Assembly (NCBI RefSeq): GCF_029227915.1
Contig: NC_079885.1
Span: 25,111,001-25,175,000 of the forward strand
Reading direction: 5' to 3'
Source of the DNA: Hydractinia symbiolongicarpus
Taxonomy: Eukaryota > Cnidaria > Hydrozoa > Anthoathecata > Hydractiniidae
DNA length: 64,000 bases
Shown: one piece after another, positions 1-64,000 of the stretch
Layout of the letters: the number at the start of each line of letters is the position of its first letter
Numbering within the stretch: the first letter of the stretch is position 1
Translations under genes and position numbers: made by a program
Notes under the pieces: generated by a model
Seen by the model: the letters and a program-made list of their open reading frames with translations, nothing else
What the model was told of the DNA's origin: nothing
Databases searched by the model: none

Positions 1-264
1 TGAACATAGCCCACGGCCTAAATCACTTGTGATTGCCCAGAAACGCCGAAGGTCGCTATCGGAGGCAAACCGGAGAAAAAAATCAACATAAGTGTCCGGA
101 GTTTAAGGAGTGTACGCTATGTTAATTTAATTCGTTTTGAATTGCCTAGTTTAATCGCAGATTATTTGTTGTTTTTTTTCGCTTTTTTTGTCATAAGCTT
201 TATTTGTGTAGTCCAAGGAGGAAAAATTTGTAACATGTGTATCGGATACACCTTGAAGTAAGAG
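1..264. other. No gene seen
   Basis: AT-rich sequence without a convincing open frame or repeat. It is the left flank of the Penelope-like element that follows. Confidence 0.5.
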
Positions 265-276
265 GAATGACTATTC

Positions 277-413
277 TTTTGGAACTAAAAACGAACACAA
301 CTCTTTAACGACGTTTCGGCCGTACGACGGCCATTTTCAAGTATAGCTATTTACAATCGACAAATTCAACACTATATACAAAATATCGTACGATATATCA
401 TCGTACGATCAAA
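277..413 (+). repeat. Left inverted repeat (pLTR) of the PLE
   Basis: Starts TTTTGGAACTAAAAACG. By eye it is identical over all 137 bases to the reverse complement of 990-1126. It holds a nested palindrome (GGCCGTACGACGGCC region) and a second one near its inner end (ATCGTACGAT types). Confidence 0.85.
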
Positions 414-429
414 GTCTTTTCTCGACAGA

Positions 430-972
430 ATGTTTCAAGATAAGAAAGTTTTCAGTACCGTGCCTAAGTTAGAAGTTCTTATTATTTTGCCATATTTGGG
501 TAATATATCGTTGAAACTGCGAACTCACTTAGTTAAAACATTTGATAAGCATCTTCCGTGCTGTAAGCTTAGGGTTATTTTCAAATCGGGTTGTAGAATT
601 GGCAATTTTTTCCGGTTTAAGGACCGTGTTTCAAAGGCTCTGCGTTCAAAAGTCGTATATAAATATCAGTGTGATGGCTGCAATGCCATCTATTATGGGA
701 AAACTATGCGACATTTGAAAGTTAGAGCCTGCGAACACATGGCCGTTTCTGCCTTGACTGGAAAATCCGTCAAATCTATTAACCCTAGTGCGGTTTTGGA
801 GCATGTTGTTTTCTGTAAAAATAGACCATCTTTAGATAATTTTTCTATTATCTCCTCCGCATCTAATAATTTTGATTTGGAATTGAAGGAAAGCTTGTTA
901 ATCCGTAGGGATAAGCCAATTCTTAATAGAAATATTGCATCAATGCCATTATTTCTATTTTCAGATAATTGA
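430..972 (+). CDS. GIY-YIG endonuclease ORF of a Penelope-like element
   Basis: 180 aa, uninterrupted. Residues 76-110 show the PLE-type GIY-YIG module: YKYQCDGC, then AIYYGKT, then LKVRACEHM with the conserved Arg. Further on, LKESLLIRRDKPILN supplies the conserved Glu and the 'P.LN' end, and the protein closes with PLFLF. The N-terminal 60 residues (LPYLGNISLKLR) match the usual linker between reverse transcriptase and endonuclease in PLEs. The RT itself is absent. The known role of the domain is to nick target DNA to prime reverse transcription. The ATG at 430 lies 16 bp inside the left repeat boundary, so the ORF almost fills the inter-repeat space. It could still be expressed as a free endonuclease. 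Confidence 0.85.
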   Translation: MFQDKKVFSTVPKLEVLIILPYLGNISLKLRTHLVKTFDKHLPCCKLRVIFKSGCRIGNFFRFKDRVSKALRSKVVYKYQCDGCNAIYYGKTMRHLKVRACEHMAVSALTGKSVKSINPSAVLEHVVFCKNRPSLDNFSIISSASNNFDLELKESLLIRRDKPILNRNIASMPLFLFSDN

Positions 973-989
973 CTTGCCCCAACGGAATA

Positions 990-1126
990 TTTGATCGTAC
1001 GATGATATATCGTACGATATTTTGTATATAGTGTTGAATTTGTCGATTGTAAATAGCTATACTTGAAAATGGCCGTCGTACGGCCGAAACGTCGTTAAAG
1101 AGTTGTGTTCGTTTTTAGTTCCAAAA
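990..1126 (-). repeat. Right inverted repeat (pLTR) of the PLE
   Basis: Mirror image of 277-413. On the + strand it contains CTTGAAAATGGCC...GGCCGAAACGTC, a stem-loop followed by GAAACGTC that resembles the stem II/GAAA part of the hammerhead ribozymes known in PLE repeats, but with a deviant core. Confidence 0.8.
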
Positions 1127-1198
1127 GTCTGAACATACACACTAATTCAATCAAGAATGACTATTCAGGTCATTTTGAAATATTATTGTGAAACCACC

Positions 1199-1795
1199 GA
1201 CATCGTCTAAGCAATTGAGCTTCGTGAGCGGACCGAAATTGTGGAGCACGTTTGCAACGCGAAGTATACCAAGAGAATTATTGAGATTCCCCAAATTTCG
1301 ATAGAAAAAAAATCATATAAAATCAGCTTAAGGAGATATGACTGATATTTTTTCACGAAAAGGTAGGTTATTTTTTTGTCTAATAGAACAAATAAGTTTG
1401 GACCAAGCAGCTCTTATAAATGTTACCTAAAAACGTCAGTAAATAGGCTTTGTACCCCCCCCCCCCCCGTTATTTCCCGATTTTCCGTTTACCGGAAGCG
1501 AAAGACTGGGAGACTCAAGCAATCAGAAAACGGCTATCGGCTAAATTGAATTATCGTGTATTTTACAGTCCTAACACAAATACATAGTTTATACGAAGTC
1601 CTGATAATAATTGGCTTAGCTGGCATACTATTTCTCTTAATATTTGCACTTGGAAAGCTTGTATATACCTTTTGAAGGCACATTATATTAATTTAAACGT
1701 TTATAATGCGCAAAAACGTGATTTTATGGCTTCACTAAAAAGAAGATTTTAAAGTACCAAATTATCAGCTTGAATTAAAGTTGCTTCTTTTGTTG
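1199..1795 (+). repeat. Orphan copy of the Helentron 5' repeat
   Basis: Shares long blocks with 3449-4260 and 9413-10580: GGAGCACGTTTGC, TACCAAGAGAATTATTGAG, a long C run at about 1450-1468, and TTACCGGAAGCGAAAGACTGGG. In the other two places this block leads into Helentron coding sequence; here it ends in unrelated sequence. It is either a solo 5' end or a non-autonomous relative. Confidence 0.7.
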
Positions 1796-3144
1796 CACCG
1801 TGGAAATAAATTTAAGTCACCAATCCAAAACTAACATGAGAAAATACCTCTTTATAAGGTATTTGCTCATTTGTGGTTAAAAACTTTTGTACTGTTGCTA
1901 CACAGGGGGTCTTTTTACTGGTATATGTTCTAAATCTGAACTATTTTATCAAATGGTGCCTTTACCTGGAAATTCTACTTTGTTTACCTACTTTCGCATG
2001 TTGTTAAATTCTTCAACACTCGAACCTAGCAATAAATTTTTCAAGAAGTGAGCTTATGCACGACGTGTGTAGTCACAAATGACCAATTGGACTTTTGTTC
2101 GATAATGGTGGCTACCGTTAATGTAATTATTTTTTGGGGGATTAAGTTTGGACAATAAAATATTTAAAAAAGATATAAAAAAATTAGGGCTTCATCATTT
2201 TCTTTACGACCCTATGTTTTTGCATTGTGTTTCATGAGCTTACAATAATGTGGTATAGCTAAGTTATGATATGTAAAAACTACTCTTGAATGACCCTTTA
2301 GGAATGTGAAACCACATAATACACCTTAATCAAATTTTGTGTTTTTCGTAACTTTTGTGTTCAGTATGGTTGATTAGTATGCGTGTCAACTGACCAAAAA
2401 AGCCATAAGTATGAGGGCAACCTTGTTAAGTACAATTTGTACTTTCCAAATGAAAACCAGTGCTTTCAATTCTGTTGTCTTGGCCACAAAAAGTAGTGAT
2501 TTATATTTTATGTGGTTAGCCTCATTAATTCCAATAAATTTACCCTGTTATTTTTTTTCCAGGAGGTACAACATATACGGTTCTAGAGTGTTAAAAAGCT
2601 TTCATTTGAGCTACAGAAACCTTTTAAATTTCTGTTCAATAACCAACAACTGTTACGTGGGATTGAACCCATATGAATAGGAAGTGAACGCTCTACTGAC
2701 TGAACTACCAATCCCCAAAACAAAACAACCCCCAAAATGACTTTATTAGTCCCAAAAAATGATATATATTTGTAGTTTAGAAATTTAGCTCTAAATATCG
2801 TCCCTCAAAGGCACTGGATTTTAATGTATTTAGAGACTTTGTTATATATATATAACATAATATACTATATAAAAATGTTTTCTGTTTCTTTTTAGATTGC
2901 GTACAACTAGAGCGAGGAGAGATGTTATCTTTTAATACGTGAGATAAAAAGAAGAAAGCGAAACCTCACACCGCGTTGTTATTGTTTTTTTGTCAAAAAT
3001 TTGAAGCTGTTTTATAAATCTTGATAAAGTTAATGAATTGTTTTCGTTTCTGTAGATTGTTTGTTTTTGTTTATTGTTTCCCGTGAGTTTTCGAAACTTA
3101 TTGCAGCAGATACCGTGGCTTCAAGAAATCGGTTTTCATAACTA
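1796..3144. other. Intergenic, mostly featureless
   Basis: No supported gene. Short open frames here show no recognisable protein character. One tRNA-like stretch on the minus strand is annotated separately. Confidence 0.5.
2655..2716 (-). other. tRNA-like sequence / possible SINE head
   Basis: Read on the minus strand from 2716: an A-box-like TAGTTCAGTCAG with a four-pair D stem (GTTC/GAGC), then a B box GGTTCAATCCC with a plausible T stem. The acceptor ends do not pair and the anticodon arm is too short, so this is not a working tRNA. A degraded tRNA or tRNA-derived SINE head is likely. Confidence 0.4.
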
Positions 3145-3299
3145 GTGCCGTTATTTTTACGTGAAAAAAACAACCCACAAGCTGCTTCGTTCGCCTTCCC
3201 ATCTCCGAAATCGTTAACGCAAAGTCTCCATTATTATCTGCGTTCCGAGTATTATTTTCCGGTTGAAAGAGTGTACCTTACGACGCACATCCCCTTTTT

Positions 3300-3440
3300 T
3301 TACAACCTCGTCCCCAGGGTTTTCTACGTCTATGATATTCAGTTTTGGTGTATTTCCAGATATCAGCTGCAGTACGATGTTAGCACCTCGCCGTATTATA
3401 TCAAAGAGAATCAAAAAACACTAGGGACAACGATTGGCTA
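3300..3440. repeat. MITE-like repeat with GTCCCnAGnG termini
   Basis: CGTCCCCAGGGTTTTCT near 3307 faces an inverted partner, AAAACACTAGGGACAACG near 3416-3434. The imperfect terminal inverted repeats of about 16 bp enclose about 130 bp. The overlapping open frames on both strands are by-products of this repeat. Confidence 0.4.
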
Positions 3441-4274
3441 GTTTCAATTTCGCTTGGAGCTTTGCGAGCGAAGCGAAATTGTGGAGCACGTTTGCTACGC
3501 GAAGTATACCAAGAGAATTATTGAGATTCTCAAAATTTAGATAGAAAAAAATCGTATAAAATCAGGGTGAAGATATAGGACTGATATTTTTGCACGAAAA
3601 GGTAGGTTATTCTTGTCTAATAGAACAAATAAGTTCGGACCAAGCAGCTCTTATAAATGTTAGCTAAAAATGCCAGTAAATAGGCTTTGTCCCCCCCCCC
3701 CCCCCGTTATTTCCCGATTTTCCGTTTACCGGAAGCGAAAGACTGGGAAGTACACTCAAGCAATCAGAAAACGGCTATCGGCTAATTTGAATTATGGTGT
3801 ATTTTCCAGACCTAGCACAAAAACATATTTTAGGTAATTAAAATAACATATAGAAGATTTTAAAATATTAAATTATCAGCTTACATTGGTATATTTACGT
3901 GGTATCCTTTTCATGCAACAGAAGAAGTTGTGACGGTCTGGATAATCTATTTTTTATCTTTATTTTTATTTACCTAGCTAGCTAAACTACTCCTTGGTGC
4001 TTGAGGCCACCATGAAAAATATGTTTTTTAATGTCTTCCAGTCAAATAATTAATAGCAGAAACTTATAATATATCTAGCTATATGTCCAGGGTCTGGGAA
4101 AGTGTATATATTAGGCACCAGAGAGTGGTATTTGGCGATTCGGATCAGCTTTGTTGCCGTAGTGATGATTGACATTTAGCTTAATTGACGAATTACATTT
4201 GTGCTACATCTGCCATTTTTAAAATTTCACAGGGTGAAAACAAACCTAGTTTGTAGGGGGAAGAATGCAATTTT

Positions 4275-4826
4275 GAACCAAATTTTGCTGGAAGCCATAA
4301 AGACTTACGAGTTGCAGTATCAAGTTTTGTGCGTCAACACCGTTATGACGATTTTGTTTTAACCTGGGAAGAAACACACATAAGTGAGAGTGCTGATGAA
4401 TCAATTTTTGATCAGTTTAATTTAGGTGTTCATGCAACTGAACTATTTATCCATGCAACTGCAATCATGCTTAATACAGTGATTATTGTTACTAAAGCAG
4501 ACAGTACACCTGAGTATCCTTATAGCATATTTTGGCCAACATTATCTTCTATGGTTATAACGCCTGATTTAAAGGAACACACTGGTCGATATATTTTGTT
4601 GGGCCATGAAAACGAACATTTCCAATCTTTATTCTTTTCTGGTGAAGTACCTTGGCGAAACAAAAATGACAGAATTTGCAAACCTAATAATATAAAACGA
4701 ACATATGCAGATGTAATCTCTTCGAATTTGCCGCCTATGGCTAAGTCTAGTGGCAGGCTTATTTTGAGTAATTCTGGGCAAACAGCATCTTGCCAAGGTT
4801 TGACGAAAAAAGCTATAACCCTATAA
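4275..4826 (+). pseudogene. OTU-protease region, copy A (N-terminus deleted)
   Basis: The frame reads through the C-terminal part of an OTU-type cysteine protease, including HENEHFQSLFF, which holds the putative catalytic His. The GDGNCFYHA box with the catalytic Asp and Cys, present in copy B, is deleted here, so it cannot be catalytic. Unlike copy B it keeps Trp (TGG) after YSIF where copy B has TAG. Confidence 0.75.
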
Positions 4827-5340
4827 ATTTCACAAATACAAATGAGTATTTAAATCGGGTAAAAGTCCATGCATCGTCAAAACAATTAAAAGAAAATCAA
4901 CAGGAAATTCATTTTGAAATTACTTCTTCATCTCCAATGAAAAGTAAAAACCTACCTGAAAGTGAAGCACAGAATAATAAAGCAAACAGCAATGCTAAAT
5001 CTGACAAAAGAAATAATATTACAAGTGCTTTTGTAGAGTCGTTGATTCCGGTAAACAAAGAAAGAAAGTTTTAAAAACAGTTGGACGAAGTAATATTTTG
5101 GAGATGAACAAAGTTGAAGAAAAGCTAAAGCATGAATGTCAAATAAATGGTGTAAACTATTGCCAACCGTCTTCTACAGAAAGTAAGGACAAAAGGAAAG
5201 CTAGAAGACGAAAGTTAAAGACAGATATTAAAAAAGCCTCTGTACTGACAGGTGATAGCTCTGTTAAACTAGAGAACAATTTAGAAAAAAAAAATTTAAC
5301 CCTAAATAAGGCAGAAGAAATGTTAAAATAGGATTGTAAA
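4827..5340 (+). pseudogene. Basic repeat region of the Helentron protein, copy A
   Basis: Two frames (about 4790-5074 and 5098-5331) encode a Lys/Ser-rich linker with repeats ending in KARRRKLK, which would act as nuclear-localisation-like basic patches. A frame break lies near 5040 and a TAG at about 5329. Copy B reads through the first of these in one frame. Confidence 0.65.
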
Positions 5341-5448
5341 GTAAGTGGTGTAGGCTACCAGCAACCATCCTCTAACAAAACAAAAAGAAAGGCTAGGAGA
5401 AGAAAATTAAAAAATGATATTCAAGCCCATGATCAAAAAACTAATGAT

Positions 5449-6144
5449 GTGGTAGGTCAAGGTATTAGTGGCAACCCAAATGTTTATCACATGATCAACA
5501 TATTCCAGAAGGGTGAAAATATGCACATTATAAAAACCTGCACAACTTGTAAAGAGACTAGACAATTTTTTTATGAAACTGAGCCATCTGATTTGTTTCA
5601 ACACAGAACTGGGCGTATAATTTCAAATTGGAAAATCTTTGCAGATAATAAATGTTCCCGTTGTCATAGTGAATTTCTTTCACGAAAGAGAAAAGGAGAA
5701 TCAAGTTCTGCTGCCAAATTTTCTGGTATACTTTCTGACATACCACACCTTGATTGTTTAGATTCTATATACCATAATAACATGCATTTCTCAGAGGTTC
5801 CATTTTTTTTAAAGTCGTTAACGTTCATGGAAACTTTGATGATTCGAAAGATTCAGGTAGCAATGTATGTTCACTCATTAAAATATGGTATGTTAGCATC
5901 AAAAGGTCATGCTGTTGCTATACCACACAATATGAAGATTACAACCTCACTTCCTTTATTACCATCAGAAATCAGCATATTATTGTTAAAGAAAAAGAAC
6001 ACTTCTAGTAAACAATACTTTGTGTCACGTACAAAAATTGAGTCAGCATTAAAAGGACTTGTGTTTGGTTATCCCACATATGGTGACTGGTCTCAGGTTA
6101 TAATAAGTATAAAGGTCCTAACCATTGTTCAGGAATTAAACTAA
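5449..6144 (+). pseudogene. Zinc region plus DUF6570-like domain, copy A
   Basis: 231 aa without a stop. The first part has paired Cys motifs (CTTCKE, CSRCHSEF) typical of the zinc-binding N-terminus of Helitron/Helentron proteins. The later part (FMETLMIRKIQVAMYV, SKGHAVAIPHN, SLPLLPSEI, then V.RTKIESALKGLV) follows the DUF6570 pattern. A poly-T difference at about 5805-5815 joins two frames that are split in copy B. Confidence 0.7.
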
Positions 6145-6161
6145 ACGGAAAGTACTTTTTA

Positions 6162-6581
6162 GTGACACCCAATCCATATTATAGTGATGTCATGATTGAG
6201 CAAAACAGATTAGATATTTTGCCAATGGAAAGGAGTGAGATAGAGGGGATTCCAGTAGTACATCTTTCTGAAACAAACACTGATGAACAAGATAAAAGCC
6301 CTGCAGAAAACCAGTTTGATCAATTAGAATCAAATGAAGAGATAGCATCATGGTCTGGCATAGTTACCCCTTTGGCACCACAAGATTTTGATGACAAAAT
6401 TAAACATATGTTAAAAAAGTTTTTAGGTGATGATCAAGATATGCTAGAGCAAGTTATCAAACAAGGAAATATTGCTTCCACTTGCTTTAACCAAAACAAT
6501 AATGATACTCCTATTAGAGAGTTAAGTACACCTGGTTTTTTCACAATGGCTTACCCTCAGATATTTGTTAATGGAACGTGA
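6162..6581 (+). pseudogene. Inter-domain segment before Rep, copy A
   Basis: 139 aa, identical to 12902-13321. It links the DUF6570-like part to the Rep domain. Its end (FFTMAYPQIFVNGT) is the 'aYP.LF..G' entry motif of the Helitron_like_N family, after which the frame shifts into the next ORF with a 17-bp overlap. Confidence 0.65.
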
Positions 6582-7218
6582 TATAACAATTAAGCAACTA
6601 CACCCATTAGACTATTTTGATTGGGTTGAACATATATATTTTACAGGTGATAACAGAGTTACAAAACACCCATTTTTAAAATTACATTTGTTAAATCTTG
6701 GTTTGCGTAAAAAAGCACTTACTCAAGGTAGTTTTGTTGTTGCTCAGCAACTCAATGATGCACATTTAACAGTTGAGGAATTACAAAAAAATTTGGAAGA
6801 ACAGGATGAAAGTGTTCCAAGAAAGATCATCAGTATGTCCGCAAACCTACCAAACACTGATACATATTGGAGAGAGCGTAAAAAGGAGTTAGATGCACTA
6901 TGTTTTTTTATGTTAAAGGAGTTTCAGGTTTTACCTACTTATTTTGACACTAGTAGCTGTGCCGAGCATCATTGGAAACCACTTCATAAATTATTAATAG
7001 AATACTATGCAACAGTGACTCGGACCGATATTGATGAAGTTACAAATAAATTTTATTCTGATTCACATTTTAAACATAAATTGATTCATAATAACCTTCA
7101 CATTGTTACAAAATATTTCAGTGTGAGACATGCTAATTTCTCTAACACAGTGCTCAAAGAACTTTTTCAATATTGCGATTTCTGGGGTAGAATAGAATTT
7201 GCAAAATCGCGTGGTTAA
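6565..7218 (+). pseudogene. Helitron_like_N (Rep N-terminal part), copy A
   Basis: 217 aa. Landmarks are LHPLDYFDWVEHIYFTGDNR, SANLPNTDTYWRERKKELDA, LPTYFDTSSCAEHHW, and FWGRIEFAKSRG just before the stop. In working elements the next residues form the HUH metal-binding motif. Here TAA interrupts it, directly followed by MHSHDIFF in the same frame. Identical to the copy B segment, stop included. Confidence 0.8.
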
Positions 7219-7504
7219 ATGCACAGCCATGATATTTTTTTTCTCCAAAGCTTCATAATATGGTCAAATCTATAATGATTAATCATGAGGACGGAATAAG
7301 TAAAGAAACCAAGCTATATGAATGCTTACAAACAGACTTTAAAAACACAGATGATGTATTTTCTCCAAAATTTATATGATGGCGTCCACCTGGTGGAATT
7401 GAAGAAACTGTCAATGTAGAAAAAAATGGTTACCAAACAAATTACTATGGGCAAAACCAGAAGGTTGTGCATTACCTGTTGATGGAACCATTCTTCACAA
7501 CACG
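7219..7504 (+). pseudogene. Degenerate HUH-to-tyrosine linker of Rep, copy A
   Basis: No frame is open throughout. Readable islands are MHSHDIFF immediately after the stop and a WRPPGGIEE fragment, both of which fit the Rep family. The same lesions occur at 13959-14244. Confidence 0.6.
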
Positions 7505-8192
7505 TTGGCTGACATAGATACAACTCAAGGATTGAAAGAATTCCACATTAATTTTGTAAACAAAATTTTGTTACACAGATGCAGTTTGTTCTGTTGGCGT
7601 AGAAAAACCATTACTATTGTTAATCCAGATAGAACGAAAAGTAAGAAGGTTGTCAAGTATTGTAGATTTAACTTCGGAGAATTTGATGACGAAACATATA
7701 TAACTTCAGGGAAAAACATTCATCCTTATAACCCAGTAATTACTGATGGAGCACATCCACGTTATGAAGGACCATCTGATCATCCTAGACTTATACAACA
7801 TGCAAAGTGTAGACCCATGAGTTGGTTAGCAAACTGTGACACCAAGCCAATTATAGAGCAAGATTTTATTTATCTTCTTAAATATGTAGCAGGGTATGCC
7901 TGTAAAGGAGCTGCAACAACCACTGATTTAATAACTATTTATAGTAATTTATTAAATACATCTGACAGTAATGCATCTGTCCGAAGTATAGCTCAAAGAC
8001 TATTGTTAAAAACTGTTGGCATGGTTGATACACCAGGATCTGCTGCTGATTTCATTAACACTAGATCAAAATTATACCATTTCTCTAGAAAATTCAAAAG
8101 GATTGGATTGAGTGGTTATAGAACTTTAAAAATGCAGAATGGTTTTAGTGGTACTGTCACAAATTCCACACCTTTGGACAGATTTTGTGGAG
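7505..8192 (+). pseudogene. Rep catalytic-tyrosine region, copy A (truncated)
   Basis: Opens with VNKILLHRCSLFCWRRK and contains LLKYVAGYACKGA, the two-tyrosine motif (Y-x3-Y) used in rolling-circle strand transfer. The frame runs to 8236, but from 8193 it encodes the inserted repeat, not Rep. The helicase that should follow is absent. Confidence 0.75.
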
Positions 8193-8489
8193 AAAAAGAA
8201 AATAATTTACAAAGAGGTGGCAAGCCACCGCAATGATGAACTCAACCTGTTAAGTCTTTGGAAACAAGCTGGAGGTTGTACTCTTCTAGAGAATATGCCT
8301 CTAAAAGCACAATTCTCCCTTTCTACAAGGAACTAAAATAAATATATATAAAAAATAAAATAAAAAGGACACAACACATTTGAAAAGATGAACAGAACTT
8401 CAACCAAGGGCAGGTAGGTTTCGACCCATGTTTCTGAACCTAAGTACCCTGGATGTCTAGCTGGGTCACCTCGAAGAGGTCCGCGGACA
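8193..8489 (-). repeat. SINE-like repeat, antisense copy S1
   Basis: Reverse-complement match to 37762-38043, 40957-41243 and 61995-62261. On its own sense strand it starts with GTCCGCGGAC, has a pol III B-box-like GGGTCGAAACC and ends with the hairpin GGTGGCTTGCCACC followed by a TTTGTAAATTATTTTCT tail. It ends copy A of the Helentron. Confidence 0.7.
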
Positions 8490-8962
8490 TAGTTGTGATA
8501 AAAAGCATATATCATACTTTAATTCAATCACATATCTCTTATTGCATTACAACATGGTGTGGAATAAAATCCAAACATATTAATAATTTAAAACGTAAAC
8601 TACAAAAAGCTATCAAAATAATGACTTTTAATGAGCATAAAAATTTTCACAATTTGAATATATTAAGCATACTAAACATACACAATTTAGAATCATGCAA
8701 ATTAATCCATGATTATTTTAACGACAATCTTCCAGCAACATTAAAGGAACTGTTCACAAAAACGACTCATCATCATAACACCAGATTGGCTGGTAATCTT
8801 GGACTCACATTACCTCATGCACCTGACTCCGTAGGTCGCAACTTCATTTCATTTCTCGCTGTGAATTTTTGGAATCGGCTTGACTCAAGTCTAAAAACTG
8901 CCACCAGAGCCTCATTGATCACATCCTTAAAATCAGAAATGATAAAAGAGGACGAATTGTAG
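8490..8962 (+). pseudogene. 3' end of a LINE reverse transcriptase ORF (APE-type clade likely)
   Basis: The tail of an open frame (8453-8962) reads IKSIYHTLIQSHISYCITTW, followed by a Lys-rich LQKAIKIMTF segment and, near the end, HHHNTRL, AVNFWNRLDSS and TRASLITSLKSEM. That is the usual C-terminus of Jockey/CR1/RTE-like LINE ORF2 (thumb, then H.TR, then FWN.L). The RT core is missing, as expected for a 5'-truncated insertion. It abuts the antisense SINE-like repeat directly. Clade assignment is not possible by eye. Confidence 0.65.
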
Positions 8963-9412
8963 ACAAACTCAACTCATGAGAGCATCCAAAATAATTCCAT
9001 TGTTTGAGTTGGGTTACACGTAGCTGGTCTACGCTGTAAATCAACTTTTTATAAAAAGAATAGCCTTTACAAAAGTACCAATTAGTCATTTTTAGTTCCC
9101 TTCTTATTTATTTGTTATAGCCTATATATATTTTGAAGTAGCACTTATATGTAAATATGTATATATCTCTAGTTTCTCTCACTCATCTATCCTCGATACA
9201 CTAACCCAAGCGAATTCAGTCTTCTTTTATACCACTATACATTAAGCACCCTAGCATTACATTAATCACCCTAGCGAAAATATTCTATTCTTAAAAATAA
9301 ATTTACTAACTGTCAACCCATCCATCTCCACCCGCCGTAACTTGTTTGCCACTTGACCGGAAAAAAAGAAAAATATATATGTTCACAGACTAGATAACCT
9401 CTTTTAAGTTAT
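8963..9412. other. Probable LINE 3' UTR and spacer
   Basis: No gene. Likely untranslated tail of the LINE fragment, then AT-rich spacer up to the Helentron 5' repeat. Confidence 0.4.
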
Positions 9413-10812
9413 TGCGAAGCAATTGAGCTTCGCGAGCTTCGCGAGCGAAGCGAAATTGTGGAGCACGTTTGCTACGCGAAGTATACCAAGAGAATTATTG
9501 AGATTCTCAAAATTTCGATAGAAGAAAAATCATATAAAATCAGGGTAAAGAAATAGGACTGATATTTTTGCACGAAAAGGTAGGTTATTTTTTTGTCTAA
9601 TATAACAAATAAGTTTGGACCGAGCAGGTGTAATAAAAGTTAGCCATATATGCCAATAAATAGGCTTTGTACCCCTCTACCCCCCGTCTTTCGTACCCCC
9701 CCCCCCCCGTTATTTCCTGATTTTCCGTTTGCCGGAAGCGAAAGACTGGAAAGTACACTCAAGCAATCAGAAAACGGCTATCGGCTAATTTAAATTATCG
9801 TGTATTTTACAGACCTAGCACAAATACATATTTTAGGTAATTAAAAACACATATATCTTATTAGTTTTTGTGTATTTATGTTTGTACGATTATGTGGGAT
9901 TGTATTTGCATACAGAATGATTGCAATAATATTTTTTCTTTAATTATTTATATAGTTTTCACCAAGTCCTGATAATAATCAATAAATGTTTAAATCTTCC
10001 CGCTTTTTTGTTGCTATGCTTTTCGCTTAAAGTTTTGAGTTGGAAAGCTTGTACCTTTTCTTTGAAGGTGCACTTTATTAATTTGAACGTTTATAACGCG
10101 CAAAAACGTGTTGTATTTATCGCTTCATTAATAAGAAGATTTTAAAATATTAAATTATCAGCTTACATTGGTATATTTATGTGGTATCCTTTTCATGCAG
10201 CAGAAGAAGAGTGAGTTGTGACGGTCTGGATGGTCTAATTTTTATCTTTATTATATTACTTTATTATTATATCTTTATTTGCCTAGCTAGCTAAACTACT
10301 CTTTGGTGCTTGAGACCACCATGAAAAATATGTTTTTTAATGTCTTCCAGTCAAATAATTAATAGCAGAAAGTTGTAATATGTCTAGCTAGCTATATTTC
10401 CAGGGTCTGGGAAAGTGTATATATTAGGCACCAGAGAGTGGTAATTTTCTATTCGGTTCAGCTTTGTTGCCATAGTGACGATTGACATTTAGCTTAATTG
10501 ACCAATCACATTTGTGCTACATCTGCCATTTTTAAAATTTCACAGGGGGAAAACAAACCCAGTTTGTAGGGCGAAGAATGCAAAAAAATTGTAGAAATGG
10601 TAGAATAATTAGTTGACGAAAGGTAACCACAATAAAAATCTGTCTGGAAATGATGCTTAGCTTATCTAGATTTTGCTCTAAAAAATTATCTTTCCTCAAA
10701 CTTGCTAACATTGTTTTTAAAACTCCAAAATATTTATATTATATATATATTTATTGTCAAAAATGCAAGTTTTCTTTCATATATTTTTTTAACAGTAATA
10801 ATTAGGTGCATC

Positions 10813-11244
10813 ATGGTGATGTCGATTGTGAATGCGTTTGCAAGTTTGCATCGTCAGAATGCTGCACATAGAATTGTGTTAAAGGCACGATCTATTGGAC
10901 TGAATGTGTACTATGAAAGGCTAACTGCTGGAGATGGAAACTGTTTTTATCATGCAGTTTTGGAAACAATTTATAAAAATTTTGAACCAAATTTTGCTGG
11001 AACCCATAAAGACTTACGAGTTGCAGTATCAAGTTTTGTGCGTCAACACCGTTATGACGATTTTGTTTTAACCTGGGAAGAAACACACATAAGTGAAAGT
11101 GCTGATGAATCAATTTTGGATCAGTTTAATTTAGGTGTTCATGCAACTGAACTATTTATCCATGCAACTGCAATCATGCTTAATACAGTGATTATTGTTA
11201 CTAAAGCAGACAGTACACCTGAGTATCCTTATAGCATATTTTAG
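10813..11244 (+). pseudogene. OTU-type cysteine protease, N-terminal half, copy B
   Basis: The ATG at 10813 is preferred to the upstream in-frame start at 10702 because the upstream residues are hydrophobic intron-like sequence ending in a splice-acceptor-like TTTAACAG. The catalytic box GDGNCFYHAV (Asp and Cys) is intact. Downstream segments include KDLRVAVSSFV and ATAIMLNTVIIVTK. A TAG at 11242 replaces the Trp codon of copy A, so the His-containing half (HENEHFQSLF, 11300 onward) is read only beyond the stop. OTU proteins cleave ubiquitin; the role in transposition is unknown. Confidence 0.8.
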
Positions 11245-12048
11245 CCATCATTATCTTCTATGGTTATAACGCCTGATTTAAACGAATACACTGGTCGATA
11301 TATTTTGTTGGGCCATGAAAACGAACATTTCCAATCTTTATTCTTTTCTGGTGAAGTACCTTGGCGAAACAAAAATGACAGAATTGGCAAACCTAATAAT
11401 ATAAAACGAACATATGCAGATGTAATCTCTTCAAATTTGCCGCCTATGGCTAAGTCTAGTGGCAGGCTTATTTTGAGTAATTCTGGGCAACGTCAATCAA
11501 AAGTTGTAAGACTAAACAGCATCTTGCCAAGGTTTGACGAAAAAAGCTATAACCCTATAAATTTCACAAATACAACTGAGTATTTAAATCGGGTAAAAGT
11601 CCATACATCGTCAAAACAATTAAAAGAAAATCAACAGGAAATTCATTTTGAAATTACTTCTTCATCTCCAATAAAAAGTAAAAACCAACCTGAAAGTGAA
11701 GTACAGAATAATAAAGCAAACAGCAATGCTAAATCTGACAAAAGAAACAATATTACAAGTGCTTTTGTAGAGTCTAATGTTGATTCTGGTAAACAAGGAA
11801 AGAAAGTTTTAAAAACAATTGGACAAAGTAATATTTTGGAAATGAACAAAGTTGAAGAAAAGCTAAAGCATGAATGTCAAATAAATGGTGTAAACTATTG
11901 CCAGCCGTCTTCTACAGAAAGTAAGGAAAAAAGGAAAGCTAGAAGACGAAAGTTAAAGACAGATATTAAAAAAGCCTCTGTACTGACAGGTGATAGCTCT
12001 GTTAAACTAGAGAACAATTTAGAAAAAAAAAATTTTAACCCTAAATAA
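11245..12048 (+). pseudogene. OTU C-terminal half and basic repeats, copy B
   Basis: Same frame as the previous segment. It starts with the His-box region, then a Ser/Lys-rich linker, then two related units with NYCQPSS/KRKARRRKLK and VGYQQPSS/KRKARRRKLK (the second extends into the next ORF at 12059). The duplicated basic units look like bipartite nuclear-localisation signals. A run of nine A at about 12023-12032 shifts the frame just before the stop. Confidence 0.7.
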
Positions 12049-12058
12049 GGCAGAAGAA

Positions 12059-12884
12059 ATGTTAAAACAGGATTGTAAAGTAAGTGGTGTAGGCTACCAG
12101 CAACCATCCTCTGATGAGAACAAAACAAAAAGAAAGGCTAGGAGAAGAAAATTAAAAAATAATATTCAAGTCCATGATGAAAAAACTAATGATGTGGTAG
12201 GTCAAGGTATTAGTGGCAACCGAAATGTTTATCACATGATCAACAGATTCCAGGAGGGTGAAAATATGCACATTATAAGAACCTGCACAACTTGTAAAGA
12301 GACTAGACCATTTTTTTATGAAACTGAGCCATCTGATTTGTTTCAACACAGAACTGGGCGTATAATTTCAAATTGGAAAATCTTTGCAGATAATAAATGT
12401 TCCCGTTGTCATAGTGAATTTCTTTCACGAAAGAGAAAAGGAGAGTCAAGTTCTGCTGCCAAATTTTCTGGTATACTTTCTGACATACCACACCTTGATT
12501 GTTTAGATTCTATATACCATAATAACATGCATTTCTCAGAGGTTTTTTTTAAAGTCGTTAACGTTCATGGAAACTTTGATGATTCGAAAGATTCAGGTAG
12601 CAATGTATGTTCACTCATTAAAATATGGTATGTTAGCATCAAAAGGTCATGCTGTTGCTATACCACACAATATGAAGATTACAACCTCACTTCCTTTATT
12701 ACCATCAGAAATCAGCATATTATTGTTAAAGAAAAAGAACACTTCTAGTAAACAATACTTTGTGTCACGTACAAAAATTGAGTCAGCATTAAAAGGACTT
12801 GTGTTTGGTTATCCCACATATGGTGACTGGTCTCAGGTTATAATAAGTATAAAGGTCCTAACCATTGTTCAGGAATTAAACTAA
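12059..12884 (+). pseudogene. Zinc region plus DUF6570-like domain, copy B
   Basis: First frame 12059-12748 has CTTCKE and CSRCHSEF zinc pairs. The DUF6570-like part continues in another frame (12567-12884) after a shift in a T run near 12545 (GGTTTTTTTTAAAG). Copy A has three extra bases and other changes there and stays open. The second frame ends at a TAA just before the next segment. Confidence 0.7.
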
Positions 12885-12901
12885 ACGGAAAGTACTTTTT
12901 A

Positions 12902-13321
12902 GTGACACCCAATCCATATTATAGTGATGTCATGATTGAGCAAAACAGATTAGATATTTTGCCAATGGAAAGGAGTGAGATAGAGGGGATTCCAGTAGTA
13001 CATCTTTCTGAAACAAACACTGATGAACAAGATAAAAGCCCTGCAGAAAACCAGTTTGATCAATTAGAATCAAATGAAGAGATAGCATCATGGTCTGGCA
13101 TAGTTACCCCTTTGGCACCACAAGATTTTGATGACAAAATTAAACATATGTTAAAAAAGTTTTTAGGTGATGATCAAGATATGCTAGAGCAAGTTATCAA
13201 ACAAGGAAATATTGCTTCCACTTGCTTTAACCAAAACAATAATGATACTCCTATTAGAGAGTTAAGTACACCTGGTTTTTTCACAATGGCTTACCCTCAG
13301 ATATTTGTTAATGGAACGTGA
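12902..13321 (+). pseudogene. Inter-domain segment before Rep, copy B
   Basis: Identical to 6162-6581. Acidic, with an SETNTDEQDKSPAE stretch, ending in the MAYPQIFVNGT motif that begins the Rep domain. Confidence 0.65.
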
Positions 13322-13958
13322 TATAACAATTAAGCAACTACACCCATTAGACTATTTTGATTGGGTTGAACATATATATTTTACAGGTGATAACAGAGTT
13401 ACAAAACACCCATTTTTAAAATTACATTTGTTAAATCTTGGTTTGCGTAAAAAAGCACTTACTCAAGGTAGTTTTGTTGTTGCTCAGCAACTCAATGATG
13501 CACATTTAACAGTTGAGGAATTACAAAAAAATTTGGAAGAACAGGATGAAAGTGTTCCAAGAAAGATCATCAGTATGTCCGCAAACCTACCAAACACTGA
13601 TACATATTGGAGAGAGCGTAAAAAGGAGTTAGATGCACTATGTTTTTTTATGTTAAAGGAGTTTCAGGTTTTACCTACTTATTTTGACACTAGTAGCTGT
13701 GCCGAGCATCATTGGAAACCACTTCATAAATTATTAATAGAATACTATGCAACAGTGACTCGGACCGATATTGATGAAGTTACAAATAAATTTTATTCTG
13801 ATTCACATTTTAAACATAAATTGATTCATAATAACCTTCACATTGTTACAAAATATTTCAGTGTGAGACATGCTAATTTCTCTAACACAGTGCTCAAAGA
13901 ACTTTTTCAATATTGCGATTTCTGGGGTAGAATAGAATTTGCAAAATCGCGTGGTTAA
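13305..13958 (+). pseudogene. Helitron_like_N (Rep N-terminal part), copy B
   Basis: Same landmarks as copy A, ending FWGRIEFAKSRG before TAA. The invariant stop at the HUH entry in both copies suggests it predates their duplication. Confidence 0.8.
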
Positions 13959-14244
13959 ATGCACAGCCATGATATTTTTTTTCTCCAAAGCTTCATAATA
14001 TGGTCAAATCTATAATGATTAATCATGAGGACGGAATAAGTAAAGAAACCAAGCTATATGAATGCTTACAAACAGACTTTAAAAACACAGATGATGTATT
14101 TTCTCCAAAATTTATATGATGGCGTCCACCTGGTGGAATTGAAGAAACTGTCAATGTAGAAAAAAATGGTTACCAAACAAATTACTATGGGCAAAACCAG
14201 AAGGTTGTGCATTACCTGTTGATGGAACCATTCTTCACAACACG
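13959..14244 (+). pseudogene. Degenerate HUH-to-tyrosine linker, copy B
   Basis: Base-for-base the same as 7219-7504 as far as I can see, including all stops. An unrecognised intron is possible, but no good GT...AG pair restores the frame. Confidence 0.55.
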
Positions 14245-15957
14245 TTGGCTGACATAGATACAACTCAAGGATTGAAAGAATTCCACATTAATTTTGTAAA
14301 CAAAATTTTGTTACACAGATGCAGTTTGTTCTGTTGGCGTAGAAAAACCATTACTATTGTTAATCCAGATAGAACGAAAAGTAAGAAGGTTGTCAAGTAT
14401 TGTAGATTTAACTTCGGAGAATTTGATGACGAAACATATATAACTTCAGGGAAAAACATTCATCCTTATAACCCAGTAATTACTGATGGAGCACATCCAC
14501 GTTATGAAGGACCATCTGATCATCCTAGACTTATACAACATGCAAAGTGTAGACCCATGAGTTGGTTAGCAAACTGTGACACCAAGCCAATTATAGAGCA
14601 AGATTTTATTTCTCTTCTTAAATATGTAGCAGGGTATGCCTGTAAAGGAGCTGCAACAACCACTGATTTAATAACTATTTATAGTAATTTATTAAATACA
14701 TCTGACAGTAATGCATCTGTCCGAAGTATAGCTCAAAGACTATTGTTAAAAACTGTTGGCATGGTTGATACACCAGGATCTGCTGCTGATTTCATTAACA
14801 CTAGATCAAAATTATACCATTTCTCTAGAAAATTCAAAAGGATTGGATTGAGTGGTTATAGAACTTTAAAAATGCAGAATGATTTTAGTGGTACTGTCAC
14901 AAATTCCACACCTTTGGACAAATTTTGTGGAGATGACAGGCGTCAAAATCTCCCTGCAATTACACTTTTTGATTTGGCGAAGATTTGTGATTGTCCTAAA
15001 AGTACAAGATGTGGACAAGACCATGTTCCTGTTTTTACTGGATTACCTATATATCCCAATTGGCCAGTTGAGGAGGATTATGCAAAAGCCCAGTTAATGA
15101 TATTTTCAAAAGGTACATGGAGAAACACAAACGACTTACTTAATGGCCATGACAACTTTACAGATGCTTTTGCAGAGTTCTTAGATTCTGAAGAATGCCC
15201 TGAAGCTTTATTAGAAGTTATGAAATTGGCTAAGGCACATTATGACGAAAAGACATTGAAAAAAGAAAAGTATAAAAATATTCGAAAGTTACAGGTATTG
15301 GAAGATTCAGAATTATCCCAAAGTCAATCGCAGTCAATGTCGTCACAGCAGTCACAAACTGAATATTTGGGTTATGCATTACTTCGTGACATTTTAAGAG
15401 AAAAGAGAGCCCATGCAATTAACCCAGAAGTTGATGATGTAGTTCTGCCAGATGGAGGTACTTTATATAACTGGCATGAGCAAGGCATACAAAAATTACC
15501 CCATTCAGTAGATATTGAGGAGGCTAAAAACTGGGTGAAGAACATGTTAAAGACTTCTGAAAAAAGAGAAATGGAACACAATTCTCAATGCAATCTTCCT
15601 GATGTAAATGTAAGGTTGGTGAATGATAAACAAATGCAAGTGGTTTATTTTCACATTAAACACTTACTATCTGTTGCTGGTAATACAAATTTTAAAACTG
15701 TTCCTCTGCGAGTCATTGTCCAGGGAAGTGCTGGTACAGGAAAAAGTCAAATAATAAAAATTTTAACAAGGTTAGTGCGCAGAGTATTCATATCAAATAG
15801 GTCAGTTTTAAACTTGGCTCTCACAGGTGCTGCAGCTGTACTGCTCCCAGATGGTCATACTATTCACTCTGTAACACCTCTACCTTCTAAAAAAAATCAC
15901 TTGCTTCAGCAGCATTGCATGATTATCCATTGTCTGATTTGCAATTTAGAAAATTAA
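14245..15957 (+). pseudogene. Rep tyrosine region fused to PIF1-like helicase N-terminus, copy B
   Basis: 570 aa, the longest open piece. Residues 115-150 carry KYVAGYACKGA (two catalytic tyrosines). A Ser/Gln-rich hinge (SQSQSQSMSSQQSQ) lies near residue 365. The helicase starts around residue 460, with Walker A GSAGTGKSQIIK near 490 and motif Ia LALTGAAAVLL near 525. PIF1 helicases unwind DNA 5'-3', and in Helitrons drive strand displacement. The frame is lost near 15910 just after HTIHSVTPLPSKK. Confidence 0.85.
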
Positions 15958-16274
15958 TTAAAAATGTATGCGATGATAATAATAATCTTTCTTTGATGTG
16001 TGTCAATGTTGATGAACGAGGTATGATTGGTCAAAATCTTACTGCATGGTGTAGTCAAAGATTTTGTGAAGTTACCGCAAAAGTAGACCATGCCAAGCAA
16101 GTACAAAATAGCTTTGGGTGTATTCCATCTTTAACCTTATTTGGTGATTTATTTCAACTGGAAGCAATAGGGGAAACTGATCTTCATAAATCTCCTTTGC
16201 CAAGTTCCTCTCCAGCAGTACATGCAGGTTTTGCCATATATAGATCTTTTACCCAAGTGGTGGTTTTAGATTAA
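15915..16274 (+). pseudogene. PIF1-like helicase middle part (motifs II-III), copy B
   Basis: Continues the helicase in a shifted frame: FRKLIKNVC, then NVDERGMIG (Walker B, DE present), then IPSLTLFGDLFQLEAIG (motif III, GD.QL). Ends FTQVVVLD at a TAA caused by another shift. Confidence 0.8.
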
Positions 16275-16576
16275 ATCGCATCAGAACGGGAAAAATAACA
16301 CAATTAGACTGGCAAGATATTAACAGAAGAACTTTTGATTCTCTACCAAGTAGTGAGAAGTCTTTTTTCTCAAGTGAAAATGCAATTTGGCTGACAGAGA
16401 CATGGAAAGAAGCTCACAAACATAATAACAGTGTTCTTTCAAAACTAGGTGTCCCTGTTGCAGTTATACCTTCCACTGGTCGAGGAAGACATCATAGTCA
16501 GGACAAGCAAATTGGTCAAATACCAGCTAAATGTATAATTGCTGTTGGGTGTAGAGTTATACAAGAAGTTATATAA
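16262..16576 (+). pseudogene. PIF1-like helicase segment without ATG, copy B
   Basis: Open frame with no start codon, reading LNRIRTGKITQLDW, SENAIWLTETWKEAH and VAVIPSTGRGRHH. It fills the expected gap between motif III and the C-terminal motifs, so it is part of the same broken gene and not a new one. Confidence 0.7.
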
Positions 16577-17225
16577 GAATCAGATAGGTTTGACTGGTTT
16601 GGGATTAAATAATGGAGCAATGGGTACTGTAGTTGCGATTGTTTATAGTGAAGGCTCAAGACCTCCTCAATTTCCAGAAATTAGAGTTGTTGAGTTTCCA
16701 AGATACAAGGGGCCTGTCTGGCTACACTCGCATCCAACTTGGGTACCAGTACCTATTAATGAAGGCAGATGTGATGACAATTGTTGCTCCAGGAGTGGCT
16801 TTCCACTGATACCAGGATATGCCATCACAATTGCTAAATCACAAGGTATGACCATTGGTAAAGGACAAACATGCACCAAAGCTGTTATTAAACTGAGTGA
16901 TGATGTGAAGATGGAAGCTTTAAATTTAGGAATGACATACACGGCTTTCTCTCGTTGTTCGGAAGATGTTGATTGGTGTTTAGCCTCTCCCATTCCATTT
17001 AGTCGGCTTGAATATATAAATAAACATCCACAAATAAAAGCAAGGTTAGAGGAAGAAAAAAGATTGATAGGTTTATCCAATCAAACATGCAATAATTCAT
17101 GTTCACAAATAGAATATATGAGGTTGTTAGAGGAATTGGATAGGTTATGTGATGATGATATCCATGATGCCATATGCAACATTACCCATGGATGTTGTTG
17201 CTGTTTTCACTCTATTTGTGACTAA
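16539..17225 (+). pseudogene. PIF1-like helicase C-terminus, copy B
   Basis: 228 aa. GLNNGAMGTVVAIVY and FPLIPGYAITIAKSQGMTIG (motif V), then LGMTYTAFSRCSEDV (motif VI), are classical. The tail IKARLEEEKRL also fits. It ends with a Cys-rich stretch (HGCCCCFHSICD). No further domain follows, and the element end is near 17230-17270. Confidence 0.85.
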
Positions 17226-17299
17226 AAAGTTTTCTTACAAATGCCTGGAGGATTTAAAATTTTAAAAAAAATCACTGGCAAATTAAAAAGCTTCTTTTA

Positions 17300-18055
17300 T
17301 TATGAGATCCATGAACGTTTTTTTACTACCTAAAAAATCCCATTTTCCAAAAGGGTAAAAAGGTAGTGTTCCTAATAATGCCAGTTCATCAAATTTGTAA
17401 AAAATATTCCACTGGCTGATGGATCTAAATTTGATTTCAATAACAATGATTGCCAGATTGTAAGATCTAATTTTTTTTACTACCTTATATTCCCATTCTC
17501 CAAAAGGGTAAAAAGGTAGTTTTCTGGTAAATTATGCCAGTTTAACAAATTCAATATCTCATATTTGATTTCAATAATATTCTCCAGGTTGTAATCATCT
17601 AATTTTTTAACTACTTCTAAATTCCCATTTTCCAAAAGGGTAAAAAGGTAGTTCTCTGGTAAATTATGCCAGTTGACCAAAAGTTTTTATTGACAGATGG
17701 ATCTAAGGCTTGTTTCATTATCAATAACAGCCAGATTGTGCAAGATCCATAAATGATTTCATTTTTTACTACCTAATTAATTTCCATTTTTAAAAAGGGT
17801 AAAAAGGTAGTTTTCTGGTAAATATTGCCAGTTCAGTAAAAAAAATAATATTTCACCGGCAAATGGATCAAAGTTGATTTTATTAACAATAAACTGCTAG
17901 ATTGTGCAAGATCCATATTTATGAGCCAAATCTTTACTACCAAGTAATTCCCATTTCCCAAAAGGGTAAAAAGGCAGTTTTCTGAATAATGCCGGTTCAA
18001 CAAAAATATTCACCAAAAGTTTAAAATATTTTACTGGCAAATGAATATAAAGATT
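17300..18055 (+). repeat. Tandem array of about 160-bp units with nested palindromes
   Basis: The core AAAAGGGTAAAAAGGTAG begins at 17349, 17502, 17634, 17793 and 17960, so spacings are 153, 132, 159 and 167 bp. Every unit contains inverted arms ACTACCT...AGGTAGT around the core, and most also pair GCCAG with CTGGC and ATGGATC with GATCCAT. Copies are diverged, so the array is old. It begins directly after the Helentron helicase; minisatellites inside or next to Helentrons and their short derivatives are well known. Confidence 0.85.
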
Positions 18056-18089
18056 AATTATGAGAAATAAACTCATAAACGTTGGCAAA

Positions 18090-18390
18090 AAAATGCCGGG
18101 TGGTGGTGGGGCAAAACTGTATCGACGGCTATAAAAATGCCGGGTGGTGGTGGGTCTAAAACTGTATCGACGGCTATAAAAATGCCGGGTGGTGGTGGGT
18201 CCAAAACTGTATTGACGGCTATAAAAATGCCGGGTGGTGGTGGGTCCAAAACTGTATTGACGGCTATAAAAATGCCCGGTGGTGGTGGGTCCAAAACTGT
18301 ATCGACGGCTATAAAAGTGCCGGGTGGTGGTGGGTCCAAAACTGTATTGACGGCTTTAAAAATGCCGGGTGGTGGAGGGTCTAAAACTGT
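18090..18390 (+). repeat. 45-bp minisatellite, about 7 units
   Basis: Unit of 45 bp with the core GCCGGGTGGTGGTGGGTC and AAAACTGTATYGACGGC. The length is a multiple of three, so both strands stay open and would read (MPGGGGSKTVLTAIK)n or (PPPPGIFIAVDTVLD)n; nothing else supports translation. The G-rich strand has GGGTGGTGGTGGG, a possible two-tier quadruplex, in each unit. Confidence 0.9.
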
Positions 18391-18743
18391 TTTATTAAAT
18401 GTTTTATCTATTTTTTCTGTTTTCTAAATTGCTTATAATACTTTTATTTATTTTTTTGCATAGATTGGACTAAGTACTATTAAGATATAAATGTTTTATT
18501 TTCTTTATTTTCCATTTTTGTTACCCAAAACAAGTAAAACATCATTTTTTAGTTGTGTATGTTGTGGTTGCTAACAGAATTTCTTTACATATTTTTTACT
18601 AGAAATTAAGAATTGATAATAACAGGACAATTTTAACCACGTTTTTGCATAAGTAATTTTAATCATCAATTTAGTTATTTAATTTTTAGGTCTATGTCCC
18701 CACCCTGAAATGCACATTGCTAATATTCTTTCTGTGTTATTAG

Positions 18744-19914
18744 ATGGGTAATAGTGAAAGTTGTGACCAGTTGCAGCTCCAGCGCAACCAAATTGATTTG
18801 TTGCAGCGTTTGGAGCTGCAACAACGAAATATGTTAAATCAGCTCATGCAGCTGCAACAACAACAGCAGCTGCATGAGCAGCAATTACAACAGCTGCCAG
18901 CACCACCAGGAGTACCAGCAGTACCAGTACCAGCAGTACCACCAGTACCAGTACCAGCAGTACCACCAGTACCACCAGCAGTACCACCAGTACCAGCAGC
19001 ACCAGAGCAGGATGGTGTAGAGGAGGAGGGGCGTCGGCTCGGTGCTGAAGAAGGTATTTTAATTTGTGTAATAAGAAAATAAATATCTTTTTCCGGTCTA
19101 CATTCTACCGAGTTTTGTTCCGTTTTGATAGCGTATATACCAAGTTTCAATACAGCCTTTCAGTTGTTGCATTAAATTTATCATAATTCTAATAATTCTA
19201 TATATATTTTGTAGTGGAAGAAATTGTAGCACGTGTGCTGGAGGAGCAGCAGCGAGAGCGGCGTGAAAGGCGGCAGGGTATGTTATTTTCAAAATGTGCA
19301 TAAACAGTTGTTGCGGTTTGAGGAAGATGAGGTTGCAGTTCTCGCAAAATAAAATACAGACTTTATGGAGGAAATCATATTGAAATTAGCAGATTTTAGT
19401 TTCATGGATATAAAAGCAATAATTTTTAAATGCATTTTAAAATACCATATAACTATAAAATTAGATCAAGTAAAGTCACTCGTCATCAAATATTAAAATG
19501 AAAAAATTTTTTATTCTACCAATCCGGCTTAATAGAAAAGAAAAATATGGGGTGGAATTTAATGTGACAAATCTGCCAAATTTTCTTTCTGCCAAAAGTT
19601 TCCCCCTTAAAGTTACGAAATAGTTTTTACTTTTTTACTTTTAGTGATCTAGTTTTGAATGCTTTTCATTCCTGTGTTTTGCTGACTCAAAAGTTTCGTT
19701 AATCCTGTAAAACCCGAACCTGTTTTATATATTTAGCTATGTTTATCAAAAGTCACGCATACAGATCGAAGTAAAATCTTCAATGTATGCATTGTCTTGT
19801 ACTGCCTTTTGCAACTTTTTTATGTACTTTTTAGGAAGAAGACGTGGGCCGTATGCCGTAAGAAGGGGTTGGGGCTTAGGCCAGGGCGTGGTGGCAACAA
19901 TTTTTTATTTTTAG
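18744..19914 (+). CDS. Small Q/P-rich coiled-coil protein, three exons
   Basis: Predicted exons are 18744-19053, 19215-19277 and 19835-19914. Donors are AAG|GTATTT and CAGG|GTATGT; acceptors are TTTTGTAG and TTTTTTAG. All junctions are phase 1 and the joined frame is open, giving 150 aa. Residues 8-50 are Gln/Leu-rich (LQLQRNQIDLLQRLELQQ) and likely coiled coil; residues 52-85 are a Pro/Val/Ala repeat. Exon 2 is a charged helix (EEQQRERRERRQ). Exon 3 begins GRRRGPYAVRRG, loosely reminiscent of the Arg-rich stretch before the catalytic part of PIF/Harbinger transposases, but that is a weak resemblance. I do not recognise the family. It is one of very few intact genes in the window. Confidence 0.6.
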
Positions 19915-22390
19915 TTTTTTTGTAGTTAGTTCTTGTAGTTCGTTAGTTCCATAGTTCCGTTTTTTCTTTTGTTTATTTAATAGTTTTATAAACAGGTTAC
20001 ATAGTTATTTTTGTTATCAAGTTGATTAACTTTGAGTTTTAAAAAGTTCTTCAAAAGTTAGTAAAAACTATTACAAATTAGCCCTAATTGTACAACTTTT
20101 TAAAGCTTTTTTTCATTAAATATTCCTAGTTTTGCGATTATTTTTTTTAGAACTAGATTTTCGTTCCAATACGGTAGTTAGGGATTCAGTTTAAGATGTA
20201 GTAGTCTACTGACAAAAGATAGTTAATAGAAGTTGCAAATAAAATATAATTAATATAATAATGGAAATCTTTTTATAATTCTTATACTAGTTAAGTAGTG
20301 TTACAGAAAACCTCTAATCACCCCTAATTGTTAATTACGCCGGCTATTTTACTACCTTTTTATCGGTGAGTCGAGTTAATTTGAGCATGCCAAGTATGCC
20401 ACAATCCTGGAAATCGTGGAATTTCAAAAAAATATTTGTCAAAACTCCTCGAATTCTACCCAGATCTTTCTATTTTTTCAGTACAGAAAGTGTTGGTGGT
20501 GTTTTTACTTGTTGTTTTATCAGGGCTTCCACCGAGTCAGGGGAAATCAGGGAAAGTCGGAATTTTATCTGTGGTCAGGGAAAGTCAGGAAAAAAGACCC
20601 ATTTTAGGGGAGAGTCAGGGAAAATTCAGGGAATTTTTTGTATTTTAACTTGACTTAGACTGATAGAACTTTATTTCTATAAATTCAAAAATTGCAAATG
20701 AAAAGCCCTTCTTAATAAATGTTTTGATAATTACTGACAGGCTTTGTTAGTCATTCAGTGGTACTAACATCCTCTTGACCATTTTATGTAGTATATGGAT
20801 TAAAGCTCCTTTGCTACAAATACGGTTTTTCTTAATTTGTTTTTCTGTTTATATATATATAACCTGTGTACAAAACCATGCAACAGTAAAATGAATGATA
20901 TGAATGTTGTAAATTCTTCTTGTTTTGTCTCGCTTTTAACTGTATATTTATGTCATATTTGATTTTTGAAGTGCATGCTTGTTTCACTGTTCTATAAGAC
21001 ACGTCGGAAGCAATAACCACAATATTACGTTTTGCTTTATTTTTAGTAAAATAGTTTTAAATAGACAGATGACAAAGAACAAGTGTACCTTTCAGCATAA
21101 GTGGTTAGGTGATCAGAGATTTTTCAAATTGATTAAAAAGAAATTAAGAAAACTGCTAAATTTCGATATTGTCAAAAACATTTCAAATATGGGTGATATC
21201 GCATTTTATTAAAAAGAAGAAGCACATTGGGCAGAGTATAACTAACTCTAATCAGAGGCGAAAGTTAAGAAAAATAACCACAAACCAAAAGTCCAGCTGC
21301 GTTAGACACGGATATAACCAGTTTCTTGACAATTCAACCAGAAATTCAAAGCATCCTTAACATTTGCTCAAAATGTTCAACCGACGAAAAGTCCTGGAAT
21401 TCTTAATGTGTAATTATCCTGAAAATTAGTGTCTATAAATCATGGAAGAAATGATAAAATGTCCTCTGGAATTTATCATAACTGATAAACCCTGAATACT
21501 ATATTGTATTTTCTGTTGTGTAAAAAATATTTATGTGTGCCTTGCGGTTTTATTTTTCGTTTTAAAATTAAATAACTCCTACCCACAACGAATATCGGTA
21601 TAATAAATAATTTATGAACGAACAAAAATGGTGTAAATAAGTTGGAGTTAAAACAAGTGTTGAGATTTTGTATGAGCGTTAGGGTTTCTTATACATGTCC
21701 TTATCGATGAGCGCCCAGTGGTTGTTATTTGAATATTTACTGCAGCTGAAGGGCGCTTCTTTAAATATTTCGGAAATTAGTAAAAACATCTACATCATAA
21801 AATTTGATGTCAAAATGTTTTCATCTTTTCGCTAAAGCAGCTCGCTATTGAGAACATGTTATGATTTTATAGTTATCTAAAAAGAAAGCTTTTATACTTA
21901 ACACAAAATAAGATTTTCTTATAAGCGTCCTTTTTGATTTACCGCCCCTTGTGACAACAGTAGATTTTTGTACGGTTAAATTGCTGTGGACGATTGGTTT
22001 TTCTAATTTTCTGACAGTTATATCCCGAGTCTGAGACTAGTAAGATCGAATTCTTTAGTACCGTATTATTTTTAATATGAGACCTTTAAATTGTAGCCCC
22101 CGTCTCATAGGGGTGTGTTGTAGAAATAAAGATTGAATCAATTTTTTAGTAGAGCCGTCTTACATTAGAAAAGTATAATTTAGGCCGTTAAGTTGTAGCG
22201 TCATTGATGTAGAAGTAGGGCTAGGAAAATACAGTGTGCTTACAATACATTACAAATAAATTACAAAGTAATTGGGCCAATAAAAAAGCTATTTTTAATT
22301 GTGAATTCTTTTCTCTCCAAGTTTCTTTATTTCATTCAATGCATAATTCTGATAACTTACCGCTCTTTCTGGCTAATTCTGGCAGTAAGA
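19915..22390. other. Gene-poor AT-rich region
   Basis: No supported gene. It holds a TCAGGGAA-type repeat (separate entry) and otherwise unique AT-rich sequence with short random open frames. Confidence 0.5.
20515..20645 (+). repeat. TCAGGGAAA-rich dispersed repeat
   Basis: Six spaced copies of (G)TCAGGGAAA/TCAGGAAA/TCAGGGAAT within 130 bp. This motif family is typical of an interspersed repeat in many animal genomes. The three overlapping open frames are repeat shadows. Confidence 0.5.
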
Positions 22391-22393
22391 ATG

Positions 22394-22475
22394 TACAAAC
22401 ACACGGGACAACAAGTCCTGAAAATTGGCGTAGACATTGATATTAAATAAAAGTTACAGGTAAAAAAGTTTATAA
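22394..22475 (+). repeat. Direct repeat, left copy (partner at 23222-23305)
   Basis: Shares ACAAACACACGGGACAACAAG and the following AATTGGCGTAGACATTGATA...TAAATAAAAGTTACAG with 23222-23305, at about 90 percent identity. The right copy ends just before the 5' LTR of the Gypsy element. Confidence 0.75.
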
Positions 22476-22892
22476 TTTTTTTTTTTTTTGATTTCCGCCG
22501 GGAAGGCGGAACTTTAATATCGCCTGGGAAGAGAGAGAGAGAGCAGGCTAAAGCTTAAATCCTCGTTTTGACAGCTATTTTTCTGAGAACGACGCTAAAA
22601 TGAGTTTTAAGCCAATAAGAATCCTAACAGTTCAACAAATTGTTTTATTATCCAATGAACATTACTTTATTTTAAAGTTTATAATCGAAAGTTAAAGCTC
22701 GTGCAGTGTAGCATAATGAAGATCGTCTTACAATGCGCCATCTTTGATATTATATAATTACGTCATGTACTACAATTTTGTAAGCACGTAGACTAAAGCT
22801 ATATTCAGCAGAACTAATTAATTATCAATGAATTTTAATTTAAAGAGGAATTGTTGAGGCTGGATATTTTTGGTGAAAGATAATTTATTATA

Positions 22893-22930
22893 GATATAAA
22901 ATCGTGACATGTATGTCACGATTTTATATC
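22893..22930. repeat. Perfect 18-bp-arm palindrome
   Basis: GATATAAAATCGTGACAT, a 2-nt spacer GT, then the exact reverse complement. It would form a strong hairpin or cruciform. No gene adjoins it. Confidence 0.9.
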
Positions 22931-22999
22931 TTTTTTCAGATTATTGATAATGGCGGAAATCTTTAAGCCGCAGGGCTTCTTGTTTCTATTTTATACCCC

Positions 23000-23160
23000 T
23001 TTTTAACCTCACTCTAGGAATAATAGACGCCCTCTCAGAGGTGTCTTCAAGTAATGGAAGACAGCTTTAACTGTTTATTTGAAATGTGTTATACTCCAAA
23101 AATTTTGCTTGCAACTTGCGTAATGCTTCGGAAACTTTTTTTTAATTTCTAGTTTTGTGT
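23000..23160 (+). repeat. Repeat matching the 3' flank of the Gypsy element
   Basis: Sequence around CTAGGAATAAT...CTCTCAGAGGTGT...AAGTAATGGAAGACAGC is about 85-90 percent identical to 31781-31930, which lies immediately after the 3' LTR. Confidence 0.75.
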
Positions 23161-23314
23161 AGCATATGTTATTGTATATATTATTCCTTAGAAAAGATAT
23201 TTACTAACTTACTTACTTACTTACAAACACACGGGACAACAAGTGCTAAAAATTGGCGTAGACATTGATACTAAATAAAAGTTACAGGAAAAAGAGTTTA
23301 TCATTTTATTTTGT

Positions 23315-23455
23315 TGTTGCACTATACCACTATTGCGGCTACCATTTTGATATATAATAGTTTGTTTATATATATGTCGGTCACGGCAATTCGGTAACAC
23401 GTTTTTAGTACGAATTAAGATGGCGTCTAGTTTCTCATCCTTCTAAGTTGTAACT
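23315..23455 (+). repeat. 5' LTR of outer Gypsy element, with adjacent PBS
   Basis: Starts TGTTGCACTATACC and ends AGTTGTAACT, so the ends form an imperfect TG...CA-like inverted pair. TGGTGTCAGAAGT after it matches the form of primer-binding sites in many Gypsy elements; the tRNA was not determined. Confidence 0.85.
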
Positions 23456-23498
23456 TGGTGTCAGAAGTAAAAATGAATACATCACATAATGGATTTGG

Positions 23499-24374
23499 AT
23501 GAATCGTCTACGCACACATTACACAGGAACAACAGGATCTACCCTAATGACTGATCGGTTCAAATTCTGGCATTCGTCCCAAAATCAAGATGAGACGGTC
23601 CAGGATTGGGAGGTCCGAAAACGACAAGCCGGAAGCCTGTGTGAATATGGAGAAATTACAGACATTATGTGTCGTGATAAGTTTGTCTTTGGACTTTGTG
23701 AGGACACAGCACGAACTGAACTGTTAAAAACACATCTGAGAACAGATGGCACACAAAAAACAATGTCAGATGTTGTCGCAGAGGCCAAGTCAATGGAATC
23801 TGCTCGAGTGACAAACAAACTCATCAGTGATGCATCAAAAGGGACAGAAGAGAATGTTCACTGGACAAAAGCAACAATACCACCACAACAAAGGAAGAAA
23901 CACAGAGACATAAAATTGAGACGTGAGCCAAATACTTGCCACTGGTGTGGAGACAATAAAGGACCACATCCTTGGGCAAATTGCCCAGCTAATGGACGTA
24001 AATGCACAAGGTGTGGTGGATTTGACCACTTTGCAAGAGTATGTCTAGAACAACAAAATGTCAGCCACCTTGGCAACAAGGGATACAACAGACCCAACTA
24101 CAACAGAAGAAATAACCAACGTCCAACACAACCAAACAGCAATCCGCAGGGTATGGAAAAGTCGACCAACCACCTTCATGCAACATCAACATATCATCAA
24201 CCAGAAAGCAGAACAGAATCACCTGAGCAGCAACAACCAACATACACACTGATGAACAACCACTGTATTACAGCACAGCGTACGCAACAGATCAACGGAA
24301 TGGACAATCCCAATCAAATCAGGAAAAATTTTATTCAAAGCTTTTGTGTTCATCAACAGGGAGAAACTTTGTAA
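23499..24374 (+). pseudogene. Gag with two zinc knuckles (outer Gypsy)
   Basis: 291 aa. Two C-terminal knuckles: CHWCGDNKGPHPWANC (CX2CX6HX4C) and CTRCGGFDHFARVC (CX2CX4HX4C). The N-terminus appears short, and an upstream ATG at 23473 is out of frame, so the first residues may be lost to a shift. The C-terminal third is Gln/Asn-rich. Gag packages the element RNA. Pol overlaps its end by 31 bp in the -1 frame. Confidence 0.85.
24326..24332 (+). promoter_or_regulatory. Candidate -1 ribosomal frameshift site gag/pol
   Basis: The heptamer A AAT TTT lies in the gag frame 40 nt before the gag stop and fits X XXY YYZ. Slipping -1 enters the pol frame, which is open from here into protease. No downstream pseudoknot was checked. 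Confidence 0.45.
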
Positions 24375-25903
24375 ACCTACAGTTCCAAATCGACTCCGCC
24401 GCTACATCCAACACCATATCGCACCAGGTCGTCCAGAAATACTTTCCTGATATCAAGCTTCAGAAATCGCGTTGTGTATTACTTCCTTATGGGAACAAAA
24501 GTGAGCCAATCAGACCCATCGGGAAAATCACCCTTTTGTGCGAAAAGTTCAAAAAGTATCATAGTCTAGTGTTCCAAGTCCTTGACTCGAAGGACATGAT
24601 CGGAAAGCCAGCTCTCCTTTCCGGTAAAGACTGTGTAAACATGAATATCATGACAATCAACACAGGGGATATCTACTCTCTGCAACAGCAAGGCAACCTG
24701 AATCAGCCAACAACCACTAGCCAACCAAAAACACATGTTAACAAAACAAAGCCTTTAGATACAACCCATCCGCTGACCAAAGAGTCATTAATTGAATGCT
24801 ATAAAGATAGCTTTAACGGTGTTGGCTGTCTCCAACCACCAGTATCATTTCGGGTAAAAAATGATGTTACACCAGTTCAAATGCCAATTCACCAAGTACC
24901 ACTGAGCAAACGTGGGAAAGAAAAAGCAGCTATAGACAGATATGTCAAAGAAGGAATACTGGAAAAAGTGACACAACCAACTTCATGGTGCTCAAACATA
25001 CTTTGCAGAGAACAACCAAACAAATTTCGTGTATGCATAGACCCCAGCCAAACAATAAACAAAGCAATAGAACGACCTGTATACCAAATGCCAACACTGA
25101 ATGAACATCTACACAAACTGAACAATGCAAAATGTTTCACATTAATTGATGTAAAGGATGGGTATTTTCACGTGCCGTTAGATGAAAAATCATCAGATAT
25201 GACAACAATGCACACTACCTATGGACGTTATCGATGGAAAAGACTTCCATTTGGCATCAACAGTGCTCCAGAGAAATTTCAAATGAGACTCATGACAGCG
25301 TTAGAAGGACTAGAAGGTATCGCACCCATAGCTGATGACATCCTAGTATATGGTTGTGGGGAAACATACCAGACAGCAGAAAGGGATCATGCCAAAAATC
25401 TCATTGCACTAATGGAAAGAGCTAGAACCAAGAACATCAGATTCAACCCAGCAAAACTCAAATTCAAGCAGAAAGAACAGAAATTTGTAGGACACATTCT
25501 TACACAAAATGGCATCAAAGCTGATCCGGAGAAAACTGATGCCATCCTACAGATGCCAAAACCACACGACAAAAAGAGCCTGCAACGCTTCATTGGAATG
25601 GTCAACTACTTATCACCTTACTGCCAGAACTTGAGCACTGTCATCCGGCCATTGACTGAACTAACAAAAACAGACATGGCGTTCACATGGTCTTCAACAC
25701 AACAGACTGCATTTTCAGATGCTAAATCACTTATAGCATCTACACCTGTCCTACAATACTTTGATCCAGCTAAGAAGGTGATACTCCAGGTTGACGCAAG
25801 TGACAATGGTCTTGGAGGAACACTTCTACAAAACAACAATCAAGAACAGTTACAACCAGTCGCATTCACATCTTGTACTCTCACTGAAACTGAGAGAAGA
25901 TAA
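24344..25903 (+). pseudogene. Pol: aspartic protease and reverse transcriptase (outer Gypsy)
   Basis: 519 aa. The protease motif is FQIDSAATSNTIS near residue 18 (DSA in place of DTG/DSG). RT landmarks are EKVTQPTSWCSNILC, FTLIDVKDGYFHVPLD, RLPFGINSAPEKFQ and IADDILVYG (the YXDD box is IADD). RNase H opens with VILQVDASDNGLGG. A TAA at 25901-25903 after ETERR sits where related elements have Tyr (RRYS.IEKE). RT copies RNA into cDNA. Confidence 0.9.
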
Positions 25904-26437
25904 TCTCAAATTGAGAAAGAGTGTTTAGCTATATGTAATGCATTCTCCAAGTTTGACCACTGGCTGTACGGACACAAAAACATTGAAGTACATAGCGACC
26001 ACAAACCTCTGGAAATCATCATGAAGAAGCCACTCAACCGAGCACCGGCACGACTCCAAAGAATGCTATCCAGACTACAGAGATACCAATTTACGGTAAC
26101 CTACAAGAAAGGAACCACACTCTACATAGCAGATACCCTATCCAGAGCACCACTCACCAAACCTTCTACAAACACAATAAATGCCTTTGAAGTATTCCGC
26201 GTTGATACAGAGTCAGAGTATCCACAACACCACCATCAGCTCAAAAACGACACGGAAATGAACATCCTATCAGCTACGAAAAATGACCCAACCTTTAAAC
26301 GGCTCTACACCCTGATACAAAGAGGATGGCCAGATGAACCACAACAACTTGATCAGGATCTCAAACCATACTGGAACTTTAGAGACGAACTGTCCATCAA
26401 CAATGTTTTTATATATATAAAGGACACTGTACCATGA
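25904..26437 (+). pseudogene. RNase H end and connection to integrase (outer Gypsy)
   Basis: Same frame beyond the nonsense codon: IEKECLAI, KFDHWLYGHKNIEVHSDHKPL, then TLYIADTLSRAP, the usual end of Gypsy RNase H. A frame loss near 26430 precedes the integrase zinc finger. Confidence 0.85.
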
Positions 26438-26460
26438 TACCAAACGGACTGTGAAATGAA

Positions 26461-27302
26461 ATGCTTCAGAAAATACATGCCAATCACATGGGTGCAGCTT
26501 CCAACACGAGAATGGCAAAAGAAGTACTTTTTTGGCCAAATATGGCAAGAGACATTACTAACATGTGTCATGACTGCTCCGATTGTGCAAAATACCAAAG
26601 ATCAGCATCTAAAGAACCGATGCGATCAATTCCTGTTCCATCACTCCCTTGGCAAATTGTTAGCCAAGATCTGTTTGAATACGAGAATAAGGACTATCTG
26701 GTCACAGTATGCCACTTCTCTGACTGGATTGAAGTTGATCACTTACCAAACACCCTTGCTTCTACTGTTGTAAGGCACACCACAGCACACTTTTCGCGTT
26801 ATGGGATCCCTGAAATATGCCATACAGACAATGGACCACAGTTCATCAGCAATGAGTTCAAGAATTTCGCCAAACAATATGGCTTCCACCATACTCGCTC
26901 TGCTCCATATTACCCAAAAGGGAATGGGCGTGCTGAAGCTGCAGTCAAAGTTGCAAAAAACATGCCCAAAAAGTCTCAAGACTTCCAAATAGCGCTTCTA
27001 AACTACAGAAATACTATGCAACAGGGACACTTGAGTTCCCCTGCACAAAGAATGATGAACCGAAGAACCCGAACAATGCTACCAACCTCAAAGTCTGCAC
27101 TTTTACCATCACCCATAGACGTAGCCAATACAACACAACAGATAATTGACAAACGTAGAACAGCCAAGGAAATATACGACCGTCATTCAGGACCGGTTCA
27201 CGACAAACCAGACGTTGGCACATATGCATATGCTAAACCACCTCCACAAAAACGGGGACAACCATGGACGTATGGACGAATAATCAGAAAAAATGACATG
27301 TC
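26461..27302 (+). pseudogene. Integrase, zinc finger and catalytic core (outer Gypsy)
   Basis: HANHMG plus CHDCSDC form the HHCC finger. The DDE residues lie in SQDLFEY, CHTDNGPQF and PKGNGRAEAAV. The following segment reaches GRIIRKNDMSR, where the nested element starts. Integrase inserts the cDNA. Confidence 0.85.
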
Positions 27303-27378
27303 TAGAGAGTTATATATATTTAGTAGGTGTAACATGTATTATATTTCCTTTCTTGTATTCTAGATCAAACATTACAAA
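27303..27378 (+). repeat. Left 76-bp terminal repeat of inner element
   Basis: TAGAGAGTTATATATA...TCTAGATCAAACATTACAAA. It ends with a polypyrimidine tract and AG (CCTTTCTTGTATTCTAG), like an intron acceptor, and the pol frame is open right after it. It is short for an LTR and has no TGG primer site behind it. Confidence 0.7.
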
Positions 27379-27410
27379 ACTCGAACAACGCCCAGGAAAC
27401 ACGACAACTT

Positions 27411-29618
27411 GTGTATGTCACCAACGAAACCAACCAATTCTTCATCAGCAAAGGTGCTTGCATTGACTTGGGTATCATCCCCTCCAGCTTCCCAGCCATC
27501 GCCAACAAATATCAAGTTGCATCAGCTGACGTTCTCAAAACAGCGACAGATCACCTCAATCATCCCGAACAATCTTCAACACCAACAACAATTGGCTGTG
27601 ACTGCCCAAAACGTGAACCTCCACCAGCCCTTCCTACTGGTCTTCCATGTGACGCAACAGACGAGAATCGGCAGAAACTACAGGACTTCCTACTAAATCA
27701 CTACAAGTCCAGTGCCTTCAATACGTGTGAGCACCAACCGCTGCCGATGATGACTGGACCCCCACTGTCCCTTCAGATCGACGAATCCGCAGAACCTACA
27801 GCTCATCACACTCCAATCCCTGTTCCGTTTCACTGGCAAGAGAAAGTCAAAGCCGATCTGGACCGCGATGTTCTGCTTGGAGTGCTCGAAAAAGTGCCAA
27901 TAGGAGAACCTGTGACCTGGTGTCATCGCATGGTAGTATGCGCCAAGAAAAATGGAAAACCTCGTCGTACCGTAGACTTCCAAGCCCTGAACGCCTGTGC
28001 AACGAGAGAAACTCATCATACTCAGTCTCCATTCCATCAAGTACGTTCGGTGCCCCACAACGTCAAGAAGACTGTCACAGATGCCTGGAATGGATACCAC
28101 AGTGTCCCCCTCTGTGAAGAAGACAAGCACCTCACAACCTTCATCACCCCTTGGGGTCGTTACCGGTATCGCACTGCACCACAAGGCTACATTTCATCTG
28201 GTGACGGCTACACAAGACGATTTGATGAAATAGCCTGTGACTTCCCAAACAAAATCAAAGTCGTAGATGATTCTCTACTATGGGCCGATACCTTGGAGGA
28301 GAGCTTTCATCAAACTGCACAGTGTGTTGACCTTTGCGCTCGTAATGGTATCATCTTGAACCCTGATAAATTTGAATTTGGTGCCGACACCGTCGAGTTT
28401 GCTGGCTTCGAGATCACGCCTACATCCGTCCGTCCTAACGAGAAGATCATCAGAGCAATCATGGACTTTCCGACACCAAAGAATCTCACAGACGTACGTT
28501 CATGGTTTGGTCTTGTGAATCAAGTCACATACACTTTCAGCATGACATCGTTCATGGAACCATTCCGCTCACTACTGAAGCCAACGATGAAGTTCCAATG
28601 GAATGAGGAATTGCAAGCAATCTTCGACAAATCAAAACTTCAAATTGCGGCAGAGATTGAGAATGGCGTCCGTATATTCGACAAACAGAAACCAACGTGC
28701 CTCGCCACCGATTGGTCGAAATCTGGCATTGGTTACTGGCTGTTCCAGAAACATTGCAACTGCCCTGACATCAAACCTTTCTGCTGCAACACTGGTTGGA
28801 AGGTGGTACTTGTTGGTAGTCGGTTCACTCATGCTGCTGAATCACGTTACGCTCCCATCGAAGGTGAAGCCCTCGCGGTAGCCGATGCACTTGACAAGGC
28901 CAGACACTTCGTATTGGGCTGCGACGATCTTATCGTTGCAGTGGACCACAAGCCCTTGCTTGGTATCTTCTCCGATCGCTCACTTGATAGGATCTCCAAT
29001 GGCCGCCTACGAAACCTGAAAGAGCAGACTCTTCGATACCGTTTCAAGATATGCTACATCCCAGGCCGAAAGAATTGCGTCTCAGACACCATGTCTAGAC
29101 ATCCAAGTGGACCCAAGTCTCCTGACAAGATGCACCTACCCGATGACGTGTGCTCTATCGACTCTACTGAGCTGTTACCACCGAAAGCCCATCAAGTTCT
29201 TCCGTCGAAAGTATTTAATCAGACAACTTCAATAGTCGCAGACGAAGAGGGACTCCTGAACCAATCCGTTGCTGCTATCACCACTGCATGCAATTCAGTG
29301 ACATGGGATATGATAAAGGAAGCCACTTCCAGCGACAACAACATGGTCCAACTCACAGAACTCATCGAGTCTGGGTTCATTCAGCCTTTAGATGAACTCC
29401 CAGAAGCGCTCCGCCCATATCACCAACATCGATCTGACTTATCAACACTGGATGGTGTCGTTATCTTCAAAGACAGGATCGTCGTCCCACCCAGCCTTCG
29501 AAGCATTGTCCTTGATAACCTTCACGCGGCACATCAAGGCACCAATTCAATGATTGCTCATGCTGAATCTGCGGTTCTGGCCTGGTATCACAAAGTCGAT
29601 CAAAGAACGAAGATCTAG
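27411..29618 (+). pseudogene. Pol: protease remnant, RT and RNase H (inner Gypsy)
   Basis: 735 aa; the frame is open further upstream to about 27362. It starts in the end of the protease (FFISKGACIDLGIIP). RT: GVLEKVPIGEP, VVCAKKNGKPRRTVDF, TFITPWGRYRYRTAPQGY and VVDDSLLWAD (box VVDD). RNase H: CLATDWSKSGIGYWL, ESRYAPIEGEALAVADAL and VAVDHKPLLGIF, then NCVSDTMSRHP. A one-base loss near 29575 drops the frame at the integrase zinc finger. Confidence 0.9.
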
Positions 29619-30633
29619 ATGTCGCCAGTGTGACATAATGGCACCTTCTCAGCCAAGCATGCCCCCAACTACACCAGCAACACCAGAATACCCATTCCAA
29701 TACCTGTGTTCCGACTTCTTCTACTACATGGGGAAGTACTACCTTGTATCCGTTGACCGATACTCTAATTGGCCAATCGTGGACCATGCTAAAGATGGAA
29801 GCGCTGGATTAATCAACAGTTTACGTCGCTCATTCGTCACATATGGCATCCCTGAGGAGCTTGCGTCAGATGGTGGCCCTGAATTCACCTCCAAGTCAAC
29901 AGAATCTTTCCTGAAATCATGGGGAGTCCGTCAACGTATATCTTCAACAGCCTTCCCTCACAGCAACAGCCGTGCTGAAATTGGTGTCAAGACTGTCAAA
30001 CGCATGATCGTTGGCAATACAGATGCTAGTGGGAACCTCGACACTGATGCATTCCAAAAGGCTATGCTTGTCTACAGAAATACACCACAACCAGACACGC
30101 ACATATCACCTGCTATGTGCATCTTTGGCCATCCCATCCGATCACCAGTACCAATCCTACCTGGAAAATATCGCCCACACCCCACCTGGCAAGACACACT
30201 CCAGAAGCGCGAAGAAGCCCTACGACTACGTCACCTCAAGACTGCTGAACGACTTGCCATCGGGACCCGTCCCCTACCACCACTGAAGGTCGGAGATCAT
30301 GTACGTATCCAGAATCAAGTTGGTCAAAATCCGCGCAAATGGGACAGGACTGGAACAAGTAAGACAGTTCGACCAATATGCTATCAGAGTGGATGGATCA
30401 GGGAGAGTTACTCTCCGCAACAGGAAGTTCCTGAGACGCTTCACCCCTGTCATGCCTCAGAACTCTTCCTTCCAACTCCCATCACCCCTCACTTCACAAC
30501 CATCCATAACCCATACTCATACTTCACATCCCACACTTACATATCCATCACAAATACGTCCTGTCCCCCCAAACCACCCCTCATATTCGGGACTGGACAA
30601 ACCTGCTGTCCCTGTGGCAGTGAAGAACGATGA
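29554..30633 (+). pseudogene. Integrase (inner Gypsy)
   Basis: Continues in the next frame with CRQCDIMAPSQP (end of the zinc finger). Core motifs are LCSDFFYYMGKYYLVSVDRY, LASDGGPEFTS and PHSNSRAEIGVKTVK (DDE present). After VRIQNQVGQNPRKWDR a further shift at about 30350 moves the true C-terminus to another frame. Confidence 0.85.
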
Positions 30634-30916
30634 CCTCCCAACATTAACTATACCACCGATGAATGTTACAACACCAAGTACCCAACAGATTGACGCACAA
30701 CGATCTGACGTCCAACCATCACCATCGGTCATCCAACAATCAGCAGAGCGTACTCAATCAACACCATTACCGTCTAATGGTTCACCTTCAGGAGTTACAA
30801 CGTACAATACTCCTCTACGCTCTGGTCAACATGCCCAATGCTCAACGCAACAACCCAGAAGATCTCAACGCATTAAAAGAGTCCCTGGGCACTTGAGTGA
30901 CTATGTGCTGAAATAA
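30299..30916 (+). pseudogene. Integrase C-terminal tail (inner Gypsy)
   Basis: From about 30360 the frame reads VRQFDQYAIRVDGSGRVTLRN and RKFLRRFTPV, the usual end of the Gypsy integrase, then a Ser/Pro/Thr-rich tail ending in RRSQRIKRVPGHLSDYV. Confidence 0.8.
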
Positions 30917-31090
30917 GTACTTGAATCACAGGGTACACAATCACAGGGAGAACTGTTAAGACACCCTGCTCGTTATCTTCTACACGAATTGCGTCATCGC
31001 AGGGCGAACTGAGATACCCTAACTTTGCATAAACTTGTATATGTATATATTTTTCGATACACGCCCTATAACCTTTTGTTGTTGGACTTT

Positions 31091-31181
31091 CAGGGGGGAG
31101 GGAGATAGAGAGTTATATATAATTAGTAGGTGTAACATGTATTATATTTCCTTTCTTTTATTCTAGATCAAACATTACAAA
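31091..31181 (+). repeat. Purine tract and right terminal repeat of inner element
   Basis: Purine tract at 31091-31105 abutting the 76-bp repeat at 31106-31181. This adjacency is the best evidence that the repeat is an LTR or LTR remnant. Confidence 0.75.
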
Positions 31182-31205
31182 TATCTATATATACTAAGTA
31201 AATGG

Positions 31206-31549
31206 TGAACGTGCCTATCTAATGTCGTATACCTTGCAAACACCACAGAATACCATTATCACACCGGGTTCACATCAAACCAGCGGCAGCACCATCCGGG
31301 CCACTGAGCATATATAAAACTGTCATCGTACAACCTCAACATACCACAGTCAAACCACGGTTGGATCAAATAACACCTGCACACAATCAAGCACCTGTAA
31401 CCCATGTAGCACGACCTCTTCCATCTGAACGACCACGCAGCAGTCCACAAGCAAAGCAAGCCTCAATCGAAGATTCGTCCATGACACCAATAAGGCCACA
31501 GAGAACAACTAAATTACCAACTCGCTTTAAGGACTATGTCATGTCGTAA
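31206..31549 (+). pseudogene. Integrase C-terminus of the outer Gypsy, resumed after the insertion
   Basis: Readable pieces in two frames: AYLMSYTLQTPQNT, then VHIKPAAAPSGPL, then the tail RPQRTTKLPTRFKDYVMS ending at 31549. They complete the integrase broken at 27302. A small frame shift lies near 31265. Confidence 0.7.
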
Positions 31550-31629
31550 AGAAAAATAGGACAGTACTTGATCAAAAGGCCATCGTTTTATTGACTCAGA
31601 CTCACTTTTCTTTTGTTAATTTTTTTTTC

Positions 31630-31780
31630 GGTAGGGGGGTGTTGCACTATACCACTATTGCGGCTACCATTTTGATATATAATAGTTTGTTTATATATAT
31701 GTCGGTCACGGCAATTCGGTAACACGTTTTTAGTACGAATTAAGATGGCGTCTAGTTTCTCATCCTTCTAAGTTGTAACT
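31630..31780 (+). repeat. Purine tract and 3' LTR of outer Gypsy element
   Basis: GGTAGGGGGG directly before TGTTGC at 31640. The LTR is identical to the 5' one across 141 bp. Confidence 0.9.
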
Positions 31781-32392
31781 TTTTAACCTAGGAATAATGG
31801 ACACTCTCTCAGAGGTGTGTTCAAGTAATGGAAGACAGCCGTAACTGTTTATATGAAATGTGTTATACTCCAAAAATTTTCCTTGTAACTTGCGAAAGGC
31901 TTTGCAACCTTTAGTTCTAGTTTAGGTTTCTAGTTTCAAATTTCAAGTGCTTTTGCTACACGATTTTTGTTATCTTCGCTACTGGTGAGGTACTGTGTCA
32001 TCCCGCGATGTCTTACCCATGTTGTCCGATATTTTGAACCGTGGAAAAAAGTCAACATTGGTAAATAGCTAATTTCGCGCAGTGTGGATTAGCTAGCTAG
32101 CTTGCTAGCTATATTATTTAGTTCATTTGATTTTAAAGGCGAAACTCGTATTTAAGTATGCATTCTTTCTAGGTGCAATTTAGATTGAGTTTTGTATGGA
32201 GAATTTAATAACTGAAAATGATCAGAGAGAACACAAAAATCAGTTCCAGGCCAGGTATAGGAATAAGTAGCTAACTTGTGTTGATGACTTACCCTGGGGC
32301 TGGTGTGGATATTTTATGTGTTCTCAATACTAGCACTGCAGTTAATGTAAAGTTTTTTTCGTCTTTTAAATGGCTTATATACAATCATATAA
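31781..32392. other. Flank with duplicated sequence, no gene
   Basis: 31781-31930 repeats 23000-23160. The rest shows TAGCTAGC runs near 32090 and no supported gene. Confidence 0.55.
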
Positions 32393-32639
32393 CGAGGGTG
32401 CCAACAAGCCGCATACGCCGTAAAAAGTGCTGGCATTTTCGGGCGAGATCAAAATTCAAGTATTCACCCGAAAAAACCCGCATAGACCCGAGCAATGCCC
32501 GAACGAGGAAAGCTATCTATCTAAGGGATTGCAACTTTAGGTGCAGGGCCAATGGACAAGATGGGAGAACTGCCTAAAGTTTGATCTTTCATGGAAGAAC
32601 ATCCTAGCATATCCTCCTAATCTCTTATCTTTCTGCCTG

Positions 32640-33302
32640 TAATCCACTTACGATGTTCTGCCCTCAACAAGTAACCTGAAGAGGTGGAAAATAAATACAG
32701 AACCATCTTGTTTCCTATGTCACAAAGAAATTTGCACTTCTGCTCACATTCTTGGTGCTTGTAAAACTGCTCTTTCCCAGGGAAGAAATACCTTTAGACA
32801 CGATTCTGTACTTACCCATTTGGTAGAAACTTTGAAGAAGTTCATTTTTGAGCTTCCTTCTGAACCTCCTAAAAAATGTCACAAAATAACCTTTCTGAGA
32901 GCTTGGTCAAAGGCACGTACAAAATCTAAAGTGTCAGGTATACTGCACCTGACCAAAGATTGGAAGATCGTTGCTGACACACACTCGAACTATGTGTTTC
33001 CTAGCCATATTGCCATTTCTGAGCTTAAACCGGACCTTGTGCTATATTCAAATGACCTTAAGCGTGTTATTATTGTGGAACTCACTTGCCCATGTGAGGA
33101 AAACATGAATGCTAGGCACTCCACCAAAGTTGCCAAGTATTCCTGTTTAATAAATGTGATTATGGTTAATGGCTGGCAAGTTGATTTCTTTGCAGTGGAA
33201 GTAGGAGCAAGAGGGTATTGTGCAAGAACCACCATTGCCTGTTTGAAAAAAATGGGTTTCACCAACAAACTTGCTTATTCCACTGCAAATAATCTCGGTT
33301 AA
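32640..33302 (+). pseudogene. Zinc knuckle and restriction-like endonuclease (RLE), LINE copy 1
   Basis: The knuckle C..C...H....C reads SCFLCHKEICTSAHILGACK, then GRNTFRHDSVL. The ORF 32820-33302 gives the RLE: ELKPDLVLYSNDLKRVIIVELTCPCEEN, then KVAKYSC, the PD...(D/E)xK-like pattern seen at the C-terminus of R2/NeSL-type LINEs, here with E for the usual D. The domain nicks target DNA to prime reverse transcription. It ends at TAA 33300. Confidence 0.8.
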
Positions 33303-34001
33303 ATCAGTATAAGGTCTTCTTTTTGTATCTGGCTGGCACCTGAATCCAATGTTGTCAACTGACTCCTGAATGCAATTACCCAAATCCAAGCAGGCTTTGC
33401 CCAATGTGGAGACCAAGGGTGTTTCATCTCGCCAAAAGGAGCCTTCTAAAAAGGTTAGCCAAAATAAAAATGACGCTCGACCAATTAGTGTCTATAAAAA
33501 CATCGGTTTTTCAAACAAATGCAACACTTGTTTATGCCAACGCCATTTTGCAAGTATCAAGTACCATTCCAACATTCTGGTGCCAAAGTGGGTCAGAATC
33601 ATTTGTCACCTATTGCGAGATCTGTTTCGCTTAACATGGCGAAGCTGAAGCAATCATTGTCACCCATTGACCCTTCGAATTTTCTCTGGGCCCTTGAATG
33701 TCAAATGCACTTCGATGGGAAAGTGGACTTCCAATTTAATAATCAGCAAGATGTAGCAGAGATTTTGTTTGTGGTTTTGGACGCACTAAAGGGATTTTCC
33801 CCGATTGCTGCAGATAAAATCTCAACAGAAATCTCAATGTCTGTAAGCTGTAACACCTGCCTGTGCACCTTGGTAAATGTAGAAATGCAGGACATTTTAA
33901 CACTGCCAATGACATCTAAAATCCAGTCTTGTGTCAGCAAATTTTTAGAACCGGAATTTCTAACCGATGGAAACAAATGTAGTCCAGTCGTTAAGTGTTT
34001 T

Positions 34002-36229
34002 GACCTGGAAAAAAATGATATAGAGCTGAAACTTGGCACACTTACTCCATTTTATATGTAGATTACCAGAAAAAAAAGCCCCATCGATAGCATTTGTAGA
34101 AAATGAGATATGCGCCATTTTTAAAAATGGTGGATTTCCAAATTTTTCAGAAAACGAAAGCTGGTAAATTCGAAAACTAATTAAACTATTGAAAAGAACT
34201 TTCGATTTGGAACAAAAAATATTATTACATCGACTTACAAAAATCATTAATTGTGGGGGGGGGGGTAGGTAATTTTCTGAAGAAAAAAAAAATTAGAAAG
34301 AACCCGACAATGCATACAGTTATTTTCTAATTTATCAATGCTAGATATTTAGATCTATTTTTAGTTTTTTTTCAGTTATTTTACTTATAAAAGGTCAGAA
34401 AAGAAGTTTGCTTTATTAGAAAACGGAAGAATTGATAGATAAGAATAGAATATAAAAGAATAGTTTTTTAAATAGAAAACTGAAAAGTATAGATGGAACA
34501 ATGGCTTCAAACATGGAATCTTCATACACGTCAGTCTGGTAGATACAATTATTCTATTATTGCATGATATGAAAGAATTGATTGAAAGTGAAATCAATCC
34601 TGGCGACAAGTATCCGTCTTTTTTTTATAAGATTTCTTAAATTATCTCAGAAGCGAGGATGAGGTGTTCTTAATATTTTCTTCACTTCGACCTGCGTAAA
34701 CATTGAATTCTCATTAGAAAAGATTCAAAAAAAAGAAACTTTGGACATACGAGCCTCGTGATTTTCTAAACATTTTGGTTTTTTTTTAAAAGAAGCCGAA
34801 ACAAACAACAAAAAAAGCCGTTGTAACAGTTGCCGATGATACCGATGTCGCAATGATGCTTCTATACCATTGGCAAGAATATCATGGAGATGTTTACTTC
34901 TTTCAAGAGAGGTTGGATAAAGCCTGGAACATGAAAGTTGTCTGTCAGAAATGGAACCCTATCCGACAGCATATTCTTTTTGTACATTCGTTTTCCGGCT
35001 GTGATACAACATCGGCACCTTTTGGAAAGGGAAAAAATAACTTGCTGTCATTGGTCACAAAGAACAAAACATTGCAGATTGTCTCAGACACAATGGGTGA
35101 TGTTTGGGCAGACAACAGAGATGTCGAAGAAGCTGCCATCAAAGCGTTTCAAATCATTTATGGTGGTAACGACTTGACTGATTTATGCAAACTTAGGTGA
35201 GTTTCTTATATAATATAACATTTATTCACAATACAAAAAGGTTCTCTTCATTTAGTATAATCTCAAAGTGCATTTTTGCAGATACCGGAAATATCTCGAT
35301 ATGTGTTGGAAAGGAAAAATTGATCCTGAAAAGATGCCACCTACGGAAAGTGCTGCTATTCTACACGGTTTTCGAGTTCATCTACAGATAATGAATTGGA
35401 AGATATTAGAGGAAGAAGAGGTATAAATTTTAAACCACACAAGTGTCCAAGCAATGTCAGTTAAAGTAGCAATTTCTCAATTTTTATAACAATCTATTGT
35501 CTTATAGCTTAAGCAAATTGATCCAAGCAAATGGGGCTGGAAAATTGAAAATTCTCAAATGATGCCAATAAAGACAGATAAACAAGTCGCCCCTGATAGC
35601 CTCCTAAAAATCATTAAATGCAACTGCAAGGCTACTTCGAAGTCACCCTGTTCAACAAATTTGTGTTCATGCAGAAAACATGGTCTGAGCTGTATGCAGT
35701 CTTGTGGAGAATGTCACGGTGAAACATGTGAAAATAAAGAGGTCCGCTCTCTATAATTCTTCATTTTTAAAGGCAAATCTCTTATAAGGAGTCAGTTCAG
35801 CAAAAAAGCCAGCCTTTATCTTATTAATCACTTTTTTTTAGGTATTCGATGGTGATAGTAACGTCGAAGATGATTTGGAAGATGAAGAAGAGAATAGAAA
35901 CATTTTTGATATATTTGATGCATTTTGATTTTACATAATTTGTATACATATTTTTACTTTTTTAAGATGAAAACTATTAAAGAAAGTCCATGACTTTAAA
36001 AATATTGATTTTTGAGAGTTGGGTTGATAATACTTTTTGTTCTAAATTGACTGGTTCTCGAATTGACCAACTTTCGTTTTCTCGAAAATTTGGAAATCCA
36101 CCATTTTTAAAAATGGCGCATATCTCATTTTCTACAAATGCTATCGATTGGGCTTTTTTTTCTGGTAATCTACATATTAAAAGGAGTAAGTGTGCCAAGT
36201 TTCAGCTCTATATCATTTTTTTCCAGGTC
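34002..36229 (+). mobile_element. 2.2-kb TIR transposon inserted in USP
   Basis: Inverted repeats of about 220-240 bp: GACCTGGAAAAAAATGATAT at 34002 and its complement ending CCAGGTC at 36229, with several mismatches. Flanking AGTGTTTT / AGTGTGTT looks like an 8-bp target duplication. It encodes the DDTD/CXC gene below. The superfamily is not assigned. Confidence 0.8.
34790..35755 (+). CDS. DDTD/PIN-like and CXC-cysteine protein of the TIR element
   Basis: Three exon-like blocks. Block 1 (34801-35197) reads VADDTDVAMMLLYHW and LFVHSFSGCDTTSAPFGKGK and ends at AGG|GTGAG. Block 2 (about 35280-35420) has YLDMCW and MPPTESAAILHGFRVHLQI. Block 3 (about 35511-35740) has DPSKWGWK, APDSLLKIIKCNC and CSTNLCSCRKHGLSC with CGECHGETC. 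This layout recurs as multi-copy transposon-borne genes in cnidarians and molluscs; the acidic N-terminal part resembles PIN/FEN nucleases and the C-terminal part a tesmin-type CXC zinc domain (inferred). No stop interrupts the blocks. The N-terminal exon (possibly 34510-34620, HVSLVDTIILLLHDM) is uncertain. Confidence 0.6.
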
Positions 36230-36690
36230 AGTGTGTTTTTTTTACTTTAACGACTGGACTAATGGTTTTGTCCACAATGCTTTTCACATAGAGAGAGTAC
36301 TAGAGAAACACAAATCAGCAGGAGTAGTCTTATTCTTGCATCTTTAAAGGTTTTTGAAACATGGTGAACATCTGGTGAAAGACAACAGAGTTGTTGAATG
36401 TGTTTCTTTACGTGACTCTCTCCTGCAACTACCTCTCGTCAGCGATACAGATACAATGTTTAATCAGAACTACTCATTGTTAGGAACAATTAATCACTCC
36501 GGTACGTTGGCCGCAGGTCATTATTGGGCTTATGTTAAGGATCCTGTCACAAATGCTTGGTACCACTCCAACGATCGAGCGGTTTGCAAATGCTCTCCAC
36601 CTATTCTCAACAACAATTCATGTTATCTTCTTTGTTACGTTCGCTGTTCATCCGCTTTTTCTTTTCTTTCTTTTACATTTATCATTACGT

Positions 36691-37600
36691 TTATAAAACC
36701 TGTACTTCCAGGGTCATGGGGAGAAAAACGTAAATCCGAGCGGTTTCGTATTACCCCTGCTAGTCCATTCCAGAACCAGTTCACCGTCAATACCCAGAGA
36801 GTAAACAGTTCAGCTCACTCTTCTCTGGTAACTTAAAAGAAGCTTAGCAAGAGGGTTTACTTTCAGCTTGTCTTTGGGTGTAAGGACCCCACTTATTACC
36901 CCAGTTCAGTAAGGTGCCCAAGTTTACTAACTTGGTCTTCAGGCTTGACAACCCTGCTGTCCTTAGTCAGAATATGTAAAGGCTGGTCCTGTCATGACAA
37001 CCTCCTGTGTAAGGCTGAGTGTTGGGGCCCTGTAACACATATGGAAAGCTACAGCCATAGTCACAAGTTCTGGCACACAGGAGGGTTTTTATTTAATTCT
37101 TTTTTATATTATATATTTTTGAGATATATGTTTTTTCTATTTGTGTTTGCTCTGTAACCGGTCCGTTTATGTTGTTAGCTCTGTCTTGTGTCGTATTGTT
37201 TGTGATTGATGGATTGTTTTTTCTATTTAAGATTTTCTCAGAGAATTGTTATAGGTCCAAGTTGGACAGTACTCATGCTTGTAATAAGCAAGAAAGTGTA
37301 TTCAGCACCTTCTTCTGGGAGCCTAATCCCAATTTTATTTATACCCACCGTCCCTGTAGACAAGATACTTCAGTGCAGCTTGCTGTATTGTAAACCCTTT
37401 TCATAAAAAAAAACAGACACTAATATATGATTCAAAAAAACTATAAAAATTAAAAATGAACTTACTATGACGTAGCAAAGTTCTTAGAAGAACTGTTTTT
37501 GATAGTTTTTGAAAAAGTTTACTTTATAAATAACTTATATATAAACTTTATTAACTCCTTTCTCTTCAAGCGCCTTCTTCCCAACCATCGTCTGTATGGT
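36691..37600 (+). other. 3' UTR of LINE copy 1
   Basis: CTTGTCTTTGG...CCACTTATTACCCCAG at about 36866-36905 matches the 3' UTR of LINE copies 2 and 3. The rest is AT-rich with no gene; short open frames here have no protein character. Confidence 0.6.
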
Positions 37601-37761
37601 TTGTTACAGGAATTGCATTTCGGGATGTTCTGGGTGAGTTCGGGAATGTGCGGGCGGTTTCGAGGGACAACCGCCAATTGTATTTAAAAAGTCGCCCGTA
37701 TATATACGGGCGTTTGCAGCTTATCGGCACCCTCTTATCATATAAACATAGTTATGTATAC

Positions 37762-38043
37762 ATTCGAGGTGACCCAGCTAGACATCCAGTGTACTTAGGT
37801 TCAAAAACATGGGTCGAAACCTATACTTGCCCTTAGTTAAAGTTCTGTTCATCTTTTCAAATGTGTTGTGTCCTTTTTATTTTATTTTTTTTTTTATATT
37901 TTTTTAATTCCTTGTAAAAAGGGAGAATTGTGCTTTTAGAGGCATATTCTCTAGAGGAGTACAACCTCTAGCTTGTTTTCAAAGACCTAACAGGTTGAGT
38001 TCATCATTGCGGTGGCTTGCCACCTCTTTGTAAATTATTTTCT
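37762..38043 (+). repeat. SINE-like repeat, copy S2
   Basis: Begins inside the 5' head (CGAGGTGACCCAGCTAGAC), keeps the B-box-like GGGTCGAAACC, the GAGGAGTACAACCTC hairpin and the terminal GGTGGCTTGCCACC hairpin with the TTTTCT tail. It lies just outside the TIR element. Confidence 0.75.
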
Positions 38044-38073
38044 CATTATCAGCTAACTATTAGTTATTGAATA

Positions 38074-38397
38074 AGGCCACCATCAAAAGTATGTTGTGTT
38101 CGCATCCTGAAGACTCTGCAAAAATAAGTCGGTTGGGCGACCGGACATATTTTTTTCCGGGATTTTCAGATCGCAGCAAGCAAATTCGTTTCCCTAAAGG
38201 AATTAATTTTTACTGAAAGTAATTTTCACGAGTTTTTGTCAATTTTGCATAAAATAGTTCTGCCGAAAAAAAGTTTATTTTTTAAAAATATCACGCGAAA
38301 TTTTTTCCGGGTCTTTTTCCGACTTACCGACTTGGGTTTTTATTACCAAAAGGTAGTCGGTCGGAGGACGCCAACACAACATATTTTTGATGACGGC
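38074..38397. mobile_element. MITE with 19-21-bp flanking direct repeats
   Basis: Inverted ends GGCCACCATCAAAAGTATG and its relative reading GGCCGTCATCAAAAATATG from the right, about 35 bp. An exact 21-bp direct repeat (38053-38073 and 38398-38418, core ACTATTAGTTATTGAATA) abuts both ends. Inside are TTTTTTCCGGG and GGAATTAATTTTTA, seen also near 49508. Confidence 0.75.
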
Positions 38398-38727
38398 CTA
38401 ACTATTAGTTATTGAATAATATAGAGCTACAGACAGGTCCTTTCATAAAGGGGTCCATAAGGTTTAGTTTTTACACCATCTGTTAATTCCCAGAATCCGC
38501 TAGCCATTATTAATTTATGAAGTTTCTCTATCTATACTATCACAAAACTAGAGCAAATATTTTCTGTTTTCATTAGGAAATGGGTAAAACTACATCATTC
38601 AATTTCCAACATTTCCTTATATTCCTCGACATCGCCTTGTCCTCTTCCCCTGAAAAGTCTTGCATCTGTTCTCAAATCTGCCAAAATCAGTGGACATCTG
38701 TTACTAAGAGATTCTGTCAACACTTGT

Positions 38728-39805
38728 GTGTCTAAGTGCGTACCAGATTTAAAAGCTGGAAATTGGAAAGTTAGTAAAGCATTTCTTTCGGTGGATAGTC
38801 AGCTCAATTTCAAAAGGATTTTAGGTTTGCATCAGACTGGTCGAGCTGGTTTAGTGTTCTTAGACCACATAAATATACCACCAAAAGGCACTTATGCTTA
38901 CCGAAAGCTTGTTTCCAATATCATTGAAGAAAATTAAGAAGATATTTACCATGCCAGAGCTGTACAGTAGCATTTGCAAGGCAATTGGACAAAATGGTGC
39001 TCTTATGTGAGAAATGATTTATCTTGGACACAACACCCTTCCCTCTGTAACCAATCTTGTGAGATGGGGAATTGAGAAAGACAAAAGTTGCATTCTGTGC
39101 AAGAAACCGTCCTCAAATGTCTCTCACATATTGGGTGCCTGTAGGACCTCCCTTACGCAAGGTAGATACACATACCGTCATGACTCGGTTTTAATAGTTT
39201 TAAGGCATTAAAAGAGTTTTTGGTATCATATGAACCTCTTAAGGTTTCCAAGTGCAACAAAATTATTTTCATTCTGGCCGGTCAATCACCATCTAAGAAG
39301 AGCCATACAAAGTGTCCAGGCCTTCTTCACCTTGCTTTCGATTGTAAAATACTGTCAGATTTAGATTCCGTTTTAGTTGTTCCACCATACATTGCAATAA
39401 CACAACTATGCCCAGACGTGTTATTAATATCCAGTTCTTCCAAAACTGTAATTATGGTAGAACTGACTTATCCATGTGAAGAGAACACGGAATATTGGCA
39501 CAAACGAAAGCTTAACAAATATTCACTTTGTTATGCTATGAAAAACAATGGATGAATCCTGCATTTCTTTGCCATTGAGGTGGATGCAAGGGGGTCTCTG
39601 TTCAGAATCAGTAAGAACCTGTTTTCGTCGCCTTGGTTTCCCTAGCATGCCTCTACGTTCCCTATTAAAATCCCTAACTTTTTCCTCCATGAGTGCTTCT
39701 TTTTACATCTGGATGTCTCGAAATTCTACCACTTGGGTTGAGCCTGAAAAGGCCCCAATCATTCCTGAAGTTTCTTCTGTTACAAATATGGAATGTAAGA
39801 AATGA
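38728..39805 (+). pseudogene. Zinc knuckle and RLE, LINE copy 2
   Basis: Fragments 38728-38937, 39014-39211, 39220-39555 and 39548-39805 together cover FKRILGLHQTGRAGL, SCILCKKPSSNVSHILGAC with GRYTYRHDSVLIVL, QLCPDVLLISSSSKTVIMVELTYPCEEN, and the linker to USP. It keeps TGT (Cys, SDC-type context FDCKILSD) where copy 3 has TGA. Breaks: TAA 38935, a 4-base loss near 39200, and TGA 39553. Confidence 0.75.
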
Positions 39806-39839
39806 AAAACCCCTGAAAAATCTTCCGCAAGTCACACAA

Positions 39840-40713
39840 AATCTTGTAAAATTAAAAAACCCGAAAAACTTGCTACAAGGTCTTCCAAAACAACAGTCGC
39901 ATTGCCATCTAACCCTGATTTTAGGAATAGCAGTCAAAAAAACTTAAGAAACACATGTTACGCAAACTCAATCTTGTTTGGCTGTTTCTAGAAGTCCAGT
40001 TGATCCCTCCCATTTTTTGCGTAGTATGAAACATCATGTCTCAGCTGCGAAGGAAAGTGCATTTAATATCTTTGCTCAGCACGACGTCCCCGAGGTTCTT
40101 AAATATCTCCTACCTGGTCTGTCATTAGACTCCATTTCTTGAAAGACTTTTTAGTATTGGAATCAAGACATCAACCACTTGCAATTCATGTCATATTACC
40201 AGCTCCTCAGAAGTTATAACACCATGCATCCAACATTCTCTCCACCCTACGTTACAATCTTCCTTTGATAATTTCTTCGAAAGCGAGGAGTTGTCAGACA
40301 CCAATGCCTACTTCTGCCATGTTTGCAACGCTCATCAAACTGCTGTAGTTGAAAAAGAGGTAGTGTCGTGCGGTTCCCATCTCATTTTACAGCTAAAACG
40401 TTTTGCCAGTGCCAACGGCCTTGTGTCAAAAATTGCCTCTCGTATTACTGCTTTTCCTGGTACCCTTTCCATACCTTTTTTTGTAGATGGAGAAGTGAAA
40501 GTTCGTAAAAATTTTCAATTAAGGGCTATTATCAACCATTGCGGCAACTTAAATAATGCTCACTACACAACCATAGCCTTTGACCAAATGGTTCACAGGT
40601 GGATACATTGCAACGATAGAGCAGTAATTTTCTGTGATGACCGCCTTATTAACAGTCACGAGTCACGAGTCATATGTTTTCTTTTTAGAAGAGCTGAGGT
40701 AAGAATATTTTAA
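39840..40713 (+). pseudogene. USP domain, LINE copy 2 (Cys box deleted)
   Basis: The C-terminal part is open from 40291: FCHVCNAHQ, LILQLKRFASANGL, NFQLRAIINHCGNLNNAHYTT and RWIHCNDRAVIF, i.e. the LKRF and His boxes. The upstream CNSC zinc pair is at about 40177. The nucleophile segment is lost with the deletion. Confidence 0.8.
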
Positions 40714-40956
40714 CCAGTATGAGTCAGCAAGGGGGCTTGACTACACTCAGTCTTGTCTTTGGAGAGTGACGACTCCACTTATTACCCCAGTTAAAAAAAA
40801 TATATTAGTAGGGGGGTTTGATCACGCATGATCTTGTCTTTGGAGAGTAACGACTCCACTTATTACCTGAGTTAAAAACAAAGAATAGCGCAGTTGAACA
40901 GAAAGTGGTCAAAGTTTACTTTAGGAAGATAGGGATGTCTAGTTTCTGCTGATGAC

Positions 40957-41243
40957 GGTCCGCGGACCTCTTCGAGGTGACCCAGCTAGACATCCAGGGT
41001 ATTTAGGTTCAGAAATGGGTCGAAACCTACCTGCCCTTGGTTAAGTTTCTGTTCATCTTTTCAAATGTGTTGTCCTTTTTATTTTTTTTATATATATTTT
41101 TTAATTAATTCCTTGTAAAAAGGGAGAATAGTGCTTTTAGAGGCATTTTCTCTAGAGGAGTACAACCTCTAGCTTTTTTCAAAGACCTAACAGGTTGAGT
41201 TCATCATTGCGGTGGCTTGCCACCTCTTTGTAAATTATTTTCT
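40957..41243 (+). repeat. SINE-like repeat, copy S3, at the 3' end of LINE copy 2
   Basis: The 5' head has GGTCCGCGGACC and ACCTC-TTC-GAGGT hairpins, then GGGTCGAAACC (B box), and the 3' end GGTGGCTTGCCACC-TCTTTGTAAATTATTTTCT. Confidence 0.75.
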
Positions 41244-41500
41244 TTTCTTCTTTACCAAAGTGGGATGGTTAAGCGCGCTGTCTTGACTCTGAATTTTAGA
41301 GCAAAGATATGATTTTATGCTCATACAACAAAAAAAATAAAAACGGAAAAGAAAAGTGTAAACCAACCTCCATAGACAAACTTCTTTTAGTACTTCTGAC
41401 AACTTTATTAACATCGCATTCCGCATCATCAATCTAAATATTATATATATTATCAGATTGGTATAAGTCATAAAAATGCAAACGGTAATATAGCTATTAT

Positions 41501-44500
41501 TTAACTTTTATGAAACCAAAAGAAAATTCTATGCATTTTTCCACCTACCGAATTCTCACGTCCATAAAACCTTCGTGTTGAAGTTACTTCTTCACTGTTT
41601 TCTTGCGTCTTCTTAAATTTATTTAAAATGGCGCTAAAATCTTCAATTTCATTAGACAAATCAGGGTTGTTTTTTGTTAACCAACCAATAACAACATCCC
41701 TATCCGGTATTTTGTGTTCATCCTGAAGCGTACTTGCGATATTTTCAACTCCATCATCATCAACTGCTACCACTTTGTCGTTTGTTGAAAATGATTTATA
41801 CGACTTCATCGCTATATTAAGGGCATGACGCCGGTCAGATAAATAATGAAGATTCGTGGTCACTTCTCCACTCTTCATGAAATGCCGAGCAAAGTAAGAA
41901 CTTCCATAGCCACCATCATTGCACGCAAACGTTGCTATGCCACACCGAATTCTTATCCACGACACTCGTTGATATTCACCTTTACCTAAAGCTTAAGCCA
42001 TTCGAAAACTAGCAGTAAGTGAAGCAGATACGTTAGTTTGGGTCATCTTAGCAGCAGTACCGGAACCGGAAAGAAACACACGTGTTGAACGTACGGTGGA
42101 TATCTTTTCACGAAGGTGAGTAACATAAACTCATAATGCTCAAAAAGAAGGTCGGTAACAACTAAGAATTTTTCGCCGTAGATGGTGCTGGTCTTATAGT
42201 TGGTCTTAGATATAACGCGATGACCTTCATAACCACTTACAACTTTCTGCTCCTTAAAATCTTTAAGTCTGAGCTGAATTAGATTTGAAGCGCGAAGACC
42301 ATTGCCCTGGTAATCCTTTTGCCATATGTTTTTGGATTTTCTTTAAATTTAAAATAAAAAGAGAGAAGACTTTGTATTGCATCACTTCTTCCATAACCAA
42401 TGAAGTGTTTTGGATTAAGTAGCTGCTTAACTTTGTTTTTCCGGATATCAACACGTCTTTGCTTGATATGAGGATTGAGATCTTCGTTGAAATCCTTTAT
42501 GCTCCCTTCCAGCAGTTGCATTTGTTGACGATTCATGCCAGCATACACAAGGCTTTTACGTAAAAACTGGATAAAGAAACCTAACGAAGTAAATCTGGAC
42601 CGCAGAGTACTAGCTTGCACGCCAGATGTTTTACCAATCATTTTAAGCGATGGATAGTGGTAAAAGTCGCGAAATAAATGGATGTTCGTAAAGGGATGGC
42701 TTGGTAACATTTCCATTTCTTCAGATAAGACATCCCACATCGCAGCAACCTCATTTCTATGTTGTTGCGCTACATTTTTGTTATCTGTGTCTGGTCCCAT
42801 TGAACAAGCCATACTCTCCTGAAAGGAATTGAGCAAATCGTCAGAGTTTTTATAAAAGATCAAAAAATAATCTTCTTCCTTAATTTTCCACTTATCACGC
42901 TCATTTTGTGATAACCGAATAGCATTAGGTGTAAGGTAGCTCTGATCGATTTCCTTAATGGCTTTAATTTCCCAGGGCCCGATCTGCGCACAAATTCCTC
43001 TGTGTCTCCTTCTTTTGTGTCTTCGTTGGCCTTCTCTTTACCCTTCTTTTGGTTTCCTGAATGATCAGCTTCTGCCGTCGAAGTTTTGAAGCCAACTTTA
43101 CACGCTGCCCGTGATTCGCTCAAAATGCGTTTTCACTCTTCTTCACTTAAGTTTCGATGTCTTTTGTGATTTTCTAGGTGATGATCGAAACGCAAAAATT
43201 ACTCTGAGCACTCATCACAACGTAAAGGTAAAGGTGCTTTATGCTTATCCGATCTGCACCAAAGAAAGAAAACTCTAAGTTCGCTTTGCTTCAATTTTGC
43301 ATCGGTTATGCTAGACTTGTGCTTCATGATTAAATGTCTACTAAGCTTGTCGTTTATAAATATTTTTCATTCAGGATATTTGTACACATAATTTCTCCGC
43401 TCGCCACAACTGACTTCCTCCACCACGTCGATACCACCCAAAAATTCCTTCATTGAATCTTTAACCTTTTTTTCCTTTTTCTCAACACTTCTTTGCAGTC
43501 TCAATTTGGTAACAGACGATTTGATTTTTTTAAGACGTTTTTTAAAATGTTCTTGTTTTTTTCTTTGTTTTTTTACCGCCGAAAATTCTCTTTCTGCTGC
43601 CATTTCAGCTTTTCGCATCATCCCTTCATTTTTAAATGAAGCCTGTAAGGAAAATTGCAATACGATCTAAAAAACTTGACAATGATTTTAACCCTATTTG
43701 CTATCAGTACCTTGAGTGAATTAGGCCAGGAAAATCGTAAACGTGTTTTATAATCTGGCTAATCGAATTCTTAACAAAATGTCTTTCCTTAAGGAAGGGT
43801 TAACACAAAAAAAACTTCTTACATTCTCGTCAAAGGTGTTTCCTAAATTATACCAGTCCAAGTCTTCTTCATCAGACGATTCTTCATCTGGTACACAGTC
43901 CTTTTCCGGTGCTTTTGAGCACGGGCGTAATTCCATGCATCTCTTGCCGAAACATATCCCCTTTTTAAGCGCTTCTAGATATAAAAAAGCAATTTTGGCG
44001 TCGTTGCACAACATGGACAGAAAATTTTGTTCAACATTTACCTATGGACAAAACACTTTTTTTAACTTTTACCTTATTCAATGTTTGGCGGTCAACCTTA
44101 TTTGCATCGTCATCATTTTCAGATTCTACAACATTGCCACTCAAGTCAGATTGCTGTAAGTAAATTTATATTGATACATATATAAAGAATCAATATAAAA
44201 AAGTAACTTTGGATCAAATTTTCTTAACAGTTTAAAAGGCAGCTGAAAAAGTCACAAATTAAAAACATAAAGAGCAAGAGAAATGATAAAAAAATAAAAT
44301 AAAATTAAAAAAATATGCATACTTCAATGTCAATAGAATTTTCTTTTGCAGCCATGTCTTTCGGCGCAACTTCATCTTCCTGTTTATGCGGCTATAATTG
44401 CAAAGCATGAAAATTATAGTCTGGAGTTCAAAAGTATTAAGCTACCAAGTCTAAATTAGCCCCTCCTTACAGTTTTAATGGAGGAAGTACTGAATAGAGA

Positions 44501-44890
44501 AATAAGGCTACCTTAAAGTTAATAAATGGAAAATTAGAACCTACCCATTGTTTGAAAAATCCAGGCTCAGTAATATCTAAAATATTTTTCACATACTTCA
44601 AAACTGTTTTAAAATAGGGACCAAAACGTTTAAAAAAATACTAGAGGCATACATTACGTACCCTCGTAATAATCGGGTTTGTTCGCATGTAACATGTCTA
44701 AATTACTGCAACAGTTTTTCTCCGAATGAGTATGCTCCTTCTCCCAAACAGGATCCTTTTCTATCTCAAGTGAACATAACTTGCTTAAATTCCTCAATCG
44801 TACGAAACCACCCGTTTCTGTTAACTGTATGCGATATAGATCGGCAACAGTTGTGCACTGTGACGCGTTGTTTATCGGATACAGCCGCAT
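41501..44890 (-). pseudogene. Zinc-finger/tyrosine-recombinase gene (Crypton-like), multi-exon
   Basis: Exon-like blocks on the minus strand: 44890-44656 (MRLYPINNASQ...; donor G|GTACGT), about 44627-44567, 44390-44322, 44150-44045, 44014-43830, 43660-43160, 43123-42860, 42863-42030 and 41997-41501. 43367-43660 is a Lys-rich coiled coil. Next come a C2H2-like finger (CDECSE, HHLENHKRH) with two in-frame stops, then the core: GNGLRASNL (first Arg), SKTNYKTSTIYG, RIRCGIATFACN (second Arg), ARHFMKSGEVTTNLHY (His and Tyr nucleophile; Tyr codon 41843-41845). This is the R..K..R..H..Y order of tyrosine recombinases found in Cryptons. Stops near 43368, 43205 and 42045 suggest decay, although an unseen intron could remove some. 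Confidence 0.7.
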
Positions 44891-44960
44891 GTCTGTATCT
44901 CTGGAGATAGCTGATAACGCTGGCTATCGGTCTCAGCCTGTTAGGCTAAAAACAAAATGG
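44803..44960 (+). repeat. Inverted-repeat unit, left copy (divergent first exons)
   Basis: Matches the minus strand of 57360-57512: CACCCGTTTCTGTTAACTGT, then AACAGTTG, then ATGTCTGTATCTCTGGAGA. The minus strand starts the recombinase gene (ATG at 44890); the plus strand starts MSVSLEIADNAG (ATG at 44889). The two starts overlap in one CATG. Confidence 0.7.
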
Positions 44961-46591
44961 CGACTGTAGATGCAAGTGATCCAACACGCTTCTTGGAAAG
45001 TAATTTTTCAGGTTAATATGGACCTTTATCTTTATGATGGAAGATTAACTTAATTTGCGAGTTCCTTATTCTACGACCTTAGCATCAATTTGTTGGCAAA
45101 TGGCCTAGGTAGTGGTGGTGTGATGTATATATAGCTAGCTAGCTATAGCTTAGCGTCCCTACAAAGCCAACTATTTATATATATCATGTTAAAAACAACT
45201 AAAGTATCTTTCATCCATCTGTTCAAAGCTCCAGTAACAAAAGAAGTTTATCTTATTTAATTCATTAAGTTGCAATATTTTCTTTTTATTTGCATTCTCC
45301 AGTATGTCACCTTATAAATGTTAGTGTATATATTTAAATTTGGTGAGTAAGTGAACAAAAAACTTTGTCTTATATAATATCTCAAGTAAGTGCAAAAAGA
45401 AATTTATTGTTAAACCAAAGCAAATATTGAGTCGATTTAAGTCTTTTGTCATGGAACAAAGGTTTTAATACCATATAATAACATCCAAACTGAAATTGCT
45501 AAACAAAAGAACAGAATTAATATCGAAGTGTCGTCATAGTAAAAAGTTTTATTTGAACAATTTTAAATCTGTTCACCTGGACAAATAGTTTTATACGTCT
45601 TTCTTTTAACTGTTTTTATCAATTGTATTACTCTTTTATGTCTATAACTTGTACGTATTCCCACCGGATTTATACAGTTTTTTTCACTAAATAAATTTTA
45701 AATTTGGTGCCTCTTGATTAAAGAACTTTAAAGTATATTTAGGTGTCCTAATCCAGAATTACTGATATTTAACAGCCTATACAAAAATTGACCTTATAAT
45801 TGTTTGTATTTTGATAACGATTGAGTATTGTGTGCTTGCAATGCTATAAACGAAACGTGCAGAGGACACGATTTCCTCTCACACATGATGCCAACTGAAA
45901 AATCTTTAAATATACATATAAAAAGAATTTTTTCAAATTTAAATGTTTGAAAAAAGACTTTAAGAAATGCTGCCCAATAGTGTAATGGTAGAACACCGGT
46001 TGAATCTTGTGTGTGGGTGCATGTCTAAAAAATGCACAATTTTAAACTTAATTCGTGCTCTCACATGAAGTATCCTTAATTTCAAGGCCCGTTTTATACA
46101 TGTAAGATCACAGGAGGTTCGGGTTCAAATCCCGATTGGGCATATTTTGGAAGAAATTTGTTGCAGCTGAATTATTCTTGATGGAAAATCCCAACATGAG
46201 ATTAACAACCCCTTAGTTAGAATACCTTCTGTTAAATTTGAATAATGTGTTTTACTATATATTTCTGTCGTTAAAATTTTTTCTTTGATATTGATGCGAA
46301 TAAGCACAATCATATGGAGTTAACAATATTTAATTATATATATATTAATTATATATTATTTAAATAATTAATAACTAAGTCTAACCATATTTAACCATGT
46401 ATTAATTAATAAGGTAAGGTAGGGTAAAATAAGAAGCATAATTGAATTGACCTGGCATTACCTGATAAGATAGGTGTTATAAAAATTAAATTATCAAATT
46501 AAGAGTTAGTCGACAAGGCTTCGTTTATCTATCTTGGGTGGTTTTAATCCTGCTCAAGGATCTTTTTTTAGACACGTGGAATCAAGTCAGA
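44961..46591. other. Intergenic AT-rich spacer
   Basis: No supported protein gene. An exon-like stretch MATVDASDPTRFLES at 44958-45002 ends in a GTAAT donor-like sequence. A tRNA-like locus is listed separately. Confidence 0.45.
45971..46142 (+). tRNA. tRNA-like locus with about 100 nt inserted in the anticodon region
   Basis: A seven-pair acceptor stem (TGCCCAA with TTGGGCA), a D arm with a perfect A box (TAGTGTAATGG) and a T arm TCGGG-TTCAAAT-CCCGA with a B box. Between D and T arms lie about 125 nt where about 28 are expected. No canonical anticodon loop with U33 could be placed, so the type is unknown. It is either a pseudogene with an insertion or a tRNA with an unusually long intron. 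Confidence 0.45.
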
Positions 46592-48130
46592 ATGGCTGTA
46601 GCTCCCGTACTTAAAGGCAATTCCAAACAAAAGCGTCCTGTGTTAAGAAGACTTCGAAAACAGCTGGAGGTATTGTAACACTAGTTATTTGTTTATATAT
46701 TTTTAGAAAGAATGCTTGCTGTACATCTCTGGGAAAGTTCTTGTCAACAATAAAAGAGCTTTGTTCTTGTGCATTTAAAACAACTATTTTTGCAATACAA
46801 TATATAATTTGTTCTTTTCAGCGAAAGGCTAAATGTATGTTAAAGACATGCTCGGTAGAAGATTTCTTTCGTCATATCGAAGAGTATTTGACTGGTAGGA
46901 GATATTTAATTTCCATATTTCCACTTCTATGGCAATTATAATATGCTCATCACTTTGTTTCCAATTTTAACATACATAGGCACCTTCACAAGAGGCGGAT
47001 TCCTCAACTGAATGTAATTATTAGTACATAATGATTTACACTCTGGAGTACAAACTATTGAGTTGGAAAAGTCTGCAGAATAGATGTTGTTTTTTCTTGC
47101 TCAAAATTTTTTTAATAAACATTAATTTTCTTTTTCGCTTATTTTACTTAGGATTGTTCTCGTGACTCAAAAAAACAACGGCTTACCTTTACCTTTCCGG
47201 TGCCCATAGAGAACGAAAAGTTAAAAATGGAATTGAATAAAGCAAAAGAAGCTGTTGAAAGATACAAGCAGATCGTAGATAGTCAAAAGAAGACTATACA
47301 CATTCTGAGAGAGAAAAATGCTTCGATGATGCTGCAATGTGCGGATTTCACAAAGCTAAAGATGTTTGAACATCTTGGACATTCTCGATCGTCACTAATG
47401 GTTGATGCATCGTTGTTTTCATCGTTCTTCCATAATGGCGATCCGTTGTTACAAGAACAAACGCCCACAATTTTGACAAGTGAGGTAATCTCCGGCCTGG
47501 CTTCCAATGTCATATTTTCTGGTCATTTCGCAGAAGTGACCCGCGCTGTGTTTGACGATGGAGATTCTGTAATTTTAAAAAGTTACTAAGCACTTGGTAA
47601 AGAGGAAACATCTCTGCGCAACCTAGCTTATGTTAGCCACGAAGCACGACTGCTACAGTTTGTTGGGAATCATCCCAATATTGTACAGGTCTTTGGTATT
47701 GTACACTCCAAAGGAAAATTTCATTCTGTGCTTAGCTATGAAGGGGATAGCAGCATAAAGCGGAAGGTAATATTTCCCACAGAAGACATAATGAAACAAA
47801 TGATTATTGGGCTAGCTAAAGCACTCTCTTTTTTATTTGATAAAGGAGTGTTACACCACAACATAATTCCTGAAAATGTCATGGTGAAAGGTAGTGACTT
47901 CACTCCGGTCATTATCGGGTTTTCATTCGCATGTCGAGCGTCTTGTGCGAAATCTAACGTTAAAGACGTTTTAAAGAAATTAACCGACCATCATCACGTG
48001 GCACCAGACAATTATGGAATTAAAACCTCTGAATTTCAAAGATGCGCTACTTGAAGCTCGCATTGAACGTTTCGTTTTTAAATGTATGGATAATCATGTT
48101 GGTTTGCGTCCCCCACATAATTTTTTTTCT
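46592..48130 (+). pseudogene. Coiled-coil protein kinase-like gene, broken
   Basis: Exon 1 (46592-46669) starts MAVAPVLKGNSKQKRP and ends GAG|GTATTG; exon 2 (46823-46893) follows CTTTTCAG in phase. The main exon begins at 47152 after TTTTACTTAG: a helix (ENEKLKMELNKAKEAVERY), then SGHFAEVTRAVFDDGDSVILKSY (glycine loop and VILK lysine), TAA at 47587, then NHPNIVQVFGIV, HHNIIPENVMV and VIIGFSFA. These correspond to HRDLKPEN and DFG, but both catalytic Asp positions are changed, so it was a pseudokinase even before breaking. FVFKCMDNHVGLRP near 48075 is the C-lobe end in a shifted frame. Exon 3 joining is unresolved. Confidence 0.6.
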
Positions 48131-48776
48131 AGAAAGGTTGAGAGGGTTTTGTATTGTTAGGCATGCATACATGTATTATAATTTGCTCGAGTTAAGAATA
48201 GTTTATAGCATCTCAATTGCCTTGGAGTACAGTGTTTTGACTATTTTTTTTCAATAAGTCACGTGAATGGATTTTCAGGGGAGTTCATTGCACGGTCAGC
48301 ATCTTGCGAAAGGTTTCGATTTCAATAGATAAACCAAATTAGTTATATTTTATGTAAAAGTATTGTAAAGTAAAACAGAAAAAATTATGTGTGTAATTTT
48401 GCATGTGCAATTTAGCATTAAATTATAATTTCCCTTACCATCTCAAGTCCCCTGTACAATTATATTGCCCAGGCGATTACATTGACTCAGGGCCGTAACT
48501 GACACTAATTTTTTTTTTGTTGTTGAAAGGGAGAAACGGATGTAAATCTTAAGATTTTACCCTTTAAATTGGTAAAAACGCATCCTCTGCGTTTTCCTTC
48601 ATATTAACCATGATTGACAAATATTTTAAGAGGGCTGTGGCCCCGGCCTCCTAGGCCACTACGATCCTGCGGGCCGATTAGTTTTATTTTTATCGTTCAC
48701 TACTTGAGCAGAAAGCAATATAAGAAACTAGCGAAGGCGCAAAAAAATTTGTTGTTTTAAAATAAAAATACACGCT
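48131..48776. other. Spacer between convergent genes
   Basis: No supported gene. Contains a short GGGGCCTCCTAGGCC-like GC-rich patch near 48640-48680 and AT-rich sequence. Confidence 0.45.
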
Positions 48777-51152
48777 TTACTTTTTGTTCAAAAAATATCT
48801 TTTTACATCAGCCGAATTTACATTCTCCTCCGGCTCCCACGTTGGTACCTCATAACCAATCCACTTTATCAGGTATTCAGTAATATTTTGATCTCCACTT
48901 TCTCTTTCTCTATCCTTCAGGATGTAATCGACAAAGCCTTCATCAACACTGGCTTGGGACATTACTTCTTGAAGGGTTATGTCGAGGCCTCTTGAGTTCG
49001 GGACTTTATCGGTCAGCTCAAGCATTTGACAATTGTCGTCAAGCTGACTCATTTTTTTATGACTTCCTTTTTTTCTTTTCTTAACATTTGAGGGAACAGG
49101 ATCTGTCAAAATTTCAGTCACCGCAACTTCCATATTTTCATTGACAACCTCACTATTTTCTACGACTGCGTCGGTAGGAGGTTGGAGACTAACCTGGTGA
49201 CCCTGGTGGGATTGGTTTTTTCGCTGTATAACTATGGCAAAAGAAGGTTTTATTTCTTCAAGGAAAGAAACTTTGCAGTTTCGCGATTTTAGCATTTTTA
49301 CTGGGAAAGTTTAGCAAATTTTTGCCAATCTGTAAAAATGTTGGCAAAAATTTGCTAAACTTTCCCAGTAAAAATGCCAAAAACCGCGAAATCGCAAAGT
49401 TTCTTTCCTTGAAGAAATATTATTTTCATAAATCTTTTTAAATGACAAATATAAACAAACGACTTAGACTGCGGTAAATTATTTTTGGCACTTGACCTGA
49501 CCATAAAGGAATTAATTTTTAGGGAATTCATTCTCGCAAAAAATATTAGGACTTGCTAACTTCGCGAAAATCAATTTTATTTTTGAAACATTTTCCCGCA
49601 AAATTAATTCCGTTAAGGTATGATATGATGTAAAAAAAACTGTTTTTCTGTAATGGATAAGAAAAGATGTTTATACCTAAAAATTTTATATGTTCCATGT
49701 TATCCAATAATATGGATAATTCCAATTTCGTACAGTTTGACGGTTTCTTAAAAATGAAACCCGGTGGTATTCCGAGAACTTCTACTTCGCCTTCAGTTAT
49801 CTTTCGGTACGGTACACGCGTCCATTTCCCACATGATGCTAAATCTATTTAAATATTTGTATGAATATCATAAATATCGCAGAAAGCCTCGTATACCAGC
49901 GTCGAATTTAGGGCCTGTAGCGTTTTCTTGATATCTTATATCAAATATTTGGATAATCCTCATATCAAAAAACGCTATTAGCTCTGATGCATAAAAGTGG
50001 AAAAATACTTACATATCTTTTTGTTAAGCGCTTCAGTAACATTGTCTCTATCACTTTTTGAAGTTTTGGCACTGTTCTCAGAAACACCTAAAATTATAAA
50101 TAGCGGAATAATTGCTAAAGCTAACATTTTTATTCACGTTGTTTGGAGGAAAGCATATTTTTGTCGGAAGCTTCAAACCTGCAGCGAAACATGAAAACTC
50201 CCACTCGATATCATGATGCTGTTCTACAAAGTCTACACCTCGTTGGCTGCCGTACACAGAAGTGTGACCTCTATTCCTCTCGCAATCAACATCAATAACC
50301 AATGTTTCTATGCCAAATGACAACATTTCTTTGCACTAGAATAACAAGGTAATTAAGAAGAATGTTTTCAACATTGGGTTATATTAAGTTAATAATTGTT
50401 AAAGAACCTTTGCTAAAATAAATTTACAGAAATTTCTCTCCTGATAGTCAATAATGTGTACCAGGGATTCAATCTTTCGGCGAGTCTGTTGAATTTTTAG
50501 CCGTTGTTGCTCTGCGCTCATGTCTTTGAATTCCGGAAGTTTGAAAGTTGTAGCTTTATCACAGTACGATGACTTTTCAATTTCTGACATTCCACCCCAT
50601 GCTCGATTGGCGTTTTTTAATGCTAAAGCGCTATCATGGTTAGTACCTAAAATATATCAATTCAAAATTAAACTTATATCTTAACATGTGAAATGAATGT
50701 TATTATTTTTTACAAAAACTAGCTCATATTGCCTGTCAGAGAGGAAATATACTCGGATCGAAATATATCAAATCATCGCATCGGTCGTGCACGGAGTTTT
50801 TCTGTTTTTTCCTGCTTTTTTCTTCTTTTTTGATCAATCCAGTTCTAAATAAAGATAAAGTGTAAAATTATTTTCGTGACTCATCGTCTTTTGGTAAATT
50901 GCGATAGAGCGGAAACTGAACCTTGACTTGGATCTCTGTTAGCCCTGTTTGTTCTACCGCTTCCCTCAGTAAAGTCAAAGAACCAATGTTGTCTCTTCCG
51001 TGACACGTCATTCCCTTGTCGTACATAGCTTCTAGTATATCAAGTTGCTCCTGCGATTTTTGTGTTCTTTTTGTTACTGTGCTGGAGGCCATATCGTTAT
51101 ACTCAACTAAAATAGGAATAGGTTTTGGCGTGAAAACAGCGTTCGGATTCAC
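48777..51152 (-). CDS. Homeodomain-like, HMG-like and chromodomain gene, multi-exon
   Basis: Exon A (51152-50922) carries KRTQKSQEQLDILEAMYDKG and TGLTEIQVK; the donor AAG|GTTCAG joins in phase 0 to exon B (50844-), which begins NWIDQKRRKKQ, completing a homeodomain recognition helix. A later block (about 50648-50403) has AWGGMSEIEKSSYCDKA, HMG-box-like spacing, and a basic coil. Blocks at about 50333-50165 and 50092-50020 follow. The last block (about 49235-48777) ends in a chromodomain: VDYILKDRERESGDQNITEY, LIKWIGYEVPTWEPEENV, RYFL. All lie on one strand downstream of KDZ. Whether they form one transcript is inference; a TGA follows exon B unless it is spliced out. Likely nuclear, DNA- and chromatin-binding. 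Confidence 0.5.
49251..49419. repeat. Long hairpin repeat, about 78-bp arms
   Basis: Left arm 49251-49328, 12-nt loop, right arm 49341-49419, with one short mismatched block (TTTTAGCA against TGCCAAAAA). ACTGGGAAAGTTTAGCAAAT and its complement are exact. The apparent N-terminus of the chromodomain ORF (49295 to about 49250) is translated repeat, so I start that exon after it. Confidence 0.85.
49508..49611. repeat. MITE-like repeat, GGAATTAATTTT ends
   Basis: GGAATTAATTTTTAGGGAA at 49508 against CGCAAAATTAATTCC ending 49611. Contains TTCGCGAAAA. The same end motif lies inside the MITE at 38200. Confidence 0.5.
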
Positions 51153-51440
51153 GACTAAGGACTTGAACGTAACATAGCGGTAGGCATTGCAAACAACAGA
51201 TTACTAATGTTTCACTCTAGTATATGATACACTATATCCATCGTTGCTTCTCCTATAGACAGCTTTTGTTTTAAATAGACGGGGACAACTAAACGTCTGG
51301 GCATTTTTGTAAAATTTAATTTAAGATAAATTCCTCTGCGGGCTATTCAAAAATTTTTTTGGTTTTGTGAAATCATAGAAGTTTATCAATATTGTATGTT
51401 CTTTATGAAAAATGAAAATCTGTTCTGAATATGGGTATAG

Positions 51441-51735
51441 GCCATAGGCTAACCAGAGTAAAACATTGACTTGACGCTGATTCACTTCGGCATTGTTTAT
51501 AAAGTTCGTTCTGTCAGTATTCGAAATGACCGTATCAGAGCCTCCGAGTTAGTCGGTATGGGCCATAGGCTAACCAGAGTAAAACATTGGCTTGACGCTG
51601 ATTCACTTCGGCATTGTTTATAAAGTTCGTTCTGTCAGTATTCGAAATGACCGTATCAGAGCCTCCGAGTTACTCGGTATGGGCCATAGGCTAACCAGAG
51701 TAAAACATTGGCTTGACGCTGATTCATTTCTACGT
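51441..51735 (+). repeat. 121-bp tandem repeat, about 2.4 units
   Basis: GCCATAGGCTAACCAGAG starts at 51441, 51562 and 51683, giving a 121-bp period. Units differ by only a few bases, so the duplication is recent. Each unit has a GAGTTAGTCGG / GAGTTACTCGG variant near its end. Confidence 0.9.
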
Positions 51736-52234
51736 CTTTCTTACTGTGACAATTATCGTTTTGCGCTACACAGGCAACAGGTTCGTGAAGAAACAAAGTT
51801 GAAAGGAAGTTACGCCAACAATTATATTATATAGTTAAGTAAGGTACACGAATTTTAATATCTAGTCATGAAATTTAAAACAAAAATAAATTATATATGT
51901 AAAAAAATATCTTAGGTATTAAATACATTTGTTTTGTTTAGAAAAGTCTAAGGAAGATGGTTGTTTCAGGTACAAGCCATGCGCAACACTTTTGGCTATA
52001 TACTCCTTATTCCCTGCCGTTGTATTTTTATATAATCGAACCACAGCTTCATAAATATATTTACAATATAACTTTTATTCACCATCTGCACTTTCACTTG
52101 AATCTGAGTATATTTCACTGTCCTCAGAGTAATACGCGAAATCTATCGTTTCGTCGTCTTCGTACATCACTAGCACATCATTCGCAAGTGAATTTTAATA
52201 TGAACGAAACTATTGAACAGAACTTTATTTCGAT

Positions 52235-55200
52235 TTAAAGTATCGCTCACGCGGCCCATAACTTCACTGATGAGAAACTTTTCGGCAGGCTTGTCGCATG
52301 TTTCCAAGTATTGTTTTAGTATTTGAAATTGCTGTTGCCAATAATCTATAACGCATGACATTTCATGTTTTACAAGACCAATCTCTTCAGACGCTCGTTG
52401 CTGTCTCAAATATAATCGGACGCAATTTCTCTTCACATTTTCTGGAATTATTGACGTTTTCTAAAATAACAAGTATTGCAATATGCACGTGACATTTGCG
52501 TAAAACTTACTAATTATACTAAATTATAAAAACATGGAAACAAGAATCACTTAAAAAGTCACGAAATACGGCACACGAGTTAAACACTAACATGGATTGA
52601 AATACTTTGGTAGACAGCTGAGTTTACATCCAATATTTCACTGTATTTGAGGTTAGAATAGCTCTCGTTTAACTCCTTCCGTATGTCATTTAATCCGTCC
52701 AGCTGATTCTTTATTTCTTTACACACTTTATTTGGGCGCTGAGACGATTAGCAATTGCAGATCCATCTAAGAGAGAAACCCAAATAGTTTGATTATAGTA
52801 AGAGCTATTACGCCGTAATAAACTTAGATTAAGAAGGTTAAGTTTTTTAAAAAGAACCACGTATCAAATTTGAACGATTAACGATGGAAGGTTAAGTCAG
52901 TAACAAGTCATCAAATCATGGTAATGTGAACTAAGGACAATTGAATAGTTCATTAGTACCTCCGTAGCGCTTTTTTAATACCAACAACATCATTCGTTCT
53001 GATACGCCGTGGTATAGTTGGCATATGGCTTCATTTTGTGAGAATTGCAAGGCGTTTTTATGTTCGAATCGATATTCAGGAGTGCTAACGGTCCAACGTG
53101 CAAGAATGTTATGCTTCTTTTCAAGACTTTTGAGAGTGATATCAATCCTAAAAATCGCAGATGTGGTTATCTTTTATTTCTTATATATATGTAATATTAC
53201 TTCTTATATAATATAACTGCGCAAACTTTAAACCTTGCTGCTTTAGAAATATGGCAAGCTCGATCTGATAGCTTTTCACTCATCAGTGACAGGCGCTTTT
53301 CTTTCCAAAAATTCTTTGAGCTTTTGATAGTAGCACTGAGTCCATTCAATATCTAGATCAATTTGAAATCAATAGTGACTCTCGCTTATTCTCGCCTACG
53401 CGCGCCCGTTTAAATTACTAAAAATTACCTTTCGCATTTGAAGGCTGTTTTGTTACCGCTTCATCCTCCTCGCTTTTCCAAGCATTCAACACGTCTGATG
53501 TGATACTAACTAAGAATACCATTGACAAACAAATTATATATAGGCTTTAAAAAGTACTTTTTCTAATTAAAATTCTCTGCCCTCGATGTTTTAACAAAAA
53601 AAGGTTTTTTAATATCTTTCTGCGTTCGCAAGTTTGACGCAGAAGTATTCTTAAAGATAACGATTTAAAATATGCACATGCGTAAAAAAAAACTCTGAGA
53701 AAAGAATAGTTTTCTTAGCATTCCCTGTCTTAAGGTTGTAGAACATCTTCACTAAGTAACATACCTTGAAGTTTTGAGCATATTGCATCAAGTTCATCAC
53801 AGCACGACTTCATCGTTTTATTGGCTTTTTCATAAAGATTTACCAATGTATTTCCTAAATTAATAAACCTTTTATAAATACTACATTACTTAATCATTAT
53901 TACCTCTTATGCTTATTCTACCTATGTATACCTATATTGCCCATTTTGATTGATCCAAAATGCATTAAAGCGTCACCCAGTAAATCCATGCGATGAGCGG
54001 GGGTCATCTCTTTAGTAATTTTGGAAAACGAGCGCAAGTATGACCAAAGTCTTTCCATTAATTCTTCGTCCATGAGACAAAATGACTCTAGTCTTCGAAT
54101 GGAGTTCTTTATCTAGGTATACATTACATTGAAGTAACAATATTATGATCTTAAGCACTTAAACAAGTGATAATAATTACCTACCTGGCAATTACCGTTG
54201 TGACCATACGAATGAAACAAAGGTATACCAAAATTGAAATGTTTGTACTTCGTCATGGTGTGTTTTTTCTGTATAGAAATTGTATTATAAAACATTGTTT
54301 TATCACTCTTCTGTTAAAGAACCGCTTTCTCATACACTTGATATTTGAACGTTTTTGTAACTAACCTCTAAGTGTCGCTTTAAAACACATGCTATATCGT
54401 ATACTATATGCACATCTAATTCTTTTCCATTAGATTCTTGCAAAATCTTATCTAACAGCATAACAGCATAACCCAACTTAAAAAATGTCAGTTTTTTCCT
54501 TATATGAAAAAAACAAAATTTTCCATCATATAAAAATCATGAACATATCTACACAATTTAACCAAAAATAAGTATATGCTTAACCCACCTTTCCCCATGG
54601 GAATTTTGGATATTCATGTCGACACGATATGCCAAACACACCAGTAACACTGAGCTTATTTGTCTTCCGCTTAGAACGGATGTTGTTGCCAGCTTAAAAA
54701 TTACTGCAATCCTAAAAAATATATCACATATATATACATATATATATGCACAGAATGTCACATGCATAAATAACATTTTTGTTGATTAAAGTTAAGTGTT
54801 TTTGTACAAATATTTTAAATATATATATTATATACTCACTTTCTTTGTTTCCCCTGATGAATCGTCGTATTTCTCCATAAAATTAACAACTTCAGTATCT
54901 GCAACAAACAACTGCTCTGACCGTATTAGCATCTTTTTTGATTTAGAAGAAGATTTTTTCAAGACCAACCCAAAATTGGCATCCATACAAAAAAACAAGC
55001 TTCCATTTTTCTAGATTTATTCACAATTAGATATATATAAACTATTCTAACAAGATCCTAAAGTTGGTAGTAAAGTTTATAATTGCTACATAAGCTTATT
55101 CCTACCTTTGGGCAAGCTGCACATTTCCTAAATCCAGAATAATTCGGACTTACTGTCTTTAAATTAAGTAAGCCGTAGCGAAATTGTCTAAATTGGTCAA

Positions 55201-56411
55201 TTGCATCTGCTTTCAAAAAGCGATAAAGACATTTTTTCTAGAAAAATGATTAAAATTACACAAGCTCTGATTATTATAAATGTTCCTTTGACTCACATTT
55301 AACTCACACACAATATTGCAACCGACTAACCAACTGGTGATCAAGAATTCCACTTTTCCAAGAAAGTGCATCACAAAAAGATAATAGTGATATTTTCCCT
55401 TCTAATTGCAAAGCTATGAAGGTGAAAAGTAGTTCCATAGATACAGATGTTAGTGGTTTTGTAGGAGTTGCAGGCCACACATTGTACTGCACAAGAGAAT
55501 TCAGTTCTTCATCGCATGAACAAAAATACACACAACATTCATGCAAATACCCTAAATGAGAAAATTTATGTTTTAATTTAATAACATATATATATACTAC
55601 AAATACGGTTGCTTAATCCTGTATATATATACTAATTGTTGTAAATATATGTATATATATAATAACCACTTTTACCAATAATTGTCATATTACGAGTATA
55701 TCTTGACGAACACATTTGTACATGTTTGCTGCACAACGTTCGGGAGTATTTGTACTCTTTTACTTCAAAATGATTCTAAAGCCCAATGAAAAGAATCAGT
55801 AGATATTTTTTGTTACACACAAAGCCACAAAGTTGCATCCATACCAAAAATATAAACCTATTATATCAGTCCTAAAATAAAGTTTTAGTTTTGCATGTAA
55901 AAGGCTGAGGGTAAACACTGTGTAATAAATCATAGAAATAACTCACAGTAATTTCTTTCATGCAATGAAATGGAATACTGCTATGAAATTCTTTGCAACA
56001 ACTGCTGCAATAAGTAACATCTGGACCACATGATTGACACCGTACACAAGCTGTATTTGAAAAATCTACACCACAAATTACACAATTGGATGAAAGCATA
56101 AGATGATACTTATTTCCATATGCCAATATAGTATCTTCAGTTTTTAATTTCCATTCTTCAATTTCCTTTTCTTTGGTCTTTTCGTACAGTCCAGTTTTAA
56201 CAACAGCTTCGCCACTTCTTAGAAACTCACAAGCATTGTGAAGTTCTGCATCAAAAATATTGTTGCTAGATGATGAAGGTTGACTTATTGTGGTATCATT
56301 GTTGGTAGATGGCTGATGTGGTGCACTCTTATAAACTTTTTTAACTCTGCCATTATGCAACCGACTGCTAACTATTCTAGCACCCTTACGTTTGGTTTTT
56401 GCAAATGGCAT
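52235..56411 (-). CDS. KDZ-family transposase (Kyakuja-Dileera-Zisupton), about 15 exons
   Basis: Exon 1 (56411-55947, donor ACT|GTGAGT) has the CxC cysteine cluster: CVICGVDF, CVRCQSCGPDVTYCSSCCKEFH. Later blocks: 55552-55313 (FCSCDEELNSLVQYNVWPATP), about 55240-55108 (RKCAACPK), 55012-54842 (CMDANFGLVLKK; first Asp), 54718-54590 (AGNNIRSK, GVFGISCRHEYP), 54485-54365 (HIVYDIACVLKRHL; second Asp), 54256-54186 (FGIPLFHSYGHNGNCQ), 54113-53932 (DEELMERLWSYLR, catalytic Glu), then 53857-53765, 53507-53430, 53353-53233, 53147-52965, 52767-52600, and 52460-52235 (RLYLRQQRASEEIGLVKHEM). The motif order is that of KDZ transposases (DDE-type, RNase H fold). The N-terminal two thirds look intact; frames in the 53.3 and 52.7 kb blocks are ambiguous and may be damaged. 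Confidence 0.8.
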
Positions 56412-56639
56412 TGTTAATAATGTATATATATTATATTTAACATAGATCGCTAGGAAAAAAAAGGTATTTTTTATTCATAATGTCAGCCAACATCAATTTT
56501 TTATACTGCACACTATTAAAGAATATGTTTTTAGCCAAGTTCCCAATCATAATTATACTCTCCTCATGTATAACCTCCTTTGCTTTGAATAAACTTTCAC
56601 TTTAGGAGTCGGTGACAAAAAACTTTCATAATGATTACG

Positions 56640-56790
56640 AGGGTGCTGATAAGCCCCAAATGCCCGCATAAGAGAGAGTTTGGGCAACTTTTTGACTAAA
56701 ATTTATGATTTTCACCCAAAATTCTCCAAACATTTCCACACATTCCTAAATTATTCCCGAAATGCAAAATGGCGCTTTTAATCCTGTTGG
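56640..56790 (+). repeat. Third end of the GAGGGTGC TIR family
   Basis: ACGAGGGTGCTGATAAGCC followed by CCCGCATAAG and, at about 56755, TTCCCGAAATGCAAAATGGCG. Related to 32393-32505 and to the complement of 37609-37736. No partner end was found nearby. Confidence 0.55.
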
Positions 56791-56860
56791 GCTGGCCACA
56801 ATAAAAGACAACCCTTGAAGTAAACAGAGTTCCTTTTTTATATAATTTTTGCTGATAAAT

Positions 56861-56890
56861 CTAGCTAGCTAGCTAGCTAGCTGCTAGCTA
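56861..56890. repeat. TAGC microsatellite
   Basis: About six TAGC units (CTAGCTAGCTAGCTAGC). Shorter runs occur at 32090, 45135 and 57178. Confidence 0.8.
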
Positions 56891-57186
56891 AAATATGCCA
56901 CTCATTTTCCGAAAGTTTCTTGTTTCCATTTTCAAAAATTTAATGCCAATCCGCTGCTGAGAATTGAGCATCACAGTACTAGACCTAAAGAAATGGTAAT
57001 TTAGAACTTGCCTAAGCACATTAGTAAACATCCACTTCACATTAGATAAGAAGTAATTAGCACCTAATATGTTGTAGCAGAGAGGGAGGAGGGAGAATCC
57101 AAACCAAACCTACTAAACCAACTTTGCAAAACCTGTGAAAAACCTATGGAAAGAGGTTCTTAAAGAGTTATAGTCTAACTAGCTAG

Positions 57187-57432
57187 CTAGCATCGAACTA
57201 TTCTATAGTTGTGAGGATAAAGCGAATCCCTAAAGTAAATTAAGGCAGATAAATGTAGAAAATAAAACTGAACACGCTCGTTGGGAGTGGGTTCGTTCGT
57301 AGCATCGCTGTCATCTTTTTTTACTTTAGTTTTCTTAGATGTATAATTTCCGGAATCAAGCTTGTTCGGTAAACTTGGTTCAACTGTAAAGCGATGGGGA
57401 GCGGTATTAGTTGTCTCCAGAGATACAGACAT
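57187..57432 (-). CDS. Unrecognised basic first exon (MSVSLE family)
   Basis: 81 aa starting MSVSLETTNTAPHRF with a Lys-rich patch (SKKTKVKKDDSD). The start lies in the inverted-repeat unit shared with 44803-44960, where a shorter relative (MSVSLEIADNAG) starts on the other strand. The true exon probably ends near 57260 at a GT (CGAGC|GTGTTC), before the hydrophobic tail. It may be the first exon of a gene running toward KDZ. Function unknown. Confidence 0.35.
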   Translation of the reverse strand: MSVSLETTNTAPHRFTVEPSLPNKLDSGNYTSKKTKVKKDDSDATNEPTPNERVQFYFLHLSALIYFRDSLYPHNYRIVRC

Positions 57433-57512
57433 ACAGCTGTAAGCGATGACAATCGTATCACAGTACGCAACTGTTACCGATGTCTATAGATCACAGTTAA
57501 CAGAAACGGGTG
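57360..57512 (-). repeat. Inverted-repeat unit, right copy
   Basis: Reverse-complement relative of 44803-44960, about 75-80 percent identical. On the outward (+) side, ATG at 57446 reads MTIVSQYATVTDVYRSQLTETG before a stop. The left copy reads SQCTTVADLYRIQLTETGG, so the outward coding sequence is conserved at protein level. Confidence 0.65.
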
Positions 57513-57659
57513 ACGAAACGTGACTCTGTTTAAATCGAAATAAAAGTAAAAAGAATCTTGTAAATTTTAAATTAAATAAATCTTCACCTTTCTCTATATT
57601 TGTAATTGCATCCATGTAGACAAGATAAGTTTTGAAAAATCTGTTTGGGAAAGACCATA

Positions 57660-58300
57660 TAGTAAGCATAACCTTTCTCCTAAAATATCACTTTCATTCC
57701 TGTGGAAAGGATTTCTCTAGTTTGGAAAATTTCATTATAACAGATTTATCTTTTAAACAACCATGACCGTCTTCTTCTTTGATGAAAAATAGATTTTTGA
57801 TCAATATAATGTTACCAATAAAAATTTCGGCCAAGATTCTTTGGCCCATGACATCGATTTTAACTACTTCATCACTAGTTAGGTCACGAAGCTTTATCAT
57901 CCCCAAGCCCTGGCACTCTTCTTGAAAAGATTCTGTTTCTGAATGAATTTCTTTTGTAGTTATCTTGTCTACCACTACACCCAAAATGTTACATTTTGCA
58001 TATTGTCCTTTTAAAAGCCTTCTCTAAAGGGACCATAATGGAACGTTTTCCTTTTTTAACATTGACACCCTGTAAGATATAATACATGTGAAAACACATA
58101 ATATAATCTTTAACGTTTTTGACCATTCACATAAAGTAATAAAAAATAAATATTATGAAATAAATTTCTTTAATATATAGACCATCACTTACGTCAATTT
58201 CTTTTTCCTCGTTGGCAGAATCTTTCACGTTTTTTGCAGCTATTAAAACCAATTCTTTAAATGTAGTTGCACTATCGTCTTAAACATAAGAGACAAATTA
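57660..58300 (-). pseudogene. Exons of an unrecognised gene, OB-fold-like
   Basis: Blocks at 58300-58194 (DDSATTFKELVLIAAKNV), about 58075-58000 (VNVKKGKRSIMVPLEKAF) and 57984-57694 (FGVVVD-like start GVVVDKITTKEIHS, MIKLRDLTSDEVVKIDVMG, IGNIILIKNLFF). The last block has the alternating beta pattern of RPA/POT1-type OB folds (V.GVVVD, LRD.....V.V.G, G..I.I.N). That assignment is tentative. Whether it belongs to KDZ or to a separate gene is unknown. Confidence 0.35.
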
Positions 58301-58445
58301 GATCGTAATATGGCATCAAGCGTTTATGTCAGCAGTTTGAAAAGAGAGAAAATAACAATATATTATATATAGCATATTAGTACACACCAATTTCCTCTAA
58401 ATCCTAAAGAATAAAAATAAAAATAGCAAAAAGGAAAACATACTT

Positions 58446-59155
58446 TTAAGCTTTTACAAAGCGGTCAATCCAACCTATGATTCTGATAAGTTTATCGAAT
58501 GAAGAGTAATTTTCGTAACTGACTGTCATTTCTTTGCTGTCAGCCGCATTAATTAAAACTGTTTTCCCCTTGATTTCTTTATCATCAGGATCCAATGGTA
58601 GTGTTTCTATGGATGGCCAAAGGTTTTCGTTGCCCTGCAAAATTCGGGATGGACTTCCAAGATCTTTTGCCTTCTGCAAGTTCTAGCTCGTGCATATCGT
58701 AGACCCATCTTGTGATGACATCAGCTGGGTTTTTATCGCCAGGTACGTGATACCACTGTGAATCGGATTTCGGAGACTCGATTTGCAATAAAGGTTTTAT
58801 ATCGACTTCTCTCATTTTTGTGTGTCAATGTCGAATCACTCCAGAAATAAACTTCTTAAATTGGTATATCGTTTTCTTTTATAATAAATCCGTACAGCCT
58901 TACTGCACGTGTGGCGGCATTAAGTTCAAGTCTTGGAACGGTTTGTGGCTTCGTTGGTGCAACTCTTCCCTTTGACATTACGGGGTTTATTTTGGCAGGT
59001 TTAGCCCCAATTCTCAAATAGGCAACTGCGCCATAGGCCCTTTCTGATGCGTCTCCAAACAGGTGCAACTGCAATTTGGTTGTGAAAACGGTCTTGTAGC
59101 ACCTTTCGATTTTGAATTTCTTCCAGGATTGCAGACCCTGTTGCCATTTTTCCAT
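58446..59155 (-). pseudogene. BEL/Pao retrotransposon RNase H fragment
   Basis: Minus-strand pieces: 59155-58856 reads WKKFKIERCYKTVFTTKLQL, HLFGDASERAYGAVAYLRIG, SKGRVAPTKPQTVPRLELNA; then VYFWSDSTLTHK and KTFIANRVSEI in another frame; 58815-58585 gives WYHVPGDKNPADVITRW; 58679-58446 continues WPSIETLPLDPDD. This is the BEL/Pao RNase H with its linker. At least three frame breaks and no LTRs nearby. It is truncated on its 5' side where LINE copy 3 begins. Confidence 0.8.
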
Positions 59156-59171
59156 GCAATTTGTATAGTGT

Positions 59172-60368
59172 TGCTTATGTTCCTAATGTCCGCGTCAATT
59201 CCAAGTACTCAAAATTTATTAAACAGGTGTACAACGGCTCTTGATTGGGTAGGCATGTCGTTTAGGCCTTCTAAATCACGCAGCATTGTGATTGATAAGG
59301 GAAAAGTCGTCCAAAGTTCACCGTTTACAGTTGGCAACGAAAAAATTCCATCCATTCATTCTAATCCAATTAGGTTTTTAGGCAGAACAATAAACTCATC
59401 CTTGTCTGATTCTGCTGCAATACAAGAATTTCTAAATAATGCCGAAGACAAACTTATAGCTATAGACAGGTCCTTTCATAAAGGGGTCCATAAGGTTTGG
59501 TTTTTACACCATCTGTTAATTCCCAGAATCCGCTGGCCATTATTAATTTATGAAGTTTCTCTATCTACTATCACAAAACTAGAGCAAGGATTTTCTGTTT
59601 TCATTAGGAAATGGTTAAAACTACTTCATTCAATTTCCAACATTTCCTTATATTCCTCGACATCGCCTTGTCCTCTTCCCCTGAAAATTCTGTCGACCCT
59701 TGTGTGTCTAAGTGTTAAAATCTGGAAATTGGAAAGTTAGTGAGGAAGTTCTTTCGGCGGATAGTCAGCTTAATTTCAAAAGGATTTTAGGTTTGCATCA
59801 GACTGGTCGAGCTGGCTTACGGCTCTTAGACCACAAAAATATACCACCAAAAGGCACTTATCCTTACCGAAAGCTTGTTTCCAATATCATTGAAGAAAAT
59901 GAAGAAGATATTTACCATGCCAGAGCTGTACAGTTGCATTTGCAAAGCAATTGGACGAAATGGTGCTCTTATGTGAAAAATGATTTATCTTGGAGAACAA
60001 TTCTTTCACTGTCACAATGTGTAACTTCCTTTTGTATAGGGGCAACCTACGACACCCTTCCCTCTCCAACCAATCTTGTGAGATGGGGAATTGAGAAAGA
60101 CAAAAGTTGCATTCTGTGCAAGAAACCATCCTCAAATGTCTCTCACATATTGGGTGCCGGTAGGACCTCCCTTACGCAGGGTAGATACACATACCGTCAT
60201 GACTCGGTTTTAATAGTTTTGGTTAAGGCATTAAAAGAGTTTTTGGTATCATATGAACCTCTTCAGGTTTCCAAGTGCAACAAAATTAATTTCATTCCGG
60301 CCGGTCAATCACCATCTAAGAAGAGGCATACAAAGTGTCCAGGCCTTCTTCACCTTGCTTCCCATTGA
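59172..60368 (+). pseudogene. RT thumb and zinc knuckle, LINE copy 3
   Basis: The first frame (to 59740) has FRPSKSRSIVID, IRFLGRTINSSLSD and PRIRWPLLIYEVS..I, then FIRKWLKLLHSISN, the post-RT region of RLE-type LINEs (R2/NeSL-like). The second frame (59712-60368) has FKRILGLHQTGRAGL, RWGIEKDKSCILCKKPSSN with VSHILGAG (final knuckle Cys changed to Gly) and GRYTYRHDSVLIVL. The RT palm with its catalytic box is absent, removed by 5' truncation. Confidence 0.8.
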
Positions 60369-61262
60369 AAAATACTGTCAGATGTAGATTCCGTTTTAGT
60401 TGTTCCACCATGCATTGCAATAACGCAACTACGCCCAGATGTGTTATTAATATACAGTTCTTCCAAAACTGTAATTATGTTAGAACTGACTTGTCCATGT
60501 GAAGAGAATACGGAATATTGGCACAAACGAAAGCTTAACAAATATTCTTCACTTTGTTATGCTATGAAAAACAATGGATGGATCGTGCATTTCTTTGCCA
60601 TTGAGGTGGGTGCAAGGGGTTTCTGTTCAAAATCAGTAAGGACCTGTTTTCGTCGCCTTGGTTTCCCTAACAAGCCTCTACGTTCCCTATTAAAATTCCT
60701 AACTTTTACCTCCATGAGTGCTTCTTTTTACATCTGGATGTCTCGAAATTCTACCACTTGGGTTGAGCCTGAAAAGGCTCCAATCATTCCTGAAGTTTCT
60801 TCTGTTACAAATATGGAATGTAAGAAATCAAAAACCCTTGAGAAATCTTCCGCAAGTCACACAAAATCTTTTAAAATCAAAAAACCCGAAAAACTTGCTA
60901 CAAGGTCTTCCAAAACAACAGTCGCATTGACATCTAACCCTGATTTTAGGAATAGCGGTCTAAAAAACTTGGGAAACACATGTTATGCAAACTCTATCTT
61001 ACAATGTTTTTATAACCTTTCAAAAGTTAAAGAAGCCATTTCTGTCAGCAAAACAACCTCAAAGTTAGGCGAAGCATTTGTAGGTGTTCTTCAAAGTTTG
61101 GCTGTTTCTAGAAGTCCAGTTGATCCCTCCCATTTTTTGCGTCCTATGAAACATCATATCTCAGCTGCGAAGGGAAGTGCATTTAATATCTTTACTCAGC
61201 ACGACGACCCCGAGGTTCTTAAATATCTCCTACCTGGTCTGTCATTAGACTCCATTTCTTGA
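60369..61262 (+). pseudogene. RLE endonuclease fused in frame to USP N-terminal half, LINE copy 3
   Basis: The open frame begins right after TGA 60366-60368. RLE: RPDVLLIYSSSKTVIMLELT, CPCEENTEYWHKRKLNKYSS, FFAIEVGARGFCSKSVRTCF. A Lys/Ser/Thr-rich linker of about 70 residues follows (KKSKTLEKSSASHTKSFKIK). Then the USP Cys box SGLKNLGNTCYANSILQCF with the nucleophile Cys, and FTQHDDPEVLKYLLPGLS at the QQD box position. RLE and USP are thus one polypeptide in this frame. The linker looks like a flexible hinge. Confidence 0.85.
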
Positions 61263-61832
61263 AAGTCTTTTTAGTATTGGAATCAAGACATCAACCACTT
61301 GCAATTCATGTCATATTGCCAGCTCCTCAGAAGTTATAACACCATGCATCCAACATTCTCTCCACCCTACGTTACAATCTTCCTTAGATAATTTCTTCGA
61401 AAGCGAGGAGTTGTCAGACACCAATGCCTACTTCTGCCATGTTTGCAACGCTCATCAAACTGCTCTAGTTGAAAAGAGGTAGTGTCGTGCGCTTCCCATC
61501 TCATTTTACAGCTAAAACGTTTTGCCAGTGCCAACGGCCTTGTGTCAAAAATTGCCTCTCGTATTGCTGCTTACCCTGGTACCCTTTCCATACCTTTTTT
61601 TGTAGATGGAGAAGTGAAAGTTCGTAAAAATTTTCAATTAAGGGCTATTATCATCCATTGCGGCAACTTAAATAATGCTCACTACACAACCATAGCGTTT
61701 GACCAAATGGTTCACAGGTGGATACATTGCAACGATAGAGCAGTAATTTTCTGTGATGCCCGCCTTATTAACAGTCACGAGTCACGAGTCATATGTTTTC
61801 TTTTTAGAAGAGCTGAGGTAAGAATATTTTAA
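61263..61832 (+). pseudogene. USP C-terminal half, LINE copy 3
   Basis: After a shift near 61258: ERLFSIGIKTSTTCNSCHI, SSEVITPC, then CHVCNAHQ (zinc-ribbon Cys pairs), one further one-base loss near 61475, then LILQLKRFASANGL, NFQLRAIIIHCGNLNNAHYTT (catalytic His) and RWIHCNDRAVIF. Total USP length about 290 aa, compact but complete. Confidence 0.85.
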
Positions 61833-61994
61833 CAAGAATGAGTCAGCAAGGGGGCTTGAATACACTCAGTCTTGTCTTTGGAGAGTAACGACTCCACTTA
61901 TTACCTGAGTTAAAAACAAAGAATAGCACAGTTGAACAGAAAGTTGTCAAAGTTTATTTTAGGAAGATAGGGATGTCTAGTTTCTGCTGATGAC

Positions 61995-62261
61995 CGTCCG
62001 CGGACCTCTTCGAGGTAACCCAGCTAGACATCCAGGGTACTTAGGTTCAGAAATATGGGTCGAAACCTACCTGCCTTTGGTTAAAGTTCTGTTCATCTTT
62101 TCAAATGTGTTGTGTCCTTTTTATTTTTTTATATATTGTTTTTAATTAATTCCTTGTAAAAAGGGAGAATTGTGCTTTTAGAGTCATGTTCTCTAGAGGA
62201 GTACAACCTCTAGCTTATTTCCAAAGTCCTAACAAGTTAAGTTCATCATTGCGGTGGCTTG
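61995..62261 (+). repeat. SINE-like repeat, copy S4, at the 3' end of LINE copy 3
   Basis: B-box-like GGGTCGAAACC at 62057-62067. It ends at GCGGTGGCTTG, cutting the terminal hairpin in half. Confidence 0.75.
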
Positions 62262-63301
62262 TAGAATCATCTTCCCCTTGGAATTTTAAGGCGGTATGAA
62301 CCGCAATAAATCCAATATTGAACTGACAACACTCAGGATTCCTCTCTTTGTTTTTAAGTCGTTATGAATACTTGATGTAAAGATAAAGGTATCCGATTTG
62401 ATTTCCCTCTTTACTCCAAGTGCTCTTACAATCTCGTCTGTGGTAACTTTTACGTCTTTTACTGGTGATACTATTTCCTGTGTCAGTCAGGGAAAATATT
62501 AGAACAATAGTCCAAAAAAACCAACGAGTAAAAAATAAGACTATCGAAAAAAGGGGATGTTTCATTTCGAAACAGGTTTGAACTCTTTAAAGTATTCCGC
62601 CTGATGACAAGGTCTTTTTTACTACCCTTCCTATGAAAATATCAAGGCTTACTAAACACAATTTTATATTAAAAATGTTACACTGACTGGCTGTTTTTAA
62701 TTTGCAGTTATTGTACCCTGTATGATCGTGCTCTATCTCACTTCTGCCTTCTGCTTAATCTATGTCACTTCTGCCTTCTGCGTGATGATCCGCTGTCAAA
62801 AAATATATGATTTGTTAGTAAAAGTAGATAGACAAACTAACAAAAAAGTATAACAACTAACAAATAAAATAAACCAAATAAATATGGTTCCCTTGAATAT
62901 CTATTTTTATATTTTCGTGTGTATGTAGTAGTTTCTCCGTCGTAGCTACATTTAAACATAAAGTTACATTATATATAATAATTACAAGAAGTGGATACGC
63001 AATGAAAATATATAAACTCTAGTTTAGTCTCAAAGACCACACAGGTCGAGTTCAGACTAGGCGGTGGGGAATATAGTTTAATTTTTTTCCAAAACAATTT
63101 TAAGAGGGATATAGATCATCATCAGTGATAGCCAAGTTGATTTTGGTCACATCGCAACAACAAATCGGTTATTTTGTCGAATTTAGTTCCTCTAATGATT
63201 TCAAAGGTGATCAATAACATATTACATTTTTGCTGTTACTTGTTGTACTTTCTTATTTTTTTTCGACAAACCTTCTCTCTGTCGTTACGGAATTTTTGCA
63301 A
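62262..63301. other. Intergenic, no gene; one SINE-tail relative
   Basis: No supported gene. Around 63028-63070, CAAAGACCACACAGGTCGAG and GGCGGTGGGG resemble the 3' part of the SINE-like repeat (CAAAGACCTAACAGGTTGAG...GCGGTGGC), suggesting a diverged relative. A TTCTGCCTTCTGC doublet lies near 62745. Confidence 0.45.
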
Positions 63302-63690
63302 CTAGTCATCTGGAAACTTCACTGGAACCTTTTTAACTTTCCTAATTGCAGTCTTGAAGTACTCCTCATCACTTCCTGTAGTGTCTGTTAACAAAGCATC
63401 AGATTCTATTTTATATTCTTCAAAATAGGATACCTCTCTCAAAAGTCGCTTATTTATTTTTTGGTCGTCAACGTGATGGGTTTGGCGGAGATAGTTTTCG
63501 AGCCTCACCACAACCTTTGCACAACCAGTAACGGGGTATACTCTTTTGCGGTAGTGTCTTTTTTCCCTTTTTCTCTTGCATTCGGGTCTGAGTTCGGAGA
63601 GCTGTGGCATGTTCCTCTGTTAGGCTATGATCTATTATCGCTTGTGTTTTCAATTTACTTCTTCTCTCTCCATAAAAGGACATACTACTT
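63302..63690 (-). pseudogene. Zinc-finger-like fragment, possibly of a Crypton-like gene
   Basis: The ORF (63610-63302) reads KRVYPVTGCAKVVVRLENYLRQTHHV, a C-x(n)-RL..HLR..H pattern like the N-terminal finger of the recombinase gene family at 41.5-44.9 kb, but one Cys is missing. An overlapping frame (63683-63468) reads PRYWLCKGCGEARKL, which supplies a CxxC, so a frame shift probably splits a CCHH finger. An acidic tail (TDTTGSDEEYFKTA) follows. Confidence 0.4.
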
Positions 63691-64000
63691 TTTTAGTTAT
63701 TGAAACTTTCCGACCATTGTTTTTTGATCCTATTGATCGAAGATTTATAATTAGAGAAACTTAAATAACGATGACAAAAAAACTTTTTTTTATATAGTTG
63801 CTCAGGAAGAATTAGATATGCGTTTCTTCGTCACATCTAACAGATAAAATTGGTAACATACTTTTTACAATCTCATTTCTATGCACAACGTTCTTAACAA
63901 ACATTCAGCCTAGAAGAAACTGCATTATATAAACACATAATTTTACAAAAACAAGGTACTTGCTCCTTTAATAAATATAACTATAAACATAAAAAATGGT
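63691..64000. other. No gene seen
   Basis: AT-rich sequence to the window end without supported features. Confidence 0.5.

Follow-up and report, generated by a model that had tools for sequence, protein, structure and literature searches.

A LINE with a restriction-like endonuclease and a C-terminal USP (peptidase C19) domain in Hydractinia symbiolongicarpus

The window analysed in this study is a stretch of 64,000 nucleotides of the H. symbiolongicarpus genome (NC_079885.1, positions 25,111,001 to 25,175,000), and it contains a broken LINE copy, c1, in which a restriction-like endonuclease (RLE) is followed by a C-terminal USP domain (Table 1). The copy is 5'-truncated inside its RT domain, has several frameshifts and lacks ~24 nt at its extreme 3' end. 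Its start is the point at which homology to the RT thumb begins in a tblastn search with the Hydractinia protein P0016 (match 59177-59704, 66%), just past the FMDD box, which was removed by the truncation. An antisense ORF at the truncation point (58856-59182, minus strand) is presumably a BEL/Pao RNase H fragment. The coding part of c1 is spread over the frames 59048-59737 (RT thumb), 59712-60365 (connector and knuckle), 60369-61259 (RLE, linker and start of the USP), 61249-61479 (USP middle) and 61473-61829 (USP end). In the knuckle, Gly stands in place of the last Cys, and the Pfam match to zf-RVT (PF13966) had an E of 1.2e-4, which is below the cut-off. The RLE motif is composed of RPD (60432-60440), Glu (60483-60485, in ELTCPCEEN) and then K/Y (KLNKY). 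As the initial annotation had proposed, the single frame 60369-61259 leads from the RLE through a Lys/Ser linker into the USP nucleophile box GLKNLGNTCYANSILQ, the Cys codon of which lies at 60981-60983, and Pfam UCH (PF00443) matched this frame with an E of 1.2e-12 (profile 2-104 of 254). The His box, which the initial annotation placed after a shift, was found in frame 61473-61829 (UCH, E 7.6e-11, profile 149-241), with two frameshifts on the way; the middle frame was matched by UCH_1 only, below the cut-off (E 0.011). The triad is fully present, i.e., the nucleophile Cys, the His (61680-61682, in a box that reads AHY instead of the usual GHY, with A for G before the His) and the Asp (61734-61736, in CND at 61728-61736). 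The USP of c1 is complete, yet interrupted by two frameshifts. The interval first assigned to the element, 59172 to 61832, proved too short on its 3' side; the RT-thumb homology starts at 59177, and the element runs to near 62259. Parts of its 3' UTR recur in other copies, of which one ends near 41243, one near 38043 (shared from 37763) and one, on the minus strand, near 8197 (shared from 8488).

Table 1. Coordinates of the LINE-USP copies and their parts in the window
Feature	Position	Strand	Basis
RLE-LINE copy c1 with C-terminal USP	59177..62259	+	P0016 tblastn start and shared 3' UTR
RT C-terminal part of c1, downstream of FMDD box	59177..59686	+	alignment to relatives
Connector and CCHC zinc knuckle of c1	59712..60365	+	zf-RVT PF13966 and alignment
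RLE of c1, end approximate	60369..60765	+	alignment to 19 USP-bearing relatives
Lys/Ser-rich linker of c1, borders approximate	60766..60950	+	alignment; counterpart stretch predicted disordered in two relatives
USP (peptidase C19) of c1, three frames (60951-61259, 61249-61479, 61473-61829)	60951..61829	+	Pfam UCH, alignment
3' UTR of c1	61833..62259	+	blastn, MAFFT against other copies
c2, second copy, family of c1: zf, RLE, linker, USP; broken	38422..41243 (end approximate)	+	tblastn, blastn
c3, third copy, divergent L035 family: zf, RLE, USP, 3' UTR	32503..37408	+	blastn, 94% to L035
2283-bp insert within the USP of c3	33980..36262	.	~177-bp inverted ends (95%), bordered by TA

Two further copies were found in the window. 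The similarity of c2 to c1 was 77-96% in tblastn across most of the RLE and USP (38.4-40.7 kb) and 87-97% in blastn. By tblastn, c3 covers 32.5-36.6 kb, carries a USP and is divergent from c1 (45% over the RLE); by blastn, positions 4285-5767 of the genomic copy L035 correspond to 32503-33979 and positions 5766-6916 to 36263-37408. The insert within c3 is, by its sequence, a DNA transposon that is foreign to the LINE, and its inner ORF (34790-35197) had no Pfam match. Elsewhere in the window, DUF6570 and PIF1-helicase ORFs lie on the same strand (5332-6138 and 14143-15951), an arrangement that we take to be that of Helitrons, and ORFs with RT and RNase H of the LTR-retrotransposon type were found at 24227-25897 and 27333-29615.

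A search of the 480.9-Mb assembly (76 contigs) with an RLE-USP query gave at least 135 genomic matches (132 of 967 candidates scored), and all 30 fetched loci, c1 included, cover the query from residue ≤16 to ≥282, which is across the RLE/USP junction. Seven of these 30 have a single open frame with both the Cys and the His box of the USP, and in four of the seven (L007, L013, L022 and L027) the RPD pattern also lies inside that frame. The open frame of L022 extends over 667 residues, from ahead of the knuckle to the end of the USP (Pfam UCH, E 2.4e-27; zf-RVT sub-threshold), while the stretch around the catalytic Asp is absent from L013. With the related protein P0002 as the query, at least 39 matches were obtained (33 of 3581 candidates scored); among the matches listed, 13 span P0002 from residue ≤149 to ≥1431, ten of them with no internal stop, and six of the 13 were read (L035, L036, L037, L038, L039 and L040). 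From stop to stop, L035, L036 and L040 (on C2, C7 and C13) have 1426, 1426 and 1423 codons, with proteins that are 99.6-99.9% identical, and L037 has 1422 codons; each of the four holds the RT, knuckle, RLE and the Cys and His boxes. In the interrupted copy L038 the longest ORF is 782, and L039 is open across the fetched part and altered beside the Cys (T to I) and beside the His (G to D). The HMM search that had been suggested as a check placed RVT_1 at 334-604 and UCH at 1132-1418 of the 1421-residue L035 protein (Pfam). Because L035 and L037 share ~56% of their residues, two divergent families with stop-free ORFs exist within one genome. Judging from these sequences, the element is an RLE-type non-LTR retrotransposon with a single ORF that comprises an N-terminal region, RT, zinc knuckle, RLE, linker and complete USP. 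It is dispersed and multi-copy, with 5' truncation and common 3' ends that adjoin unrelated flanks; five insertion pairs showed no TSD of ≥8 nt. In all six L035-family copies with a fetched 5' flank (L035, L041/L036, L042, L043, L045 and L048), the 3' end of another copy lies directly ahead of the 5' start, with nothing in between. This preceding piece varies in length (about 204 to 1030 nt; in the C11 array, an entire copy), and the flanks outside it are different. These junctions look like partial head-to-tail dimers, or like transcripts begun in the upstream copy; partial head-to-tail dimers are familiar from Penelope-like pseudo-LTRs. Just past the 5' start of the family, L035 contains a 19-bp unit repeated 3.8 times (1572-1644). 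In the main-text passages of the Hydractinia genome paper (PMC11067881), LINEs make up 4% of each genome, ~60% of the repeats are unclassified and the word ubiquitin is absent.

Relatives were collected in three protein searches, with the c1 composite (70 matches), profile A1 (120 listed of 213 matches) and profile A4 (50 matches). Our own profile found a complete USP in 76 of the 194 collected proteins, and 60 of the 194 are single chains with an RT, an RLE and a complete USP, always in that order (60/60). Two complete USPs lack an RLE (P0186 and P0188), and neither has an RT in the Pfam list. The only named animal to which USP-bearing element proteins among the 194 are assigned is Hydractinia; the named USP-less relatives, which fall in the sister clade, come from amphioxus and cypriniform fish. 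P0112, filed under a Pseudomonadales metagenome bin, was taken for eukaryotic contamination. In the 71 complete USPs among the first 170 proteins, the tail beyond the USP has 1-9 residues, and the distance from the RLE profile to the USP has a median of 47 (range 28-312). In viral contigs, the P0002 query gave two pattern matches, none of them confirmed, and the A2 query gave 22, with four contigs confirmed that match the USP part of the query only; the VIA rows hold mainly the USP part, and missing RT/RLE rows are uninformative there. The scan of genome contigs gave 94 pattern matches, none confirmed, and neither it nor the viral scans yielded further elements. P0187 (2089 residues) has a UCH match followed by a DEAD helicase match and is perhaps another USP-bearing mobile element. 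P0069, an RT protein of 863 residues that has an RPD...E motif and is filed under a Bdellovibrionales bin, has a very long branch. If the frameshift-broken c1 were considered alone, a USP gene of the host, or a processed copy of one, could have come to lie next to a LINE by chance. This explanation is refuted by the single ORFs without stops that this genome contains, by the 60 collected proteins and by the two divergent families in the window that share the domain order, and we give it practically no credence. Since c2 and c3 have the same order and at least 135 matches exist across the genome, the succession of RLE and USP is beyond chance. The check set beforehand, an intact ORF, gave RT, RLE and USP together in both the genomic copies and the proteins, contrary to the refuting case named in the initial annotation, in which the ORF would stop at the RLE and the USP would belong to a separate host gene.

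The history of the fusion was read from an RT tree of 137 rows, a quick search with SH-aLRT only, in which the root is unsure and P0069 forms a long row. A branch with a support of 99 sets apart 48 rows, 44 without a USP and four with an N-terminal Ulp1, from all 60 complete and eight partial USP rows, nine truncated rows and 12 USP-less ones. Of the 44 non-Ulp1 proteins in the sister clade, 43 continue for 1-13 residues past the RLE profile and one for 75, and a USP match was found in none. The 12 USP-less rows on the other side are the outlier P0069, two groups of four, and P0024, P0109 and P0119, which stand among USP bearers; we read the USP-less rows on this side as losses or cut predictions. 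P0051, P0054, P0110 and P0114 as well as P0118, P0120, P0121 and P0124 stop 0-33 residues past the RLE profile, and because they end right after the RLE, some lineages appear able to do without the USP. The USP label requires nine changes on the tree when partial USPs are counted as USP, Ulp1 is given its own state and truncated rows are excluded, and 21 when partial and truncated rows are scored as USP-less. The patristic distances of RT and USP were correlated (0.846, 60 rows), and none of 2000 permutations was as high. At the level of sequence, the fusion, its recurrence, a complete active site and co-inheritance with the RT are thereby documented. We prefer, as the simplest reading, that a host USP would have been captured once and then co-inherited with the RT, with losses. 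Regarding its source among cellular USPs, the catalytic domains of USP2, USP8, USP21, USP15 and USP46 are 20-30% identical to it.

Conservation was counted in the 71 complete USPs among the first 170 proteins. The domain has the USP fold (peptidase C19, PF00443), with the oxyanion Asn in 70 of the 71 and the zinc ribbon Cys in 70, 71, 69 and 71; the RLE motif R/K-PD...E...K/Y was present in 68/71, the CCHC knuckle in 66/69 and, where complete-USP proteins include the RT part, [FY]xDD in 60/60. Within families, the comparison of copies by dN/dS revealed no clear purifying selection on the USP. The ratio for c1 and c2, from zf to USP, was 0.90, which is near neutral. In the window's family, N/S in the USP was 0.72 for shared and 0.85 for singleton changes (p 0.47), with the zf-side part unused, as it was inflated by poorly aligned flanks, and L026 excluded as a near-duplicate of L025. 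The USP ratios were 0.95 for L037/L039 (13 changes) and 0.57 for L037/L038 (nine changes); L038/L039 differ by four nonsynonymous and no synonymous changes, L035/L040 by one synonymous and two nonsynonymous changes and L035/L036 by one nonsynonymous change. Over the whole ORF of this young family, ratios of 0.23 (L035/L036, nine changes) and 0.09 (L035/L040, eight changes) were obtained. Between L035 and L037, where synonymous sites are saturated, pN was 0.21 in the RT, 0.23 in the RLE, 0.38 in the USP and 0.52 in the linker, which indicates that the USP has been constrained over long times, less so than the RT and RLE. The dN/dS comparison proposed at the outset was mixed in outcome: near neutral within the window's family, with constraint confined to comparisons between families and to the catalytic residues. 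The near-neutral ratios and the absence of the USP from some sublineages would suit an inert passenger or structural domain that is kept by the position of the ORF stop codon. However, Cys and His were found in 71/71 and Asp in 70/71 although the complete-USP proteins have roughly 30-60% identity to the reference rows, and Cys1233, His1439 and Asp1455 were invariant in a diverse set of 20 sequences; a mere passenger is thus improbable.

Among known systems, the RT part had its best PDB sequence match in R2 (P0002 298-728), and the modelled LINE-USP chain aligned with R2 structures (R2Tg, R2Bm; 9dou, 9nl3, 8gh6) over about 790 columns. R2 has the domain order RT, CCHC and RLE, and this order is the same in the LINE-USP elements; R2 is not known to carry a USP. 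Unlike the 28S rDNA-specific R2, the fetched sites are not rDNA: no two of the five 3' flanks compared in the L035 family are alike, and Rfam gave zero matches in L035 or in the 64-kb window. The amphioxus and fish relatives presumably belong to the HERO clade, which has RT and RLE in a single ORF, as in the LINE-USP elements. The passages on HERO elements, such as HERO-1_BF, HERO-3_BF, HERO-1_SP and HEROTn (PMC7650587), mention no USP-type domain there or in PMC10294476. A closer parallel in protease content is offered by NeSL and Utopia, which are described in part of PMC4640811 as RLE LINEs with an N-terminal Ulp1-like protease. They too are RLE LINEs with a cysteine protease of the ubiquitin/SUMO field, but their Ulp1 (C48) is N-terminal to the RT, whereas the LINE-USP protease is C19, C-terminal and of another fold. 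In our collection, P0159, P0162, P0167 and P0170 are related RLE LINEs with Ulp1 N-terminal to the RT, which is a separate protease capture. PF02902 (Ulp1), which is N-terminal in nematode NeSL, was found in none of the 15 complete USP-bearing proteins scanned that include pre-RT sequence (P0112 and L022 are without that part); as some NeSL-clade elements are also protease-less according to the same passages (PMC4640811), this lack is compatible with membership in that clade. Similar fusions of a mobile-element protein with a ubiquitin-family protease appear in passages of PMC2836005, i.e., Ginger1, which bears an OTU or Ulp1 domain at its C-terminus, and, in Trichomonas, a transposase_11 protein that has a peptidase C19, the same family as here, but these are DNA transposons without RT or RLE. 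No earlier report of an RLE LINE with a USP was found in the open-access library searched, which agrees with the initial view that such a LINE was undescribed. Judged from that literature, therefore, a USP on an RLE LINE is new, while protease-bearing RLE LINEs were already known (Ulp1).

The top structural neighbours of the USP are USP2, USP46 and USP11, and USP1 with ubiquitinated FANCD2 (7zh3) and SAGA Ubp8 also occur among the neighbours; USP2, USP8, USP21, USP15 and USP46, unlike the LINE-USP domain, are not fused to RT and RLE. In a BFVD search, numerous large-virus USP proteins were matched, and other viral proteins more weakly, which tells only that the USP fold is common. We know of no retrotransposon that has been shown to counter ubiquitin-dependent removal with its own deubiquitinase. 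By analogy with R2, the RT/RLE part would nick DNA and perform target-primed reverse transcription, the tethered USP could strip ubiquitin from the element's own protein and its RNP neighbours, and host E3 ligases and the proteasome would then be unable to clear the complex ahead of integration. That the USP may thus be a built-in counter to ubiquitin-dependent restriction, shielding the element protein or RNP, is the reading towards which we incline slightly. Ubiquitin-mediated removal of LINE proteins is known from mammals: passages of PMC10716122 describe human L1 ORF2p as ubiquitinated by TRIM41 and degraded, and passages of PMC5570191 describe removal of L1 ORF1p aided by TEX19.1 and UBR2. 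As L1 proteins are under ubiquitin control, a LINE with its own USP would resist it, with the limit that these analogues are mammalian. Both ubiquitin hydrolysis and this substrate are proposals, and the anatomy would also suit histones, repair factors or a ubiquitin-like protein as substrates. Protection from turnover and ubiquitin editing at the target had both been raised by the initial annotation, and we infer them as it did. The latter corresponds to an active USP that targets chromatin or repair proteins at the nick (ubiquitinated H2A/H2B, PCNA or FANCD2-like clamps) and eases access or second-strand repair. The linker, which is probably flexible by prediction, ties the USP to the nuclease presumed to make the target cut, USP1 with FANCD2 and Ubp8 are among the neighbours, and passages of the Ginger paper propose repair-linked roles for transposon Ulp1/OTU (PMC2836005). 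However, the neighbours are USPs of many kinds and carry little weight on the substrate, and a chromatin target appears to us a tentative, less probable alternative. Another explanation is that the protease acts on a ubiquitin-like module of the element or a ubiquitin-like modifier rather than on ubiquitin, as weak Pfam APG12 (ubiquitin-like) matches after the RT of two homologous proteins (P0021, E 0.096; L035, E 0.042; both below the cut-off) might suggest. Yet 17 complete USP-bearing proteins that were scanned had no ubiquitin-like domain at the cut-off, and the APG12 region overlaps or adjoins the R2-matching stretch of P0002, which makes this explanation very doubtful; the substrate module was set aside, its sole basis being the sub-threshold APG12 matches.

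Returning to the counter-restriction reading, a broader proposal, on which our judgement is evenly poised, is that a clade of RLE LINEs weaponised a captured host USP that would be needed for retrotransposition and would clear restriction ubiquitin from the RNP or target chromatin, in parallel to and independently of the N-terminal Ulp1. The near-identical, stop-free Hydractinia copies, three of which were read, make the question testable in a laboratory animal. RLE LINEs acquired two ubiquitin-family proteases that are unrelated to each other, one at either end of the ORF, and, if the proposal is true, an attack on ubiquitin-family signalling would be a repeated strategy of RLE LINEs.
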